Below the pieces are notes generated by a model, which was not told the origin of the DNA, did no database searches, and saw only the letters and a list, made by a program, of their open reading frames with translations. DNA of 60,107 nucleotides from Xanthobacteraceae bacterium. Lineage in GTDB: Bacteria; Pseudomonadota; Alphaproteobacteria; Rhizobiales; Xanthobacteraceae. A program made the position numbers and the translations under genes. The DNA lies in assembly GCA_024508855.1 (NCBI GenBank), contig JANINJ010000008.1, positions 1-60,107 on the forward strand, in the 5' to 3' direction. Below are positions 1 to 60,107 of the stretch, in pieces. Numbering within the stretch: the first letter of the stretch is position 1; each line of letters opens with the position of its first letter.

Positions 1-43
1 TGCACACGAGGCTGCGGACGCATCGCGCGTCCGGCGTTCCGCG

Positions 44-65
44 CGCCCTCTCAAGTGAGAGGGCG
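44..65. terminator. Short perfect inverted repeat, possible terminator
   Basis: A 10-bp perfect inverted repeat (CGCCCTCTCA / TGAGAGGGCG) with only two bases between the arms. No T-run follows, so it may be the end of a gene left of the window or a copy of a small GC-rich palindromic element. Nothing else is seen in bases 1-180. Confidence 0.3.
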
Positions 66-180
66 GGACGTTCATCGCAAAGCTCGGGCGCAATCGCGCC
101 GCGAGAATGCATTCGTTTGTCGGGTCGCGCCCGGGTGCGCAAGCGCCTAAGATCAGATTCCAGCCGATGAGGAAGCCGCC

Positions 181-867
181 ATGTTCGCCGTGATTTTCGA
201 AGTGCATCCGAAGCCGGAGAAATGGGACGCCTATCTCGGCTATGCCAGGGTGCTCAAGCCCGAGATCGAACGGATCGACGGCTTCGTCGACAACCTGCGC
301 TATCGCAGCCTGACGCGCGAGGGCTGGCTGGTGTCGCTCTCAAGCTGGCGCGACGAGAAGGCGCTGGTGCGCTGGCGGACGCAGGCGCTGCATCACACCG
401 TGCAGGCGAAAGGCCGCGACGAGGTGTTCCTCGACTATCACCTGCGCGTCGGCGAGATCACCCGCGACAGCCGGTTGCCCGCCGGCCAGGTTTTGCGCGA
501 ACAGCGCTTCGACGAAACGGCGGCCGGCAACGCCACTACCGTCACGCTGATCGATGCGTTGCGGCCAGCCGAGTGGGTGAAGGCAACGCGCGCGGAAGAC
601 GTCGCGGCATGGCTGGGGCTCGACGCGAAGGCCGACGGGCTCGTGGCATGGGATGTGTTCGACGGCGTGGTGACGCCGGGCGAGATCGTCCTGCTGCTGT
701 CGTGGCGCGATGACGCCGCCGCCGAAGCGTTCGAGGCGAAGCTGGCGCTGCAGGATGGCGCGCGGCTGCGCCGCGTCCGCATCGTGCGCGACTACGGCAT
801 GTTCGATCGCCGCGAGGCGCCGCAATTCTATCCCGACGCCAAGGGCGCGGAGACCGTGCATGCATGA
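181..867 (+). CDS. Tandem ABM-domain (antibiotic biosynthesis monooxygenase-like) protein
   Basis: A 228-residue cytoplasmic protein with no signal peptide. Residues 1-95 have the look of an ABM-type dimeric alpha/beta-barrel domain, with the 'GFVDNLRYRSL' strand and the 'LVSLSSWRDEKALVRWR' segment typical of the family. The second half (about 118-212) repeats the pattern ('IVLLLSWRDDAAAEAFEAK'), so this looks like a tandem duplication in one chain. ABM proteins range from quinol monooxygenases and heme-degrading enzymes to proteins without a known reaction, and no substrate can be read from the sequence. The ATG is preceded by ATGAGGAAG, a good ribosome-binding site. It is convergent with the XRE regulator, leaving only 14 bases between the stops. 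Confidence 0.75.
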   Translation: MFAVIFEVHPKPEKWDAYLGYARVLKPEIERIDGFVDNLRYRSLTREGWLVSLSSWRDEKALVRWRTQALHHTVQAKGRDEVFLDYHLRVGEITRDSRLPAGQVLREQRFDETAAGNATTVTLIDALRPAEWVKATRAEDVAAWLGLDAKADGLVAWDVFDGVVTPGEIVLLLSWRDDAAAEAFEAKLALQDGARLRRVRIVRDYGMFDRREAPQFYPDAKGAETVHA

Positions 868-881
868 TCGGTCGCGAGATT

Positions 882-1640
882 CTATGTCGGCACGAATACC
901 GCGAACGGTTCGTCGATCGCGCGCTGCAGGTGCTGGCGATAGAGCGCGTGGTGACGCTCGCCGGGCTGGATCCGTCCGAAACTCGGCTCCGCCACCGCCG
1001 CCATCGGCACGAACGCGACGGGTGCTGCGATCGGCGTCAGCAGCGAGCCGCGGCCTGCGAGCAAGGTGGTCAGGATGCCGTACATCTCGCCGCCGATGGT
1101 CGGCCGCGAAATGGTGATGAGCCGGTACTGGCCGTTGCGGTTGGTGACCAGATAGATGTGGCCGGACTGGTTCGGCACCGCCACCTCGCCGAACTGGGTG
1201 AACGCCGCGTCGAGCCGCTCGCCCTCGCGAAACACCAGGCTCGGCGCCGCCGCATCCCACGCGATCTCGGTGCGATAGGCATAGACCGCGCCCTTCTCGC
1301 CGAACGACGGCCGCAGCGTCAGGTAACTGCCCTCGAGCCAGTGCACCGCGCGCCGCGAATAGGCCCCGAGACTGTCGGGCGCGATGTCGCCATTGGCGGG
1401 CGCGGCTGAAGGAACTGCCTCCGTGCGCAGCGAAACGCCGAGCGCCTCTTCGAGCCGCACCGTGGTGGCAAGCGTGAACGGCCGCCGTCCGCCAAGCGCC
1501 TTCTCCAGCGTCGAGACGCTGATCCGGGCCAGTTCGGCCAGATGCTGCCGCGAGATGCGCCGGCGCGCCAGTTCTTCGCGAACGGTCGAGGCGACCTGCC
1601 GGCTCTGCTCGTCGGAAAGTTGTTTGTCGGTCGCAGCCAT
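882..1640 (-). CDS. XRE-type HTH transcriptional regulator with C-terminal domain
   Basis: A 252-residue protein. Residues 16-72 form a helix-turn-helix of the Cro/XRE type ('ISRQHLAELARISVSTLEKAL'). The remaining 150 residues contain no second DNA-binding motif and look like a beta-rich sensing domain ('SGHIYLVTNRNGQYRLITISR'), possibly for a small ligand. It is divergent from the VIT/vWA sortase-substrate gene with about 190 bases between starts, so it is a candidate regulator of the sortase pair. That link is inferred only from position. Confidence 0.8.
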   Translation of the reverse strand: MAATDKQLSDEQSRQVASTVREELARRRISRQHLAELARISVSTLEKALGGRRPFTLATTVRLEEALGVSLRTEAVPSAAPANGDIAPDSLGAYSRRAVHWLEGSYLTLRPSFGEKGAVYAYRTEIAWDAAAPSLVFREGERLDAAFTQFGEVAVPNQSGHIYLVTNRNGQYRLITISRPTIGGEMYGILTTLLAGRGSLLTPIAAPVAFVPMAAVAEPSFGRIQPGERHHALYRQHLQRAIDEPFAVFVPT

Positions 1641-1829
1641 CCAGGCCCCTGTCGAATCCTCCGCGCCAGCTTAGCGCACCGACAATCCATCACAAAACCG
1701 CACAGAACCGCCAGCGCATGGCGGCGCGCGATGGAGCACGGCGGAACAATGCAGATCATCACGCTCCAGCAAAAAGCGAGACCGGCGCACAACAATGAGG
1801 CGAAGTCCCGACTATCAGGAGCACGTCAC

Positions 1830-4085
1830 ATGACCCGCAGCATTGCAATTCCACTCTCTAGCAGAACGATCCCACCCCACCCCGCGCCCGCGTTGCGTTA
1901 TCTACCGGCGATCGTGGCGGCGGTTGTGGCCTTCTTCGTCAGCCTCGCGCCATCCGGTGCGATCGAAAGTCCCGCCGTCACCGTCAAACCCAACGACATG
2001 CGCAGCGGCTCGCTACTGCTCAAGGACGGCGGCGCCGGCTTCACCGAGGCGGTGCGGCTTGGCATCGACGTCGATCTCACCGTATCCGGTCCCACGATCC
2101 GGGCCCGCGTCACGCAGGCGTTCCGCAATCCGAGCAAGGACTGGGTCGAGGCGGTCTATGTCTATCCGCTGCCGGACGGCGGTGCCGTCGACACGCTGAA
2201 AATGGTGGTCGGCAACCACATCGTGGTCGGCGACATCAAGGAACGCAAGGAAGCACGCGTCATCTACGAGCGCGCCAAACAAAACGGCCAGAAGGCCGCC
2301 CTCACTGAGCAGCAACGGCCCAACATCTTCACCAACGCGGTGGCGAATATCGGCCCCGGTGAAACCGTGCTGATTCAGGTAGAATACCAGGAGCCGGTGC
2401 ATCAGTCCGGCGACCAGTTCTCGCTCCGGGTGCCGATGGTGGTGGGCCCGCGTTACAATCCCGCTCCGATCGTGCAGAGCGTCGACCTGCGTGCCGATGG
2501 CGGTGGCTGGGGCGCAACGACCAGCGATCCGGTGCCGGATCGCGATCGGATCACCCCGCCGGTTCTCGATCCGGCTGAGCATGCGCCGATCAACCCGACC
2601 AGCATCACCGTGCATCTGCAGGCCGGCTTTCCGCTCGGCGAGGTCAAGAGTCATCATCACGCGATCACGATGGAGCAGCCGAACGACAGCACGCGCGTCA
2701 TCAAGCTGGCCGACGGCCCCGTGCCGGCGGACCGCGATTTCGAACTGACCTGGAAACCGGCAGCCAGCAAGGCCCCCACGGTCGGCCTGTTCCGCGAACA
2801 CGTCGGCAATGCGGACTATATGCTGGCCTACGTCACTCCTCCCGCGGTCGAGCAGGCCGAACAGAAGTCATTGCCACGCGAAGTGATCTTCGTGATCGAC
2901 AATTCCGGTTCGATGGGCGGCACCTCGATCACGCAAGCCAAGGCCAGCCTGCTCTACGCGCTCGGACGTCTGCAACCGACCGACCGTTTCAATGTGATCC
3001 GCTTCGATCACACCATGGACATGCTGTTCACCGATGCAGTGCCCGCCGATACCGCTCATGTCGAGCGTGCGACCTCCTTCGTCAGCGCATTGCAGGCCAG
3101 CGGCGGCACCGAGATGGTGCCGGCGATGCGCGCGGCGCTGACCGATCACGGCAAGGACGACGCCAACTATGTGCGTCAGGTCGTATTCCTCACCGACGGC
3201 GCGATCGGCAACGAGCAGCAGTTGTTCGATACGCTGACTGCGATGCGCGGACGTTCGCGCGTATTCATGGTCGGGATCGGCACCGCACCGAACACCTTCC
3301 TGATGACCCGCGCCGCCGAACTCGGCCGCGGCACGTTTACGCATATCGGTTCGGTCGAACAGGTCGAAGAACGCATGCGCGAATTGTTCGCCAAGCTGGA
3401 AAGTCCGGTTGTCACCGGCCTCTCCGCGACCTTCTCGGATGCTAAAGCCGACATGACGCCCGGAGCGATCCCCGATCTTTATCGTGGCGAGCCGCTGGTT
3501 CTCGCTGCTCGGCTCGACAAGCTTGCGGGCTCCGTCAAGATCAGCGGCCGCATCGGCGACCGGCCGTGGACCGTGACGCTGCCGCTGGCGAATGCCGCTG
3601 AAGGCAAGGGACTGTCCAAGCTGTGGGCACGCCGCAAGATCGCAGATGCGGAAATCGCGCGTACGATGCGGCAGGTGACGCCGGAGGAAGCCGACAAGCA
3701 AATCCTCGCGCTTGCGCTGGAACATCAGTTGGTCACGCGTCTCACCAGCCTGGTTGCTGTCGACAAGACTCCAAGCCGGCCCGAGGGTGAAATGCTGAAG
3801 ACGACGGAGCTGCCGCTCAATTTGCCGGCGGGCTGGGATTTCGAGAAGGTGTTCGGCGAGCGCCCCCAGCCGACGATGCCCCCTTCCGAGAGACGCGCCG
3901 ACAACGGCGACGTGCAACTGGCCACTGAACGGCGTCCGGCACCGGTAGTATCGCCGACATCCAACACGGTGATCCTGCCGAAGACGGCGACCGATGCCGA
4001 ACTCAAGATGATGATCGGCTCGATCCTGCTGCTGCTGAGCTTGATCCTGATGTGGGTTCGGCGGCGGCCGGTTTTCGGAAACTGA
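1830..4085 (+). CDS. VIT/vWA-domain surface protein with LPKTA sorting signal (class GN sortase substrate)
   Basis: A 751-residue envelope protein. The N-terminus has a hydrophobic signal segment at about 22-44. A VIT domain follows (about 70-200; 'VEAVYVYPLPDGGAVD'), then a von Willebrand A domain whose metal site is D357-N-S-G-S361. The C-terminus has a complete sorting signal: L716-P-K-T-A720, a short spacer, a hydrophobic helix (about 725-744) and a basic tail (RRRP). This matches the 'marine proteobacterial sortase target protein' family. The sortase gene follows in the same direction. The frame is open back to 1542, but the ATG at 1830 has an AGGAGC ribosome-binding site and a proper signal peptide. 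The likely fate is cleavage at LPKT|A in the periplasm and covalent attachment to an unknown acceptor; vWA domains usually bind protein partners. Confidence 0.88.
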   Translation: MTRSIAIPLSSRTIPPHPAPALRYLPAIVAAVVAFFVSLAPSGAIESPAVTVKPNDMRSGSLLLKDGGAGFTEAVRLGIDVDLTVSGPTIRARVTQAFRNPSKDWVEAVYVYPLPDGGAVDTLKMVVGNHIVVGDIKERKEARVIYERAKQNGQKAALTEQQRPNIFTNAVANIGPGETVLIQVEYQEPVHQSGDQFSLRVPMVVGPRYNPAPIVQSVDLRADGGGWGATTSDPVPDRDRITPPVLDPAEHAPINPTSITVHLQAGFPLGEVKSHHHAITMEQPNDSTRVIKLADGPVPADRDFELTWKPAASKAPTVGLFREHVGNADYMLAYVTPPAVEQAEQKSLPREVIFVIDNSGSMGGTSITQAKASLLYALGRLQPTDRFNVIRFDHTMDMLFTDAVPADTAHVERATSFVSALQASGGTEMVPAMRAALTDHGKDDANYVRQVVFLTDGAIGNEQQLFDTLTAMRGRSRVFMVGIGTAPNTFLMTRAAELGRGTFTHIGSVEQVEERMRELFAKLESPVVTGLSATFSDAKADMTPGAIPDLYRGEPLVLAARLDKLAGSVKISGRIGDRPWTVTLPLANAAEGKGLSKLWARRKIADAEIARTMRQVTPEEADKQILALALEHQLVTRLTSLVAVDKTPSRPEGEMLKTTELPLNLPAGWDFEKVFGERPQPTMPPSERRADNGDVQLATERRPAPVVSPTSNTVILPKTATDAELKMMIGSILLLLSLILMWVRRRPVFGN

Positions 4086-4102
4086 CGCCCTCGCGCTCAC
4101 TC

Positions 4103-4162
4103 CCGGAGAGGGTTCGCCCCACCCTCTCCGGCGCGCGGCCCGTCCCCCAGCGGGTCGCGCGC
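4103..4162. other. Two consecutive intercistronic hairpins
   Basis: The first hairpin pairs CCGGAGAGGGT (4103-4113) with ACCCTCTCCGG (4121-4131) around a 7-base loop. The second pairs bases 4131-4142 with 4151-4162, with one G-T wobble. They lie between the sortase substrate and the sortase, with no T-run, so they are more likely mRNA processing/stability or attenuating structures, or a GC-rich repeat, than a full terminator. They could make sortase expression lower than that of its substrate. Confidence 0.6.
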
Positions 4163-4185
4163 TTCTCTCTCCAAGGAGACGTCCA

Positions 4186-4785
4186 ATGGTTCGTATTGTC
4201 ACCGCATGTATCCTCGCCTGCATTGGGATCTCGATGATCGGCCAGGGCGTTTATATTCACGCCAAGGCGTTGCTCGCACAGGTTCTTCTCGAACGCGCAT
4301 TTTCACAAACCATCGCGACGGGACACGACACCAAGCCGTGGTCATGGGCAGATACGTGGCCAGTGGCGCGCATCGCGGTAAAGCGTCTCCATACCGATGT
4401 TATCGCGCTCGCAGGCAGCAGCGGTCAGGCGCTTGCCTTCGGCCCCGGTCATGTCGAACTGACTGCCGAGGCCGGCGAACGCGGCGTTGCAGTCTATTCC
4501 GCGCATCGTGATACGCACTTCCGATTTCTCAAAGATGTCGTGATCGGCGATATCATTACGGTGACGCGCCGCGATGGGGCGACGTTTCAATACCGCATCG
4601 ACGGTACCTCGGTGACACGCTTTGACGCATCGGGCATCGATCCGCTCACACGAAAGTACGAGCTGGTTCTATCGACATGCTGGCCGCTGGATGCGGTGAC
4701 GCCTGGGCCGCTGCGCTATCTTGTGCACGCGACGCTGATCAGTGGCCTTGCTGCAAGCGCGAATAGATCGCGGCGCCCCAGTTGA
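4186..4785 (+). CDS. Class GN sortase
   Basis: A 199-residue inner-membrane transpeptidase with a single N-terminal membrane anchor (about 3-25) and a periplasmic catalytic domain. All three sortase catalytic residues are visible: H107 in 'YSAHRDTHF', C165 in 'LVLSTCWPLDA' and R177 in 'PGPLRYLV'. Class GN sortases are the Gram-negative type found beside one dedicated VIT/vWA substrate, exactly as here. The expected reaction is cleavage of the substrate's LPKTA signal between T and A through a thioacyl intermediate. The attachment target in Gram-negative cells is not known to me. The ATG has a strong AAGGAGA site seven bases upstream. It lies about 100 bases after the substrate gene and is probably co-transcribed through the hairpins. 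Confidence 0.92.
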   Translation: MVRIVTACILACIGISMIGQGVYIHAKALLAQVLLERAFSQTIATGHDTKPWSWADTWPVARIAVKRLHTDVIALAGSSGQALAFGPGHVELTAEAGERGVAVYSAHRDTHFRFLKDVVIGDIITVTRRDGATFQYRIDGTSVTRFDASGIDPLTRKYELVLSTCWPLDAVTPGPLRYLVHATLISGLAASANRSRRPS

Positions 4786-4919
4786 TTTGGCTCACAAATT
4801 TTCCTTTCCAACGCCGGTCACCATGACCCGAATTCCATTCATCATAGGTTCATGCGCCAGATTGAAAATCGCGGCCATGGGAAGGTCTCGTACCGATTCC
4901 CCGCAACAAGGAGAACACT

Positions 4920-5147
4920 GTGAAAAAGATTACTCTCGGTTTTGCCGCCGCAGCAGCCCTCGGTCTGGCCTCGTTTTCGGTTCCCGCCATGGCTTTCCCG
5001 GCAGCACCAGGTGTTGCGGTACAGTCGTCCTCAGACATCACGACCGTCCAGTTTCATCGGCATCACAAGGTTTGCTCTGTGCGAACCGTCGTTTCGCGCG
5101 GACATCACGGCCGCCGTGTGGTCAAGAAGGTTCGCGTCTGCCGCTGA
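4920..5147 (+). CDS. Small secreted basic, His-rich protein
   Basis: A 75-residue protein starting at GTG with an AAGGAG ribosome-binding site 7 bases upstream. Residues 1-25 are a clear Sec signal peptide with a predicted cut after 'VPAMA'. The mature part is about 50 residues and rich in His, Arg and Val; it contains 'FHRHHKVC' and 'RGHHGRRVVKKVRVCR', with two cysteines that could form one disulfide. No enzymatic motif is seen. Similar tiny secreted His/Arg proteins are common in Bradyrhizobium-like genomes without a known role. Metal or anionic-polymer binding is only a guess from composition. A terminator follows directly. Confidence 0.7.
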   Translation: MKKITLGFAAAAALGLASFSVPAMAFPAAPGVAVQSSSDITTVQFHRHHKVCSVRTVVSRGHHGRRVVKKVRVCR

Positions 5148-5172
5148 GCCGATTGGCACGCACCGATCTACG

Positions 5173-5197
5173 ATAACGGCCCCTCCGGGGCCGTTAT
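5173..5197. terminator. Intrinsic terminator-like hairpin after the small secreted protein
   Basis: A perfect 11-bp stem (ATAACGGCCCC / GGGGCCGTTAT) with a 3-base loop, between the stop of the small secreted protein and the convergent GT39 stop. The base of the stem and the following GCGTTTC give a weak T-tract. It is probably bidirectional. Confidence 0.75.
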
Positions 5198-5210
5198 GCG
5201 TTTCAACATC

Positions 5211-6746
5211 CTAATGTGGGACGAGTTCCAACGGCGGCGACCGGTCCAGCGGATCACCACTTTTGGCGCCTTCCAGCAGATCGAGCCTGTATGTCTCGAT
5301 CACCAGCGGTCCTCGACGCCGCTGTAGCTCGCCGACGTCCTCGACGCGATTGAAATCGCGCTTCAGCTCCGGATGTTCGGCGCCGACATCGTCGATATAC
5401 AGCAGCTTGCCGGCCAGCAGTGCGGCGGCCGGCTCCGGCATGTTGACCCAGCGAATGCGCTCGTTGCGTTGGGTAACGCACGTCCCTTTAGGCAGATAGA
5501 AAGCGAGCCAGCCGGTGGTGCCGTAGTCCTTCGCCAGCACGCAGGTCGCCCCGGCACGCATCCGTACCGCTTCGATATTGCGCGCCAGTTCAGGCCAGCC
5601 GACGCCCACGCTGCGCACGCTCGCATCGCGACGATATCCGCTCAATATGCCGGTGTTGGCCTGCAACACGAGCCCTGCGAACATCGCGATGCCCACTAGC
5701 CCGGCCCAGCGCAGGCACCACGCAGCGGTCTTCGCGCCGCGCTCGCCCCACTTGACGACATTCGCTGCGGCCGCGGCAGCAACGACGAATGCAGGATACA
5801 CCGGAGCGAACCAGTTCGCCTCGACGCGGGTGTGCAGCGAATGCCAGATGAAATACAGCACGATCACCCAGACCGAAACGCTGATCAACACCCGCGCGCC
5901 GAGGGCGCCGTCGCGGCGCATCAGGAACGCATGGAGACCCATCACGCCCAGGACAAACACCAGCGGCGATGCGAACACGAATTGAGTGGGAATGATCTCG
6001 ATAATGTATTTGAGCGTGTAATGATCGACCCGCGCGCGGCCGAACTGTTTGAGAAACGAGACCCACTGATGATCCGCGTTCCACAGGATCACCGGCGAGA
6101 ACAGCGCAAAAGCGATAATGCCGCCGAGATAAGGCCACGGCGAAATCAGCCAGCGGCGCAGCTTGGGCACCGCGATCAGCCAAATCAGAATGGCGGGTCC
6201 AAAGAACAACGCGGTGTATTTCGACAATAACGCAACGCCAACGGCAACGCCCACCGCGAGCCACCAGGCCCCCCGCCCGGTCGCGAGCACCTGAGCGAGC
6301 GTGTACAGAACGAACGCCGACGCAACCATCAGCGGCGCATCCGGGGTCACGATCATGGTGCCGACGGCCGCTATCAGCGTGACGTTCAACAGGACCGCTG
6401 CGGTCGACGCCACGCGCTGGCCGCCGAACAGCAATGCCGCGCTCTGATAGACCGCCCAGCTCATCGGAAATGCGAGCAGAACCGAGACGAGGCGCACGCC
6501 GAATTCGGTATCGCCGGCGATCATGGTGCCAAGGCGGATCACCAGCGCCACCATCGGAGGATGATCGTAGTAACCGCCGGCGAGGTGCTTCGACCAGGTC
6601 CAGTAGTAAGCTTCGTCGAAGGTCAGCGGCGTATAGGCAGCCGACACCAGGCGGATCAGAACCAGCGAGGCGATGATGAGCCATGTATTGCGCAGAACGC
6701 GCGCTTCGCCAGTGGAACGGATTTGAATCGGACCACTGACTAGCAT
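5211..6746 (-). CDS. GT39-family (ArnT/PMT-like) membrane glycosyltransferase
   Basis: A 511-residue integral membrane protein with about ten hydrophobic helices and a soluble C-terminal part of about 130 residues. The first extracytoplasmic loop has the GT39 signature: 'TFDEAYYWTWSKHLAGGYYD' with D44-E45 and D61-H-P-P64. Family members (dolichyl-/undecaprenyl-phosphate sugar transferases, ArnT) move a sugar from a polyprenyl-phosphate carrier to a protein or lipid A on the periplasmic side. It follows the GT2-GtrA gene after 7 bases, which suggests one operon in which the first enzyme makes and flips the lipid-linked sugar donor and this enzyme uses it. The acceptor cannot be told from sequence. 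Confidence 0.88.
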   Translation of the reverse strand: MLVSGPIQIRSTGEARVLRNTWLIIASLVLIRLVSAAYTPLTFDEAYYWTWSKHLAGGYYDHPPMVALVIRLGTMIAGDTEFGVRLVSVLLAFPMSWAVYQSAALLFGGQRVASTAAVLLNVTLIAAVGTMIVTPDAPLMVASAFVLYTLAQVLATGRGAWWLAVGVAVGVALLSKYTALFFGPAILIWLIAVPKLRRWLISPWPYLGGIIAFALFSPVILWNADHQWVSFLKQFGRARVDHYTLKYIIEIIPTQFVFASPLVFVLGVMGLHAFLMRRDGALGARVLISVSVWVIVLYFIWHSLHTRVEANWFAPVYPAFVVAAAAAANVVKWGERGAKTAAWCLRWAGLVGIAMFAGLVLQANTGILSGYRRDASVRSVGVGWPELARNIEAVRMRAGATCVLAKDYGTTGWLAFYLPKGTCVTQRNERIRWVNMPEPAAALLAGKLLYIDDVGAEHPELKRDFNRVEDVGELQRRRGPLVIETYRLDLLEGAKSGDPLDRSPPLELVPH

Positions 6747-6753
6747 CGAACCG

Positions 6754-7887
6754 TCATCGTTTGCGCCAGACGAAGATGCCAGACATCGCGTAATTCCAGA
6801 CCACGCCCATCAACGCGCCCGCCGCACCGGCGAGCCACCAGTTCGGGCTCTGATCGTAGATCGAAAAAGCGACGCCGATATTGGCCAACAGCCCGACGCC
6901 GCATACCAGATAGAACAGCAGCAGACCCGGCAGGATCGCAAACCCTCGCAGGCGCTGGTCGCGGTAGGTCAGGAAATTGTTGAGCAGGAAGTTGCTCGTC
7001 ATCGCAACGACCGCACCCAACACGTGCGCTTCCGCAAACCGGATATCAAACACATTGAACGCCACGTCGAGCGTCAAGAGATGCACGAACAGACCGACCG
7101 ATCCGACCAGCGCAAACATCAGGAATCGCAGCGAGACGGCGTCGCCGGTCATCTTGGCCAGGATCAGGCCAAGAAAATCCAGCGCCACCATGGAATCGAG
7201 TTTGCTCTCGCCGGACAATCGCGAGCCGAAGGTGAATGGAATCTCGATGGTACGCAGTTGCCCCCGCGCGGTGGCGACAATATCGAGAAGGATCTTGAAG
7301 CCATGCACCGACAATTGCGGCGCGATCTGCTCGAAGCGATCGCGGCGGATCATGAAGAAGCCGCTCATCGGGTCGGCGATCTCGACGCGCAACAGCCGCT
7401 TGGCAATCATGGTGGCGAATTCGCTGAACCCGCGACGCTGCCGATTGAAACTGTCCGCGCTACCGCCTTCGACATAGCGGCTGCCGACCACCAGTTCGGC
7501 CTGCCCGCTTTGCAGCAATCCGAGCATCTTCGGCAGCTGCGTGTCGTCATGCTGCAGGTCCGCATCCATGACCGCGACATACGGCGCGCTCGAAGCCAGG
7601 ATACCCTCTATGCAGGCGCCGGAAAGTCCGCGCCGCCCAACCCGGCGCAGGCAACGCACGCGCGCATCCTGCTGCGCCAGCGCTCGCACCGCCTGCCATG
7701 TACCGTCGGGTGAGTTATCGTCGACGAAGATGACTTCCCACGAGGTTCCATCCAGAGAGGTTTTCAGCCGCTCGAATAGCGCCGTGATGTTGCCGCTTTC
7801 GTTGAAGGTGGGCACAATAACCGACAGCTGGCGCGCAACGCTCGCCTGCAGGATATCTTCCGACGTCGGTCTGATGGCTTCATTCAT
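6754..7887 (-). CDS. GT2 polyprenyl-phosphate glycosyltransferase fused to a GtrA-like membrane domain
   Basis: A 377-residue protein. The N-terminal 230 residues are a GT-A glycosyltransferase of the dolichol-phosphate mannosyltransferase type ('VIVPTFNESGNI', D56-D-N-S-P-D-G-T, and the metal-binding D108-A-D-L-Q-H). The C-terminal part (about 255-375) has four hydrophobic helices and the 'SNFLLNNFLTYRD' motif of GtrA-like proteins, which are thought to flip lipid-linked sugars. The expected reaction is a nucleotide sugar plus polyprenyl phosphate giving the lipid-linked sugar, then translocation. The frame is open up to 8013, but the first 42 extra residues are not family-like, and the ATG at 7887 fits the usual N-terminus. 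Its probable partner is the GT39 gene 7 bases downstream. Confidence 0.88.
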   Translation of the reverse strand: MNEAIRPTSEDILQASVARQLSVIVPTFNESGNITALFERLKTSLDGTSWEVIFVDDNSPDGTWQAVRALAQQDARVRCLRRVGRRGLSGACIEGILASSAPYVAVMDADLQHDDTQLPKMLGLLQSGQAELVVGSRYVEGGSADSFNRQRRGFSEFATMIAKRLLRVEIADPMSGFFMIRRDRFEQIAPQLSVHGFKILLDIVATARGQLRTIEIPFTFGSRLSGESKLDSMVALDFLGLILAKMTGDAVSLRFLMFALVGSVGLFVHLLTLDVAFNVFDIRFAEAHVLGAVVAMTSNFLLNNFLTYRDQRLRGFAILPGLLLFYLVCGVGLLANIGVAFSIYDQSPNWWLAGAAGALMGVVWNYAMSGIFVWRKR

Positions 7888-8144
7888 GGCGCCAGCATAT
7901 ATCTGCGCCGCCGCGCCCTGCCAAGGCAGGGCCGGTTCCTCCCGGAAATTTGCGGCGCGGGACTGGAGAAGGCGACATTCGGGGCTGAAAACACCAACGG
8001 CCACGAACAGCATGGCGCGCGTACATCCGGCGCGACCAATGTTATTCTGTGGCCGTCCCGGCGATGGAGCTTGGGGGGGAGCGTCAACATCGCCGTTATC
8101 AGCTAAATAGGTATGGCAACGACCATCCGCAAGAGGGCTTCGAA

Positions 8145-8948
8145 ATGGCGAAAAAAGCTGGAAAAATCCACATCGGGATCGGCGGATGGACTTTTGCGCC
8201 CTGGCGGGGGGTATTTTACCCGGAAAAGCTCACACAGGCGAAAGAGCTCGAATACGCTGCGAGCCACCTCACCTCGATCGAAATCAACGGCACCTATTAC
8301 GGCTCGCAGAAACCGGAGAGCTTCCGCAAATGGGCGCGCGAAGTGCCGGACGGCTTCGTATTCTCGGTAAAGGGGCCCCGCTTCGCGACCAACCGGCGCG
8401 TGCTCGCCGAAGCAGGCGATTCCATCAAACGGTTCTATGACTCGGGCCTGCTGGAATTGGGTGACCGGCTCGGGCCGGTACTCTGGCAATTTGCCCCCAC
8501 CAAGAAGTTCGACGAGGCGGACTTCGGTGGCTTTCTGGAACTGCTGCCGAAAAAACTGGACGGACGCGAACTGCGCCACGTGGTCGAAGTCCGGCATGAC
8601 AGTTTCTGTACGCCGGCCTTCCCGGCCCTGCTCCGCCGTTTCGGTGTGCCTGTCGTGTTCGCGGAACACTCCACTTACCCGGCGATCGCCGATGTGACCG
8701 GCGATTTCGTCTACGCGCGCCTGCAGACGGGCAGCGACGAGATCAAGACCTGTTATCCGCCGAAAGCGCTGGATGCATGGGCCAAACGCTTGGAGACCTG
8801 GGCCAGCGGCGGCGAGCCGACGGACCTGCCGCGAGTAGACAAGACCCTCGCGAAGAAAACGCCACGTGACGTATTTGCCTACGTGATCCATGAGGGCAAA
8901 GTGAATGCACCCGCGGGCGCGATGGAATTGATCAAGCGGGTCGAGTAA
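8145..8948 (+). CDS. DUF72 family protein (YecE-like)
   Basis: A 267-residue cytoplasmic protein of the DUF72/YecE family, which adopts a TIM-barrel fold and has no established reaction. Diagnostic segments are 'IGIGGWTFAPWRGVFYP' (9-26), 'SIEINGTYYGSQ' (44-55) and 'FVFSVKGPRFATN' (71-83). The frame is open from a GTG at 8049, but the ATG at 8145 is preceded by AAGAGGGC and starts the conserved domain directly. The DUF488 gene follows 13 bases after its stop. These two families often sit together, and a role in nucleic-acid or stress-related metabolism has been proposed but not proven. Confidence 0.88.
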   Translation: MAKKAGKIHIGIGGWTFAPWRGVFYPEKLTQAKELEYAASHLTSIEINGTYYGSQKPESFRKWAREVPDGFVFSVKGPRFATNRRVLAEAGDSIKRFYDSGLLELGDRLGPVLWQFAPTKKFDEADFGGFLELLPKKLDGRELRHVVEVRHDSFCTPAFPALLRRFGVPVVFAEHSTYPAIADVTGDFVYARLQTGSDEIKTCYPPKALDAWAKRLETWASGGEPTDLPRVDKTLAKKTPRDVFAYVIHEGKVNAPAGAMELIKRVE

Positions 8949-8961
8949 TTCGGATAACGAC

Positions 8962-9426
8962 ATGGCACGCCGCAAGCAGCGTCTATTCACGATCGGCTAC
9001 GAGCAAACGCCGGCAAAGGCCGTGCTCGACGAACTGGAGCATGCCGGCGTGAAATTGCTGGTCGATGTTCGCGCCGTCGCGGCATCGCGTCGTCCTGGTT
9101 TTTCAAAAAGCCAACTCGCCGCCGGCCTGAGCGAACGCGGCATCGGCTATGTGCATCTGAGAGACCTCGGTACGCCGAAAGAAGGACGCGAGGCTGCGCG
9201 CAGCGGCAAATTCGACGCGCTTCATCGCATCTACACCGCACATCTCAAGACGCCACAAGCCAAAGAACAGCTCGACGAACTGACTTCACTCGTGACGACT
9301 GCGGGCCCTGTCTGCATCCTGTGCTACGAACGCGATCATCTCCAATGCCATCGGCAGTGGATCGCGGAGATCGTTGAAGATCGCAACGGCGCCGCAATCG
9401 AGAATCTTGCTGCGCCGCAGCTATAA
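8962..9426 (+). CDS. DUF488 family protein
   Basis: A 154-residue protein of the DUF488 family. Residues 7-13 ('RLFTIGY') and the 'LLVDVRAVAASRRPGFSK' segment open the domain. The C-terminal motif 'LCYERDHLQCHR' places C121, C129 and H130 together, which is the likely functional site, perhaps redox or metal-linked. The family has no agreed biochemical function. It follows the DUF72 gene with a 13-base gap and is almost certainly co-transcribed with it. Confidence 0.88.
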   Translation: MARRKQRLFTIGYEQTPAKAVLDELEHAGVKLLVDVRAVAASRRPGFSKSQLAAGLSERGIGYVHLRDLGTPKEGREAARSGKFDALHRIYTAHLKTPQAKEQLDELTSLVTTAGPVCILCYERDHLQCHRQWIAEIVEDRNGAAIENLAAPQL

Positions 9427-9549
9427 TCAAGCCTCCCTCTTTAGTCTGGTTCATTAATCGTTCTCATTTCCGCGCTGGACGCGGAAGTAGCAGCACGCTT
9501 TAATTCCATCAGTAATTGTACGTAGACAACGCGTGGGCTGGGGGGCTCG

Positions 9550-10314
9550 ATGCGGGGATTGGCTACGCTGCAGGCGAGTTGTGTCGCCGCAATGGTGTTG
9601 GCGTATGTGATCGCGGCTGCGACGGCGCAGACGCCCGAGCCATCCACCCTACCCCCGGTCTCCGATGATCTTTCAGGTGGCGCAACACCGGAACGCTTCC
9701 TGTTCTTCAGCGGTTTCGACATCTGGCATTTCGGCTATTCCGGATATGCCGGTGGGCAATGGGCGCCCGGAGGACTCAACAACGACGGTTTCGTCATGAG
9801 CGTTTTCATGTCCGATGGCGTCGAGCGTTACGACGGTAAAGCTGCCCATTATCGTACAGCGATCTTTCGCGCGGCGATCATGCCAGGCTGGCGTTTCAAG
9901 CGCGGCAATCTTGAAGTCAAACTGTTTGCCGGCGCCGATTTCGAGCGCGACGATTTTTCGCCAGTCGTGCTACCCGCGCGCCCATACGCCAGTCAATTCG
10001 GGGCGCGCGCCGCTTTCGATCTGTGGTGGGAGCCGACGCCGACGACGATGGTGTCGTCGTCCGCATCGATCACCACCATTGCCGGCGGTTACGCCGCCCG
10101 CGCCGCAGCCGGATGGCGCGCATTCGACGCTTGCTGGATCGGTCCGGAAATCTCCATGTCATCTGACCGATTCAGCACGCAATACCGCATCGGTGCACAT
10201 CTGACCGGTTTGAAGGCCTCGTCATTGGAATGGTCGCTTGCTGCCGGTTACGTGCAGGACAGCTTCCGGCGCGACGGTGCCTATGTACGTATCGGCGTTC
10301 TGACCCGCCGATAA
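9550..10314 (+). CDS. bcsS: Cellulose biosynthesis protein BcsS-like (outer-membrane beta-barrel type)
   Basis: A 254-residue exported protein. A signal peptide covers residues 1-26 ('VIAAATA' before the predicted cut). The mature part has alternating hydrophobic beta-strands ('FLFFSGFDIWHFGYSGYAG', 'TIAGGYAARAAAGWRAF', 'WSLAAGYVQDSF') and ends in a strand with terminal Arg-Arg, as in small beta-barrel proteins. The N-terminal 'LFFSGFD' strand and the overall strand plan fit the BcsS family, which accompanies some alphaproteobacterial cellulose synthase clusters. No other bcs gene lies in the window, so a role in cellulose export is uncertain here. It is convergent with hpnO with only 13 bases between stops. 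Confidence 0.7.
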   Translation: MRGLATLQASCVAAMVLAYVIAAATAQTPEPSTLPPVSDDLSGGATPERFLFFSGFDIWHFGYSGYAGGQWAPGGLNNDGFVMSVFMSDGVERYDGKAAHYRTAIFRAAIMPGWRFKRGNLEVKLFAGADFERDDFSPVVLPARPYASQFGARAAFDLWWEPTPTTMVSSSASITTIAGGYAARAAAGWRAFDACWIGPEISMSSDRFSTQYRIGAHLTGLKASSLEWSLAAGYVQDSFRRDGAYVRIGVLTRR

Positions 10315-10327
10315 TACCGGCACTTGA

Positions 10328-11719
10328 TCAGGCCGATTTACGGACGGCGTTATCGACCAGCGTCTTGCCGAGCGACCAGATCGCGCCCGGTACCTGATGG
10401 CTGGCAGCAATCACGGACTCGAACGACGAGACGATCCACTTGCAATCGTCGTCGTTGATCGTCAGCGAAGGCAGCAGCTTGATGGTATGGCTGGCGTGCC
10501 CGGCAACCTGCGTGAGGATCTTGTGATCCTTGAACAGCGGCACCGTGATGAGCTGGCAGAACAGCCCCTTGTTGGCGGTTTCGAGCAGGCTCCACGCCGC
10601 CTTCAGTTTGAGCGACTTGGGAGGGCCAAACTCCACGCCCAGCATGAGGCCCTTGCCGCGTACCTCTTTGAGCATCTCGTATTTCGGGATCAGGTCACTG
10701 AGCGCTGCGTGAAGCTGTGCACCACGCGCTGCCGCGTTCTCGATCAGCTTCTCGGCCTTCATGACTTCGAGCGTGGCGATCCCGGCCGCCATCGCCAGAT
10801 CGTTCTTGGCAAAGGTCGAGCCGTGCACCACCGCGCGATCCATCCGGCTGAAGATCTTGTCGAAGATGGCTTTCCGCGTCAGCACCGCACCGACCGGCAC
10901 ATGGCCACCGGACAGCGACTTGGACAACAGCACCATATCGGGCTCGACGTTCCAGTGTTCGACCGCGAGGAACTTGCCGGTGCGACCCATTCCCGACTGA
11001 ATCTCGTCGGCAACCATCAGCGTGCCGTAACGGCGGCAAAGTGCCGCAGCGCCGGGGAGAAATTCGTCGCTCGGAATATTGACGCCTTTGCCTTGCACCG
11101 GTTCGACAATGAACGCCGCGACCTGACGCGACGACAGCGCGCGTTCAAGTGCTGCGAGATCGTTGAACGGCACGACCGAACAATCCGGCAACAACGGACC
11201 GAAACCGCCGCGGAAATTATTGTCGTCGGTCAGGGACAATGAGCCATAAGACAAGCCGTGATAGGCATGATCGCAATAAACCACGCCGGTGCGACCGGTC
11301 GCGCCACGCGCAAATTTGATCGCGGCCTCGACGCATTCGGTGCCGGAATTGGCGAAGAATACCTTGTCCATATACGGCACGCGTTCGAGCAGCCGCTCCG
11401 CCAGCACGCCCGCCAGCGTCGACACATCCATCTGCACGAGGTTGGGCAGATCGGCGTCGAGCACGCTCTTGAGCGCCTGCCGCAGCACCGGATGGTTCCG
11501 GCCAATCGCAAAAACGCCAAATCCGCTGAGTAGATCTAGGTAACGCGAGTCGTCGCGATCGAACAGGTACTGTCCCTCGCCGCGCTTGAAACCAACGTCG
11601 TAGCCGATGGTTTTGAGAACCCTGACGAGTTGTTCGTTCAAATAGCGCGTATGCAGTGAACTGCGCTGCGATTCGCGTTCTGCAAATATCTCGGAGGCGT
11701 CTAGATTTGGATACAACAT
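10328..11719 (-). CDS. hpnO: Hopanoid aminotransferase HpnO (aminobacteriohopanetriol formation)
   Basis: A 463-residue PLP enzyme of class III aminotransferases. Visible landmarks are the phosphate-binding 'NSGTE' (124-128), 'HAYHG' (151-155), 'VADEIQSGMGRTG' (236-248) and the Schiff-base lysine K267 in 'LLSKSLSGG'. HpnO is the class III aminotransferase that converts a bacteriohopane side-chain aldehyde intermediate into aminobacteriohopanetriol. The acetylornithine/ornithine aminotransferase family is the alternative, but the long N-terminal and C-terminal regions and the position next to hpnN and ispH-hpnH favour HpnO. A 10-bp palindrome CGATTAATCG lies just upstream at 11733-11742. Confidence 0.82.
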   Translation of the reverse strand: MLYPNLDASEIFAERESQRSSLHTRYLNEQLVRVLKTIGYDVGFKRGEGQYLFDRDDSRYLDLLSGFGVFAIGRNHPVLRQALKSVLDADLPNLVQMDVSTLAGVLAERLLERVPYMDKVFFANSGTECVEAAIKFARGATGRTGVVYCDHAYHGLSYGSLSLTDDNNFRGGFGPLLPDCSVVPFNDLAALERALSSRQVAAFIVEPVQGKGVNIPSDEFLPGAAALCRRYGTLMVADEIQSGMGRTGKFLAVEHWNVEPDMVLLSKSLSGGHVPVGAVLTRKAIFDKIFSRMDRAVVHGSTFAKNDLAMAAGIATLEVMKAEKLIENAAARGAQLHAALSDLIPKYEMLKEVRGKGLMLGVEFGPPKSLKLKAAWSLLETANKGLFCQLITVPLFKDHKILTQVAGHASHTIKLLPSLTINDDDCKWIVSSFESVIAASHQVPGAIWSLGKTLVDNAVRKSA

Positions 11720-11822
11720 CAGCTACATACTTCGATTAATCGTCTACCCGTCAACCTAAAAACACCAAACTATGGCGTTTTAAATTTGCCAAGGCAGAGC
11801 CATTAAAACACAGGTTCCCAAC

Positions 11823-12485
11823 ATGATGCAGCGTCCCCGAAGTGCAACGCGCACTTTAGTTTACTGCGGACTTCTTTTTGCGGCCGCCACCGGACCGGCC
11901 CTCGCCGGCGATCCCACCGGAGACTGGCGGGTTGCGGACGGCGTCGCCAATATCAGAGTGGCCGAATGCCACGGAAACATGTGGGGCGCGGTTGCCTGGG
12001 AGAAGATTCCCGGCGGGCGGGACCGTAACAATCCCGACACCACAAAGCAAAGCCGACCAACCTTGGGCATGCCGATTCTGCTCGATATGAAGAAGAAAAC
12101 GCCCGGCACCGATGAGTGGGCCGGGAACGTCTACAATGCCAAGGACGGCAAGACTTACGAGTCCACAATCACGCTCAAAAGCCCGAACAAGCTCGAGATC
12201 GAGGGCTGCGTGCTCGGATTCCTCTGCGGCGGTGAAACCTGGACCCGCGTCAGCGGCCCGATCCCGAGCAGTCCGTCGAACTCCGTCGCCGAACTGCCCA
12301 AGGCCGGCTCCAAGGGCAAAGCCGGGACGCACACCCATCCCGCCCCGGCACCGAAGTCTGCCGCCAAGACATCGCCGCCGAAGACGGTCGGCCAGCGAAC
12401 GGCTGCAGCGCCCGGCACGACGGAGCCCGAAGACACCGTCGGCGATATCTGTCTAATCCCCGAGATTGCGCGGGCGGCCCATTAG
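11823..12485 (+). CDS. Secreted DUF2147 family protein
   Basis: A 220-residue exported protein. Residues 1-28 are a signal peptide ending 'GPALA'. A DUF2147 domain follows (about 30-145): 'GDWRVADGVANIRVAEC', 'GKTYESTITL', and 'LEIEGCVLGFLCGGETWTR' with three cysteines. The C-terminal 70 residues are a low-complexity Pro/Ala/Lys/Thr linker ending in 'ICLIPEIARAAH'. The function of DUF2147 is unknown; it is a periplasmic beta-rich domain. Its last 33 bases overlap the end of convergent hpnN, so the last 10 codons are constrained by both genes. Divergent from hpnO with about 100 bases between starts. Confidence 0.82.
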   Translation: MMQRPRSATRTLVYCGLLFAAATGPALAGDPTGDWRVADGVANIRVAECHGNMWGAVAWEKIPGGRDRNNPDTTKQSRPTLGMPILLDMKKKTPGTDEWAGNVYNAKDGKTYESTITLKSPNKLEIEGCVLGFLCGGETWTRVSGPIPSSPSNSVAELPKAGSKGKAGTHTHPAPAPKSAAKTSPPKTVGQRTAAAPGTTEPEDTVGDICLIPEIARAAH

Positions 12486-15041
12486 CGCGGGCTGAAACAG
12501 CAACACTGCCGCCAGGGTGGTCACCAGCGACAGCGCCAGCAATTTGCCCATGCTGGCGGTGCCGGGGTGGCTCGACAGCCAGAGACTACCGAATGCCGTC
12601 GCCGTCGTCAGTGCGCTGAAGAAGATCGCGCGCGTCAGACTCGATTGCAGCAGGTTCGTTCTGCCGGCACGCCAGGCCACCACATAGTAGATCTTGAACG
12701 CCACGCCGACGCCGAGCAGCAACGGCAGCGCGATGATATTGGCGAAGTTGAGCGGCAAGCCGATCAGCACGCAGATCTCGAGCGTTACCGCACCGGCAAC
12801 CAGCAACGGCACCAGCGTCATCATCACATCGCTGAAGCGGCGCAGAACGATCCAGAGCAACAGGCCGATCGACAGCAACGCCCATAGGCCAGCGTGGATG
12901 AACGCCTTGACGATGGTGTCGCCGGATTTGAGGATCGAGACCGGCCCGCCAATCGCAGTGGGCTCGGCGGCCAGCACCGCATCGGCGAAATTCCGCAGCG
13001 TTTCGTTGTCATTGGAATCGCCGCGCGGCGTCACCTCGACACGCACCTTGCCGTCTTTGGTTTTCCAGGACGACACCAGTTCTGGCGGCAGCGTCGCAAG
13101 GCTGATGGGTTGAGCCTGCAGCGAGCTGCGAAGCTGATCGAGCACGATCAGCAACGGCCGCACGAATACGTTCTGGGCCTTTTCCCGCGTCGCCGGATCG
13201 GCGGCAGCGAGCTTGGTGAGATCGTCCGCCAACCGGCGCGATGCGATCGCGCCCGGTCCCTGCTGGTCGCCAGCCGTCTTGCGCAGGCTCTCCGCAGTCT
13301 GCTTCAGGGCGGTGATATTCTCCGCGTCGGAAGGCGCAGGGTCGACCTGATCCGGGTTGATTGCAGGATTGAGAACACGCGCGCCGTCGGCAATCAATTT
13401 CAGCTTGGCCTGCTGATCATCAGGCACGAAACTGTCGAGCGACATGGTGCGCTGGACCTGCGGAAGCTTTTCCAGCTTGGCTTCGACCTTCCTCGCATCC
13501 GCTTCGTTCGCGGCCAGCACATTGATGGCATTGGCGCCCGTATTCGGATCCTTGCGCAGATCGAGATAGGTGGCGATCGATTCCACCTTCGGGTTGCGCA
13601 GATGGATCGGGTTGAAATCGAAACGCAGGAAGTAAAGCAGCGGCAATCCGGCGACCACCAGCAACAGCGTTCCGACGATGATGCCGACGCGATGATCCTC
13701 AAGAAAACGATCTACCGGCGCCAGGAAGGCGTAGCCGACCGCTTCCTTCTCGCCAGCAGGGTTGAGCAGGTCGAGCAAGGCCGGGAGCACCGTGATACTG
13801 GCAAAGAACGCTACCAGCATGCCGACGCCGGCGATCTTGCCAAGTTCCGACACGCCCTCGTAATCCGTAGGCAGGAATGACAGGAAGCCGGCTGCAGTGG
13901 CCATCGCGGCGAGCGACAACGGCACGGCCGAATATTCGGCCGCTTTCTCGAGCGCTATCTGCAAGTCGTTGCTTTTGAATCGCTCCGATCGATAGCGCAC
14001 GCTGAACTGGATACCGAAGTCGACACCCAGTCCGACGAACAAGACCGCGAACGCGATCGAAATCAGATTCAGTGCGCCGACCATCATCAACCCGACGGCC
14101 GTCGTGATGATGAGGCCCATGGAAATGGTGATGGCAACGGCGAGAATGATCTTGGGCGAGCGCAGCGCCATCCAGAGAATGAACAGCACCACAAGCACGG
14201 TTCCGATGCCGTTGGTGACGGCCCCCTCCTGCACCGTGGCGAACTCTTCGTTGGCGATCGGGACCGGGCCGGTCAACCTGACGCGCGCGCCGAATTGGCC
14301 CGCAATGTCGATATCCCGGGCAGCCTGACGAATGGCGTCCGTCGCGCCCTTGCCCGGCTCCAGATCCTCGAAATTGAGGATCGGCTTGACCTCGATGAAG
14401 CTGCGCCGGTCGGCGTCGGTGAGCGGCTTGTCGCTGATCAATTCGCGCCACGAGAACGTCGCGTCTTTCTTGTTCAGGACGTTATCGAGGGTATCGGAGA
14501 TCTTGGTGAGCGGTGCCGTGGCAGCGTCGAGACTGAACTGCCCGTGCTGAACTCCGCTCAAGGCGATCTGCAACGCCCCGGTCAGTCCCCGCAGGCTCGG
14601 GTCGCCCGCCATGATTTCCAGCAACGGCGCCGCAGATCCGAACTGGCCGGTCAGTTTCGCGACTTCCTCGGTCGGCAGGAACAACAGACCGTTCTTCTCG
14701 AAGAACGGACCGGCTCCCAGCCGCTGCACCGATTCGAAATCGGTGTGGTTTTCGGACAGTTTCTTTTCGAGCGCGGCACTGGCGGCGCTTGCAAACTCGG
14801 CAGTCGGCGCCTCGACGACCGCGATGATCAGCCGCTCCTGATCGAACGCCTTTTCGAAGGCGATATCGCGCTTGCGCCAGTCAAGCTCGGGCGAGATCAG
14901 CTTGTTGATATCGGTATTGATTGCGAAATTTCTGGCCGAATAAACGCCCGCCGCCACGGTGAGTGCCACGGCAGCCAGGACGATCAAAAGGGCGAATCGG
15001 GTGCAAACCTTAACGATTGAAACAACAGCACTTGTCAGCAC
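12453..15041 (-). CDS. hpnN: Hopanoid transporter HpnN (RND/MMPL family)
   Basis: An 862-residue inner-membrane protein of the RND superfamily. The layout is one N-terminal helix (about 12-35), a large periplasmic loop, five helices (about 275-460), a second periplasmic loop and five more helices to the end, which is the tandem architecture of MMPL/HpnN transporters. The helix segment 'FVGLGVDFGIQFSVRYRSER' carries the conserved charged residue region of RND proton relays. HpnN moves hopanoids from the inner to the outer membrane in Rhodopseudomonas-type bacteria. The start is GTG; the ribosome-binding site is weak. The stop overlaps the DUF2147 gene on the other strand. Divergent from ispH with 392 bases between. 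Confidence 0.88.
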   Translation of the reverse strand: MLTSAVVSIVKVCTRFALLIVLAAVALTVAAGVYSARNFAINTDINKLISPELDWRKRDIAFEKAFDQERLIIAVVEAPTAEFASAASAALEKKLSENHTDFESVQRLGAGPFFEKNGLLFLPTEEVAKLTGQFGSAAPLLEIMAGDPSLRGLTGALQIALSGVQHGQFSLDAATAPLTKISDTLDNVLNKKDATFSWRELISDKPLTDADRRSFIEVKPILNFEDLEPGKGATDAIRQAARDIDIAGQFGARVRLTGPVPIANEEFATVQEGAVTNGIGTVLVVLFILWMALRSPKIILAVAITISMGLIITTAVGLMMVGALNLISIAFAVLFVGLGVDFGIQFSVRYRSERFKSNDLQIALEKAAEYSAVPLSLAAMATAAGFLSFLPTDYEGVSELGKIAGVGMLVAFFASITVLPALLDLLNPAGEKEAVGYAFLAPVDRFLEDHRVGIIVGTLLLVVAGLPLLYFLRFDFNPIHLRNPKVESIATYLDLRKDPNTGANAINVLAANEADARKVEAKLEKLPQVQRTMSLDSFVPDDQQAKLKLIADGARVLNPAINPDQVDPAPSDAENITALKQTAESLRKTAGDQQGPGAIASRRLADDLTKLAAADPATREKAQNVFVRPLLIVLDQLRSSLQAQPISLATLPPELVSSWKTKDGKVRVEVTPRGDSNDNETLRNFADAVLAAEPTAIGGPVSILKSGDTIVKAFIHAGLWALLSIGLLLWIVLRRFSDVMMTLVPLLVAGAVTLEICVLIGLPLNFANIIALPLLLGVGVAFKIYYVVAWRAGRTNLLQSSLTRAIFFSALTTATAFGSLWLSSHPGTASMGKLLALSLVTTLAAVLLFQPALMGRPRNLGD

Positions 15042-15433
15042 ATTCTATCTTTCTATTGCGGCCGGTCCGGATGGAATGAAAGTCGACGGGAGGCGGTTCC
15101 ACGATCGGGTCCAGGGCGGCTGAATACAGCGTCTTCATCATCACGGGAATTGGCACGACGCTATTATGGGACCGATAAGTCGGGATTAGATGGCGGTAAA
15201 ATGACGGTCGCGTGAGACGGACGCCCGTCAGCTCGCTCGATCTACGCAATACTTATTATTTTACCTTTATTTTGCGGCGTTAGGACGAAGATAACCTCCC
15301 AAAACGGTGAATTGAGGCGGCTTTTGCCTCTCGGCGCTGAACCCATATATGGCAGGAGGCGACCAACGGTTGTGGGACGCAATCGCTGTTTTCCGCGTTT
15401 AATGCCTGCATGCCTGAATGAGCAAGGTGGAAC
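15042..15433. promoter_or_regulatory. Divergent intergenic region between hpnN and ispH
   Basis: A 392-base stretch without a convincing gene. Around 15244-15275 it is notably AT-rich (ATACTTATTATTTTACC) against a GC-rich background, the best place for a promoter serving ispH-hpnH; the start-proximal part should serve hpnN. No clear operator palindrome was found. Confidence 0.45.
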
Positions 15434-15436
15434 TTG
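15423..15436 (+). promoter_or_regulatory. Ribosome-binding site selecting a TTG start for ispH
   Basis: AAGGTGG (about 15423-15429) stands five bases before TTG at 15434. The first in-frame ATG (15452) is over 20 bases away from it, too far for normal initiation. This favours TTG as the real start. Confidence 0.6.
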
Positions 15437-16390
15437 ACTGACGTTCGCCCCATGGAAGTGTTTTTGGCTCAACCGCGCGGCTTTTGCGCCGGCGTGGTTC
15501 GGGCTATCGAGATCGTCGAACGGGCGCTCGAGAAATACGGCCCGCCGGTCTACGTCCGCCATGAGATCGTTCACAACAAGCATGTCGTGGAAAGCCTGAA
15601 AGCCAAGGGCGCGATCTTCGTCGAGGATCTGTTTGAGGTGCCTGCGGATGCGGTCACCATCTTCAGCGCGCACGGCGTCGCCAGAACCGTGGAGGAAGAA
15701 GCTGCCAGCCGCAGGCTCCCAGTGCTGGACGCCACCTGCCCGCTTGTCACCAAGGTCCATAATCAGGGCAAGCGCTACATGGCCAAGGGGCGAACGGTGA
15801 TTCTCATCGGCCATGCCGGTCACCCGGAAGTCGATGGAACCATGGGACAAATTCCGGGTCCAGTCCTTCTGGTGCAGAGCGCCGCGGACGTAGCTGCCCT
15901 GCCTCTGCCAGCCGATGCGCGGGTCGCCTACATCACCCAGACCACCCTAAGCGTCGACGACACCAAGGATATTATCGCCGCTCTCCAGGCCCGATTTACA
16001 GATATTCAAGGCCCGGACACCCGGGATATCTGCTATGCAACACAAAATCGCCAATCTGCTGTAAGAGACCTCAGCAAATTCGTTGATGTCATTCTCGTTG
16101 TCGGCGCAACTAATAGTTCCAACTCGAATCGGCTGCGTGAAATTGGCACTGAAGCCGGGATACCGAGTTACCTTATCGCCGATGGCAGTGAACTAAATCC
16201 CGATTGGCTGAAGGGTGCGAAAACTGTAGGCATCACCGCGGGGGCCTCAGCGCCGGAGGTGCTCGTCGACGATGTCGTTGCGACGTTGCGGCGTATCGGT
16301 CCGGTGACCGTATCGGTCCTGCCGGGGCGCGAGGAGAATATCGAGTTCAAGCTGCCGGCCCAACTGAGCGAGCTGGCGCTACAACCTTAA
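15434..16390 (+). CDS. ispH: 4-hydroxy-3-methylbut-2-enyl diphosphate reductase IspH
   Basis: A 318-residue iron-sulfur enzyme, the last step of the MEP isoprenoid pathway: HMBPP to IPP and DMAPP. The three cluster-binding cysteines are present: C18 ('RGFCAGV'), C102 ('DATCPLV') and C200 ('ICYATQNRQ'). The substrate-binding 'HEIVHN' (43-48), 'FSAHGV' and '[10 protein letters not shown]' motifs are also intact. Length fits the family. Start is TTG by its ribosome-binding site. Next to hpnH and hpnN, it probably boosts C5 precursor supply for hopanoids. A second ispH elsewhere in the genome is common in these bacteria. Confidence 0.95.
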
Positions 16391-16425
16391 ACTGACTGCT
16401 TCACTTCCGGAAAGAACCCCTTGTA

Positions 16426-17580
<1,155 letters not shown>

Positions 17581-17618
17581 GTAGTCACCCGGTCAAATCC
17601 CGTCGGGCTGTAAAAGTA

Positions 17619-17654
17619 AAAACGTCGCTTCCGGTGCTCCGGAAGCGACGTTTT
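17619..17654. terminator. Bidirectional intrinsic terminator between hpnH and hpnG
   Basis: A 16-bp perfect stem with a 4-base loop (TGCT). The arms begin with AAAA and end with TTTT, so it can stop transcription from both sides. It lies between the convergent hpnH and hpnG stops. Confidence 0.92.
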
Positions 17655-17700
17655 CTGTTTTGACGCCCTGCTTTTTTGAATTGGCCGTCGTAGGCAGACG

Positions 17701-18525
17701 CTACGAACCCGCGGCCGCGAACTGATGTCCGATCACCGCAACGACGGGCGCCTCGGCCGAACGCCGGGCGACCCCGTGATTGCGGTTGTGATGAGCCTGA
17801 GCTAACGCCGATCCGCGCTCCAGGATCAGGGCGGGCTGACAGCCGCGCAGGCTGCGCAGGGCGCGATTGAAGTCGCGGCCGGTCGAGACTAGCGCGCGCA
17901 CCACGAACGGGTTGCGCGCCACGCCACGCAGCACCTTCGCGAGATCAATATTGCCATTCGGCTTCACGGCGTTGACGGCCAGCGCCGGCAAGGCACGGGT
18001 GGCCGGATCGCTGATGACCCGAAGGGCGGCGAACGGCAAATCGGCCTCGGCCGCGTAGGCGGCTGCGATATGGCTTTCCATATCCACCGCTGACGCTCCT
18101 GTCTCGCTGCGCAGCGCTGCCTTGGCGGATTGGGCCGGCACCACCTGCTCGACGCCGACAAGTGCGCCCCTGACGATCCGCTGGCCTGCAAGACCCGCTC
18201 CATCGATCAGTTCTTCGCTGAGCGCCGAGCCGGCCAACCAGCGGTTGCGGCCGCCCAACACTTCAGTCGCCACCACCACATCGCCGGACTCAAGTACGGG
18301 GTCGAGCCCACCAGCTACACCGAAGCTGATGACGCCGCGCACGGTCGCCGGGTCGAAACCTTGCAAAAGCGAACGCAGCTGGGTCGGATTGCTACTGCTG
18401 CAGATGACGGTCCTTCCGGGGCCCGCCGCGATACGGGCCTCCTGTACCAGACCGGTCACAATCAGCACCGGGCGCGGGTCCAGTTGCCCCCCGGGCCCGA
18501 TGTCGCCCCCCGTCGTCAAAATCAC
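17701..18525 (-). CDS. hpnG: Hopanoid-associated phosphorylase HpnG
   Basis: A 274-residue protein of the nucleoside phosphorylase/PNP-UDP superfamily. It has 'VRGVISFGVAGGLDP' and 'ASAVDMESHIAAAYA', the latter being the Met-Glu substrate-binding segment of purine nucleoside phosphorylases. HpnG removes adenine from adenosylhopane to give phosphoribohopane. The start is a GTG overlapping the shc stop in ATGTGA, with AGGGG seven bases upstream; the longer open frame reaching 18771 lies within shc and is not family-like. The coupling indicates translation linked to shc. Confidence 0.88.
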   Translation of the reverse strand: MILTTGGDIGPGGQLDPRPVLIVTGLVQEARIAAGPGRTVICSSSNPTQLRSLLQGFDPATVRGVISFGVAGGLDPVLESGDVVVATEVLGGRNRWLAGSALSEELIDGAGLAGQRIVRGALVGVEQVVPAQSAKAALRSETGASAVDMESHIAAAYAAEADLPFAALRVISDPATRALPALAVNAVKPNGNIDLAKVLRGVARNPFVVRALVSTGRDFNRALRSLRGCQPALILERGSALAQAHHNRNHGVARRSAEAPVVAVIGHQFAAAGS

Positions 18526-20495
18526 ATCCCGACCCCTACCGCCTTGCTGTTGGTCTTCTTCAAATTTCGGTACCGCGCCAGCGCCCAGAGCGGAAAGAAC
18601 TTTGAGTAGCCATGATATCGCAGGTAAAATACCCGAGGAAAGCCTGTGGCGGTGTATCGCTGCTCGTCCCAGACGCCTTTTTCGGTCTGTGTTGTTATTA
18701 GGTATCGCATTCCCCGTTCCACGGCCGGATTCTCGACTTCCCCAGCCGCCATCAGGCCCAGCAAGGCCCATCCCGTCTGTGAAGCCGTGCTCGGGGCGCC
18801 ATCGAATCGCTTGTAGTCGAGCCGGTAGCTGGACGCGTCCTCGCCCCAGCCCCCATCCTGATTCTGGATCGAGAACAGCCAGTCAACCGCCTTGCGGAAC
18901 ACCGGATCCTGATGGTCGACGCCTGCGGCATTCAACGCGCACAGCACCGACCATGTCCCATAGATGTAGTTCAGGCCCCAGCGGCCGTACCAGGAGCCGT
19001 CCGGAAGCTGGGTCCGGCGCAGATAGGCCACCCCGCCCGCAAGCGCAGGACTGCTCTCCTGCGTCTCGCCAAGCTGGGCCAGCATCGAGACGCAGCGCGC
19101 GGTGACATCCTCGGTTGGCGGATCGAGCAAGGCGCCATGATCCGAGAACGGAATGTTGTTGAGGTAGTATTCGAGATTGTCGACATCGAAGGCAGCCCAG
19201 CCACCATCGCTGCTCTGCATGCCAAGGATCCATTCCTTGGCGCGATCGATCGCCTCGTCATAGTCCTTGCGGCCGGTGCGCCGACGCGATCGATCCATCG
19301 CCATGACCACGACGGCGGTGTCGTCGAGATCGGGATAATGCGGATTGGCGTACTGGAAAGCCCAGCCGCCGGGACGCAGGTCGGGCCGCTTGACCGCCCA
19401 GTCGCCCATCACCTCCAGCTCCTGTTTCGGCAGCAGCCAATCGAGCCCCTGGTCGAGCTTGCGCAACGACTCGTCGTCGTTCGCTTCGCTCAGTGCATGA
19501 CAGGTCAGCGCCGTATCCCAGATCGGCGAGACGCATGGTTGGCAATAGGCTTCGTCGTCATGGATCACCAGCAGCTTGTCGATGCCTCGGCGGGTGATCG
19601 CGCGCGGCGGGTGATCAGGCCCATAACCTAGCGCTTCATACATCATGACGGCGTTGACCATGGGCGGGAAGATCGCGCCGATCCCGTCTTCGCCGTTCAG
19701 CCGCTCCTCGACGAACGCCACGGCGCTGTCGATGGCGCGCTGACGCAGCCGCTTCGGGAACATCGGCTCGACCATACGCAGGACCACGTCGAGACAGCGG
19801 AACAGGTTGAACCAGCCGGCACTCTGATGCGGCGCCTTTGCCAAAAGCCCGATCGACTTCGGATCCTGCAGGAACAGTTCGTCAATGGTGACGCCCTTCG
19901 GATTCTTCGCGCGCACCTTGTACGCTGCCAGCACCATCAGCGGCACGATGGTGGTACGCGCCCAATAGGAAATCTTGTTGAGGTGGAACGGCGACCACAT
20001 CGGCAGCAGCATGATCTCGACCGGCAACACCGGCACGCTGCGCCAGGTCGTTACGCCGAACATCGACAACAGGAAGCGCGTGAACACGTTGCTGTTGATC
20101 GCGCCACCGCGCGACAGGATCGCTTCGCGCGCCCGCACCATGTGCGGCGCATCGATGGAGTCACCGATCATCTTGAGCGCGAAATACGCCTTGACGCTGG
20201 CGCTCATGTCGAATTGGCCGTCGTGTACCAGTGGCCAGCCGCCATGCGCCCCCTGAATCCTGCGCAAATAGGCGGCGATCTTGGCCTCCAGCGGGGCATC
20301 GACCGGTTCAGCCAGATAGTGGCGGAACAGCACGTATTCCGCGGGGATCGTGGCGTCGGCCTCGAGTTCGAACACCCAATGGCCGTCATCCTTCCGAAAG
20401 CCAAGCAAACCTTGCGTCGCCGAGGCGATGCTTTTCTCCAGTACGTCGTTGCCAACGCCAACGGCTGGACTGGTTGAATCCATACTGATCGACAT
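18522..20495 (-). CDS. shc: Squalene-hopene cyclase
   Basis: A 657-residue monotopic membrane triterpene cyclase that folds squalene into hopene and hopanol. The catalytic acid motif is D389-L-D391-D392-T-A. Several QW repeats are visible, such as 'QSSDGGWAAFD', 'QLPDGSWYGRWG' and 'QNQDGGWGED'. The C-terminal 'TGFPRVFYLRYHGYSKFFP' is characteristic. The open frame continues up to 20807 inside hpnE, but the ATG at 20495 with an AGGG site begins a normal N-terminus. It follows hpnE by 19 bases and is coupled to hpnG through ATGTGA. Also called hpnF. Confidence 0.97.
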   Translation of the reverse strand: MSISMDSTSPAVGVGNDVLEKSIASATQGLLGFRKDDGHWVFELEADATIPAEYVLFRHYLAEPVDAPLEAKIAAYLRRIQGAHGGWPLVHDGQFDMSASVKAYFALKMIGDSIDAPHMVRAREAILSRGGAINSNVFTRFLLSMFGVTTWRSVPVLPVEIMLLPMWSPFHLNKISYWARTTIVPLMVLAAYKVRAKNPKGVTIDELFLQDPKSIGLLAKAPHQSAGWFNLFRCLDVVLRMVEPMFPKRLRQRAIDSAVAFVEERLNGEDGIGAIFPPMVNAVMMYEALGYGPDHPPRAITRRGIDKLLVIHDDEAYCQPCVSPIWDTALTCHALSEANDDESLRKLDQGLDWLLPKQELEVMGDWAVKRPDLRPGGWAFQYANPHYPDLDDTAVVVMAMDRSRRRTGRKDYDEAIDRAKEWILGMQSSDGGWAAFDVDNLEYYLNNIPFSDHGALLDPPTEDVTARCVSMLAQLGETQESSPALAGGVAYLRRTQLPDGSWYGRWGLNYIYGTWSVLCALNAAGVDHQDPVFRKAVDWLFSIQNQDGGWGEDASSYRLDYKRFDGAPSTASQTGWALLGLMAAGEVENPAVERGMRYLITTQTEKGVWDEQRYTATGFPRVFYLRYHGYSKFFPLWALARYRNLKKTNSKAVGVGM

Positions 20496-20514
20496 AACCC
20501 TGCCTTCGTTGATC

Positions 20515-21762
20515 TCAGCGTGCAGCCAGCACGAGATCGGCGGCCCGATCGCCGGAACGCACCGATCCTTCGATGGTTGCGGGCAGCCCGGTATCGGTCC
20601 AGTCACCCGCGAGAAACAGGTTCTTCCATTGCGTCGCCGCGCCCGGCCGCAATGCATTCTGCTCGGGCGAGGCTTCGAACGTGGCGCGGCGCTCGCGCAC
20701 GATCTGCCACGCCGGTAACGGCGCTTCGATGCCAGCAACCTTGCAGATGTCGTCCCATATCGCTTGCGCGAGTTCTTCGCGCGGGCGGTCGACGAGACGA
20801 TCGCCACCGCTGATCGTGATCGAGAGCCGATCGGGAAAAGCGAACAGCCATTCGATCAGACCGTTCACCACCCCCATCATCGGAGGCAGATGCGGCGGCG
20901 GCGCGAAGCGGAAATGCGCATTGACGATGGCACAGAATTTGGTCGGCGCGGTCAATCCGGGAAGCAGCGCAGTGGCGGAGCGTGGCGGCACCGCCATCAC
21001 CACCGCATCGTCCGCGCCCAATTCGACCGTTTGGTCGCCGAGCGAGAATGCGTTCACGCGCGCGCCGTCGAACGAAAGGCTACGCGCCTCATGTCCGATC
21101 TCGACACTGCCGCCGCGCTCGCGAATGAAGCGTATCGCCGGGTCGATCAGCACCGAACTCAGTCCATCGCTGGCGATCAGAGGCCGGCAAGCCTGCCCTC
21201 CCGCCAACAGCGTTTCGCGAACGATCGCGCCGGCGAGACCGGCCGAGCCATTCGGCGGATCGATGTTCAGGGCAGCCAGCAACAACGGCCCGACCAGCCG
21301 GTCATAGAGCGGCCCTTCGCACTTGATGACATCCCCGATGCGCGTTTGTGTGCCTGCCCAGGTCAGCGGCGCAAGGCCGAAATAATCGGCCGGGCTCGTA
21401 TCCGGGACACGCCGCGCGGAATCGAACACCCAGAACGGCACGCGGCTGTCGTTGATGCGCAACGTCCAGCGTTTATCCGCCGCCAGATCGATGAAGGAGA
21501 ACCGCGCCTCCGGCGGCCCCTTCAATCCGGCTTCCGAACCGATCTTGCGCGCATAGGCCAGCACGTGATGATTGCCCGACAGCAGAAGATGATTGCCGTT
21601 GTCGATGGTCAGATTGGTTGCGCCGTCGAAATACGAGCGGCAACGGCCGCCGACCTGCTGCGTCGCTTCGTGCACATGCACGATGTGGCCGGCATCTGCC
21701 AGACGCACGCCAGCCGACAGCCCGGAGATACCGGCACCGAGGATATGAACCGTTCGAGACAT
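20515..21762 (-). CDS. hpnE: Hydroxysqualene reductase/dehydroxylase HpnE
   Basis: A 415-residue flavoprotein of the amine-oxidase/phytoene desaturase superfamily. The N-terminal FAD-binding motif 'GAGISGLSAG' (9-18) and the C-terminal 'NLFLAGDWTDTGLPATIEGS' FAD segment are intact. HpnE reduces hydroxysqualene to squalene, the third step after HpnC and HpnD. Its ATG overlaps the hpnD stop by one base (TGATG). Confidence 0.93.
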   Translation of the reverse strand: MSRTVHILGAGISGLSAGVRLADAGHIVHVHEATQQVGGRCRSYFDGATNLTIDNGNHLLLSGNHHVLAYARKIGSEAGLKGPPEARFSFIDLAADKRWTLRINDSRVPFWVFDSARRVPDTSPADYFGLAPLTWAGTQTRIGDVIKCEGPLYDRLVGPLLLAALNIDPPNGSAGLAGAIVRETLLAGGQACRPLIASDGLSSVLIDPAIRFIRERGGSVEIGHEARSLSFDGARVNAFSLGDQTVELGADDAVVMAVPPRSATALLPGLTAPTKFCAIVNAHFRFAPPPHLPPMMGVVNGLIEWLFAFPDRLSITISGGDRLVDRPREELAQAIWDDICKVAGIEAPLPAWQIVRERRATFEASPEQNALRPGAATQWKNLFLAGDWTDTGLPATIEGSVRSGDRAADLVLAAR

Positions 21763-22598
21763 CAGATCACCGCATACCGCGCCAGAATCATCAACTTCGC
21801 CGCAGTGCTGAGACGCACGGGCTCGCGGGGTAGCGCAAATCCGCGCGCCACCAGCCGGTCGAAGATGGCGTGATAGTATTTCGACATGATACGTGGCGCC
21901 CGAACGACCCGGCGCGAATTGCGCGCCATGATCTCATCGGACTTGATGAAGTGCTCGTGCGCCTGCGCCAGCAGCGGCGCACACGCTTTCGGCAACGCCG
22001 AGTCGAGCGCAACCACGCTCGGCTCATTGCCGGTGATGCCAGCGGCGGCAAGTGCCTCGCGCGGCAGATACAGGCGGCCGATCCCTGCGTCTTCATCGAT
22101 ATCGCGCAGAATATTCGTGAGCTGCAGGGCACGGCCGAGATGGTAGGCGAGCAGCTTTCCATCTTCCTCCGGCATGCCGAACACCCGCACCGAGAGACGG
22201 CCGACAGCGCTGGCGACGCGATCGCAGTACAGATCGAGCGTCGCAGCGTCCGGCGCGCGGATGTCGCCGAGTACATCCATTTCCATGCCATCGATCACGG
22301 CGAGGAAATCGGCGCGCTGCAATCCGAATGCGCGCACAGACGGCAAATAGGATTGCAGACGCGGCGGCGGATGCCCTTCGCAAAGTGCGTCGATATCCTG
22401 CCGCCATTGCGCCAAGGCCTCGCTACGTCCCTCGCGCGGGCCGTCGGCATCGGCAATGTCGTCCACCTCACGGCAGAATGTGTAGATCTGGAACATCGCT
22501 TCACGCTGCGCACGCGGCAGAATTCGCATCGCTGCGTAGAACGAACTGCCGGACGCAGACGCCCCGGAACTTGCGTCGGCCGCCGCCTCGATGGTCAT
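21762..22598 (-). CDS. hpnD: Presqualene diphosphate synthase HpnD
   Basis: A 278-residue all-alpha prenyl synthase. The two aspartate-rich diphosphate-binding motifs are present: D46-D-I-A-D50, and 'NILRDIDEDAG' near the middle. HpnD condenses two farnesyl diphosphates to presqualene diphosphate. The N-terminal 16 residues are a low-complexity Ala/Ser stretch. It overlaps hpnC by four bases (ATGA) and hpnE by one. Confidence 0.93.
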   Translation of the reverse strand: MTIEAAADASSGASASGSSFYAAMRILPRAQREAMFQIYTFCREVDDIADADGPREGRSEALAQWRQDIDALCEGHPPPRLQSYLPSVRAFGLQRADFLAVIDGMEMDVLGDIRAPDAATLDLYCDRVASAVGRLSVRVFGMPEEDGKLLAYHLGRALQLTNILRDIDEDAGIGRLYLPREALAAAGITGNEPSVVALDSALPKACAPLLAQAHEHFIKSDEIMARNSRRVVRAPRIMSKYYHAIFDRLVARGFALPREPVRLSTAAKLMILARYAVI

Positions 22599-23473
22599 GC
22601 GCCAGCCGCCCGCTTTGACACCGCGTTTCGGCCCAATACGCGCCGCGTCAGTTCGGCCGCGATGCCGCTGATGCTGTAGCCAAGAAACTCGTACGATTTA
22701 AGGTGAACCCGTTCGCTCAGCGGATCGCGGACCTTGAGCAGCTTTACGATCTTGTCGGCATAGGTCTGGATCACGGAGATTTCCACACCGAGCCGGGTAT
22801 CCTTCACACTGGCGCTCAGCGGCCTGCTCTGCTCGAGCAGCGTTTCGGTACGCTGTGCCAGCCCATGCAGGCAATGCAGTAGCGGCTTCGGAGATTTATC
22901 CTGGCCAAGCATCTCGACCGTGGCGCCTGCGGCTGCCAGCGCGTCGCGCGGGAGATAGACCCGATTGAGATTGCGGAAATCCTTGCCGCAATCCTGCAGA
23001 TGGTTGTTGATCTGCAGACCGGCACATAGCGCGTCGGATGCGGGCCACGTCGAGGTGCTCTCTTCGTGGACATCGAGCATGAAGCGACCGACCGGCATCG
23101 CCGAATAGCGGCAATAGTGGATGACTTCGTCCCAGTCCTCGTAGCGAAGCTTGGTGACATCCATCCGGAACGCAGCCAGCAGATCGAGGGCATGGCGCGG
23201 CGACATCCCGCGTTGCGCCAGAGCCGCCCGTAGCTTGACCGCTTCAGGCTGGCTGCCGCCCTGCCCTAGCAGTTCCCCTTCGAGAAGATCGAGGTGTGCC
23301 AGCTTGTCCTGTTCGCTGAGCGAGTCATGATCGGCGATATCGTCGGCGGTCCGGACAAAATTATAGAAGGCGAGAATCAGTTCCCGGTGCCGCGGATGGA
23401 TGATCCACGACGCGACCGGAAAATTCTCATCGCGATGGGTTTTGCCCGACCGTAATTCACCCGCGGTGGCCAT
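22595..23473 (-). CDS. hpnC: Hydroxysqualene synthase HpnC
   Basis: A 292-residue paralogue of HpnD that converts presqualene diphosphate to hydroxysqualene. Motifs: 'SGKTHRDENFPVASW' at the N-terminus, D44-D-I-A-D48, and the family-specific 'NNHLQDCGKDF' in place of a standard second aspartate motif. A GTG at 23488 is a possible earlier start; the ATG at 23473 suits the family N-terminus. This is the first gene of the coupled hpnC-D-E-shc-G run. Confidence 0.93.
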   Translation of the reverse strand: MATAGELRSGKTHRDENFPVASWIIHPRHRELILAFYNFVRTADDIADHDSLSEQDKLAHLDLLEGELLGQGGSQPEAVKLRAALAQRGMSPRHALDLLAAFRMDVTKLRYEDWDEVIHYCRYSAMPVGRFMLDVHEESTSTWPASDALCAGLQINNHLQDCGKDFRNLNRVYLPRDALAAAGATVEMLGQDKSPKPLLHCLHGLAQRTETLLEQSRPLSASVKDTRLGVEISVIQTYADKIVKLLKVRDPLSERVHLKSYEFLGYSISGIAAELTRRVLGRNAVSKRAAGA

Positions 23474-23620
23474 CAGGAAAAGCTGCACTCGTTCTGGTCA
23501 TTACAAACTGCTGCGCCGCCCCGGGTGGAAACCGCAGCGGCGATCAGCAAGCCTTCATATATGGGTAATTTGCCCGTAAAACCAATGCAATCTGGCAAAT
23601 TATCGCTGCCAGCACAAATC

Positions 23621-23656
23621 ACCGGTCTACCCGCCTGTCCGAGCGGGTAGACCGGT
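23621..23656. terminator. Strong hairpin upstream of hpnC
   Basis: A perfect 14-bp stem with an 8-base loop, followed on the plus strand by CCTTTT. On the minus strand it lies 60 bases after the stop of the Cys-rich protein and before hpnC, so it probably separates these two transcripts. The hpnC promoter should lie between it and 23473. Confidence 0.8.
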
Positions 23657-23715
23657 CCTTTTGTCTTGCAAAGCGTCAATTCAGCGAATTGCGCCCGCCG
23701 GAACGGCGTGCGGCG

Positions 23716-23949
23716 TTATTGGCCGTGGTTCGCGAGCACCTGTGCACAAGCCTTGCTCAGCTTGGCCCGATTCTCCTGAAGGCAGGCCAGAATGGCGAAA
23801 TCACCTTGATCCATCAATTTCCGGCAGTGCCGCGTCACGTCGCGCGCGCAAGCCTTCTGCTCGGCATCGGTTCCGCCGTGCTGCTGTTCGGCCATCGCTG
23901 CAGTCGAGCCGACCATCAGCAGAGCGAATACTAAGAAAAATTTGGGCAT
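23716..23949 (-). CDS. Small periplasmic Cys-rich protein
   Basis: A 77-residue exported protein. Residues 1-20 are a signal peptide ('STAAMA' before the cut). The mature 57 residues carry four cysteines at 34, 42, 56 and 68, spaced C-X7-C-X13-C-X11-C, as in the cysteine-rich GLG1-type repeat. It probably forms two disulfides in a small helical hairpin. Function unknown. The ATG at 23949 has AAGGATC directly upstream; an earlier in-frame start at 24006 would destroy the signal peptide pattern. It lies upstream of hpnC on the same strand but behind a strong hairpin. Confidence 0.75.
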   Translation of the reverse strand: MPKFFLVFALLMVGSTAAMAEQQHGGTDAEQKACARDVTRHCRKLMDQGDFAILACLQENRAKLSKACAQVLANHGQ

Positions 23950-24586
23950 TGTGATCCTTCGTTCTGACAACAGAAAATCCGATCCCGGATGACTCAGTTT
24001 ATCCAAGGCGACACCTTCGTAAGCGATGAGGCTGACCGCAAGTCAAGAATAACTTGCCGATGAAACAGACATTGATGCGGCACCCACGGTAATTCGCTTG
24101 GTGAACATCCGTTCCGCCACGTATCAGTTCTAGGCGTTACTGTTCCGCGGTGCCGATACCGTCATGGGCGCAAGAGCACTTACAAATACGGCTAAATTGG
24201 CGATACAACGGCTCCGTCCTTCTCGACTTTAGTTAAACTTTCTAACAGACTGATTCAAAATAACTATTCCAGTTATAGAATCGTGGTGCGGCGAACAAGT
24301 TCCGACCGAATGTCCGGAACATACGGCGCAAAATGGAGCAGAGCGGCGCCACTTTCGTGATCGACGCACCAGCGAATCTCCATCACTTTAACGGAGTGGA
24401 TCGTCTCGACCGGCTGAGAGCTTGCGATCTGAGACCGCATCAGTGAATTCAGTCACATCCCGCAACATCGGAGCCTGCTAGAACCGTGGGAGATTTTTGA
24501 ACCTTCGCGCCTCGGCGCGCCACTACAACCTGGATGTGGCAGCACATATCTTGCCTTGCCTGCAGTTCATTTTGGGAAAGCTCGAC
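23950..24586. other. 637-base intergenic stretch, no gene recognised
   Basis: The longest gene-free stretch of the window, between divergent small exported proteins. The centre (24215-24285) is AT-rich and includes a 6-bp inverted repeat ATAACT / AGTTAT at 24260-24276. Another short repeat GTTCCG / CGGAAC is near 24300. I see no tRNA, no riboswitch signature and no coding frame with a plausible protein. It may hold promoters, a small RNA or a decayed gene. Confidence 0.4.
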
Positions 24587-25090
24587 ATGAAGTCGTTTGG
24601 TTTTGGGATATCGGTACACACGATCAAGGCCGCAGGGGTAGCTACGGCACTCCTTCTGTCCGTATCGGCTGGACATGCACAATCCGGCCCATTCTCCGGT
24701 TTCAACGGCGCCTGGTCCGGGACCGGCACCGTTTCGCTGTCCGATGGCTCGACCGAGCGGATCCGCTGCAGGGCCAGCTACAAGGTCGATGGCAGCGGTA
24801 ATGGGCTTCGGCAGACGCTGCGTTGCGCCAGCGACAGCTACAAGTTCGATCTGAGCAGCGATGTCACCAGTTCACAGTCCGGAAACGTCACCGGCACCTG
24901 GAGCGAAGCCAGCCGTAACATCAACGGCGACCTACGCGGTCGCGCCGGCGAAGGCCGGATCGACGTCTTCGTCGAAGCCGCCGGCTTTGCCGCCAGCATC
25001 CTCGTCACCACGCGGGGCAACAAGCAATCGGTCTCGATCAACTCAAAAGGCGAGATCCGGGGCGTCACGATCAGCATGGTCAAGAGCTGA
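24587..25090 (+). CDS. Exported protein of unknown function
   Basis: A 167-residue protein with a signal peptide at 1-32 ('SAGHAQ' before the cut) and a beta-rich mature domain: 'FNGAWSGTGTVSLSDGSTER', 'GLRQTLRCASDSYKFDLSS', 'SGNVTGTWSEASRNINGDL'. Two cysteines at about 63 and 80 could pair. The pattern looks like a small lipocalin-like or beta-barrel periplasmic domain seen in Bradyrhizobium-type genomes, but I recognise no characterised family. The ATG at 24587 has GGGAAAG upstream; the frame opens earlier at 24497 without a signal peptide. Only 13 bases separate its stop from the convergent MMPL transporter. Confidence 0.75.
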   Translation: MKSFGFGISVHTIKAAGVATALLLSVSAGHAQSGPFSGFNGAWSGTGTVSLSDGSTERIRCRASYKVDGSGNGLRQTLRCASDSYKFDLSSDVTSSQSGNVTGTWSEASRNINGDLRGRAGEGRIDVFVEAAGFAASILVTTRGNKQSVSINSKGEIRGVTISMVKS

Positions 25091-25103
25091 TCGCCGGACG
25101 AGG

Positions 25104-27473
25104 CTATTCCGCCGGCTTCGGTCGCCGGGCTACGCCGCGGATACGCTGCGACAAGTTGATCAGGAACATCGCGGTCGGTCGCAGGATAAACAAGTCTGCG
25201 ACCAGCGCCGCCACCATGGCGAACGCGCTGAGCCAACCGAACAGCCGCAGCGACGGCAAGTCCGAGAACACCGTCACAACCAGGCCGCAAGCCAGCACCA
25301 CCGTGGTCAGGATCAACGCCGGTCCGACCAGCACCGTCGCACGCTCGACCGCCAGCGCCGGATCGTCGCCGGGCCGCTCTTCGAGCCGCAGGCGGTTGAG
25401 GAAGTGAATCGTCGCGCTCAGTCCCAACCCGAATGACACGGTAAGCGCCACGACGCTGGCAAACTGCAGCCCCTCCCCGAGCGCCCACAGCACGGTGCCC
25501 GACAGCACCACCGGGAAAATGCCGGGCAGGATGCAGGCGAACATCACCACCACCGAGCGGAACGCTAGGCCGATGAAGATCGCCACCAGCGCGAACTCGA
25601 TGGTCAATCCATGATTGAGCTTCTCGATCATGCTGGCGCTGTTGCGCGCCGCAATCGCAGACAAGCCTGTCACCGCGATTTCGTAGCCCGGGTGAGCCTT
25701 CCGGACCGTATTCAGCGCATTGTCGAGCTTGTCCACGACAGGCAGAATCTGGCTGGAATCCTTGTCAGGCACCCGGCCCGAGACGACGACAGCATCCTGA
25801 TCGGCAGAGATGAAGCGCCGCACCAGATGTTTCGGCAGCAGATCGACATATTCCTTCAGCGTCGCGACATCCGAACTGCCGACCTTTTCCTGCAACCAGC
25901 GCCGCAGCGTTTCCAGCGACCACACGTTGCCGACACCGGCCTGCTTTTCGACTTGGTCATGGACCTGGGCGATCGTGGCCAGCGTTTCGGGCGAATAGAG
26001 CGACTGGCCTTTAGGGAATTCGATCAGCACGTCGATCGGATTGGCGCCGGTCAGCTTGGCGTCGAGACGGCCGCTGGCCGCAACCGCCTGCTGCTTGTCA
26101 GGAACCTGATCAGCCAGACGATAGCGCGGCTCAAGATTGGCATAGATCACCGCCAGCCCGCCAACGACGATCACCGCAATGAGGCTGAACAGTCCCGGGC
26201 GGCTGACCATCCGCACCGCGATCCACATGCAGAACCTGCGCAGCGCGTTGACGCCGGCGTCCGCGGTCTTGAACTTGGCCGCAAAGATCTTCTCGTTGCG
26301 CACCAGCAGCACGCCGAATACCGGCACCAGCGACAGCACCGCCAGCAGCGCGATCACCGTCGCAGCAAAACCCGCCTCGCCGAACGTACGGATCAGATCC
26401 GAATTCGAGAACTGCAGCGCAAGGAACGAAATGCCTGCAGTGGCGTGCGTCAACACACAGGCTGGTCCGACAACGCGAACGGCGTTCGTGAACGCGGAGT
26501 ATTTGTCCTCCCCCGCAATCAGCCGGTCGCGCGCGGCAAACGTCAATTGCATGGAGTCCGAGAAACTGATGACCATGATGAGCGGCGTCATCACGTTCAG
26601 GAACATGTTCAGGCTGAAGCCGGCCCAGCCCAACGCACCCAGCGCCAGCAGGATCGCGATCAGCGGCGGGAACGCCGCCACGATCATGAACGATACTTTT
26701 CGGAAGAACACGATGGCGATCAGGCAGCCGGCCAGGATTCCCGCGATGTTGTAGATCAATCCGTCGCGTTCGACCGCATTGCGGATTTCAAGCTGCATGA
26801 CCGGAACGCCAGACAACTCCTTCGACAATCCCGTTCCTTCGAGATCGTCGTTCATCGTCTTGCGGATTTCGGTGACGACCTTGCTCAGGCTGTTGTTGCG
26901 GACGACTTCCGGATCGAGCGCCAGCACGATCAACGCCAAGGTGCCGTCATTTGAGAGGAGCTTGCCGCGGATGATTTCGTTCGACTTCACCGTCTCGATG
27001 AATTTGTCGTAGGCGGCGCCCGTGGGCAGTTCATTCGGGAACAGCGCGGCAGGCAACTTGCCGGCCTCCGGCGCCTGTCGCGCGGAGAACAGCGAGATCA
27101 GTCCGCGCGTGCCGTCGATAAGCTGCAGGTCCGTGACCATGTCGCGCAGCTTCTCAAGGTTGTCACGTTCAAGCAGATTCTTGCCTTCGACCACCACCAG
27201 CACGTCGAACTCGGTCGATGGGAAGCGTTTGGTGACCTCTTCGTACTGGCGATATTCCTGCGTATCGGATCGAAACAACTGGCTCAGTGAGTCATCGATC
27301 TTGATGCGCTGGATGCCGAACGCCGCACCGATACATAACGCCAGCAGGATCAGACATGAGAGGATCGGCGCGCGCACGGCGATCAGTCCGATGCGCTCCA
27401 GCCCGAAGGCAATGCTGGGCAATCGCCGGCCCGGCTTGTTGGCCTCGATGTCGCTTCCGTTCACGTCGTGCAT
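25104..27473 (-). CDS. MMPL/RND-family transporter, HpnN-like paralogue
   Basis: A 789-residue RND superfamily protein: one N-terminal helix, a periplasmic loop, five or six helices ('IVFFRKVSFMIVAAFPPLIA'), a second loop and a second helical block ('LTVSFGLGLSATIHFLNRLR'). The layout is that of MMPL and hopanoid RND exporters, and the protein is distinct from HpnN at 12453-15041. It lies downstream of hpnP on the same strand after 229 bases, so lipid (perhaps methylhopanoid) transport is a reasonable inference. The ATG at 27473 was preferred over a TTG at 27512. Confidence 0.85.
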   Translation of the reverse strand: MHDVNGSDIEANKPGRRLPSIAFGLERIGLIAVRAPILSCLILLALCIGAAFGIQRIKIDDSLSQLFRSDTQEYRQYEEVTKRFPSTEFDVLVVVEGKNLLERDNLEKLRDMVTDLQLIDGTRGLISLFSARQAPEAGKLPAALFPNELPTGAAYDKFIETVKSNEIIRGKLLSNDGTLALIVLALDPEVVRNNSLSKVVTEIRKTMNDDLEGTGLSKELSGVPVMQLEIRNAVERDGLIYNIAGILAGCLIAIVFFRKVSFMIVAAFPPLIAILLALGALGWAGFSLNMFLNVMTPLIMVISFSDSMQLTFAARDRLIAGEDKYSAFTNAVRVVGPACVLTHATAGISFLALQFSNSDLIRTFGEAGFAATVIALLAVLSLVPVFGVLLVRNEKIFAAKFKTADAGVNALRRFCMWIAVRMVSRPGLFSLIAVIVVGGLAVIYANLEPRYRLADQVPDKQQAVAASGRLDAKLTGANPIDVLIEFPKGQSLYSPETLATIAQVHDQVEKQAGVGNVWSLETLRRWLQEKVGSSDVATLKEYVDLLPKHLVRRFISADQDAVVVSGRVPDKDSSQILPVVDKLDNALNTVRKAHPGYEIAVTGLSAIAARNSASMIEKLNHGLTIEFALVAIFIGLAFRSVVVMFACILPGIFPVVLSGTVLWALGEGLQFASVVALTVSFGLGLSATIHFLNRLRLEERPGDDPALAVERATVLVGPALILTTVVLACGLVVTVFSDLPSLRLFGWLSAFAMVAALVADLFILRPTAMFLINLSQRIRGVARRPKPAE

Positions 27474-27702
27474 GCCGGGTCCGATTCTAAGCTGATCTAC
27501 CGCCCGGCCCAAATCCGGTCATCACATCAGCGCGACTCATTGAAAACATGAAATAAATTCGCGGCGCCGAGGTTTAGCAGGTCTGTACGAAGTCGCAAGC
27601 GCAGCATTGGTCGCAGGACATTCTGACACCGCATGACGCATTGTTGCCAAACTGTCATGGGCGGTCGATCGGGATTGTTCCCACAGTTCCTCCGTGGGTC
27701 TG

Positions 27703-29289
27703 CTATTCGGCGGGAACCTGGGATTCCTGCAACTTCAGGGAATAGTAGGACGCATTGGTCTCGCCCCGCGAGGCATTGCGGGCGAATTTGATGAGATGAT
27801 GGGCAACCATGATCGAACTGATCAGGTATTCGATCTCGCCCCGAGCCAGCCGGCGCAGCGCGAAGGCCCAGAATTCGCGCCTGTAATCGCCGAGCACTCC
27901 GACCTTCCAGAAGATATTGCGCAGCATCGTCAGCCCCAGCTTGATATTCTTGGCCGATAGCCGTGCCCGCGACATCGGCGGATGCAGACGGTGCGGATAG
28001 GTTTCGCGGATCTGATATTCGAACCGCTCGAGCAATTTGGCCGGCTCATAGGCGCTGCCCATGCATTTGCGCCAGGTCGCGACAACGTGATCGTAGGGCA
28101 GCCGGAAATCGACATTCGAGTCGCGGCTGTCGTCCTCAATCAGCCTGTTCTCTCGTTTCAGACGGTCCCATAAAGGCGTTTGCGGCAATGCCTGCAGCAG
28201 ATTGATCGTCAGCAACGGGATTTGCGATTCGTCGATGAAGGTCAGCAGGTGCGACCCGGTTTCCGGCTTATCGGTATCGAGGCCGAGGATGATGCCCGAA
28301 ACCACTTCCATGCCGAAACTGTTGAGCGTGTGGATCGCCTCCATGATGGGCACCATCATGTTGTGATCCTTGTGCATGGCCTTCAGGGCCACCGGGTCCG
28401 GCGTCTCGATGCCGCAAAAGATCGTCGCGAAATACGCTTCGCGCATCTGCGCCAAGATTTCCGGCCGCTTGGCGATGTTGAGCGTCGCCTCGCAGGAGAA
28501 CCGCAGCACAAAGCCGGTTTTCTTCTGCCACTCGATCAGATGCGGCAGCAGGTCGAGTGCCGCCTTGCGGTTGCCGATAAAATTATCGTCGACGAAATAC
28601 ACCGAACCGTTGATGCCGCATTCCAGCAGCTTGTCGAGTTCGCGGGTGATCTGCTGTGGCGTCTTCAGCCGCGGATTGCGACCGTAAAGTCCGGGAATGT
28701 CGCAGAACTCGCACTGGTACGGACAACCGCTCGAATACTGGATGCTGCCGAGGAAGTAACGAGGGATATCGGCCAGCTCATAGGCCGGGATCGGGAACTG
28801 ATCCATGTCCAGACGATCGGCAGTTTTCAGCACAATCTGCCGTTCGGGGCGCGACGGATCGCGTGTCAATCGATCAATCAGGTCGTCGGTCGCATCGCCA
28901 AGCTCACCGATATGGAGATAATCGAACGCCGGGTAATATTCCGGACAGGCGCTCACCGAAGGACCACCGATCGCCACCGCCAGATCGAACGCATGTGCGC
29001 GATGGCAGATGTCGTTCATCTGCTGGCGCTGGATGTGCATGCCGCTCACCAGAACGGCCTCGGCCCATTCGAAATCCTGCTTCGACGCGGCTCGAATGTT
29101 CTCGTCGATGAAGCGAACCTCCCACGCTTGCGGAAGATATGCCGCAATCAGCAACAAGCCCTGCGGGGGCATGAAAGCCTGCACGCCGTCAGTCAGAGGA
29201 TAGGCGTGTTCGAAAGTACCGAATGAGGACGTGTAGCGCGGAAACACACACAGGATGCGCCTTACACTTCGATCAGCCTCACCGTTCAT
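27703..29289 (-). CDS. hpnP: Hopanoid C-2 methylase HpnP (B12-binding radical SAM)
   Basis: A 528-residue protein. Residues 10-140 resemble a B12-binding domain ('ILCVFPRYTSSFGTFEHAYP', 'GGPSVSACPEYYP'). The radical SAM core follows with C189-P-Y-Q-C193-E-F-C196 (CxxxCxxC) and 'DIPGLYGRNPRLKTPQQI'. The C-terminal region (about 420-528) matches the DUF4070 type seen in HpnP. HpnP uses SAM and cobalamin to methylate C-2 of the hopanoid A-ring. Other B12-radical SAM proteins of the same class exist, but the hopanoid context supports HpnP. The ATG at 29289 has CAGGGGG upstream; the open frame extends to 29493 without family-like sequence. Confidence 0.82.
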   Translation of the reverse strand: MNGEADRSVRRILCVFPRYTSSFGTFEHAYPLTDGVQAFMPPQGLLLIAAYLPQAWEVRFIDENIRAASKQDFEWAEAVLVSGMHIQRQQMNDICHRAHAFDLAVAIGGPSVSACPEYYPAFDYLHIGELGDATDDLIDRLTRDPSRPERQIVLKTADRLDMDQFPIPAYELADIPRYFLGSIQYSSGCPYQCEFCDIPGLYGRNPRLKTPQQITRELDKLLECGINGSVYFVDDNFIGNRKAALDLLPHLIEWQKKTGFVLRFSCEATLNIAKRPEILAQMREAYFATIFCGIETPDPVALKAMHKDHNMMVPIMEAIHTLNSFGMEVVSGIILGLDTDKPETGSHLLTFIDESQIPLLTINLLQALPQTPLWDRLKRENRLIEDDSRDSNVDFRLPYDHVVATWRKCMGSAYEPAKLLERFEYQIRETYPHRLHPPMSRARLSAKNIKLGLTMLRNIFWKVGVLGDYRREFWAFALRRLARGEIEYLISSIMVAHHLIKFARNASRGETNASYYSLKLQESQVPAE

Positions 29290-29559
29290 CAAACCCCCTG
29301 CAACATCACGTTCAACACGACTGCGGACTTTTGTTCTAACCCAGTCTAACTGCTGACCTGTGACACCGTTCCATACGACACGGCGCAAACGGCAAAATTC
29401 ATTGAGGAGGCTGGGCCACAAATTGCTCAACATTGTGGCGGGCCGCATGACATCAGTCGCGCGCGATTGGTCGGCTTTCCCGGCGAAATGCAAACGGGCG
29501 GAAAGGGCTTGAAGAAATCAGGCTTCAGTCCGGGGGTCTTATCAGAACCGCACAGCCCG

Positions 29560-31266
29560 TTAAGCGGCCCGAACGGTCGCGAGAAACTTGACCATCTCGG
29601 CCTTCAGCCGCTTGTTCTCATTCGACAGCAATTGGGCCGACGACAGCACCTGTGACGATGCAGAGCCGGTGTCGCTGGCGCTGCGGCTGACCGCCGCGAT
29701 ATTAGAGGCAACCTGCGTGGTGCCGACAGCAGCCTGCTGAACATTGCGTGCGATTTCATTCGTCGCCGCACCTTGTTGCTCGATGGCCGCGGCAATGGTC
29801 GACGCGATCTCGGCAACGCGGCCGATGGTGCCGCTGATTTCCTTGATCGCCAGCACCGATTCCTGCGTCGCCAGTTGCATCCCATCGATCTGAAGGGTGA
29901 TTTCGCTGGTGGCCTTAGCAGTCTGCGCCGACAGCGCCTTGACCTCCTGCGCCACAACGGCGAAGCCGCGGCCTGCCTCGCCTGCGCGCGCCGCCTCGAT
30001 CGTCGCGTTGAGCGCCAGCAGGTTGGTCTGTTCGGCAATGGTGGTGATGAGCTTCGTTACATCGCCGATGCGATTGGCGGCCAGCGACAGTTCGGTGATG
30101 CGCGCATCGGTTTGTTGCGCCTGCTCGACCGCTTCCTTGGCAATCTTGTTGGAATCCCTCACCTGGCGGCCGATCTCGCCGACCGATGCGGCCATTTCTT
30201 CGGTCGCGGACGCGACCGACTGAACATTGGCAGAGGTTTCTTCCGAGGCGCCGGCAACGATCGTGCTCAGTTCCTGCGTCGAGGCGCTGCTTTCCGTCAG
30301 CGTCACGGCCGAGTTCTCCAGCTCGCTCGACGCCGCACCGACGTTCTCGATGATGATACCAACCGCAGCCTCGAAGCCATCGGCGAGATTGTGAAGCTCG
30401 GCACGGCGCGCCGCGGCAAGTTCGCTTGTCTTGCCCTCACGCTCCGCCGCCTCGCGTTCCGCCTTGGCGATCGCCTGCAGCTTGAACTCGGCAACGCCGC
30501 GCGCCATCTGCCCGACTTCGTCGCCGCGCTGCAGCCCCGGCAGTTGAACAGCAAAATTGCCGACCGCCAGTTCACGCATGGCCGACGACATCGCCACCAC
30601 CGGGCGCGAAATGTTGCGCCCGATCAGGAACGACACGACCACTCCGGCCAACGCCACCACGGCGAGGAGGATCGACAACACGAACTGCTGCCGATCGAGC
30701 CGGATTCCGGCTCGCGCAATCTCGCGGTCGCGGCTGTCGCTGCTGCGCAGGATCAGATCGTCGGTGAGATCGGCAATTTCACCAAAATGGCGCTCAGCGC
30801 CCTTGATGAACATCAGCGCCGAGCCCGCATCCCCGTCCGCCATGTCGATGGCGTTCTTCGATTGCTTGATGTAGCCGGCAACCGACGCCTTCAGTTTCGC
30901 AAAGGCTTCCGGCTTCATGCCCGACGATGCGTCCAGACTCGCGACGGCCTGTAACGCTTCCTCGATCCGGCTTGAAGCTGCCGTGGCTTCCTTGGCAACC
31001 GCCTGAATCTTGCTTTCGTCTTTTTCGTTGGCTGCGGTTGCGGCCAGCCGATACAGTTTGGCATGCGCAGTCCACACCGCTGTATTCAGATCGGTGGCGA
31101 GTTCGGATTGCCGGATCGGGCCCGCCACCAGCGCATCCACGCTCGCCTTGTTGGCACGCAGCGTTTGCAGCGCGTAGATGCCAAGACCGATCAGAACGAG
31201 GATCAGGAACGCGGGTGCAACCTGTACTTTCCAGGAAATTCCCAGGTTTCTGATCCAGTTGAACAT
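29560..31266 (-). CDS. Methyl-accepting chemotaxis protein
   Basis: A 568-residue transmembrane chemoreceptor. The first helix is at about 13-33, then a periplasmic helical sensing domain of about 160 residues (four-helix-bundle type), and a second helix at about 194-216. A HAMP domain follows (about 217-270), then a long signalling coiled coil with the hairpin tip '[19 protein letters not shown]', which contacts CheA/CheW. No C-terminal CheR-docking pentapeptide is seen. Ligand unknown. The next gene on the same strand upstream encodes a free periplasmic cache protein, a possible ligand-binding partner. Confidence 0.93.
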
Positions 31267-31335
31267 GATCGATCCCGATTACTGCGCGCGGAAGTACCGC
31301 GCGTATGACTTGAAGAATTAAGCGCGCAAGCGAAG

Positions 31336-31357
31336 CCGCTGGACGTCGGTCCAGCGG
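31336..31357. terminator. Hairpin downstream of the cache protein gene
   Basis: A 9-bp perfect stem CCGCTGGAC / GTCCAGCGG with a 4-base loop, extendable by A-T and G-T pairs. It lies between the cache gene stop (31370) and the chemoreceptor start (31266). No strong T-run; it may be an attenuator rather than a full stop. Confidence 0.5.
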
Positions 31358-31369
31358 TTTCCGTTTCCG

Positions 31370-31834
31370 CTAAAGCTTGTAGATACCGGCGCAGACCGCG
31401 GTGTTGTCCAGCTTCTCGCAATACATCTGCTTCGGCTCGACCTTCTTGCTCACCGGATTGACGAACTTGTAGTCCTGCCAGAACGATGGCTGCTTGGCCG
31501 CGAGTTCGACGCGTTCCTTGACGTACAGCTTGCCGTCCACATCCTGCGCGTCGATCATGTCCTTGCCGACGAACTTCTGATTGGCGCCGTGCGCCAGCAC
31601 CTTGCCATCGAGCTGATAGACCACAACGTAAAGGTCGTCCTTCACGAACTTGCCGGTCTTGTTGCTGATCTCCGGATAGGCCTTCGCCGGCCCCTCGGTC
31701 TTGATAAAGGTGACCGCGTTTTTCACCATAGCGACGGCGTCGTCCTTGGTGGCGTTGCCGGCGAGCGCCGGGCCGGCAAGGACAAAGGTTGCGGCCAACA
31801 GCAAGACCGTGGGCTTCGAGAGGCAGCTTTTCAC
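31370..31834 (-). CDS. Periplasmic single-cache-domain protein
   Basis: A 154-residue exported protein. A signal peptide covers about 1-26 ('AGPALAG'). The mature protein is a single cache-type domain: a long helix ('TKDDAVAMVKNAVTFIKTEG'), then the beta-sheet part 'DLYVVVYQLDGKVLAHGANQ', 'FVGKDMIDAQDVDGK' and 'PSFWQDYKFVNP'. It has no membrane helix and no signalling domain. Start is GTG at 31834 with GGAG nine bases upstream; the longer frame to 31900 lacks a good site. Placed before the chemoreceptor gene on the same strand, it is probably a soluble ligand-binding accessory. Confidence 0.82.
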   Translation of the reverse strand: MKSCLSKPTVLLLAATFVLAGPALAGNATKDDAVAMVKNAVTFIKTEGPAKAYPEISNKTGKFVKDDLYVVVYQLDGKVLAHGANQKFVGKDMIDAQDVDGKLYVKERVELAAKQPSFWQDYKFVNPVSKKVEPKQMYCEKLDNTAVCAGIYKL

Positions 31835-31982
31835 CTTGAAATCTCCGAATTTGATGGCGGTAGCCGCGCGGAACGGCGCGTTGCCTAAACAAAGCCACAA
31901 AATCGGAAACCGACCGTTAAGAACTGTAAATCGCTACCACCCCAGCGGCCCGCGGGCCGTCCTTGGTGGCTGTCTTATGTCC

Positions 31983-33506
31983 CTACATCGTGGCGCCAAG
32001 CACCCATGGCGCGAATTCGGCGCCGCCGAAATCAAAGCTCTCGCTTTTCGTCGGCTCGCCGGACGCGACCCGCAGCATCAGGTCGAAGATGCGCTGGCCG
32101 CACTGCTGCACGGTCTCTTCGCCATCGAGAATGGTGCCGCAATTGACGTCCATGTCGTCTTCCATCCGCCGATACATCGGCGAATTGGTGGCGAGTTTGA
32201 TCGACGGCGCAGGCTTGCAGCCGAAGACGCTGCCGCGTCCGGTGGTGAAACACACGAGGTTCGCCCCGCCCGCCACCTGCCCGGTCGCCGCGACTGGATC
32301 GTAGCCGGGCGTATCCATGAACACGAAACCCTTCCGGGTGACGGCTTCGGCATAATTGACGACATCGACCAGATTGGTGCTGCCCGCTTTAGCCATCGCA
32401 CCGAGCGATTTCTCCAGAATCGTCGTCAAGCCGCCCGCCTTGTTGCCGGGGCTTGGATTGGCATTCATCTCCGCGCCTTCGCGCTTCGTATAATCTTCCC
32501 ACCAGCGCATCAGCGCGACCAGTTTCTCGCCGACCTCGCGACTGACCGCGCGGCGCGTCAGCAGATGTTCGGCGCCGTAGGTCTCCGGAGTTTCGGAAAG
32601 AATGACGGTGCCGCCATGGCGCACCAGCAGGTCGCTGGCCGCGCCGAGCGCCGGATTGGCCGAGATGCCGGAATAGCCGTCCGAACCGCCACACTGCAGC
32701 GCCACCGTGAGTTCGCTGGCCGGCACCGTTTCGCGCTGCACCTTGTTGGCGTCCTGCAGTGCCTCCTTGACGAAGGCGATGCCGGCCTCGGTGGTCTTGC
32801 GGGTCCCGCCTATCTCCTGAATCTGCAATTCGCGCAGCCGCCCCGCCAGCTTCTGCTCCTGCATCAGGCCGCCGATCTGGTTGATCTCGCAGCCGAGCCC
32901 CAACACGACCACCGCCGCGAAATTCGCGTGCCGCGCATAGCCGCCGAGCGTACGTCGCAGCAGCGCCAGCGGCTCGTCCTGCGTCATGCCGCAGCCGGTC
33001 TTGTGGGTCAGCGCCACGACGCCGTCGACATTGGGAAAATCCGCCAGCGGGTCATGTCCGCTGAACGGATTCTTCTTGAACACATCCGCCACCAGCCCGG
33101 CGACATGCGCGCTGCAATTCACGCTGGTGAGGATACCGATATAGTTGCGCGTCGCCACGCGGCCGTCGGCGCGGCGGATACCTTCGAAGGTCGCCGGCAG
33201 GTCGAAATTCGGCGTCGGCTGCGCATCGACACCGTAAGCATAGTCGCGCGCGAAATCACCCATGCCGCAATTATGCGTATGGATGTGCTGCCCGGGCGCG
33301 ATCGGCGTTGTGGCAAAGCCGATGATCTGGCCATAGCGACGGATCGCCGCGCCTTCGGCGATCGGCTTGATCGCGACCTTGTGGCCGGCGGGAATCCGGT
33401 CGACCGTCGTCACACCGTCTGCCACCTCCACTCCCGGCAACAGCATGACGCGTGCGATCAGGACGCTATCGTCGGGATGAAGACGGATGACGGGGGCTGC
33501 GGCCAT
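31983..33506 (-). CDS. UxaA-family altronate/galactarate-type dehydratase
   Basis: A 507-residue enzyme of the altronate dehydratase (UxaA) family. The N-terminal SAF domain (about 1-90: 'IRLHPDDSVLIARVMLLPG', 'GQHIHTHNCGMGDF') is fused to the large catalytic part with 'RNYIGILTSVNCSA', 'LTHKTGCGM' and 'LQCGGSDGYSGISANPALG'. Family members dehydrate sugar acids (altronate, galactarate) using iron. Third gene of a minus-strand operon after the Ldh2-type dehydrogenase and the aldolase, which fits a pathway from an aldonic acid to a 2-keto-3-deoxy acid and pyruvate. A good AGAGGA site precedes the ATG. Confidence 0.87.
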   Translation of the reverse strand: MAAAPVIRLHPDDSVLIARVMLLPGVEVADGVTTVDRIPAGHKVAIKPIAEGAAIRRYGQIIGFATTPIAPGQHIHTHNCGMGDFARDYAYGVDAQPTPNFDLPATFEGIRRADGRVATRNYIGILTSVNCSAHVAGLVADVFKKNPFSGHDPLADFPNVDGVVALTHKTGCGMTQDEPLALLRRTLGGYARHANFAAVVVLGLGCEINQIGGLMQEQKLAGRLRELQIQEIGGTRKTTEAGIAFVKEALQDANKVQRETVPASELTVALQCGGSDGYSGISANPALGAASDLLVRHGGTVILSETPETYGAEHLLTRRAVSREVGEKLVALMRWWEDYTKREGAEMNANPSPGNKAGGLTTILEKSLGAMAKAGSTNLVDVVNYAEAVTRKGFVFMDTPGYDPVAATGQVAGGANLVCFTTGRGSVFGCKPAPSIKLATNSPMYRRMEDDMDVNCGTILDGEETVQQCGQRIFDLMLRVASGEPTKSESFDFGGAEFAPWVLGATM

Positions 33507-33527
33507 GATCGTGATCCTCTGTTTTCA

Positions 33528-33553
33528 CATCTCCCCGCAAACGTGGGGAGATG
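33528..33553. other. Intercistronic hairpin between aldolase and UxaA-type gene
   Basis: CATCTCCCC pairs with GGGGAGATG (9 bp) around an 8-base loop that can add a wobble and a GC pair. It sits between two genes of the same operon, so it is probably an mRNA processing or stability element. Confidence 0.55.
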
Positions 33554-33583
33554 AAGATGGGCACCCGGAATGACGCGATGTCA

Positions 33584-34360
33584 TTACGCCTTGCCGGATG
33601 AATCCTTGCGCGTCTGGTCGACCCATTGCCTCGCGGCGGTGGCCATGATGCCGCTGTCGTTCGCAAGAGTCACCAGCTTGAAACCCATGCCGATGTTCTT
33701 GGCTGCGCCTGCCGGGCCGGAACAATGAATTCCCGGATACAACCCGCGCTTGTCGCATTCCTTGATGATCTTCTCGTAGATCTTGAGAATCTCCGGTTCC
33801 TCGCGGTCGAGCTTCGGCACGAGACCATAGGAGAAGCCGAGATCGGACGGCCCGATATAGACGCCATTGATGCCCTCGACATCGAGGATCGCTTCCATAT
33901 TTTCGACCGCGGTCCTGGTCTCCATCATCGGCAGCAACACGATCTCATCGTTGGCCGTCTGCTGGTAGGTGCCGGCGGAGCCATACATCCCCGAGCGGAT
34001 CGGGCCGTTCGAGCGCGTCCCCTTCGGCGGATATTTGGCATATTGCACCAGATTCTTCGCTTCCTGCGGCGTGTTGATCATCGGGCAGATCACGCCATAT
34101 GCGCCGCCATCCAGCACCTTGCCGATAATGCCGGGTTCGTTCCAAGGCACACGAACCATCGGCGTCACGGGATGCCCATGCATCGCCTGGAAGCAATGCA
34201 CCATCGACTGATAGTCCTGCACGCCGTGCTGCATATCGACGGTAACACTGTCGAACCCGCACTGCGCCATCACTTCGGCGGAAAAGCCGGACGGGATCGC
34301 CAACCACGCGTTCACGACAGCCTTGCCGGACTTCCAAATCTCCTTGACCTTATTCGCCAT
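33584..34360 (-). CDS. HpcH/HpaI-family pyruvate aldolase
   Basis: A 258-residue class II (metal-dependent) aldolase. The catalytic set of the family is visible: H45 in 'VDMQHGVQDY', R70 in 'MVRVP', E147 in 'MMETRTAVEN' and D173 in 'IGPSDLGFSYG'. The family cleaves 2-keto-4-hydroxy acids to pyruvate and an aldehyde. Two roles are possible: the sugar-acid operon in which it lies, or the HpaI step of homoprotocatechuate breakdown encoded just beyond the dehydrogenase. The ATG at 34360 has AAGGA seven bases upstream. Confidence 0.88.
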   Translation of the reverse strand: MANKVKEIWKSGKAVVNAWLAIPSGFSAEVMAQCGFDSVTVDMQHGVQDYQSMVHCFQAMHGHPVTPMVRVPWNEPGIIGKVLDGGAYGVICPMINTPQEAKNLVQYAKYPPKGTRSNGPIRSGMYGSAGTYQQTANDEIVLLPMMETRTAVENMEAILDVEGINGVYIGPSDLGFSYGLVPKLDREEPEILKIYEKIIKECDKRGLYPGIHCSGPAGAAKNIGMGFKLVTLANDSGIMATAARQWVDQTRKDSSGKA

Positions 34361-34461
34361 CTTCAATCCTTCTGGTTGGGTCTGTTCGTGAACTCTGGAA
34401 CTGCGATCGCCGCAAGGTCATCGGCCGAAACGACGACATCTTCGGTGGAGATCGCCCGCAT

Positions 34462-35547
34462 TCATGCCGAAGCGTTCTGGATTGCGGATTCGCTGACGCC
34501 GACTTCCCGTGCCGTGTTGACGATCGCAGCCCAGGTTTCGTCCGGCAGCGGCACGCCGTTGGCCGTGCGCTCGGCGCGCGTTCGCGCTTCCGGCTCGCCG
34601 GGAATAAGCACCTCGTCGATGCCGGCGACCGGCTTGGTGTCCTTGAAGTAGGACACGTAGCGCGAAATCTCACCGTCAAAGAAGTTTGCGGGATCGATGC
34701 GCTTGGGATCGACATAGATCGCGAACATGCCGTTGGCGAAGCGACGGTTCGGCGCTGTCGCGCCGGTGCCGGTCAATGCGCCGCCGAGCAGTTCGCAAAT
34801 CAGTGCGAGTCCCGAGCCCTTGTGTTCGCCGAACGCCCGGATTGCACCCCTGCCCTGCGAATGATCGCGCGCGCCTTCCGGCGTGTAGGGACCGTACAAG
34901 GTGACAGGATCCTCATTCAGCACACCGTCCGGTCCGATCAAGGCGCCCTTCGGCAATTTCTTGCCGCCGCGGCTTGCTACCAGCACCTTGCCCTCGGCGA
35001 CGATCGACGTCGCGAAGTCCAGCACCACCGGCCGTTGTCCTTCGCGCGGAATGCCGACGCAATACGGCGCGGTCGACAACCGCCGCTCGACGCCGCCATA
35101 GGGTGCAACAAGGATCGACCCGGCGGCATTGACGAAGTGGATCGACACCAGCCCTTCCGCCGCCGCCATCTCGGCCCAGTCGCCGACACGGCCGATATGC
35201 CCAGCGTTACGCAAGGCAATCGCGGCGAGCCCCGTGGCCTTGCACTTCTCGATGCCGATCTTCACCGCTTGCGGAGCGACGGTCTGGCCATAACCGAACT
35301 TGCCATCAACGACCGCCAGCGACGGCGTATCGACGACGAGGTCGACGGTCTGGTCAGGAACCACCCCGCCCATGTTCTTCCATCGCACATAAACAGGGAC
35401 GCGGATCACGCCGTGGCTGTCATGTCCGGTCAGGTTGGCGGTGGTGAGGTAGGTGGCGATCCGTTTGGCTTCGGCTGCGGAAGAGCCTGCATGGCTAAAC
35501 ACGTCGGCGACGAAATCGATCAGCTTCTGAACCTGCACGGTCACCAT
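34462..35547 (-). CDS. Ldh2-family (malate/L-lactate/ureidoglycolate type) dehydrogenase
   Basis: A 361-residue NAD(P)-dependent dehydrogenase of the Ldh2 (not Rossmann-fold) family. Signatures: 'NLTGHDSHGVIRVPVY' near the N-terminus, 'GHIGRVGDWAEMAAAEGLVS' and 'HKGSGLALICELLGG' in the C-terminal half. Members reduce or oxidise 2-keto/2-hydroxy acids such as malate, lactate, 2,3-diketogulonate and ureidoglycolate. It is the first gene of the operon with the aldolase and UxaA-type dehydratase, so a sugar-acid-derived 2-keto acid is a likely substrate. An AAGGAG lies 13 bases upstream, a bit far from the ATG. Confidence 0.88.
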   Translation of the reverse strand: MVTVQVQKLIDFVADVFSHAGSSAAEAKRIATYLTTANLTGHDSHGVIRVPVYVRWKNMGGVVPDQTVDLVVDTPSLAVVDGKFGYGQTVAPQAVKIGIEKCKATGLAAIALRNAGHIGRVGDWAEMAAAEGLVSIHFVNAAGSILVAPYGGVERRLSTAPYCVGIPREGQRPVVLDFATSIVAEGKVLVASRGGKKLPKGALIGPDGVLNEDPVTLYGPYTPEGARDHSQGRGAIRAFGEHKGSGLALICELLGGALTGTGATAPNRRFANGMFAIYVDPKRIDPANFFDGEISRYVSYFKDTKPVAGIDEVLIPGEPEARTRAERTANGVPLPDETWAAIVNTAREVGVSESAIQNASA

Positions 35548-35701
35548 GGCGCGGCGCTCGCTCCTTTGTCTATTTTTTGATTGTCGTTGCAGTTTGCGCG
35601 AAAACCCCGCGGCCTGTCTATGGTCAACTCATATGGCTGCGATCGGCGATGACGCCAAACCGCATCAGCTATCGCATTTGTGATGGCATGCAATTTTGCG
35701 A

Positions 35702-36277
35702 CTACAGGGATGCATCATTTTCGTCGGCTACACTATCGCCGTTCGGCAACGGCATGTCCGCCAGGCTGGTTTCGAGCGCATGCAGCAGATCCTGCAACTC
35801 GGCAAGTCGGTCGGCACCGTAGCGCCGCGTAATCTCTGCATAGATCGCTTCCGACGAGGGGGCGACAGCTTCGATCAACCGAAGGCCCTTTGGCGTGATC
35901 GATACAATGCCGCGGCGCAGGTCGGCCTTGAGGGTGCGCCGTTCGATTAGCCGCCGTTCTTCGAGATCACGCAGGATGCGCGACAGGCTTGGCCCCAGCA
36001 GGTAGGCCACCCGCGCCAGTTCGGTGACCTCGATGCTCTCGAAAGATGTCAATGCCCTAAGGATACGCCACTGCTGTTCGGTGAGGCCGTGCGCGCGCAG
36101 CGGCACCCGGAAGTGACGCATCACTGCCTCGCGCGCGCGCAGCAGTGCCATCGGCAGGGAACGGGAAAACCCGCGGATCGGCATCTGCGAGGCGTCGGGT
36201 GCATCGGTCCCGGCGACCACGCTCGACGTCGCAGATCCACGACGTCCGCTCTCTTTCGCAGGCTTCTTCATCGGCAT
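35702..36277 (-). CDS. hpaR: MarR-family regulator HpaR
   Basis: A 191-residue winged-helix regulator. After about 35 basic, disordered N-terminal residues comes 'RGFSRSLPMALLRAREAVMR', then the MarR core with 'HGLTEQQWRILRAL', 'VTELARVAYLLGPSLSRILR' as recognition helix and the wing 'RTLKADLRRGIVSITPKG'. HpaR represses the homoprotocatechuate genes and is relieved by the aromatic ligand. It is divergent from hpaH with a perfect 12-bp palindrome between them. The frame is open to 36385; the start chosen (ATG 36277) is one of several possible, with no strong ribosome-binding site to decide. Confidence 0.8.
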   Translation of the reverse strand: MPMKKPAKESGRRGSATSSVVAGTDAPDASQMPIRGFSRSLPMALLRAREAVMRHFRVPLRAHGLTEQQWRILRALTSFESIEVTELARVAYLLGPSLSRILRDLEERRLIERRTLKADLRRGIVSITPKGLRLIEAVAPSSEAIYAEITRRYGADRLAELQDLLHALETSLADMPLPNGDSVADENDASL

Positions 36278-36385
36278 CGTCGTTTCATCCGTCCAGGCAG
36301 CCCTCATCCGGGGATTGCCGTCATACCTACTACATGCTCGGGTTACAGCGCAAAACCACCGCGCCGCGGCCTTGATCGTTTTCAT

Positions 36386-36397
36386 TTAACATGTTAA
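36386..36397. promoter_or_regulatory. Perfect palindrome in the hpaR-hpaH intergenic region (probable HpaR operator)
   Basis: TTAACATGTTAA is a perfect 12-bp palindrome within an AT-rich stretch (36380-36406) between divergent hpaR and hpaH. Size and symmetry fit MarR-family operators, and its location could control both directions. The assignment to HpaR is inferred from position. Confidence 0.7.
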
Positions 36398-36447
36398 TCA
36401 TATTTGGACAGGCCTCTTTCTGGCTGCATTATCAGGGCGTCGATCGC

Positions 36448-37254
36448 ATGGCACTGACCCAGGCTGAAATCACCCGCGCCGCCGAACGGCTGCATCAGGC
36501 CGAGCGGACCCGTGTGCAGATTCGCCAGCTCTCGCAGGATCATCCCGGCATCACCATCGAGGATTCCTACGCGATCCAGAAGGCATGGGTCGACCTCAAG
36601 GTAGCCGGAGGCCGGGTCATTCGCGGCCACAAAATCGGCCTCACCTCCAAGGCGATGCAGAGCGCGCTGAACATCGACGAGCCGGATTCCGGCATCCTGC
36701 TGGACGATATGTTCTTCGCGGACGGCGGACTGGTACCGAGCGATCGCTTCATCGGCACGCGGGTCGAGGCCGAACTGGCGTTCGTCATGAAGCGCCGGCT
36801 CGAGGGACCGAACTGCACGATGTTCGACGTCCTCAACGCCACCGATTTTGTGATTCCCGCGCTTGAAATTCTCGATACGCGCATCGAGCGCGTCGATCCG
36901 CAAACCAAGGCGACGCGCAAGATTTTCGACACCATCGCCGACAATGCTGCGAATGCAGGCATCGTCATGGGCGGCCGGCCGCTGCGGCCGCTGGACACCG
37001 ACCTGCGCTGGGTCGGTGCGATGTGTTACCGTAACGGCCAGCTTGAGGAGACCGGCCTCGCCGCCGGCGTGCTCAACCACCCGGCAACCAGCGTAGCGTG
37101 GCTCGCCAACAAGATTGCACCGCAAGGTCATGCGCTGGAGCCCGGTCAGGTGGTGCTGGCGGGATCATTCATCCGGCCGATCGAGACCCGCAAGGGCGAC
37201 ACCATTCAGGCCGACTATGGTCCCTATGGCTCGGTGAGTTGCTACTTTGCCTGA
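36448..37254 (+). CDS. hpaH: 2-oxo-hept-4-ene-1,7-dioate hydratase HpaH
   Basis: A 268-residue enzyme of the hydratase/decarboxylase branch of the fumarylacetoacetase superfamily. Landmarks: '[16 protein letters not shown]', '[19 protein letters not shown]' with the metal-binding glutamates, '[12 protein letters not shown]' and '[19 protein letters not shown]'. HpaH hydrates 2-hydroxyhepta-2,4-diene-1,7-dioate in the homoprotocatechuate pathway. The ATG at 36448 fits the family length; the frame is open from 36391 inside the operator region. First gene of the plus-strand hpa operon. Confidence 0.9.
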
Positions 37255-37287
37255 GATCGCATCGCCGCCACTGTGAGGAGCCACGAC

Positions 37288-37686
37288 ATGCCGCACTTCA
37301 CCATTGAATACTCCGCCAATCTTGAACCGCGCGTCGACATCGCTGCCGCAGTCGAAGTCGTGCGCAAGGCCGCGGTGGAGACCGGCATTTTCCCGCTCGG
37401 CGGCATCCGCGTCCGCGCCATCCGTTGCGAACACTACGCGATCGCCGACGGAAGCCCTGACGCAGGCTTTGTTGCCATGCTGCTGCGCCTCGGCGAAGGC
37501 CGCGACCTGCCGGCACGCCAGAAAGCCGGCGAACATATCTTCAAGGCACTGTCGGGTTTTCTCGAACCCGCTTTCGCCCATGGCAAGTTCGCATTGTCAT
37601 TCGACATGCAGATCAATGACAAGGACATGAGCTGGAAGCGCAACAACATTCACCAGCATCTGGCCAAGGAAACTGCGTCTGGCTGA
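37288..37686 (+). CDS. hpaF: 5-carboxymethyl-2-hydroxymuconate isomerase HpaF
   Basis: A 132-residue member of the tautomerase superfamily. The mature N-terminus would be Pro ('MPHFTIEYSANL'), the general base of these enzymes. 'LGGIRVRAIRCEHYAIAD' and 'FALSFDMQINDKDMSWKRN' match the CHMI family. It isomerises 5-carboxymethyl-2-hydroxymuconate to its keto form. The ATG at 37288 has GAGGAG just upstream, 33 bases after hpaH. Confidence 0.92.
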   Translation: MPHFTIEYSANLEPRVDIAAAVEVVRKAAVETGIFPLGGIRVRAIRCEHYAIADGSPDAGFVAMLLRLGEGRDLPARQKAGEHIFKALSGFLEPAFAHGKFALSFDMQINDKDMSWKRNNIHQHLAKETASG

Positions 37687-37770
37687 AAGCCTCCTGCTCC
37701 CCGATTTCGCCAACTGCCTTCCCGATACGATCAGCGACCATCAATTTCAAAACATTCTGGAAACGCCGCC

Positions 37771-38754
37771 ATGCCGATACCGCAACACATCTTCGATCCG
37801 CCCTTCAACGTCATCCGCAGCAGCCACGCCGTCCTTGACGTTACGGATCTCAAGGCCAGCACCGCATTCTACGAAAACATCATCGGGCTCCATGTCGAGG
37901 ACAGCGACGGCGATGTCGTCTATCTTCGCGGCTCCGAGGAACACCAGCACCATTCGCTGGTGTTGCGCAAGGCGGCGGTCGCGGCATGCAACCGCCTCGG
38001 CTTCAAGGTCGGCAACGAACAGGACCTCGACAAGGCCGCTGCGTTCTTCGCCACCAACAAGATCGAGCATGCGTTCGCGGAAGTGCCATTCCAGGGCCGC
38101 ACGCTGCAATTCAACGATCCGTTCGGCTACCGGATCGAACTTTATGCGAAGATGGAAAAGCGGCCGCAACTGCTGCGCCGCTACGATCTATACAAGGGTT
38201 GCCATCCGCAGCGGCTCGATCATTTCAACGTCTTCGCCGCGGAGGTTCAGGACACCGTCGATTTCTATGCCCGGCTCGGTTTCCGCCTCACCGAATACGC
38301 CGAGGAAGACGGCCCGAATGGACGCATCGCGGCTGCATGGATGCACCGCAAGGGCAACGTGCACGACTTCGCCATCACCAACGGCAAGGGCCCGCGTCTG
38401 CATCACTTCGCCTACTGGGTGCCGACCGCGATGAACATCCTGCACCTGTGCGACGTCATGGCATCAGGCGGCTTCCTGAAGAACCTGGAGCGCGGCCCTG
38501 GCCGTCACGGCATCTCCAATGCGTTCTTCCTGTATGTCCGCGATCCAGATGGCCACCGGCTGGAAATCTACACCAGCGACTACAACACCATGGACCACGA
38601 TCACGAACCGCTGCGCTGGTCGCTACGCGATCCGCGACGGCAGACGTTGTGGGGCGCACCGGCGCCGCGCTCCTGGTTCGAGGAAGGTTCGCCGTTCACT
38701 GGCCAACAGGTTCGGGAGCCGCAATTCAAGGCCGACGTGATCATCGCCGACTGA
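37771..38754 (+). CDS. hpaD: 3,4-dihydroxyphenylacetate 2,3-dioxygenase HpaD
   Basis: A 327-residue extradiol ring-cleaving dioxygenase of the vicinal-oxygen-chelate type with two tandem VOC modules (about 15-130 and 147-270). The metal triad is visible in the C-terminal module: H151 ('LDHFNVF'), H211 or H212 ('RLHHFAYW') and E265 ('HRLEIYTSD'). It opens the ring of homoprotocatechuate between C2 and C3. Length and C-terminal tail fit the homoprotocatechuate enzymes. Confidence 0.92.
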   Translation: MPIPQHIFDPPFNVIRSSHAVLDVTDLKASTAFYENIIGLHVEDSDGDVVYLRGSEEHQHHSLVLRKAAVAACNRLGFKVGNEQDLDKAAAFFATNKIEHAFAEVPFQGRTLQFNDPFGYRIELYAKMEKRPQLLRRYDLYKGCHPQRLDHFNVFAAEVQDTVDFYARLGFRLTEYAEEDGPNGRIAAAWMHRKGNVHDFAITNGKGPRLHHFAYWVPTAMNILHLCDVMASGGFLKNLERGPGRHGISNAFFLYVRDPDGHRLEIYTSDYNTMDHDHEPLRWSLRDPRRQTLWGAPAPRSWFEEGSPFTGQQVREPQFKADVIIAD

Positions 38755-38809
38755 CCGAACGGTGTGCGATTGCCGCACACTGCCAAGCGCCTTCATACAA
38801 CCGGAATCC

Positions 38810-39688
38810 ATGATGATGACCTTTCCCCGCCTCGCAACATTCTCGACCGGCAATGGCACCTCTTACGGTGCCGTGGTCGATGGCGGGATCGTCGATCTCT
38901 CCGCCCGACATGGGAAAACGTGGCCCACGCTGCGCGAGGTCATTGCCGATCAAGCGCTGACGCGGATCGCAGACGACGCGGCGGGACGCGCGCCCGACAT
39001 CGCGCTCGATGCAATCACCTGGCAGCCGCCGATCCCCGCGCCCGAGAAAATCATCTGCATCGGGGTCAACTATCCGGATCGGAACGCCGAGTACAAGGAC
39101 GGTCAGGACGCGCCGAAATATCCCAGCATGTTCATGCGAACGCCGCGCTCCTTCGTCGGCCACGAGACGCCGCTGGTACGCCCGCGCGCATCGACGCAAC
39201 TCGACTATGAGGGCGAAGTGGTGATCGTGATCGGCAAGACCGGCCGCCACATCGCGGAGCGCGACGCGCTCGATCACATCGCCGCGCTGACGCTCTGCAA
39301 CGAAGGCACCATTCGCGACTGGGTACGCCATGCCAAGTTCAACGTTACCCAGGGCAAGAATTTCGACGGCACCGGCAGCCTCGGGCCGTGGCTCGTTCCT
39401 TACACCGACGAAGCCCAGATCGCCGACATCGCACTGACCACCCGTGTCAATGGCGAGACCCGCCAGAGCGACCGCACCAGCCGGATGATGTTCAGCTTTC
39501 GCTACATCATCAACTATATCTCGACCTTCACCACGCTGGTGCCCGGCGACGTCATCGTCACAGGCACGCCCACCGGCGCCGGCGCACGGTTCGACCCGCC
39601 GCGATTCCTGAAACCCGGCGACGTCATCGAGGTGGAAGCCGACGGCATCGGCTTGCTGCGCAACGGCGTGGTGGACGAGGCAGTGTAA
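38810..39688 (+). CDS. hpaG: Fumarylacetoacetate hydrolase-family protein, probable HpaG
   Basis: A 292-residue FAH-superfamily enzyme: an N-terminal 60-residue cap, then 'KIICIGVNYPDRNAEYK', 'LDYEGEVVIVIGKTGRHI' (metal-binding acids), 'TQGKNFDGTGSLGPWLV' and 'GDVIVTGTPTGAGARFDPP'. In this operon the missing decarboxylation of 5-oxo-pent-3-ene-1,2,5-tricarboxylate is the likely reaction (HpaG), although single-domain FAH proteins also include acylpyruvases and other hydrolases. Three ATGs occur in a row at the start (38810, 38813, 38816). Last gene of the plus-strand operon, ending at a palindromic repeat. Confidence 0.78.
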   Translation: MMMTFPRLATFSTGNGTSYGAVVDGGIVDLSARHGKTWPTLREVIADQALTRIADDAAGRAPDIALDAITWQPPIPAPEKIICIGVNYPDRNAEYKDGQDAPKYPSMFMRTPRSFVGHETPLVRPRASTQLDYEGEVVIVIGKTGRHIAERDALDHIAALTLCNEGTIRDWVRHAKFNVTQGKNFDGTGSLGPWLVPYTDEAQIADIALTTRVNGETRQSDRTSRMMFSFRYIINYISTFTTLVPGDVIVTGTPTGAGARFDPPRFLKPGDVIEVEADGIGLLRNGVVDEAV

Positions 39689-39720
39689 GCGCCAGCAGGT
39701 TTCCGCGCATTTTCCAAGTC

Positions 39721-39791
39721 GTCATGCCCGGACTTGGTCCGGGCATCCATCTTTCAAAACCATGGATTGCCGGGTCAAGCCCGGTAATGAC
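39721..39791. repeat. Dispersed palindromic repeat, short copy
   Basis: A 71-base element bounded by GTCATGCCCGG and CCGGTAATGAC. Each half is a hairpin (CCCGG...CCGGG) and the halves also pair with each other. It is related to the copies at 54038-54163 and 59905-60029 but lacks their internal 50-odd bases. Located between convergent hpaG and the substrate-binding protein gene, it may act as a transcription stop. Confidence 0.82.
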
Positions 39792-39833
39792 GCGGCAACG
39801 TGATCGCGTTCAGTTTTGATCGGCGACGGCATT

Positions 39834-41057
39834 TCAGGTCTTCGGCGGAGGATCGAGCCGCGTGCAGCCGCCATCGGCGATCGGCCGCATGATGTCTTCC
39901 GCCTTGACCCTGCCCTTGACCTTCAGCAGATCCCACTCGCTCTTCACTTCCTTCGGCCCCTTGGCTTCCACCAGGAACATATCGTTCATGAGGCGGCCAT
40001 CCTCGCGAAGCCGCGCGCCGGGAGCGAAGAAATCGTCGACCGGCATCGCTTTCATCTTGCGCATGACGGTAAGGCCATCGTTGTCGTTCGCAGCCTCCAC
40101 CGCGCGCAGATAGTGCCGCACGGCGCTGTAGACACCGGCCTGCGCGTGGGTCGGCATCTTGCCGCCGTGCTTGGCCGCGAAACGCTTGGCGAAAGCCCGG
40201 CTGGCGTCGTCCCTGTCCCAGTAATAGCCAGCCAGATATTGCACGCCCTGCATGGCCTCAGGCCCGAGCGAATGCACTGACGTGAGATAGAAGATCAGCA
40301 CGGCCAGCTTCTGCTTGCCTTCACCGATCTGGAATTCACGCGCCTGCTTGATATTGGTGACGGTGTCGCCTGAGGCGTTGGCGAGCGCGATGATCTTCGC
40401 ACCGGAAGACTGCGCCTGTAGCAGGAACGACGAAAAATCCATGGTGCCGACTGGATGTTTCACCGAACCCAGTACCTTGCCGCCTGCCGCCGTCACGACC
40501 TTGGAGACTTCGGCCTGCATCGCGTGGCCGAAAGCATAATCGGCGGTGATAAAGAACCAGGTGTCGCCACCCTGCTGCACGATCGACTTCGCCATGCCCT
40601 GTGCCAGCGAATAGGTGTCGTACAGCCACATCGCGCCGGTGGGCGAACAGGCTTTGCCGAAAACGTCGGCAGTAGCCGAGCCGACATGCACGACGATCTT
40701 GCCGCGTTCGCGTGCGATATCCTGCACTGCCAGCGAGATCGCTGAGTTGCCAATGTCGAAGATCGCATCGACGCCCTGCTGATCGTAAAGGCTGCGCGCC
40801 AGATTGACGCCGACGTCGGTCTTGTTCTGATGGTCCGGTGCCAGCAGCACGACTGGCTGTCCCCTCACCTTGCCGCCGGCGTCATCGATTGCAAGCTGTG
40901 CGGCGGCAACGCTGCCGACACCGCCGGCGTCGGAAAATACCGAGCTCTTGTCGTTCAGGACAGCAATGGTGACGGGCTTGGTAATGGGCTCGGCAGATGC
41001 GCTTGCCATCAATCCGGCGGCAACGAGAGCAACAGCCAACGCGGCGCGGTGTATCAT
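39834..41057 (-). CDS. Periplasmic branched-chain-amino-acid-type ABC substrate-binding protein
   Basis: A 407-residue periplasmic-binding protein (type 1 fold, LivK-like). A signal peptide covers 1-22 ('ASASA'). The first lobe opens 'VTIAVLNDKSSVFSDAGG' and has 'AAQLAIDDAGGKVRGQPVVL'. It is a second binding protein downstream of the Liv/amidase operon but behind a strong terminator, so it has its own promoter. Members bind amino acids, amides, aromatic acids and short acids; the ligand is not predictable here. Confidence 0.9.
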   Translation of the reverse strand: MIHRAALAVALVAAGLMASASAEPITKPVTIAVLNDKSSVFSDAGGVGSVAAAQLAIDDAGGKVRGQPVVLLAPDHQNKTDVGVNLARSLYDQQGVDAIFDIGNSAISLAVQDIARERGKIVVHVGSATADVFGKACSPTGAMWLYDTYSLAQGMAKSIVQQGGDTWFFITADYAFGHAMQAEVSKVVTAAGGKVLGSVKHPVGTMDFSSFLLQAQSSGAKIIALANASGDTVTNIKQAREFQIGEGKQKLAVLIFYLTSVHSLGPEAMQGVQYLAGYYWDRDDASRAFAKRFAAKHGGKMPTHAQAGVYSAVRHYLRAVEAANDNDGLTVMRKMKAMPVDDFFAPGARLREDGRLMNDMFLVEAKGPKEVKSEWDLLKVKGRVKAEDIMRPIADGGCTRLDPPPKT

Positions 41058-41158
41058 TTTTCCTCGCTATTATTTTATTTGTAATCGCAGGTTACTCAAC
41101 GCTCGCCGCATTGACCAGTTGGTTTTGCCACAATCCGCAGTCGATATGTCGCAAAAAA

Positions 41159-41197
41159 CCGCGCCGCGAAATATCGTATAGGATATTCGCGGCGCGG
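41159..41197 (-). terminator. Strong intrinsic terminator of the Liv-amidase-AtuA operon
   Basis: A long GC-rich stem (16 pairs with a single bulged base, 6-base loop) followed on the minus strand by TTTTTT. It lies just after the stop of the last amidase and separates this operon from the second substrate-binding protein. Confidence 0.93.
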
Positions 41198-41227
41198 AGA
41201 TTGAATCGATTTAGGCGATGGTCGTTG

Positions 41228-42583
41228 TCAGCTTCGAACCAGGGACTCGATACCCGCCGCAAGTTCGAAGATGCGACGATCCGACCCGCCCGCACCCGCG
41301 AGCATCAGACCGACCGGCGCATCGCCCTCGCGATGGATCGGTAGCGAAATCGCACAACCGTCCATGGTGTTGATGAGGCTGCAATTGCGCAGCGAGAGGA
41401 TGTTGGCCTTGCCATAGGCGGCATCGTCATCGACGAGGTCCGCGATGCGCGGCGGCGTGATTGCGACGGTCGGCATCACCAGCGCGTCGTACGGCGCGAT
41501 ACGCTCCTCGAAACCGGCGATGATCGCACGGCGATCGTTGAGCAGGTCGACATAGTCGGCCGCGCTCTGGCTTTCGCCGCGTCGAATGCGCACGATCACG
41601 CGGGGATCGTACTCGTTTGCCTTCTTCGCAATCAGGGCGCGATGCCACGCCCAGGCTTCCGCCGAGGAGAATCCGCCCTTGGCATTCAGCGTTCCGACAG
41701 CATCGAACTCCGGCATCGCGATACGTTCGATGATCGCGCCCTGTGCCGACAGTTTGGACAGCGCGCGCTCGAACGCCTCCACGACAGCGCGTTCGAGGTC
41801 GTCGAGCGCCACCGTGGTCGGCACCGCCAGCCGCATGCCCTTGACGGGCCGCGGCGTGACCGGCGCGATCGGCTCGTCGGCATGCACGGCATCCAGCGTG
41901 ACACAGCAGGCAACGCTACGCGCAAGCGGGCCATAGCTGTCGAGCGTGAAGGAGAGCGGCACGCCGCCGTCGAGCGGGATACGCCACGCCGATGGCTTGA
42001 AGCCGACGATGCCGCAGTAAGCTGCCGGAATGCGGCACGACCCGCCGGTGTCGGTGCCGAGCGCGCCGTGCGCCATGCCGTCGGTGACGGAGACCGCTGC
42101 ACCTGACGACGATCCGCCCGGCACATGGCCGACGTCACGTTGCCACGGGCTCTTCGGCGTGCCGTAATGCGGATTGAGGCCGAGGCCGGAATAAGCGAAC
42201 TCCACCATGTTGGTGCGCCCGATCAGCACGAAGCCCGCGCGCCGCAGCCGGGCCACTACCGGCGCGTCTGCCGTTGCGGGGGAAGCATCGCGCAGCGCCA
42301 GCGAGCCCGCGCGCGACACCTGGCCCTTGATATCGAACAGGTCCTTGATCGAAATCGGAATACCGGCGAAACGCGACGGCGCCGCATTGGCCTTGCGCAG
42401 CTTGTCCATTGCTTCCGCGGCAGCGATTGCGCCCTCGCTATCGACATGAATGAAGGTACGCTGGCCCTCGCCATTCTTGTCGTCGATCCTTGCAAGGCAT
42501 TCGTCGACCAGCGCGCGGGCGCTGGTGCGCCCCGCATCGAGATCGGCGGCGAGAGAGTCCAGTGTTCGGGTATCAGGCATCAT
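41228..42583 (-). CDS. Amidase-signature enzyme (second of the operon)
   Basis: A 451-residue amidase-signature hydrolase. The catalytic triad can be placed: K80 ('PISIKDLFD'), the cis-serine in G156-G-S-S-S-G161 and the nucleophile S182 ('TDTGGSCRIP'). Members hydrolyse carboxamides, ureides, acylureas or act in Gln-tRNA transamidation; a GatA role is unlikely given the operon. It is the last gene of the Liv-amidase-AtuA run, 32 bases after the small AtuA-like gene, and ahead of a strong terminator. It is only distantly similar to the other amidase here. Confidence 0.9.
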   Translation of the reverse strand: MMPDTRTLDSLAADLDAGRTSARALVDECLARIDDKNGEGQRTFIHVDSEGAIAAAEAMDKLRKANAAPSRFAGIPISIKDLFDIKGQVSRAGSLALRDASPATADAPVVARLRRAGFVLIGRTNMVEFAYSGLGLNPHYGTPKSPWQRDVGHVPGGSSSGAAVSVTDGMAHGALGTDTGGSCRIPAAYCGIVGFKPSAWRIPLDGGVPLSFTLDSYGPLARSVACCVTLDAVHADEPIAPVTPRPVKGMRLAVPTTVALDDLERAVVEAFERALSKLSAQGAIIERIAMPEFDAVGTLNAKGGFSSAEAWAWHRALIAKKANEYDPRVIVRIRRGESQSAADYVDLLNDRRAIIAGFEERIAPYDALVMPTVAITPPRIADLVDDDAAYGKANILSLRNCSLINTMDGCAISLPIHREGDAPVGLMLAGAGGSDRRIFELAAGIESLVRS

Positions 42584-42615
42584 CTATTCCGTTTCCAGCT
42601 TCGGACGAGGTCGAG

Positions 42616-42957
42616 TCAGGGTTTCCGACCGTCATCATCGTCCGGCGCGATGTCGATTTCCAGATCGAGCAACGCAGAGCTGAGCGCTTTACCATGCGCG
42701 TCGAGCGCAAGCGAGCGGGTGACGCCGCCGCCAAGCGTCTGGTCCATCACGAAGTTCAACGCCGAGATATTCGGCAGTTCGTAGCGGACCACCTCGCCGC
42801 CGACGAGTTCGGCGAAATGCGCCTTGACCCGTGCACTAGTGACCTGCGCTAACAGCGCCGGATAGTGCCTCGCGTCGTAGGCAATCACCGAGATATTTGA
42901 GGTATTGCCCTTGTCGCCGGTGCGGGAATGGGCGATTTCGCGCAGCTTCACCATCAC
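42616..42957 (-). CDS. Small AtuA-like (ferredoxin-fold type) protein
   Basis: A 113-residue protein with 'LREIAHSRTGDKGNTSNISV' at its start and 'VRYELPNISALNFVMDQTLG' in the middle, the pattern of the small domain normally fused to the C-terminus of AtuA proteins. Here it is a separate gene. The start is GTG at 42957 overlapping the AtuA stop (GTGATG), or the ATG three bases on; both mean translational coupling with the upstream AtuA gene. Function unknown. Confidence 0.85.
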   Translation of the reverse strand: MMVKLREIAHSRTGDKGNTSNISVIAYDARHYPALLAQVTSARVKAHFAELVGGEVVRYELPNISALNFVMDQTLGGGVTRSLALDAHGKALSSALLDLEIDIAPDDDDGRKP

Positions 42958-44291
42958 GCCTCCACGAAACGCACCGATGGCGTCACCAATTCACGCGGCA
43001 ACAGCACCGATGCGACCGCAACAACATCGCGCGCGGATTTGAACGCGCCGCCGCCACCCGCCGGACCGTTGGTATAAAGCGTTTCGACCTCATTGCCGAT
43101 GCGCACCGCTTCCACCAGGTTTTCGGTGCGGCCGGTGACCCGCACCCGCACCTCGTACGGATCGTGTCCTGCCGAAAGCCGCTCGCCGTGCAGGGAATCG
43201 ACGCCGATCAGGTCGAAACGCAATTCGCTGGCGCGCACGCCGGTGAATTGCAACCGCTCGCGCACGATCTCCAGCGCCAGCCTGCCCCGCGCCACCGCTC
43301 CCGGACCGGCGTAGGAGATTTGCCCCTCGCCGATGTAGCTGTCGACATAGCCGACCGAGACCTTCAGCGTCTCCGGCCGCGCTGTGCCCCCTCCACCGGC
43401 GACCCGCACGCGATCCGGCCCGATTTCCTCGACACTCACCTGCGAGAAATCCGCGACCACGTCCGGCTGCAGATACTTTCTCGGATCGTGCACTTCATAG
43501 AGCAACTGTTCCTTGCAGGTGCGTGCAGTCACGGCACCGCCCGAGCCCGCAACCTTGGTCACCACCAGCGAGCCGTCCTCACTCACCTCGCCGATCGGAA
43601 AGCCGAGGCGCGCCAGCCCTTCGACATCCTTGTAGCCGGGGTCTGCGAAGTAACCGCCGGTGATCTGGCCGGCGCATTCGAGCAGATGGCCGGCCACCGT
43701 ACCACGACCGAGTATCTCCCAGTCGTCCATCGCCCAGCCGAATGCGTCGATCATCGGCGCGAGAAACAGCGCAGGATCGGACGCGCGGCCGGTGATGACG
43801 ACATCGGCGCCGCCCCGTAAGGCTCGCGCGATCGGCTCGGCGCCCAGATAGGCGTTGGCGGAAACGATGCGATTGCCGAGCGTCTTGATGGTGCCGTCGA
43901 TCTCGATCAGCGGCAAATCGCGGTTCTTGCAGGCATCGAGCACATCGTCGCCGACGACGGCGGCGATCTTGAGCTTCGGCAATCCCATCGACCGGGCGAT
44001 CTCCGCGATCTTGCGCGCACCCGCCCACGGGTTTGCCGCGCCCATATTGGTGACGATCTTAATGCCCTTGGCTGCGCAGGCCGGCAGCACCGCGTGCATC
44101 CGCGCCTCCAGCAGCGGATCGAAGCCGCCGTCGGGATCTTTCAGCCGCGCCTGTTGCGCCAGCGCGACGGTGCGCTCGCCAAGGCATTCGAACACCAGAT
44201 ACTGGATGTCGCCCTTTTCGGCGAGCTCCAGCGCGGGCTCGATGCGATCGCCCGAATATCCCGCGCCGGAACCGATCCTGATGCTGCGCAT
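42954..44291 (-). CDS. AtuA/DUF1446-family protein
   Basis: A 445-residue protein of the acyclic-terpene-utilisation AtuA family (DUF1446): 'IRIGSGAGYSGDRIEPALEL' at the N-terminus, 'IKIVTNMGAANPWAGARKIA', 'VVITGRASDPALFLAPMIDA' and 'GGAVTARTCKEQLLYEVHDP'. AtuA was named from the citronellol/geraniol degradation cluster of Pseudomonas, but its reaction is not established. None of the other Atu genes (geranyl-CoA carboxylase etc.) are present here, so terpene use is not supported. It starts 3 bases after the first amidase and overlaps the small AtuA-like gene. Confidence 0.87.
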   Translation of the reverse strand: MRSIRIGSGAGYSGDRIEPALELAEKGDIQYLVFECLGERTVALAQQARLKDPDGGFDPLLEARMHAVLPACAAKGIKIVTNMGAANPWAGARKIAEIARSMGLPKLKIAAVVGDDVLDACKNRDLPLIEIDGTIKTLGNRIVSANAYLGAEPIARALRGGADVVITGRASDPALFLAPMIDAFGWAMDDWEILGRGTVAGHLLECAGQITGGYFADPGYKDVEGLARLGFPIGEVSEDGSLVVTKVAGSGGAVTARTCKEQLLYEVHDPRKYLQPDVVADFSQVSVEEIGPDRVRVAGGGGTARPETLKVSVGYVDSYIGEGQISYAGPGAVARGRLALEIVRERLQFTGVRASELRFDLIGVDSLHGERLSAGHDPYEVRVRVTGRTENLVEAVRIGNEVETLYTNGPAGGGGAFKSARDVVAVASVLLPRELVTPSVRFVEA

Positions 44292-44294
44292 CGT

Positions 44295-45689
44295 CTAAGC
44301 CGTGCCTTCCAGCGCCGGCGCGCGGCGGTGCCAGTCCGTGACGGCCTGATAGTTTCGCCCGATACGCAACGCCATCTGCTCGGCGTTCGGGGCGCAGATA
44401 ATCTGCAGCGATGTCGGCAAACCTGTTGGCGAGAATCCGTTCGGCACCGCGAGGGCGCATCGTCCGAGGAAATTGGCCATGCGCGTAAAGTGCGAAGGGA
44501 TGATCTTTTCCTTCTCGGCGGTGGCCAGTGGATGTGCCGTCATCGGCGTCGTCGGCGTCAGCAACGCGTCGACGCCCGCAAGCGCCGCCGTGGCCTTGGC
44601 GCAGATCGTCTCGCGCTCGCGCATCAGGCGCAGATAATCCGTCACCGACATGGTGCGCGCGACCGCAAAACGAGCCCGCACGTCCTCGTCGACCGGCGCT
44701 GCCGGATCGTCGATGATCTCCTTGATGAAGGAATAGCCTTCGGCCGCGATCAGTCGACCCGACAGCGTTCCGAAGTCGGAAAAACGGAACGGCAGCTTGA
44801 TCGATACGATCTCCGCGCCCATGTCGGCGAGTTGCGCCAGCGATTGATCGTAGGCCGCGAGTACGGCGGGTTCGACGACATCGCGCTCACCATCGGGCAA
44901 CCGCGCCAGACGCAAACCCTTGACGTCGCGCGGCGCGGGACCGGACAGGATTGCATCCATCGCCGCCGCGCCGCCGCCCCGCATCGCCTCGAACAGAATG
45001 GCGGCGTCGGTCGCGCTGCGCGCCAGCGGGCCCGGCGTATCCAGCGTCGTGCTCAGCGGCAGAATGCCATCGGTCGCAATCTGCCCGGCCGTGGTCTTCA
45101 GCCCCGTGACGCCACACAACGCCGACGGCGTGCGCACCGACCCGCCGGTATCGGTACCGACCGCCCACGGCACCAGCCGCGCCGCCACCGCCACGCCGGA
45201 ACCGCTGCTCGAACCGCCGGGCGTGCGCGGCTCGCGCATGTCCCACGGATTGCGCGGCGCGCCCATGTGCTGATTGGTGCCCCATGAACCGAACGCAAAT
45301 TCGACGGTGTGGGTCTTGCCGGCGATGGTCATGCCCTCGGCGATCAGGCGGCGCGCCAGCGAGCCGGTCGAAGGCGAGATGCGGTCGGCCCAGACTTTCG
45401 AGCCACCGGTCGTCACCTTGCCTTCGATGTCGACGAGGTCCTTCAGTCCGAACGGAATGCCGTGCAGCGGACCGAGCGCGTAGCCCGCGCTACGTGCAAG
45501 ATCGGCAGCCTTCGCCGCCGCCCGGGATTCCTCCGGATAGGTGTCGATGAAGGCATGCAGCGCATCGTTATATTTCCCGATGCGATTGAGGCACGCGTCA
45601 GTAATTTCCACCGCCGAAACGCGGCGCGCGGCAAGCATTTCCGCCAATTCCGCAACCGTAAGCGATGTCAAATCGTTCGAAGCGGTCAT
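44295..45689 (-). CDS. Amidase-signature enzyme (first of the operon)
   Basis: A 464-residue amidase-signature hydrolase with K83 ('PFGLKDLVDIEG'), the cis-serine loop G158-G-S-S-S-G163 and the nucleophile S184 ('TDTGGSVRTP'). The real start is ATG 45689 with AAGGA ten bases upstream; the frame is open for 228 more codons antiparallel-free through livF, but that part is frame-shifted livF sequence. It lies 35 bases after livF and 3 bases before AtuA, so it belongs to the transporter operon and probably acts on the imported compound. Confidence 0.92.
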   Translation of the reverse strand: MTASNDLTSLTVAELAEMLAARRVSAVEITDACLNRIGKYNDALHAFIDTYPEESRAAAKAADLARSAGYALGPLHGIPFGLKDLVDIEGKVTTGGSKVWADRISPSTGSLARRLIAEGMTIAGKTHTVEFAFGSWGTNQHMGAPRNPWDMREPRTPGGSSSGSGVAVAARLVPWAVGTDTGGSVRTPSALCGVTGLKTTAGQIATDGILPLSTTLDTPGPLARSATDAAILFEAMRGGGAAAMDAILSGPAPRDVKGLRLARLPDGERDVVEPAVLAAYDQSLAQLADMGAEIVSIKLPFRFSDFGTLSGRLIAAEGYSFIKEIIDDPAAPVDEDVRARFAVARTMSVTDYLRLMRERETICAKATAALAGVDALLTPTTPMTAHPLATAEKEKIIPSHFTRMANFLGRCALAVPNGFSPTGLPTSLQIICAPNAEQMALRIGRNYQAVTDWHRRAPALEGTA

Positions 45690-45724
45690 CGGAAGACATC
45701 CTTTTTGTTTTTGGCGATCGGGCG

Positions 45725-46444
45725 TTACTTCAATCCGAAGTAGGCCCGACGCAGGGCTTCGTTGTCGGTCATTTCGGCGACGGTGCCGGAGAAGCGGATG
45801 CGACCGCCCTCGAGCACAAACACGCGGGTGGCGACTTCGAGGAAGCCGATGTTCTGCTCGGCGATCAGGAGCGACAGCCCCCGCCCCTGCAGATCGCTCA
45901 GCACGCGAATGACTTCCTTGACGAACAACGGCGACAACCCGGCCGAAGGTTCGTCCATTACCAGAAGCTTCGGCTCCGCCGCCAGCGCCTTGGCAATGCC
46001 GAGCATCTTGCGCTGCCCCCCGGACAGGCTCGATGCCGGATTGCGGCGCTTGTCGCGCAACACCGGAAAGATGCCGTAGAGTTCTTCCGCACGCGCGCCC
46101 GGATTGGCGTGGCCCAGCGCCTGCGCGCCGACCTTGAGATTTTCTTCGATCGACAGATCCGGAAAGACCGCCAGTTCGGACATGTAGGTCATGCCGAGCC
46201 GCATCCGGTCGCTCGAGCGCATCCGCGTCACATCGCGGCCGGCAAGATGGAAGCTGCCGTTGCGCGTCTCGATCAGCCCGACCAGCGATTTCAGGAACGT
46301 GGTCTTGCCCGCGCCGTTGGCGCCGAGCAGCAGCACGGTCTCGCCCGCCTTCACGTCGAGGTTCACGCCCCACAGCACCTGCATGGTGCCGTAGCCGGCA
46401 TCCACGCCTTTGACGTCGAGTAGCGATGTTGCGTCAGGCGGCAT
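45725..46444 (-). CDS. livF: Branched-chain-amino-acid-type ABC transporter ATPase LivF
   Basis: A 239-residue ABC ATPase. Walker A is G41-A-N-G-A-G-K-T48, the ABC signature is 'SSLSGGQRKML', and Walker B 'LLVMDEPSAGL' follows; the length and 'YGTMQVLWGVNLDVKAGE' start are LivF-like. It pairs with LivG to energise import through LivH/LivM. The gene overlaps livG by 11 bases. Confidence 0.93.
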   Translation of the reverse strand: MPPDATSLLDVKGVDAGYGTMQVLWGVNLDVKAGETVLLLGANGAGKTTFLKSLVGLIETRNGSFHLAGRDVTRMRSSDRMRLGMTYMSELAVFPDLSIEENLKVGAQALGHANPGARAEELYGIFPVLRDKRRNPASSLSGGQRKMLGIAKALAAEPKLLVMDEPSAGLSPLFVKEVIRVLSDLQGRGLSLLIAEQNIGFLEVATRVFVLEGGRIRFSGTVAEMTDNEALRRAYFGLK

Positions 46445-47165
46445 GTTCGCCTCCCAGGAACACCTCGATCACTTCCGGCACCTTCACCGCCACCGCAAGC
46501 GTACCCTCGAAAATCTCCTTGCCGGCGTTCATGACGATGACGCGATCGGTGATCTGCTCGATGAAGCCCATCAGATGTTCGACCACGATGATGGCCAGAC
46601 CGCCCTTCGCCAAAGCCTTGATCCGTTCCGCGATCCAGTCGAGCTCGGTCGGATTTAGACCGGCCGCGAGTTCGTCGAGCAACAGCAGCCGCGGCTGTGT
46701 CGCCAGCGCCCGCACCAGATCGAGCATCTTCTGCTGCACGTTGGTCAGATCATGTGCCGGACGGTCGGCGACATCCGCTAGCCGATATTCCTCCAGCAGG
46801 TCGGACATCGAGGGGCCGGAGGCGCCGGCACGACCGTACGTCCGCGCGACCTCGAGGTTCTGCCGCACGGTCAGCGACATGAACGGCTTCGGCACCTGAA
46901 AGGTCCGATTGATCCCGCGATGTACCAGCTTGTGCGAGGCCATGCCGCCGACCGACGTACCGTCGAACAACACTTCGCCGCGATCCGGCGCATAGAGCCC
47001 GGAGATCACGTTGATCGCCGTGGTCTTGCCCGAACCGTTGGGACCGACCAGCCCGAGGATTTCGCCGGAAGAGACGTGGAAGGTCAGGCCGTCCAGTGCA
47101 TGGAAGCCGCCGAACCGCTTCAGCAGGTCGTTGACCCTGAGGATGGGCACGTTGTCAGGGGACAT
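46434..47165 (-). CDS. livG: Branched-chain-amino-acid-type ABC transporter ATPase LivG
   Basis: A 243-residue ABC ATPase with Walker A G41-P-N-G-S-G-K-T48 and the LivG-specific 'INRTFQVPKPFMSLTVRQNL' Q-loop region. The signature motif is unusual: 'DLTNVQQKMLDLVRAL' where LSGGQ/LSYGQ is expected, and Walker B reads 'LLLLDELAAGLNP' with L after the Asp-Glu. In an asymmetric pair such a site may be slow or non-hydrolytic. It overlaps livM by 11 bases and livF by 11 bases. Confidence 0.92.
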   Translation of the reverse strand: MSPDNVPILRVNDLLKRFGGFHALDGLTFHVSSGEILGLVGPNGSGKTTAINVISGLYAPDRGEVLFDGTSVGGMASHKLVHRGINRTFQVPKPFMSLTVRQNLEVARTYGRAGASGPSMSDLLEEYRLADVADRPAHDLTNVQQKMLDLVRALATQPRLLLLDELAAGLNPTELDWIAERIKALAKGGLAIIVVEHLMGFIEQITDRVIVMNAGKEIFEGTLAVAVKVPEVIEVFLGGEHAA

Positions 47166-48075
47166 TCCACCCCCGTCGCGTTGCCAACGAGACCAGCCCG
47201 GCCGGCAGGAACAGCACCAGTCCCATGATCAGCAGCCCATAGATGAGCTGGAAATATTGCGGCGTGGTGAAGCCGATCAGGTTGTAGATGCCGTAGAGGA
47301 TGATGACGCCGATCAGCGGGCCGCAGATGGTCGCGACGCCGCCGAACAGCGCGAACACGATGGCGAAGATGCTGAAGTCCGCGCTGAACACATTGTCGGG
47401 ATAGAACACCGAAACGTACCAGGCGAAGACACCACCGGCGAGCCCGGCAACCAGCGCCGAAGCCAGCCACGCGATGGTGCGCATCTTCACGACATTGACG
47501 CCGGACATCGAGGCGCTGAACGAATCCTCACGCACGGCCTGCAGTGCAAGACCGAAGCTCGAATTCTTCAGATAGACCACGATACCGAGCGTCAGCGCGA
47601 GGATTAGAACGGCACCTGCATAGGCCCATGTCGGATTGAACGTGCCGTTGAGCGCGACGCCGTAAGGCCCCTTGGTGATCGACTCCAGCGCCGGGTTGGC
47701 GATCAGGTGCAGCACGGCCAGCGCGGCCGCAAGATTGGCGATCGAGAAGTAGGCGCCCGCCAGCCGCAGCAGCGGTGTGAGGATCAGCCCCAGAACCACC
47801 GCGACAAGGCCGCCAGCCAGAACCGCAACCGGCGCAGGCGAATTGAGGTGCATCACCATCAACGCGAAGCCATAAGCGCCAGCGCCGAAGAAACCGACAT
47901 AGCCGAACGGGAGATAGCCGGTAAAGCCGTAAATGATGTTCACACCCTGCGCGAGGATGAAGAAGATCACGAAATTGAACAGCAACAGGTGATTGTTGTA
48001 GACGGACGGCAGCACCGCCAGCACGACCAGCAGCGGCACCGCGATGAAGAGATAATGGCGCAACGTATCAGGCAA
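47155..48075 (-). CDS. livM: Branched-chain-amino-acid-type ABC permease LivM
   Basis: A 306-residue permease with about nine membrane helices and the conserved cytoplasmic loop 'LALQAVREDSFSASMSGVNV' typical of LivM. The start is read as TTG at 48075, because AAGGAG lies eight bases upstream; a GTG at 48102 is less well placed. It overlaps livH by 8 bases and livG by 11. Confidence 0.9.
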   Translation of the reverse strand: MPDTLRHYLFIAVPLLVVLAVLPSVYNNHLLLFNFVIFFILAQGVNIIYGFTGYLPFGYVGFFGAGAYGFALMVMHLNSPAPVAVLAGGLVAVVLGLILTPLLRLAGAYFSIANLAAALAVLHLIANPALESITKGPYGVALNGTFNPTWAYAGAVLILALTLGIVVYLKNSSFGLALQAVREDSFSASMSGVNVVKMRTIAWLASALVAGLAGGVFAWYVSVFYPDNVFSADFSIFAIVFALFGGVATICGPLIGVIILYGIYNLIGFTTPQYFQLIYGLLIMGLVLFLPAGLVSLATRRGWNVP

Positions 48076-48988
48076 CGCGCACTCTCCTTCCCAGCAGGCC
48101 ACTCGGCCGCAGCAGCAGGATCGCGATCAGGAGCACGTAGGGCAACAGGTCGGCCCACGAGCTGAGATAGGTTTGCACCAGCATATAGGAGACACCATAG
48201 ACGACGCCGCCCAGCGCCGTGCCGAGCGGATTGCCGAGCGATCCAAGCACCACGACGACGAACGAGGTGACGGTGGCGTCGATACCGAACGCTGGCGTGA
48301 ACGAACCAAACATGAAGGGGGCAAACACGCCGGCCACTGCCGCGAGCCCCAGGCCGATGCCGAATGCCGCGGCAGAAACGCGATCGACGTTGATGCCAGT
48401 CGCAATCGCCTCCTCGCGGCGGGACATCACCGCGCGCGTCAGGGTGCCGAGCCGGGTCCGATAGAGATAGAGGTAGACGCAGCCGATGGCGATGACGCTC
48501 ACCGTCGCCGCCACCACCCACGACGCCGGAAACGACAGGCCGAAGATCTGGAACGGCCCGTTGGTCGCCTCGCCGCCGAATATTGCGGCTCGCACACCCG
48601 AGAGCGAGTTCGCCAGTTCGCGGCTCGGGATCGAGCGCTCGCTGGTGCCGAAGACGATAGTGGTCAACGCCTCGATCACCTGGGAGAATCCGAAGAACAG
48701 GATGAAGGACAGCATTTCCGGATCGCGGGCACGCTGCAGTCGCGGCACCAGAATCCAGTACAGCAGCAGACCCGCCACGCAGAACAGCGCGAATGCGATC
48801 GGCACGCCGACCAGCGGATCGAGCCCCGCAGCGGTGTAGACGCCGAACGCGACGAACGCGCCCAGCATCAGGAAGTCGCCATGCGCAAGGTTGACGATGC
48901 GCATGACGCCGAACACGAGATTGAGGCCGATGCCGACCAGACTGAAATAGAGTCCGAATAGCACACCGGCGATCAGCGGATACAGCAT
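48068..48988 (-). CDS. livH: Branched-chain-amino-acid-type ABC permease LivH
   Basis: A 306-residue permease with about eight helices. It opens with 'GLYFSLVGIGLNLVFGVMRI' and 'NLAHGDFLMLGAF', and the cytoplasmic loop 'GTLTRAVMSRREEAIATGIN' is LivH-like. A GGAG site precedes the ATG. It starts 43 bases after the substrate-binding protein gene, so one operon is likely. Confidence 0.93.
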   Translation of the reverse strand: MLYPLIAGVLFGLYFSLVGIGLNLVFGVMRIVNLAHGDFLMLGAFVAFGVYTAAGLDPLVGVPIAFALFCVAGLLLYWILVPRLQRARDPEMLSFILFFGFSQVIEALTTIVFGTSERSIPSRELANSLSGVRAAIFGGEATNGPFQIFGLSFPASWVVAATVSVIAIGCVYLYLYRTRLGTLTRAVMSRREEAIATGINVDRVSAAAFGIGLGLAAVAGVFAPFMFGSFTPAFGIDATVTSFVVVVLGSLGNPLGTALGGVVYGVSYMLVQTYLSSWADLLPYVLLIAILLLRPSGLLGRRVRVA

Positions 48989-49031
48989 CAGAATGAGCTC
49001 CGATGCTGATCCGTTATTGCGACGACGTCGT

Positions 49032-50279
49032 TCACGGCCGCGGGTAGACCGGCTTGCCGGTCGCCGTCTCGTGCGGATAGATCGACACGAACTTGATGTG
49101 GCCGTGCTCGTTGAGCTCGAGCTGTCCGAGCGGCGTCAGTTCGCCGATCTGGCCGCCCATCTCGTCGAGCGCGAAGGTGCCGTCGAGCGTCTTGAGGTTG
49201 CCGGACAGGCTGAATACGGCTTTCCGCAACTCCATCTGGTCGAGGCTGGTGGCGACCGAAAGCGTCTTCTCGATCACGAGCGCGGTGGTGTAGCCCGCAA
49301 CGGAGTTGAAGCCGAACTCGATCTTGCCGTCCTTGTATTTCTCGTCCCAGGCTTTACGGAAATCGGCCATCTTCATTCCGAAATTGACCGGATATTCCAG
49401 TTCCTGCGGCGGCACGTAGGTGAAGACGTGCTGCAATCCCTTGGCGCCGACATTCTTTTCCAGCAATTCGGTTTCAAGGCCCGGATAGATGCAGAACAGC
49501 ATCTTGAACTTGACGCCGACGTCCTGGACGTTGCGCAGGAACGCGATGTCATTCGGCGCATAGCCGAGATGGATCACGGCGTCGGGCTGCTTCGCCTGGA
49601 TGTTGTTGATGATGACGGTGTAGTTCGTGGTTTCGGTCGGAACGCCCTGATCGTAGACGATCTCGATCGGCGCGCCGGATTCCTTGATGAACTTCCGCAC
49701 CGCATTGGCCTGGGTGCCGGTAAATTCGTTGGTCGAATAAAGAAGCGCGACCTTCTTGATCCCGAGACCGGGGCCGTCATGGGTAATGAAGTCTGCAACC
49801 GGCTTCGGCCAGATCGTCGACACCGGGTCGGCCATCAGCGCGATATAGGGATTGTCCTTGGAGAAGAAGCTCGCGCCCGTTCCGGTCTGGTCGAACAGGA
49901 ACATCTTGTGGTCGCGCGCGATGGTCACCGCCGGAGCGGTCAGCACCGAGCCGGAATCGGCCACCAGCAGATCGACCTTGTCCTGCGTCACGAGTTGATT
50001 GTAGAGCGTCGCGGCGGTCGCGGTGTTGCTCTGGTCGTCATAGGCGACGAGCTTGATCGGAATTTTCTTGTCGAATGCCTTCACATAGACGCCGCCCTCG
50101 GCGTTTTTTTGATCGACCCAGAGCTTGATGGCGCTGTGAACCGGCATCGAGATCGAGGCATAACGGCCGGACGAAGCATAAAGGGTGCCGATCTTGATTT
50201 CGGAGGGTGCGTCGGCGGCATAAGCCTGCGTCGCCAACATCATCATGGCCGCCAGTGCGGCCGATGCCTTCCCTATCAT
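49032..50279 (-). CDS. ABC substrate-binding protein of the Liv-amidase operon
   Basis: A 415-residue periplasmic-binding protein of the LivK type. A signal peptide covers 1-22 ('ATQAYA'). The mature protein opens 'EIKIGTLYASSGRYASISMP' and continues 'WVDQKNAEGGVYVKAFDKKI'. It is the first gene of the transporter operon and is divergent from the LysR gene with a 16-bp palindrome between. A GAGG ribosome-binding site precedes the ATG. The ligand probably contains an amide, judged only from the two amidases downstream. Confidence 0.92.
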   Translation of the reverse strand: MIGKASAALAAMMMLATQAYAADAPSEIKIGTLYASSGRYASISMPVHSAIKLWVDQKNAEGGVYVKAFDKKIPIKLVAYDDQSNTATAATLYNQLVTQDKVDLLVADSGSVLTAPAVTIARDHKMFLFDQTGTGASFFSKDNPYIALMADPVSTIWPKPVADFITHDGPGLGIKKVALLYSTNEFTGTQANAVRKFIKESGAPIEIVYDQGVPTETTNYTVIINNIQAKQPDAVIHLGYAPNDIAFLRNVQDVGVKFKMLFCIYPGLETELLEKNVGAKGLQHVFTYVPPQELEYPVNFGMKMADFRKAWDEKYKDGKIEFGFNSVAGYTTALVIEKTLSVATSLDQMELRKAVFSLSGNLKTLDGTFALDEMGGQIGELTPLGQLELNEHGHIKFVSIYPHETATGKPVYPRP

Positions 50280-50362
50280 CGCGATTCCTCTCTTGTTGGA
50301 AGCCTTTTGTGTTTTACGGGTCCCTTTTGACGCGTCTGGCGCGGCAAATCAACTATACGACT

Positions 50363-50378
50363 ATTGAAATATTTCAAT
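50363..50378. promoter_or_regulatory. Perfect 16-bp palindrome, probable LysR operator
   Basis: ATTGAAATATTTCAAT is a perfect palindrome that includes the T-N11-A pattern of LysR-type sites (T at 50365, A at 50377). It lies 20 bases before the LysR start and 84 bases before the divergent substrate-binding protein start, so it can serve both autoregulation and activation of the Liv operon. Confidence 0.8.
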
Positions 50379-50398
50379 CTCAGTAATAGAGATGCTCT

Positions 50399-51349
50399 AT
50401 GGACGTCAATCTCAGGCAGATGCGCTCCTTCGTTGCCGTGGCGCGCCTCGGCAATTTCACGCGCGCCGCAAAATTCCTTCACGTCTCCCAGCCGACGCTG
50501 ACCATTCACATCAAGCAACTGGAAGAAACGCTCGGCCTGAAACTGTTCGACCGCAATCCCCGCGCCGTAAATCTGACGCGGATGGGTCGCGATCTGCTTC
50601 CGACGTTCGAGCGCACGCTGCAGGATCTCGATTCGATGCTGCACAATGCCAAGAATGTCTCCACCGCCCAGCGTGGCGTCATCCGCATCTCGGTGCTGCC
50701 TTCGCTCGCGGCCAGCGTGCTTCCCGATATGATCCGCCAATTCCGGAAACAGAATCCGGGCGCGTCATTCGCAGTGAAGGATTGCGTTGCGGGGTCGCTG
50801 CTCGCCCTGATCCGCTCCGACGAAGTCGATCTCGGTCTGACCGGCGGGGTGATCGACTTTCCGGATATCGACATCCTGCTCCGGGCCAGTGACGAGATGA
50901 ACGTCATCTATCCAGAAGGCCATCCGATCGGAAAAATCAGTCGCATCAGCGCCGAGCGCCTGGCGCAATTTCCAATCATCATGATGGACATGAACACCAG
51001 CGTTCGCGCGATCACCGATCAGGCGTTCAGCAAGGCACGGCTGATGCCGAAGCCCGTCGCCGAAGTGACTTACATGATGACGGCGCTCGGCATGGTGCGC
51101 GCCGGCCTCGGCATCGCCATCCTGCCCGCCTCGGCCCGCGAAGTCGCCGCGGTACCCAACCTGCGGACGAAACGCATCAACGATCCGAATTTTTCGCGCC
51201 AGATCGCGCTCATCAAGAAAAAGGATCGCACGCTGCCGCCGCTGAGCAAGGCTTTCGCCGATCATCTCTTGCAAACCGGCATCACGTTCCGGAACATCGG
51301 AAATCGCGACCGGGATGCCGTGCCGATTACCGCCGAAGAATCCGCCTGA
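50399..51349 (+). CDS. LysR-family transcriptional regulator
   Basis: A 316-residue LysR regulator. The N-terminal winged helix (1-60: 'MRSFVAVARLGNFTRAAKFL', 'VSQPTLTIHIKQLEETLGLK') is followed by a linker helix and a periplasmic-binding-like effector domain (about 90-300). Divergent from the Liv-amidase operon with a LysR-type palindrome between, so it is the likely regulator of that operon, probably sensing the imported compound or its product. A terminator follows it. Confidence 0.93.
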   Translation: MDVNLRQMRSFVAVARLGNFTRAAKFLHVSQPTLTIHIKQLEETLGLKLFDRNPRAVNLTRMGRDLLPTFERTLQDLDSMLHNAKNVSTAQRGVIRISVLPSLAASVLPDMIRQFRKQNPGASFAVKDCVAGSLLALIRSDEVDLGLTGGVIDFPDIDILLRASDEMNVIYPEGHPIGKISRISAERLAQFPIIMMDMNTSVRAITDQAFSKARLMPKPVAEVTYMMTALGMVRAGLGIAILPASAREVAAVPNLRTKRINDPNFSRQIALIKKKDRTLPPLSKAFADHLLQTGITFRNIGNRDRDAVPITAEESA

Positions 51350-51363
51350 AAGCGATGCAATCC

Positions 51364-51396
51364 GCGGCGATGCAAATCATTCGCCGCACGATTTTT
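51364..51396 (+). terminator. Intrinsic terminator after the LysR gene
   Basis: GCGGCGA pairs with TCGCCGC (7 bp) around a 10-base loop, followed by ACGATTTTT. It lies 15 bases after the LysR stop and separates it from the thioester operon. Confidence 0.8.
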
Positions 51397-51512
51397 GCGC
51401 CACCCGGAATACAGACCTGTCCTGCGCGACGGCACCGTTGACGCTCAGCGGTTAAATGGCGCATCAAGATCACCATGAGCGGACGCCGGTCCGCATATGG
51501 GAGAAACGATCC

Positions 51513-51926
51513 ATGGCCGAAGCCCAGCGCGCGCGCCCGAAACCGACACCTGAAACGCAACACTTCTGGGACGGCACACAGGCCGGCGAACTGCGTCTGC
51601 AGCGCTGCGACGCGTGTGCGCATGTGTATTTCCCGCCGCGGCCGTTCTGCCCCTCTTGCGCCTCGCGCAAGGTGTCGGCGTTTCCCGCCAGCGGCAAGGC
51701 GACGCTCTACAGCTACGTGATCAATCACCGGCCCGCCGCGCCGGGCTTCACGCCGCCCTACGCCATCGCCGTGGTCGAGCTTGAGGAAGGCCCGCGGATG
51801 ATGACCAACATCATCGATTGTCCGCAGACGCCGGAGGCGCTCGAACTCGACATGAAGCTCGAGGTCGCGTTCGACAAGCTCGACGACAAGATCACCCTTC
51901 CCTTGTTCCGCCCGGCGAAAGGGTAA
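51513..51926 (+). CDS. Zn-ribbon/OB-fold (DUF35) acyl-CoA-associated protein
   Basis: A 137-residue protein with the rubredoxin-like zinc ribbon 'CDACAHVYFPPRPFCPSC' followed by an OB-fold ('KATLYSYVINHRPAAPGFTP', 'PYAIAVVELEEGPRMMTNI'). Such proteins bind next to SCP-x-type thiolases and are thought to act as acyl-CoA-binding partners or channels. The thiolase gene follows after 5 bases. The ATG at 51513 has GGGAG upstream. Confidence 0.92.
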   Translation: MAEAQRARPKPTPETQHFWDGTQAGELRLQRCDACAHVYFPPRPFCPSCASRKVSAFPASGKATLYSYVINHRPAAPGFTPPYAIAVVELEEGPRMMTNIIDCPQTPEALELDMKLEVAFDKLDDKITLPLFRPAKG

Positions 51927-51931
51927 TCGAC

Positions 51932-53071
51932 ATGCGCAGGAATCAAGTCGCGGTGGTAGGCGCCGCGGAAACGACCAAGCTCGGCGTCATTCCCGATATG
52001 TCGCAGATCCAGCTTCACGCGGATGCGGCGCTCAACGCCATCGCCGACGCCGGTTTGAAGCTGTCGGATATCGACGGCATCGCCACCGCGGTCGAAACGC
52101 CACAGCAGATCGCGCACTACCTCGGCATCACGCCCACCTGGGTGGATGGCACCTCGGTCGGCGGCTGCTCGTTCATGCTGCATGTTCGTCACGCAGCGGC
52201 TGCAATCGAAGCGGGTTTGTGCAAGACGGTGCTGATCACCCACGCCGAGAGCGGCAAGTCGATGATCGGCAAGCTGCCGCGCTCGATTCCCGCCGACAGC
52301 CTGCAGGGCCAGTTCGAGGCGCCGTTCGGCGTCTACGGGCCGCCGAGCATGTTCCCGATCCCGGTGCTGCGCTACATGAAGACCCACGGCATCACCCACG
52401 AGCAAATCGCATCGGTCGCGGTAGTGCAGCGTGAATGGGCGGCGAAGAATCCGCGCGCGATGATGAAAGACCCGATCACGGTCGCGGACGTACTCAACTC
52501 GCGGATGATCGCCTATCCGTTCCGGCTCCTGCAGTGCTGCCTCGTCACCGACGGTGGCGGTGCGCTGATCCTGACCTCGGCCGACCGCGCCAAGGACTTT
52601 CCGAAGAAGCCGGTCTACATCCTCGGCACCGGCGAGAGCGTCGAGACGCCGATGGTCAGTCAGATGGAGACGTTCAACTCCTCGCGCGCCTTCAAGGTGG
52701 CGGGACCGACGGCGTTCAGGGAAGCCGGCATCACGCATAAAGATGTCGATCACCTGATGATCTACGACGCTTTCGCGCATCTGCCGCTGTTTGGACTCGG
52801 CGATCTCGGCTTCATGCCGCATGAAGAAACCGGCAAGTTCATCGCCGACGGCAACACCCGTCCCGGCGGCAAGCTGCCGCTCAACACCAACGGCGGCGGC
52901 CTCAGCTACATGCATTCGGGCATGTACGGCATGTATGCGCTGCAGGAGAGCGTGCGGCAGATGCGCGGCATCGCACCGGCGCAGGTCGAGGGCGCGAAAA
53001 TATCGGTGTGCCACGGCGTCGGCGGCATGTTCGCGGCGTCCGGCACCATCATCTTCACCAACGAGAAATAA
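51932..53071 (+). CDS. SCP-x-type thiolase/acetyl-CoA acetyltransferase family protein
   Basis: A 379-residue thiolase-superfamily protein of the lipid-transfer (SCP-x) branch. It shows 'VAVVGAAETTKLGVIPD', 'DGTSVGGCSFMLHVRHAAAA' with the likely nucleophile Cys, 'NTNGGGLSYMHSGMYGMYAL' and 'VCHGVGGMFAASGTIIF'. These proteins perform or assist C-C cleavage of beta-ketoacyl-CoA, often of branched or sterol-like chains, with the DUF35 partner encoded just before. The frame is open from 51818 inside the OB-fold gene; ATG 51932 is the natural start. Confidence 0.9.
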   Translation: MRRNQVAVVGAAETTKLGVIPDMSQIQLHADAALNAIADAGLKLSDIDGIATAVETPQQIAHYLGITPTWVDGTSVGGCSFMLHVRHAAAAIEAGLCKTVLITHAESGKSMIGKLPRSIPADSLQGQFEAPFGVYGPPSMFPIPVLRYMKTHGITHEQIASVAVVQREWAAKNPRAMMKDPITVADVLNSRMIAYPFRLLQCCLVTDGGGALILTSADRAKDFPKKPVYILGTGESVETPMVSQMETFNSSRAFKVAGPTAFREAGITHKDVDHLMIYDAFAHLPLFGLGDLGFMPHEETGKFIADGNTRPGGKLPLNTNGGGLSYMHSGMYGMYALQESVRQMRGIAPAQVEGAKISVCHGVGGMFAASGTIIFTNEK

Positions 53072-53090
53072 CGAGAGACACGAGAGCATC

Positions 53091-54011
53091 ATGGCAAACG
53101 CAAAATCTCTGCAAGACAAAGTCGTCATCGTCACGGGCGCGGGACGCGGCATCGGCCGCGCGATTGCGCTGCTGGCGGCCGCCGAGGGCGCCAAGGTCGT
53201 GGTCAACGATCCGGGCGTCGCGGCCGACGGCTCCGGCACCGACGCCGCGCCGGCAGAACAGGTCGTCGAAGAAATCCGCAAGGCGGGCGGCACCGCGGTC
53301 GCCAACTTCGACAGCGTCGCCGAGGCGCTGGCCGCCGCCAACATCGTCAAGACCGCAACCGACACCTACGGCCGGCTCGATGGCGTGGTGAATAACGCGG
53401 GCATTCTACGCGACGCGATCTTCCATCGCATGAGCGTCGATGCGTTCGAGCAGGTCATCAAGGTGCACCTGATGGGCTCGTTCTATGTGTCCCACGCCGC
53501 CGCACGGCTGTTCAAGGAACAGGAAAGCGGCTCGTTCGTGCACTTCACCTCCACCTCTGGCTTGATCGGCAATTTCGGCCAAGCCAACTACGCCGCCGCC
53601 AAGCTCGGCATCGTCGGTCTGTCCAAGTCCATCGCGCTGGACATGAGCCGCTTCCATGTCCGCTCCAACTGCATCTCGCCGTTCGCCTGGAGCCGGCTGA
53701 TCGGCACCATCCCCACCGAAACGCCGGAAGAAAAAGCCCGCGTCGCGCGGATGCAGCAGATGGGCCCGGAGAAGATCGCATCGCTCGCGGTCTACCTGCT
53801 CGGCGACGCCGCCAAGGACGTCACTGGCCAGATCTTCGCGGTGCGCATGAACGAGATCTTCCTGATGGGCCAGTCGCGCCCGATCCGCTCGATCCACCGC
53901 AGCGAAGGCTGGACCCCGCAGACCATCGCCGAACACGGCATGCCCGCGCTCAAGTCCTCGTTCTACAAGCTCGACCGCTCCGCAGATATTTTCAGCTGGG
54001 ATGCGGTCTAA
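53091..54011 (+). CDS. SDR-family oxidoreductase (3-hydroxyacyl-CoA dehydrogenase-like)
   Basis: A 306-residue short-chain dehydrogenase. Cofactor motif G16-A-G-R-G-I-G22, 'NNAG' at 101-104, the catalytic Ser around 154-156 and Y167-xxx-K171 are all present. The C-terminal extension of about 60 residues ('IRSIHRSEGWTPQTIAEHG') and the 'VVVNDPGVAADGSGTD' insert are like the hydroxyacyl-CoA dehydrogenase part of peroxisomal multifunctional enzymes. It starts 19 bases after the thiolase and probably oxidises the hydroxyacyl-CoA that the thiolase then cleaves. The frame is open further upstream through the thiolase gene; ATG 53091 is the natural start. Confidence 0.92.
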   Translation: MANAKSLQDKVVIVTGAGRGIGRAIALLAAAEGAKVVVNDPGVAADGSGTDAAPAEQVVEEIRKAGGTAVANFDSVAEALAAANIVKTATDTYGRLDGVVNNAGILRDAIFHRMSVDAFEQVIKVHLMGSFYVSHAAARLFKEQESGSFVHFTSTSGLIGNFGQANYAAAKLGIVGLSKSIALDMSRFHVRSNCISPFAWSRLIGTIPTETPEEKARVARMQQMGPEKIASLAVYLLGDAAKDVTGQIFAVRMNEIFLMGQSRPIRSIHRSEGWTPQTIAEHGMPALKSSFYKLDRSADIFSWDAV

Positions 54012-54037
54012 GCTTTAACGACGGTCACGCACACGAC

Positions 54038-54163
54038 GTCATGGCCGGGCATAGCCGTTCGAAGAACGGCGTCGCTTCGTTCCGCCTATGTCCCGGCCAT
54101 CCACGTCTTTGCAGACTTGAATAGAGAGAAGGCGTGGATGCCCGGCACAAAGCCGGGCATGAC
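54038..54163. repeat. Dispersed palindromic repeat, long copy
   Basis: A 126-base element bounded by GTCATGGCCGGGCAT and GCCGGGCATGAC. It is nearly the same as 59905-60029 read on the other strand, including the inner part with TTCGAAGAACGGCGT and CCTATGTCCCGGC. It lies between the convergent SDR and DNA glycosylase stops. Confidence 0.88.
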
Positions 54164-54186
54164 GAGTCCTCGCAGGTGCTCGCCGC

Positions 54187-55344
54187 TCACTCCGCTAGCT
54201 GAAAGCGTTCGAAGCGGTGAAGCTCCTCTTCGATGCGCCCCTTCAATAGGCGGCGCGGCTGCTTGTCGATCCAGGTCCATTTCTGCATCAGCAACTTCTG
54301 CTTGCTCCGATCGGTCTTGAGATCGATCGCTGCAACGATCCTGTCGCCGACCAGCACCGGCAACGCGAAATAGCCGAACACACGCTTCTCCTTCGGCACG
54401 TAAGCCTCGAAGCGATGCGCGTAGTCGAAAAACAACTGCAATCGTTTTCGCTGGATGATCAGTGGATCGAACGGCGACAGGATGTGAACCTGTTCGGACG
54501 CCGGTTCGCCGGAAATCTCGGCACCCTCGGGCCTCGCCCAGTGCTCCAGCTTGCCGGCGCCCTCCAGCGAGACCGGCACCAGTTCGCGCCGCCGAACCCG
54601 TGACAGGATGACCTGACGAACCGCAGCTTTGCTTTTGGCATCCAGATGGCAAATGGAATCCAGGCTGACGATGCCCTGCGCGCGCAAAGCCCGGTCGAGC
54701 AGATAATCCGAAATCTCTCGTGCAGATGCAGGCTTCGGCAGCCGGTCCCAACCGAAGTGACGTTCCATCAGATCATAGGTCTTGAGCATGCCGTTGCGCT
54801 CGCTGATGGTCAGCGCGCCGGTGTAGAACGCAAGCTGCAGTGCCCGTTTCGACGGCTTGCGGCTGGCCCACAGATGCTCCTTCTCCACCAGCACATCGTC
54901 GTCGATGTCGCGGATGGTCAGCGCGCCGTCCTTGCGGATCAGCGTCATCACCTTGCGCATGTCCGCGTTGCTTACCGAGGCAAACCATTTGTGGCCGTCG
55001 CGGCGGTGACGCTTCATCGCAGGAATGAAGAAACGCAGGTCTTTCGTCGGGATAAAGGACAGCGCGTGCGTCCAGTATTCGAAGACGCTCTTGTCGACGC
55101 TCTGGGCCTGCCGCAGGTCCGCGCGCCGATAGCCGGGAATACGATTCCACAGGATGTGATGATGGCAGCGCTCGATCACATTGATAGTGTCGATCTGCAC
55201 ATAGCCGAGGTGTTCGACCGCAGCCGCGGTAGCTTCAGGCCCCTCTCCGAACGGCGTTGCGGTGTCGAGCCGCTGGGCCCGCAGCCAGAGTCGTCTGGCC
55301 TGAGCTTTGGTCATGGCTATGGATGGACTTGCGGCGCGAGGCAT
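54187..55344 (-). CDS. AlkZ/YcaQ-family winged-helix DNA glycosylase
   Basis: A 385-residue protein of the DUF1006/winged-HTH family. 'AQARRLWLRAQRL' opens the domain; 'LGYVQIDTINVIERCHHHIL' contains the catalytic Q50-I-D52 (QxD), then 'RIPGYRRADLRQAQ' and 'FEYWTHALSFIPTKDLRFFI'. Members unhook interstrand cross-links and alkylated bases. The QxD motif resembles the AlkZ branch more than E. coli YcaQ, to my knowledge QxQ. ATGs at 55344 and 55314 are both possible; the second starts exactly at the conserved domain. It ends just before the palindromic repeat. Confidence 0.88.
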   Translation of the reverse strand: MPRAASPSIAMTKAQARRLWLRAQRLDTATPFGEGPEATAAAVEHLGYVQIDTINVIERCHHHILWNRIPGYRRADLRQAQSVDKSVFEYWTHALSFIPTKDLRFFIPAMKRHRRDGHKWFASVSNADMRKVMTLIRKDGALTIRDIDDDVLVEKEHLWASRKPSKRALQLAFYTGALTISERNGMLKTYDLMERHFGWDRLPKPASAREISDYLLDRALRAQGIVSLDSICHLDAKSKAAVRQVILSRVRRRELVPVSLEGAGKLEHWARPEGAEISGEPASEQVHILSPFDPLIIQRKRLQLFFDYAHRFEAYVPKEKRVFGYFALPVLVGDRIVAAIDLKTDRSKQKLLMQKWTWIDKQPRRLLKGRIEEELHRFERFQLAE

Positions 55345-55376
55345 CGCTGCACTTTAGCCGGATTCGCTGCGCGCCC

Positions 55377-58169
55377 CTACCCGCTGTTGCGCAGACCAGC
55401 CGAGATGCCGTTGATGGTGAGCTGGATGCCGCGCAGTACATCGTCATCGCCGGTTTCCGCGCGATGCGCCTTTAGCAACTCGACCTGCACATGGTTGAGC
55501 GGATCGAGATACGGAAAGCGGTTGCGGATCGAGCGTTCCAGCAACGGATTGTCCTGCAGCAGCCGGTCGTGCCCCATGATCTGCAACAGCGCCGCGATCG
55601 AGCTGTCATATTCGGCACGGATCCGTCCGAAGATGGTCTCGCGCAGGGTTTTGTCCGGCACGAGTTCGGCATAACGCGAGGCGATCGCGATACTGCTCTT
55701 CGACAGCACCATGTCCATGTTCGACAGCAGCATGCGGAAGAACGGCCATTCGCGATACAGCCCACGCAGGAAGTCGATGCCCTTGTCGGGATGCTGCACG
55801 ACCCACTTGTGGACGGCGCTGCCGAAACCATACCAGCCGGGCAGCATCAGCCGGCACTGCGCCCAACTGAACACCCACGGAATTGCACGAAGATCCTCGA
55901 TCTTGCGCGTCTTGGTGCGCGAGGCGGGACGGCTGCCGATATTCAGCGTGGCGATTTCCGTGATGACCGTTGAGGCCCAGAAATAATCTTCAAACCCCTC
56001 GGTCTCGTAGACCAGTCCGCGATAGGCCGCATAGGCGAAGCCGGACAATGCCTCCATCGCTTCGAGATAATCGTTGCGCGGCGCGTTGCGGCGCGGCTGA
56101 AGCAAACTCGCTTCCACGGTTGCAGACGCTAGGATTTCGAGATTGTTGCGTCCGGTTTCTGGATTGGAATATTTGCTCGATATGATTTCGCCCTGCTCGG
56201 TGACGCGGATTTGTCCATTCACCGCACCGCCCGGCTGAGCCAGGATCGCGTCGTAGCTCGGGCCACCGCCACGGCCGACCGAACCGCCGCGGCCGTGGAA
56301 CAGCCGCAGCCGGACGCCATGCCGCTCGAATACGTCGATCAGCCCGATCTCGGCCTTGTAAAGCTCCCAGCCCGAGGTGACGAAGCCGCCATCCTTGTTG
56401 CTGTCGGAATAGCCGAGCATCACCTCCTGTACCGCGCCGCGGCTATCGACCAGCCGCCGATATTCCGGCAGCGACAGCAATTGATCCATGATCGCCGCGC
56501 ATTGCCGCAGATCCTCGATAGTCTCGAACAGCGGCACGATGTTGAGCCGGCTCGTGCCTTTCGCGTCGACTAGGCCGACCTCCTTGAGCAGCAGCGCGAC
56601 CTCGAGAAGGTCGGAAACGCCGCGTGTCATCGAGATGATACATTGCGGAATCACGCCCTCGCCGAAGGTGGCATGGGCAGCGGCGGCGGCGCGCAGCACG
56701 GCGACTTCGCTGACAGTCTCGTCGCCATAGCTGACAAACGGCGATATCAGCGGCCGGCTGGTTCGCAGCTCCCGCGTCAGCAGTGCGATCCGCTCCGCCT
56801 CGTCCAGGTCGCGATAGCCGGTGCCGGGCACAGCAGCTTCAAGCAGTTCGGCAACGGTTCGCTCATGCACGGCAGAATTCTGCCGCATGTCGAGATTGGC
56901 GAGATGGAAGCCGAAGCAATCGACCGCACGCCGCAGCAGCCGCAACCGGCCGCGCGCAATCACATGCAGATGACTGGCGTTCAGCGAGCGATCGATCACA
57001 TCGAGATCGCCGGCGAATTCCGCCACGGTTTCGTAAGGGGCAGCCTGCCCGACCGGCCGTCGGCTGGTTTCGACATTCATCCTGGCCGCCATCGCGGCGA
57101 GCCGCGCATAGATACCGGACACCGCCAGCCGATACGGCTCGCCGCTCCGGTGCGGCGACGTATCCGGCGAACGCTCCGCGAGCGCGCGCAGCTCCGGCGT
57201 CACATCTGCAAGATTAGCGGCCAGCGACAGCTCCGCACCGAGCGCGTGCAACTCATCAAGATAGAACCGCAGGATTAGCGCGCTCTGCAGCCGCAGCGTG
57301 CCGCGCATGACATCCGCCGTGACGAACGGGTTGCCGTCACGGTCGCCGCCGATCCAGCTACCCATGCGCAAGAACGAGGCAAGCCGCTCGCCCTCGCCCG
57401 GCGCACCATCCTGCAGCCGGTCCTCCAGTGCACAATGCAAGCGGGGCACTTCGCGCAGGAACGTATCTTCATAGAACGACAGGCCGTTTGCGACCTCGTC
57501 GAGCACCGTCAGCTTGGTCCGTCGCAGCAGATTGGTCTGCCATAGCGTCAGGACGGCGCGGCGCAACTGCTCCTCGCACAGCGCCACCTCGTCGTTGGTC
57601 ATCTGCACGCGTTCGCGCCGCGCCAGCAGGGACGCCACCTCCATCTCGCGGTCCATGGTGCTCTTGCGCCGAACCTCGGTCGGGTGCGCGGTGAGCACCG
57701 GGCTGACGAGAGCCTTGGCAAAGAAGCGCCGAAGCTCGGCGGCGCCGATCCCAGCCTTGCGCGCATCCTCCAGCGCGCGCGCCAGCGTTCCGGCGCGCGG
57801 CGACGCATCGCCGGTCTGCTCTATCCGCCGCTGCCTGATCTGGTTCTGGTCTTCGGCAATGTTGGCGAGATGCGAAAAATAACTGAAGGCGCGGACGATC
57901 AGCACCGTCTCCTGCGCGGACATGCCGTCGAGGATGGTTTCGAGTTCGCGCCGTGCTGGTTCGTCGTTGTCGCGATGAAACCGCAGCGAGGTCTGGCGGA
58001 TACGCTCGACGAGGTCGAAGACCGCGGCGCCTTCCTGATCGCGGACGGTGTCGCCGAGAATGCGCCCGAGCAGCCGGATGTCATCGCGCAGCCGCGCATC
58101 CTTGGCGGCGTTGTCGTCGCTGCGGTCGGTAAGATTGTCGGAGATCGATGAAATGGTGCTCGCTGACAT
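55377..58169 (-). CDS. ppc: Phosphoenolpyruvate carboxylase
   Basis: A 930-residue enzyme that carboxylates PEP to oxaloacetate. Catalytic segments are intact: H162 in '[13 protein letters not shown]', '[11 protein letters not shown]', '[17 protein letters not shown]' and the C-terminal '[12 protein letters not shown]' (most PEPCs end in NTG). The true start is ATG 58169 ('MSASTISS'); the frame stays open to 58559 but that part lies in the acyl-CoA synthetase gene. It is alone in its direction, 32 bases after the DNA glycosylase start, with which it may share a transcript. Confidence 0.97.
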
Positions 58170-58315
58170 GGCTGGCGGTCTCCGGCTGGTCCCGACCGCC
58201 TCCACTCGCAATTTTCCCACGGCTGTGCAAGCCCGCTTATCGGGCCGGCACCTGTCGCGGGCGTGACGGAACTGACCGATTTTCAGGCAGTCAAAGAACC
58301 GTCGTGGATCACACC

Positions 58316-59863
58316 CTAGATTTGCCGTCCGGCTTTCGTCCAATACGGATCGCGCAGCCGTCGCTTGAAGATCTTGCCGGAATCCTCGCGCGGCAGGTTG
58401 CTGCCGGTCTCGATGTGCTTCGGTATCTTGTAACCTGCAAGCACCTTGCCGAGTTGCGCGCGGATCGACGCAATATCGAGCGTGATGTCCGGCTGCGGTT
58501 CGACCACCGCCATCAGCGCCTCGCCGAATTCCTCGTCCGGAATGCCGAACACTGCGCAATCATGCACGCCCGGAATCGCCAGCATCGCGGCCTCGATCTC
58601 CGCCGGATAGATGTTGACGCCACCGGAAATCACCATGTCGCGCTTGCGATCGCAGATGAAGACGTAACCCTCCGCATCGATATAGCCGACGTCGCCGGAG
58701 GTGATGAAACCTTCGCGATCGATCTCGCTGCGCTTCTCCGGCTTGTTGTGATAGGTGAAGTCGGGATTGCCGGCGATGCGCGAATAGATCTCGCCGATCT
58801 CGCCCTGCGGCAGTTCCTTACCATCCTCGCCGATGAAGCGAAGCTCCGCGCCGGGTGAAATCTTGCCGACGGTGCCCGGCTTCTTCAGCGCGTCTTCCGA
58901 ATTGGCGAACGTGACGGCGCCGGATTCGGTGCTGCCGTAGAATTCGTGGATCACCGGGCCCCACCAGTCGATCATCGCGCGCTTGACATCGGCGGGACAC
59001 GGCGCCGCGGCGTGGATGATATGACGCAGCGACGACATATGGTATTTGTCGCGCACGCTCTGCGGCAGCTTCATCAGACGGATGAACATGGTCGGCACCA
59101 TGAAGATGGTGTCGATCTTTTCATCCTGCACCAGGCGCAGGAATTCCTCCGGATCGAAGCGCGGCATCAGCGCCAGCACGCCGCCGAGCTTGCCCGCGCG
59201 CAGCCCGAACGAGTTCGGTGCGGAATGATACAGCGGCCCCGGACACAGCGCCCGCGCATTCGGCTTCAGGCCGTAGATCATGGCGCGCATGCGCTCCGAG
59301 GACGCGGCCTGCTCCGGCGTCGGCGCGTAGCGCTTCACGCCCTTCGGATGGCCGGTGGTGCCCGACGTGTAGATCATGTTCTGGGGCTGCGGCTGCATCG
59401 GGCCGTCATAGGGAGCCTGCTCCACCAGCCACGCATCGAGATCTATGGCGCCACGCGGCGCCGTGCAATGCGCCGGATCGATCCTGTAATTCGCAAGAAT
59501 TTCCGGCGGCGTCGGAACGCTCAGCACGGTCAGGCCGGGCGTCAGATTCCCCTCCAGTGGATGCAGCAGGTCGGCGTGGCCGATCAGAACGCGGGTCGCG
59601 GTATCCTGCAGGATGTAGGCGACTTCCTCCGGTTTGAAATGCCAGTTCACCGGCACGGCGTAGGCGCCCAGCGTCATCACCGCATAGGCGGCTTCGATGA
59701 AGGAGATGTCGTTGCGCATCAGGATGCAAACGCAATCGCCCGCCTTGACGCCGAGCTTCTGCAAACCGCCCGCGATCCGCGCCGACCGCGCGGCGACTTC
59801 GGAGTGGCTGCGGCGACGATCGCCGCTAATGATGCCGTTGAAGAGAGAAGATGCTGAGGTCAT
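58316..59863 (-). CDS. Acyl-CoA synthetase (AMP-binding family)
   Basis: A 515-residue ANL-superfamily ligase. The ATP-binding P-loop '[15 protein letters not shown]' (164-178), '[13 protein letters not shown]', '[20 protein letters not shown]' and the C-terminal '[13 protein letters not shown]' with the catalytic Lys are all present. It activates a carboxylic acid to its CoA thioester with ATP. The acid is unknown; the neighbouring thiolase, SDR and crotonase point to a fatty, branched or cyclic acid. The start has a weak ribosome-binding site. A repeat lies between it and the crotonase. Confidence 0.93.
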
Positions 59864-59904
59864 TTTTTTCTTTGTAGATCCGGAGGCGTTGACTGTTTCT
59901 GATG

Positions 59905-60029
59905 GTCATCACCGGGCTTGTCCCGGTGATCCACGCCTTGTTCGCCTTTGTGAAAGCAAAGTCGTGGATAGCCGGGACATAGGCGAGCAAAGCAACGCCG
60001 TTCTTCGAATGACTATGCCCGGCCATGAC
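59905..60029. repeat. Dispersed palindromic repeat, long copy (inverted relative to 54038-54163)
   Basis: A 125-base element bounded by GTCATCACCGGGC and CCCGGCCATGAC. Its reverse complement aligns with 54038-54163 over nearly the whole length. A 66-codon open frame inside it is a by-product of the repeat and not a gene. Confidence 0.87.
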
Positions 60030-60040
60030 GACAAGCGGCG

Positions 60041-60107
60041 TTACTCGTCGATGAAACGCGGCGGACGCTTTTCGATGTTGGCGCGAACGGCTTCGGTCTG
60101 GTTCGGG
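60041..60107 (-). CDS. Crotonase/enoyl-CoA hydratase, C-terminal end only (cut by window)
   Basis: The last 21 codons of a minus-strand gene that continues beyond the window. The reading 'NQTEAVRANIEKRPPRF' followed by IDE and TAA is the typical C-terminus of an enoyl-CoA hydratase/isomerase. It would precede the acyl-CoA synthetase in the same direction and adds a beta-oxidation hydratase to the local set. Confidence 0.75.
   Translation of the reverse strand, partial: PNQTEAVRANIEKRPPRFIDE

Follow-up and report, generated by a model that had tools for sequence, protein, structure and literature searches.

Two described systems are closest to the locus analyzed here. The first is the AtuA protein of terpene degradation. 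In PMC4847356 it is assigned as an acetate lyase with 3-hydroxy-3-isohexenylglutaryl-CoA as substrate, the proposed reaction frees acetate from a tertiary 3-hydroxy acid, and in Thauera the protein is one chain of 615 residues. The second is the citramalate lyase CmlAB (PDB 9erq and 9evf), which is encoded by ECs_0760/ECs_0759 in E. coli O157. It consists of a large chain of family PF07287 and a small chain of about 105 residues (PF14330, DUF4387), and its neighbors in E. coli are glutamate mutase genes. The literature searches returned nothing on DUF2848 or DUF4387, and no title on CmlAB was found for citramalate lyase from 2018 on.

The window, i.e., the whole stretch of DNA that was analyzed (60,107 nucleotides from a Xanthobacteraceae bacterium, a relative of Bradyrhizobium), encodes an AtuA of 445 residues and a small protein of 112 residues in two genes. 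Like CmlAB, the pair has a large chain of PF07287 and a short second chain, and it shares the family name with the terpene AtuA. In contrast to the Thauera protein it is made of two chains, in contrast to CmlAB its small subunit belongs to PF23544, and its neighbors are amidase and Liv genes.

Gene content and organization of the operon

The operon is located on the minus strand (41228-50279), and its tightly packed genes have the order SBP-LivHMGF-amidase A-AtuA-small protein-amidase B. The features are:

50399..51349, plus strand: LysR-type regulator (PF00126 and PF03466), divergent from the operon
50363..50378, no strand: 16-base perfect palindrome ATTGAAATATTTCAAT, candidate LysR operator
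49032..50279, minus strand: periplasmic binding protein (SBP) of a Liv-type importer (PF13458, 163 bits)
48068..48988, minus strand: LivH permease (PF02653)
47155..48063, minus strand: LivM permease (PF02653), coordinates from the gene caller
46434..47165, minus strand: LivG ATPase (PF00005)
45725..46444, minus strand: LivF ATPase (PF00005)
44295..45689, minus strand: amidase A, amidase signature family (PF01425, 295.5 bits)
42954..44291, minus strand: AtuA, putative large subunit of a citramalate-lyase-like enzyme (PF07287, 522.6 bits; fold match 9evf_A)
42616..42954, minus strand: putative small subunit, AtuA_ferredoxin (PF23544, 130 bits; fold match 9evf_B)
41228..42583, minus strand: amidase B, NCBIfam PRK07056 subfamily (PF01425, 267.7 bits; NF005460, 705.9 bits, cut-off 447)
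41152..41197, minus strand: intrinsic terminator (hairpin 41159-41197 followed by a T-run)

Every gene named in an earlier note on this DNA was recovered at about its proposed position (Pfam, coordinates). The Liv importer is complete, with a Peripla_BP_6 binding protein, two BPD_transp_2 permeases and two ATPases (Pfam), and the gene content of the operon supports the proposal of a single uptake-and-hydrolysis unit. According to the coordinates, adjacent genes overlap by up to 11 bases or are separated by up to 43 bases. The AtuA stop and the ATG of the small protein share one base, and the two lyase genes begin 3 bases after amidase A and end 32 bases before amidase B; this position between two amidases is found in the source genus. 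The start of LivM is uncertain, it could be a TTG near 48063 or a GTG at 48102, and the latter would result in a 35-base overlap with LivH.

The proposed strong terminator at the operon end was borne out: its hairpin has a stability of -30 kcal/mol (z -5.75), which was reached by 0 of 200 shuffled sequences. The hairpin was not listed by a simple scan, and the simple scan for promoter-like sites revealed no excess (1 versus 2.5 expected). The palindrome in front of the operon was identical in two other loci (L053 and L064), degenerate in a third (L052), and was not found in the other seven upstream regions examined. Beyond the LysR gene, thiolase-like, OB-fold and SDR genes are close by, and an acyl-CoA synthetase gene is present at 58319-59863.

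Similarity of AtuA and the small protein to citramalate lyase

The two proteins were folded separately. At a threshold of E<=0.001, the AtuA model (pLDDT 88.6) matched only one PDB chain, 9evf_A (E 3.4e-25, TM 0.67), and the model of the small protein (pLDDT 90.2) likewise only one, 9evf_B (E 1.8e-4, TM 0.61/0.66). The matches are the two chains of the same solved enzyme, citramalate lyase, and the entry is entitled 'Citramalate lyase - ADP - pyruvate complex'. A profile of AtuA matched 9erq_A with an E value of 4.1e-6, and hhalign aligned AtuA and CmlA with a probability of 94.7 and 32% identity over 143 columns. The overall identity, 17% in the Foldseek alignment, is low. Of the 55 columns that are at least 95% conserved among 45 AtuA proteins, CmlA has the same residue in 23. 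For the small protein and CmlB, no sequence similarity was detected by hhalign with a single-sequence template.

Because both subunits match the chains of citramalate lyase, and because the terpene AtuA has been assigned as an acetate lyase in PMC4847356, AtuA and the small protein most likely form a two-subunit lyase that would free acetate from a tertiary beta-hydroxy acid. The reaction perhaps uses ATP. The formation of citramalate from glutamate via the methylaspartate pathway was rejected, as its genes are absent: the whole genome contains no match to PF07476 or PF06368. The pair was therefore classed as a lyase of the citramalate-lyase kind and not as citramalate lyase proper.

The terpene (Atu) pathway was rejected on the gene content of the operon. 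As stated in the earlier note, the partners of AtuA in that pathway are absent: genes for geranyl-CoA carboxylase, hydratase and dehydrogenase were not found by Pfam among the ten genes at 41228-51349. A fused AtuA of about 600 residues is absent as well, the AtuA of the window being the only PF07287 match of the genome. We take also the terpene AtuA to be a PF07287 protein. The conclusion that AtuA must do something else here than in terpene degradation was not supported, the chemistry looks alike (acetate-releasing lyase, from PMC4847356 and from citramalate lyase), and it is the substrate that appears to be different.

Conservation and genomic neighborhoods of the AtuA pair

The tree set comprised 101 rows, i.e., the window, 80 loci (the 80 best-ranked among 588 confirmed candidates) and 20 further loci (hand-chosen, mostly the strongest, from 20 genomes out of 77 that gave a match). 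Two loci in which no AtuA was called (L067, L187) were dropped, and 99 rows remained, 95 of which are distinct; fractions over these rows describe near relatives, not the whole AtuA family. A separate set of 20 loci, some of whose genomes overlap with the 80-locus set, was excluded from the tree. Genes were called by codon usage, and the adjacency labels may miss genes that this caller did not call.

The small gene was adjacent to AtuA in 94 of the 99 rows, and the two were fused in 3 more distant loci. The five rows without a called small gene were L098 (present by ORF search), L081 (behind an inserted gene), L129 (contig edge), L092 and L117. The two-gene form is thus the rule in the subfamily, and the 'split AtuA' is not the peculiarity that it had been considered to be.

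The neighbors of the pair vary widely, and thus its substrate may vary, too. Genes for the citrate:proton symporter CitMHS were found beside it in 54 of 99 rows, for an acetate/3-oxoacid CoA-transferase in 8 and for TctC in 6, as expected for the import of carboxylates and for acetate or a 3-oxo acid as product. LysR-CitMHS-AtuA-small clusters of, e.g., Burkholderiaceae, Rhodoplanes, Azospirillum and Methylobacterium have the same AtuA subfamily (65-75% identical), the small protein and, in most cases, a divergent LysR gene, as in the window. They differ by encoding the citrate:proton symporter where the window has the Liv importer and the amidases. No description of these clusters was found in the searched literature.

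The CoA-transferases bear on the possibility that AtuA acts on a CoA thioester, as the substrate assigned to the terpene AtuA in PMC4847356 would suggest, and as would fit the thiolase-like, OB-fold and SDR genes and the acyl-CoA synthetase gene (58319-59863) past LysR. This is quite improbable: the operon encodes no CoA ligase or transferase, the solved relative, judged by its name, works on free citramalate, and in the 8 rows the CoA-transferase genes come after the lyase genes, as if for activation of the product.

The whole gene order was kept in five of the seven same-genus genomes of the sample, so it is not due to chance. An amidase near AtuA was found in 16 of 99 rows, all in one clade around Bradyrhizobium, and the association arose once (one change in the 99-row tree); it could therefore reflect shared history instead of function. 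In the other 83 rows no amidase was called within 1.5 kb of AtuA. The earlier note had set beforehand that genes usually apart in relatives would refute a joint system. This is partly the case, judging from these 83 rows, but the block is kept in one clade.

The 83 rows, together with 11 fetched regions that contain homologues of amidase B (AmdB) without AtuA, would also fit two unconnected neighboring functions, i.e., that the Liv importer and the amidases scavenge amide nitrogen, while AtuA and the small protein degrade a free hydroxy acid that enters otherwise. We regard this as unlikely, because the lyase genes of the source genus lie between two amidases, because six amidase rows out of 16, two of which are identical, lack Liv genes and have DUF2848 and still keep AtuA, the small gene and AmdB together, and because the genome of the window has no TIGR00784 CitMHS symporter.

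The AtuA proteins of the amidase clade and the CitMHS-linked ones have 201 conserved columns in common and three fixed differences (38, 42 and 171). All 16 amidase-clade rows and all 54 CitMHS-linked rows retain the motif residues R169, D172, E205, C206, K246, Y265, E266 and K310. The fixed differences adjoin conserved motif residues, and therefore the substrate may differ between the clades. The conservation of the eight residues bears on the idea of the earlier note that AtuA acts on an amide or lactam itself, e.g., by ATP-dependent opening, and that the amidases finish the reaction. Amidases are indeed present on both sides of AtuA, and ADP in the title of the solved complex makes the use of a nucleotide plausible. 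Nevertheless this idea is very improbable, as the eight residues are the same in both groups, the closest relatives adjoin carboxylate carriers without amidases, and the solved and assigned members of the family are C-C lyases (for the terpene AtuA according to PMC4847356).

The two amidases

Amidases A and B share 36.6% identity, and both carry PF01425 with Lys-Ser-Ser motifs read in the sequence, the catalytic motif of amidase signature enzymes. In 25 of 26 NCBIfam rows per amidase, the only cut-off passed was that of the PRK07056 subfamily, by amidase B. Amidase A is also present in five same-genus genomes and in L053 and L064, and it is absent at the corresponding place in the Bradyrhizobium loci.

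For amidase B, the regions of 12 of 25 matches were fetched. In the 11 regions without AtuA, Liv genes adjoined in 4 and DUF2848 in 4. Other genera of the source family have Liv-amidase and amidase-DUF2848 clusters with a homologue of amidase B, but, unlike the window operon, AtuA and the small protein are absent from the fetched regions.

Amidase signature enzymes are employed in the malonamate, biuret, barbiturate and maleimide pathways, and we know of none of these with AtuA. They were considered, and among the listed NCBIfam matches only the PRK07056 subfamily (amidase B) passed its cut-off. Citrate-amide siderophores were also considered as the imported amide, and the evidence was neither for nor against them.

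Proposed function and implications

We propose that an amide importer and amidases feed a two-subunit, acetate-releasing hydroxy-acid lyase, and assign a probability of about 0.5 to this model as a whole. Its basis is the gene content, gene order and conservation, and the resemblance of the two subunits, by homology or fold, to the two citramalate lyase chains. LysR would control the catabolic operon, and the Liv-type importer would bring in a tertiary beta-hydroxy acid in the form of its amide or di-amide, the acid being of the type of citramalate, 3-hydroxy-3-methylglutarate or citrate. Citrate itself could be the acid but is a less probable candidate, because an aerobe can presumably use it directly. 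Amidases A and B would hydrolyze the amide bond or bonds, yielding ammonia or an amine, and the freed acid would pass from them to the lyase. AtuA and the small protein, an enzyme of the CmlAB kind, would split it into a keto acid and either acetate or activated acetate, and this step probably uses ATP. In evolution, the citrate-type symporter found beside the lyase of most near relatives seems to have given way to the importer-amidase module.

Each part of the operon is of a known kind, and the combination is without description in the searched literature: neither AtuA/DUF1446 with an amidase nor a similar operon was found, in agreement with the earlier note, which did not recognize a pathway. 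Tentatively, AtuA and the small protein could represent a widespread ATP-dependent, CoA-independent acetate-releasing lyase with exchangeable front-ends, and the window its amide-fed version, undescribed in the searched literature. The front-ends might then include CitMHS, TctC, TRAP, Liv and peptide-type binding proteins as well as amidases, tannase-like esterases and a 3-hydroxybutyrate-oligomer hydrolase.

PF07287 is named after terpene utilization, yet the near relatives examined mostly adjoin carboxylate carriers, and the family name misleads as to function. Through the separate fold matches of both subunits, the two-gene form is linked to a two-subunit lyase of known structure, and this link provides a function that can be tested. 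The operon may act on an amide of a tertiary hydroxy acid, and this substrate could be traced through the binding protein and the lyase.

Operon organization and control region

Gene content and order of the operon were found as the earlier note had described them:

50279 to 41228, minus strand: operon of Peripla_BP_6 binding protein, LivH, LivM, LivG, LivF, amidase A, AtuA, small protein and amidase B
Between AtuA and amidase B, minus strand: AtuA_ferredoxin small protein, 112 residues
From 50399, divergent from the operon: LysR gene

Downstream of amidase B, a hairpin with a T-run was detected (-30 kcal/mol, z -5.75). The gap of 119 bases between the LysR gene and the binding protein gene contains a 16-base perfect palindrome (50363-50378), which was identical in two loci fetched from relatives (L053 and L064), degenerate in a third (L052), and not found in the other seven upstream regions examined.

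After the LysR gene, the plus strand (51513-54008) encodes a Zn-ribbon/OB-fold protein, a thiolase-like protein and an SDR, with low-score resemblance to BbsA/BbsB; each was kept beside the AtuA locus in 13-15 rows of the relatives examined. Beyond the terminator, a second Liv-type binding protein is encoded at 39834-41057. It adjoins a homoprotocatechuate-type cluster (37771-39685; HpaD above cut-off, an HpaG-like protein below cut-off) and probably belongs to a different system.

Similarity of AtuA and the small protein to citramalate lyase

The Pfam names of the pair are AtuA (PF07287) and 'AtuA ferredoxin-like' (PF23544). By sequence, the best PDB relative of AtuA was 9erq/9evf, 'Citramalate lyase, subunit A (cmlA)' (E 1.6e-4; the next was 9qkx, 0.028), and CmlA was the sole row in a profile search of the PDB (E 4.1e-6). 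AtuA and the small protein were folded separately, each from an alignment of the window and 26 relatives. The AtuA model (pLDDT 88.6) had a single PDB match at E<=0.001, 9evf_A (E 3.4e-25, TM 0.67), from the 'Citramalate lyase - ADP - pyruvate complex'. The sole match of the small-protein model (pLDDT 90.2) at the same threshold was 9evf_B (E 1.8e-4, TM 0.61/0.66), and thus two separate searches pointed to the two chains of one enzyme. In 45 AtuA proteins, 55 of 445 columns reached at least 95% conservation, and CmlA has the same residue in 23 of them, including R169, D172, E205, C206, K246, Y265, E266 and K310. The small subunit of E. coli CmlAB belongs to DUF4387, a Pfam family other than that of the small protein, and hhalign with a single-sequence template revealed no similarity between the small protein and CmlB; the small-subunit link therefore rests on the fold. 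Taken together, AtuA and the small protein are likely to form a lyase of the CmlAB kind (probability about 0.8).

A 2015 paper on the E. coli CmlAB cluster failed to detect citramalate cleavage, noted that a neighbouring DUF1446 gene had no known function, and gave pyruvate and acetate as the products of clostridial citramalate lyase (PMC4682846). If CmlAB likewise yields acetate, both named members, the terpene AtuA (assigned as an acetate lyase, PMC4847356) and citramalate lyase, would free acetate from a tertiary hydroxy acid.

Gene neighbourhoods in relatives

The best 80 of 588 candidates from a scan of a genome collection were combined with 20 loci from genomes of the order and the window. 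AtuA was called in 99 of the 101 rows, and L067 and L187 were dropped. The earlier note had pointed to a split AtuA; the two-gene form is ordinary: in this set the small gene adjoins AtuA in 94 of 99 rows, and it is fused as a C-terminal domain in three more distant proteins (L021, L022, L029). In a Bradyrhizobium locus (L081, 9900-15400), a tannase-family esterase gene separates the two. L092 and L117 have AtuA without a called small gene; AtuA is followed by a GMC oxidoreductase (515 residues) in L092 and, in L117, by one that is about as long (516 residues).

Of the same 99 rows, which include the best 80 of 588, 54 have a CitMHS citrate:proton symporter (representative: TIGR00784, 390 bits, cut-off 259.7) and 16 have an amidase no more than 1.5 kb from AtuA. 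LivH lies within 6 kb of it in 12 rows, and an acetate/3-oxoacid CoA-transferase (8 rows) or TctC (6 rows) within 2.5 kb. Single loci carry a TRAP permease and an NMT1-like binding protein beside AtuA (L172), peptide-type binding proteins near it (L182, L183) or a BCCT carrier (L188). Hydrolases were also seen, i.e., a tannase-family esterase 3' of the small protein (L175), a 3-hydroxybutyrate-oligomer hydrolase directly after it (L082) and an M20 peptidase nearby (L113). Two Azospirillum loci (L093, L101) have another Liv importer directly after the small protein, without amidases; its LivH, LivG and LivF are 29-38% identical to those of the window. Other loci have neighbours without an evident link, e.g., an amine oxidase, a mechanosensitive channel or a GMC oxidoreductase. 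Because importers and hydrolases beside the pair vary, AtuA and the small protein look like a portable lyase that is served by different partners.

The window's genome has one PF07287 match and 13 amidase matches; searches of it revealed no TIGR00784 CitMHS and no methylaspartate pathway genes (PF07476, PF06368).

Association with the amidases

On the AtuA tree (99 rows, including the best 80 of 588), the amidase label required one change, and thus the amidase-AtuA association arose once. The rows next to this clade are a Chloroflexi-labelled contig and three Rhodoplanes that carry CitMHS (SH-aLRT 81). The AtuA of the Chloroflexi-labelled contig (L127) is 70% identical to that of the window, by mis-binning or transfer. 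The entire block with both amidases was present in five of seven same-genus genomes; in one of the others amidase B lies at the edge of a contig and AtuA was not found, and the second has a distant AtuA only. Amidase A is absent from the Bradyrhizobium loci. Six rows, of which two are identical and one carries the label Tardiphaga, lack the Liv genes as well but retain AtuA, the small protein, amidase B and DUF2848.

Comparison of the 16 amidase-clade with the 54 CitMHS-linked AtuAs gave 201 columns with 90% conservation in each group and fixed differences at three positions (38, 42 and 171), all a few residues at most from conserved motif residues. The lyases of the two groups therefore probably act on similar substrates, which could still differ slightly.

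Amidase B had 25 matches in 41 genomes. Twelve regions were fetched, one being the same-genus contig edge, and no AtuA was called in the other 11. Amidase B is adjoined by Liv genes in four of these (L139-L142) and by DUF2848 in four (L132, L136, L137, L140). The importer-amidase module also occurs by itself, without AtuA. In L132, the Zn-ribbon/OB-fold, thiolase-like and SDR genes are divergent from amidase B-DUF2848. DUF2848 (PF11010) is an uncharacterised Liv-associated family; in eight rows its gene and the end of amidase B overlap, whereas the window has no DUF2848 gene. In the window's genome both DUF2848 genes adjoin Liv-type importer genes. The loci are:

DUF2848, relatives: L051 (13088-13777), L054-L059, L061, L174
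DUF2848, window's genome: L194, L195

Proposed function

A literature search by title and abstract start revealed no description of such an operon, nor of CmlAB. All parts are of known kinds, and it is their combination that appears to be new. The analysis established the parts, their order and their conservation, and for each of the two lyase subunits a relationship to citramalate lyase by homology or fold. We infer that the amidases feed the lyase, and likewise its substrate class and ATP use. The Liv-type importer would bring in an amide, the amidases would set an acid free from it, and AtuA with the small protein would split this acid into a keto acid and acetate (or activated acetate), a step that probably uses ATP. 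The chances that this whole chain operates as proposed appear about even.
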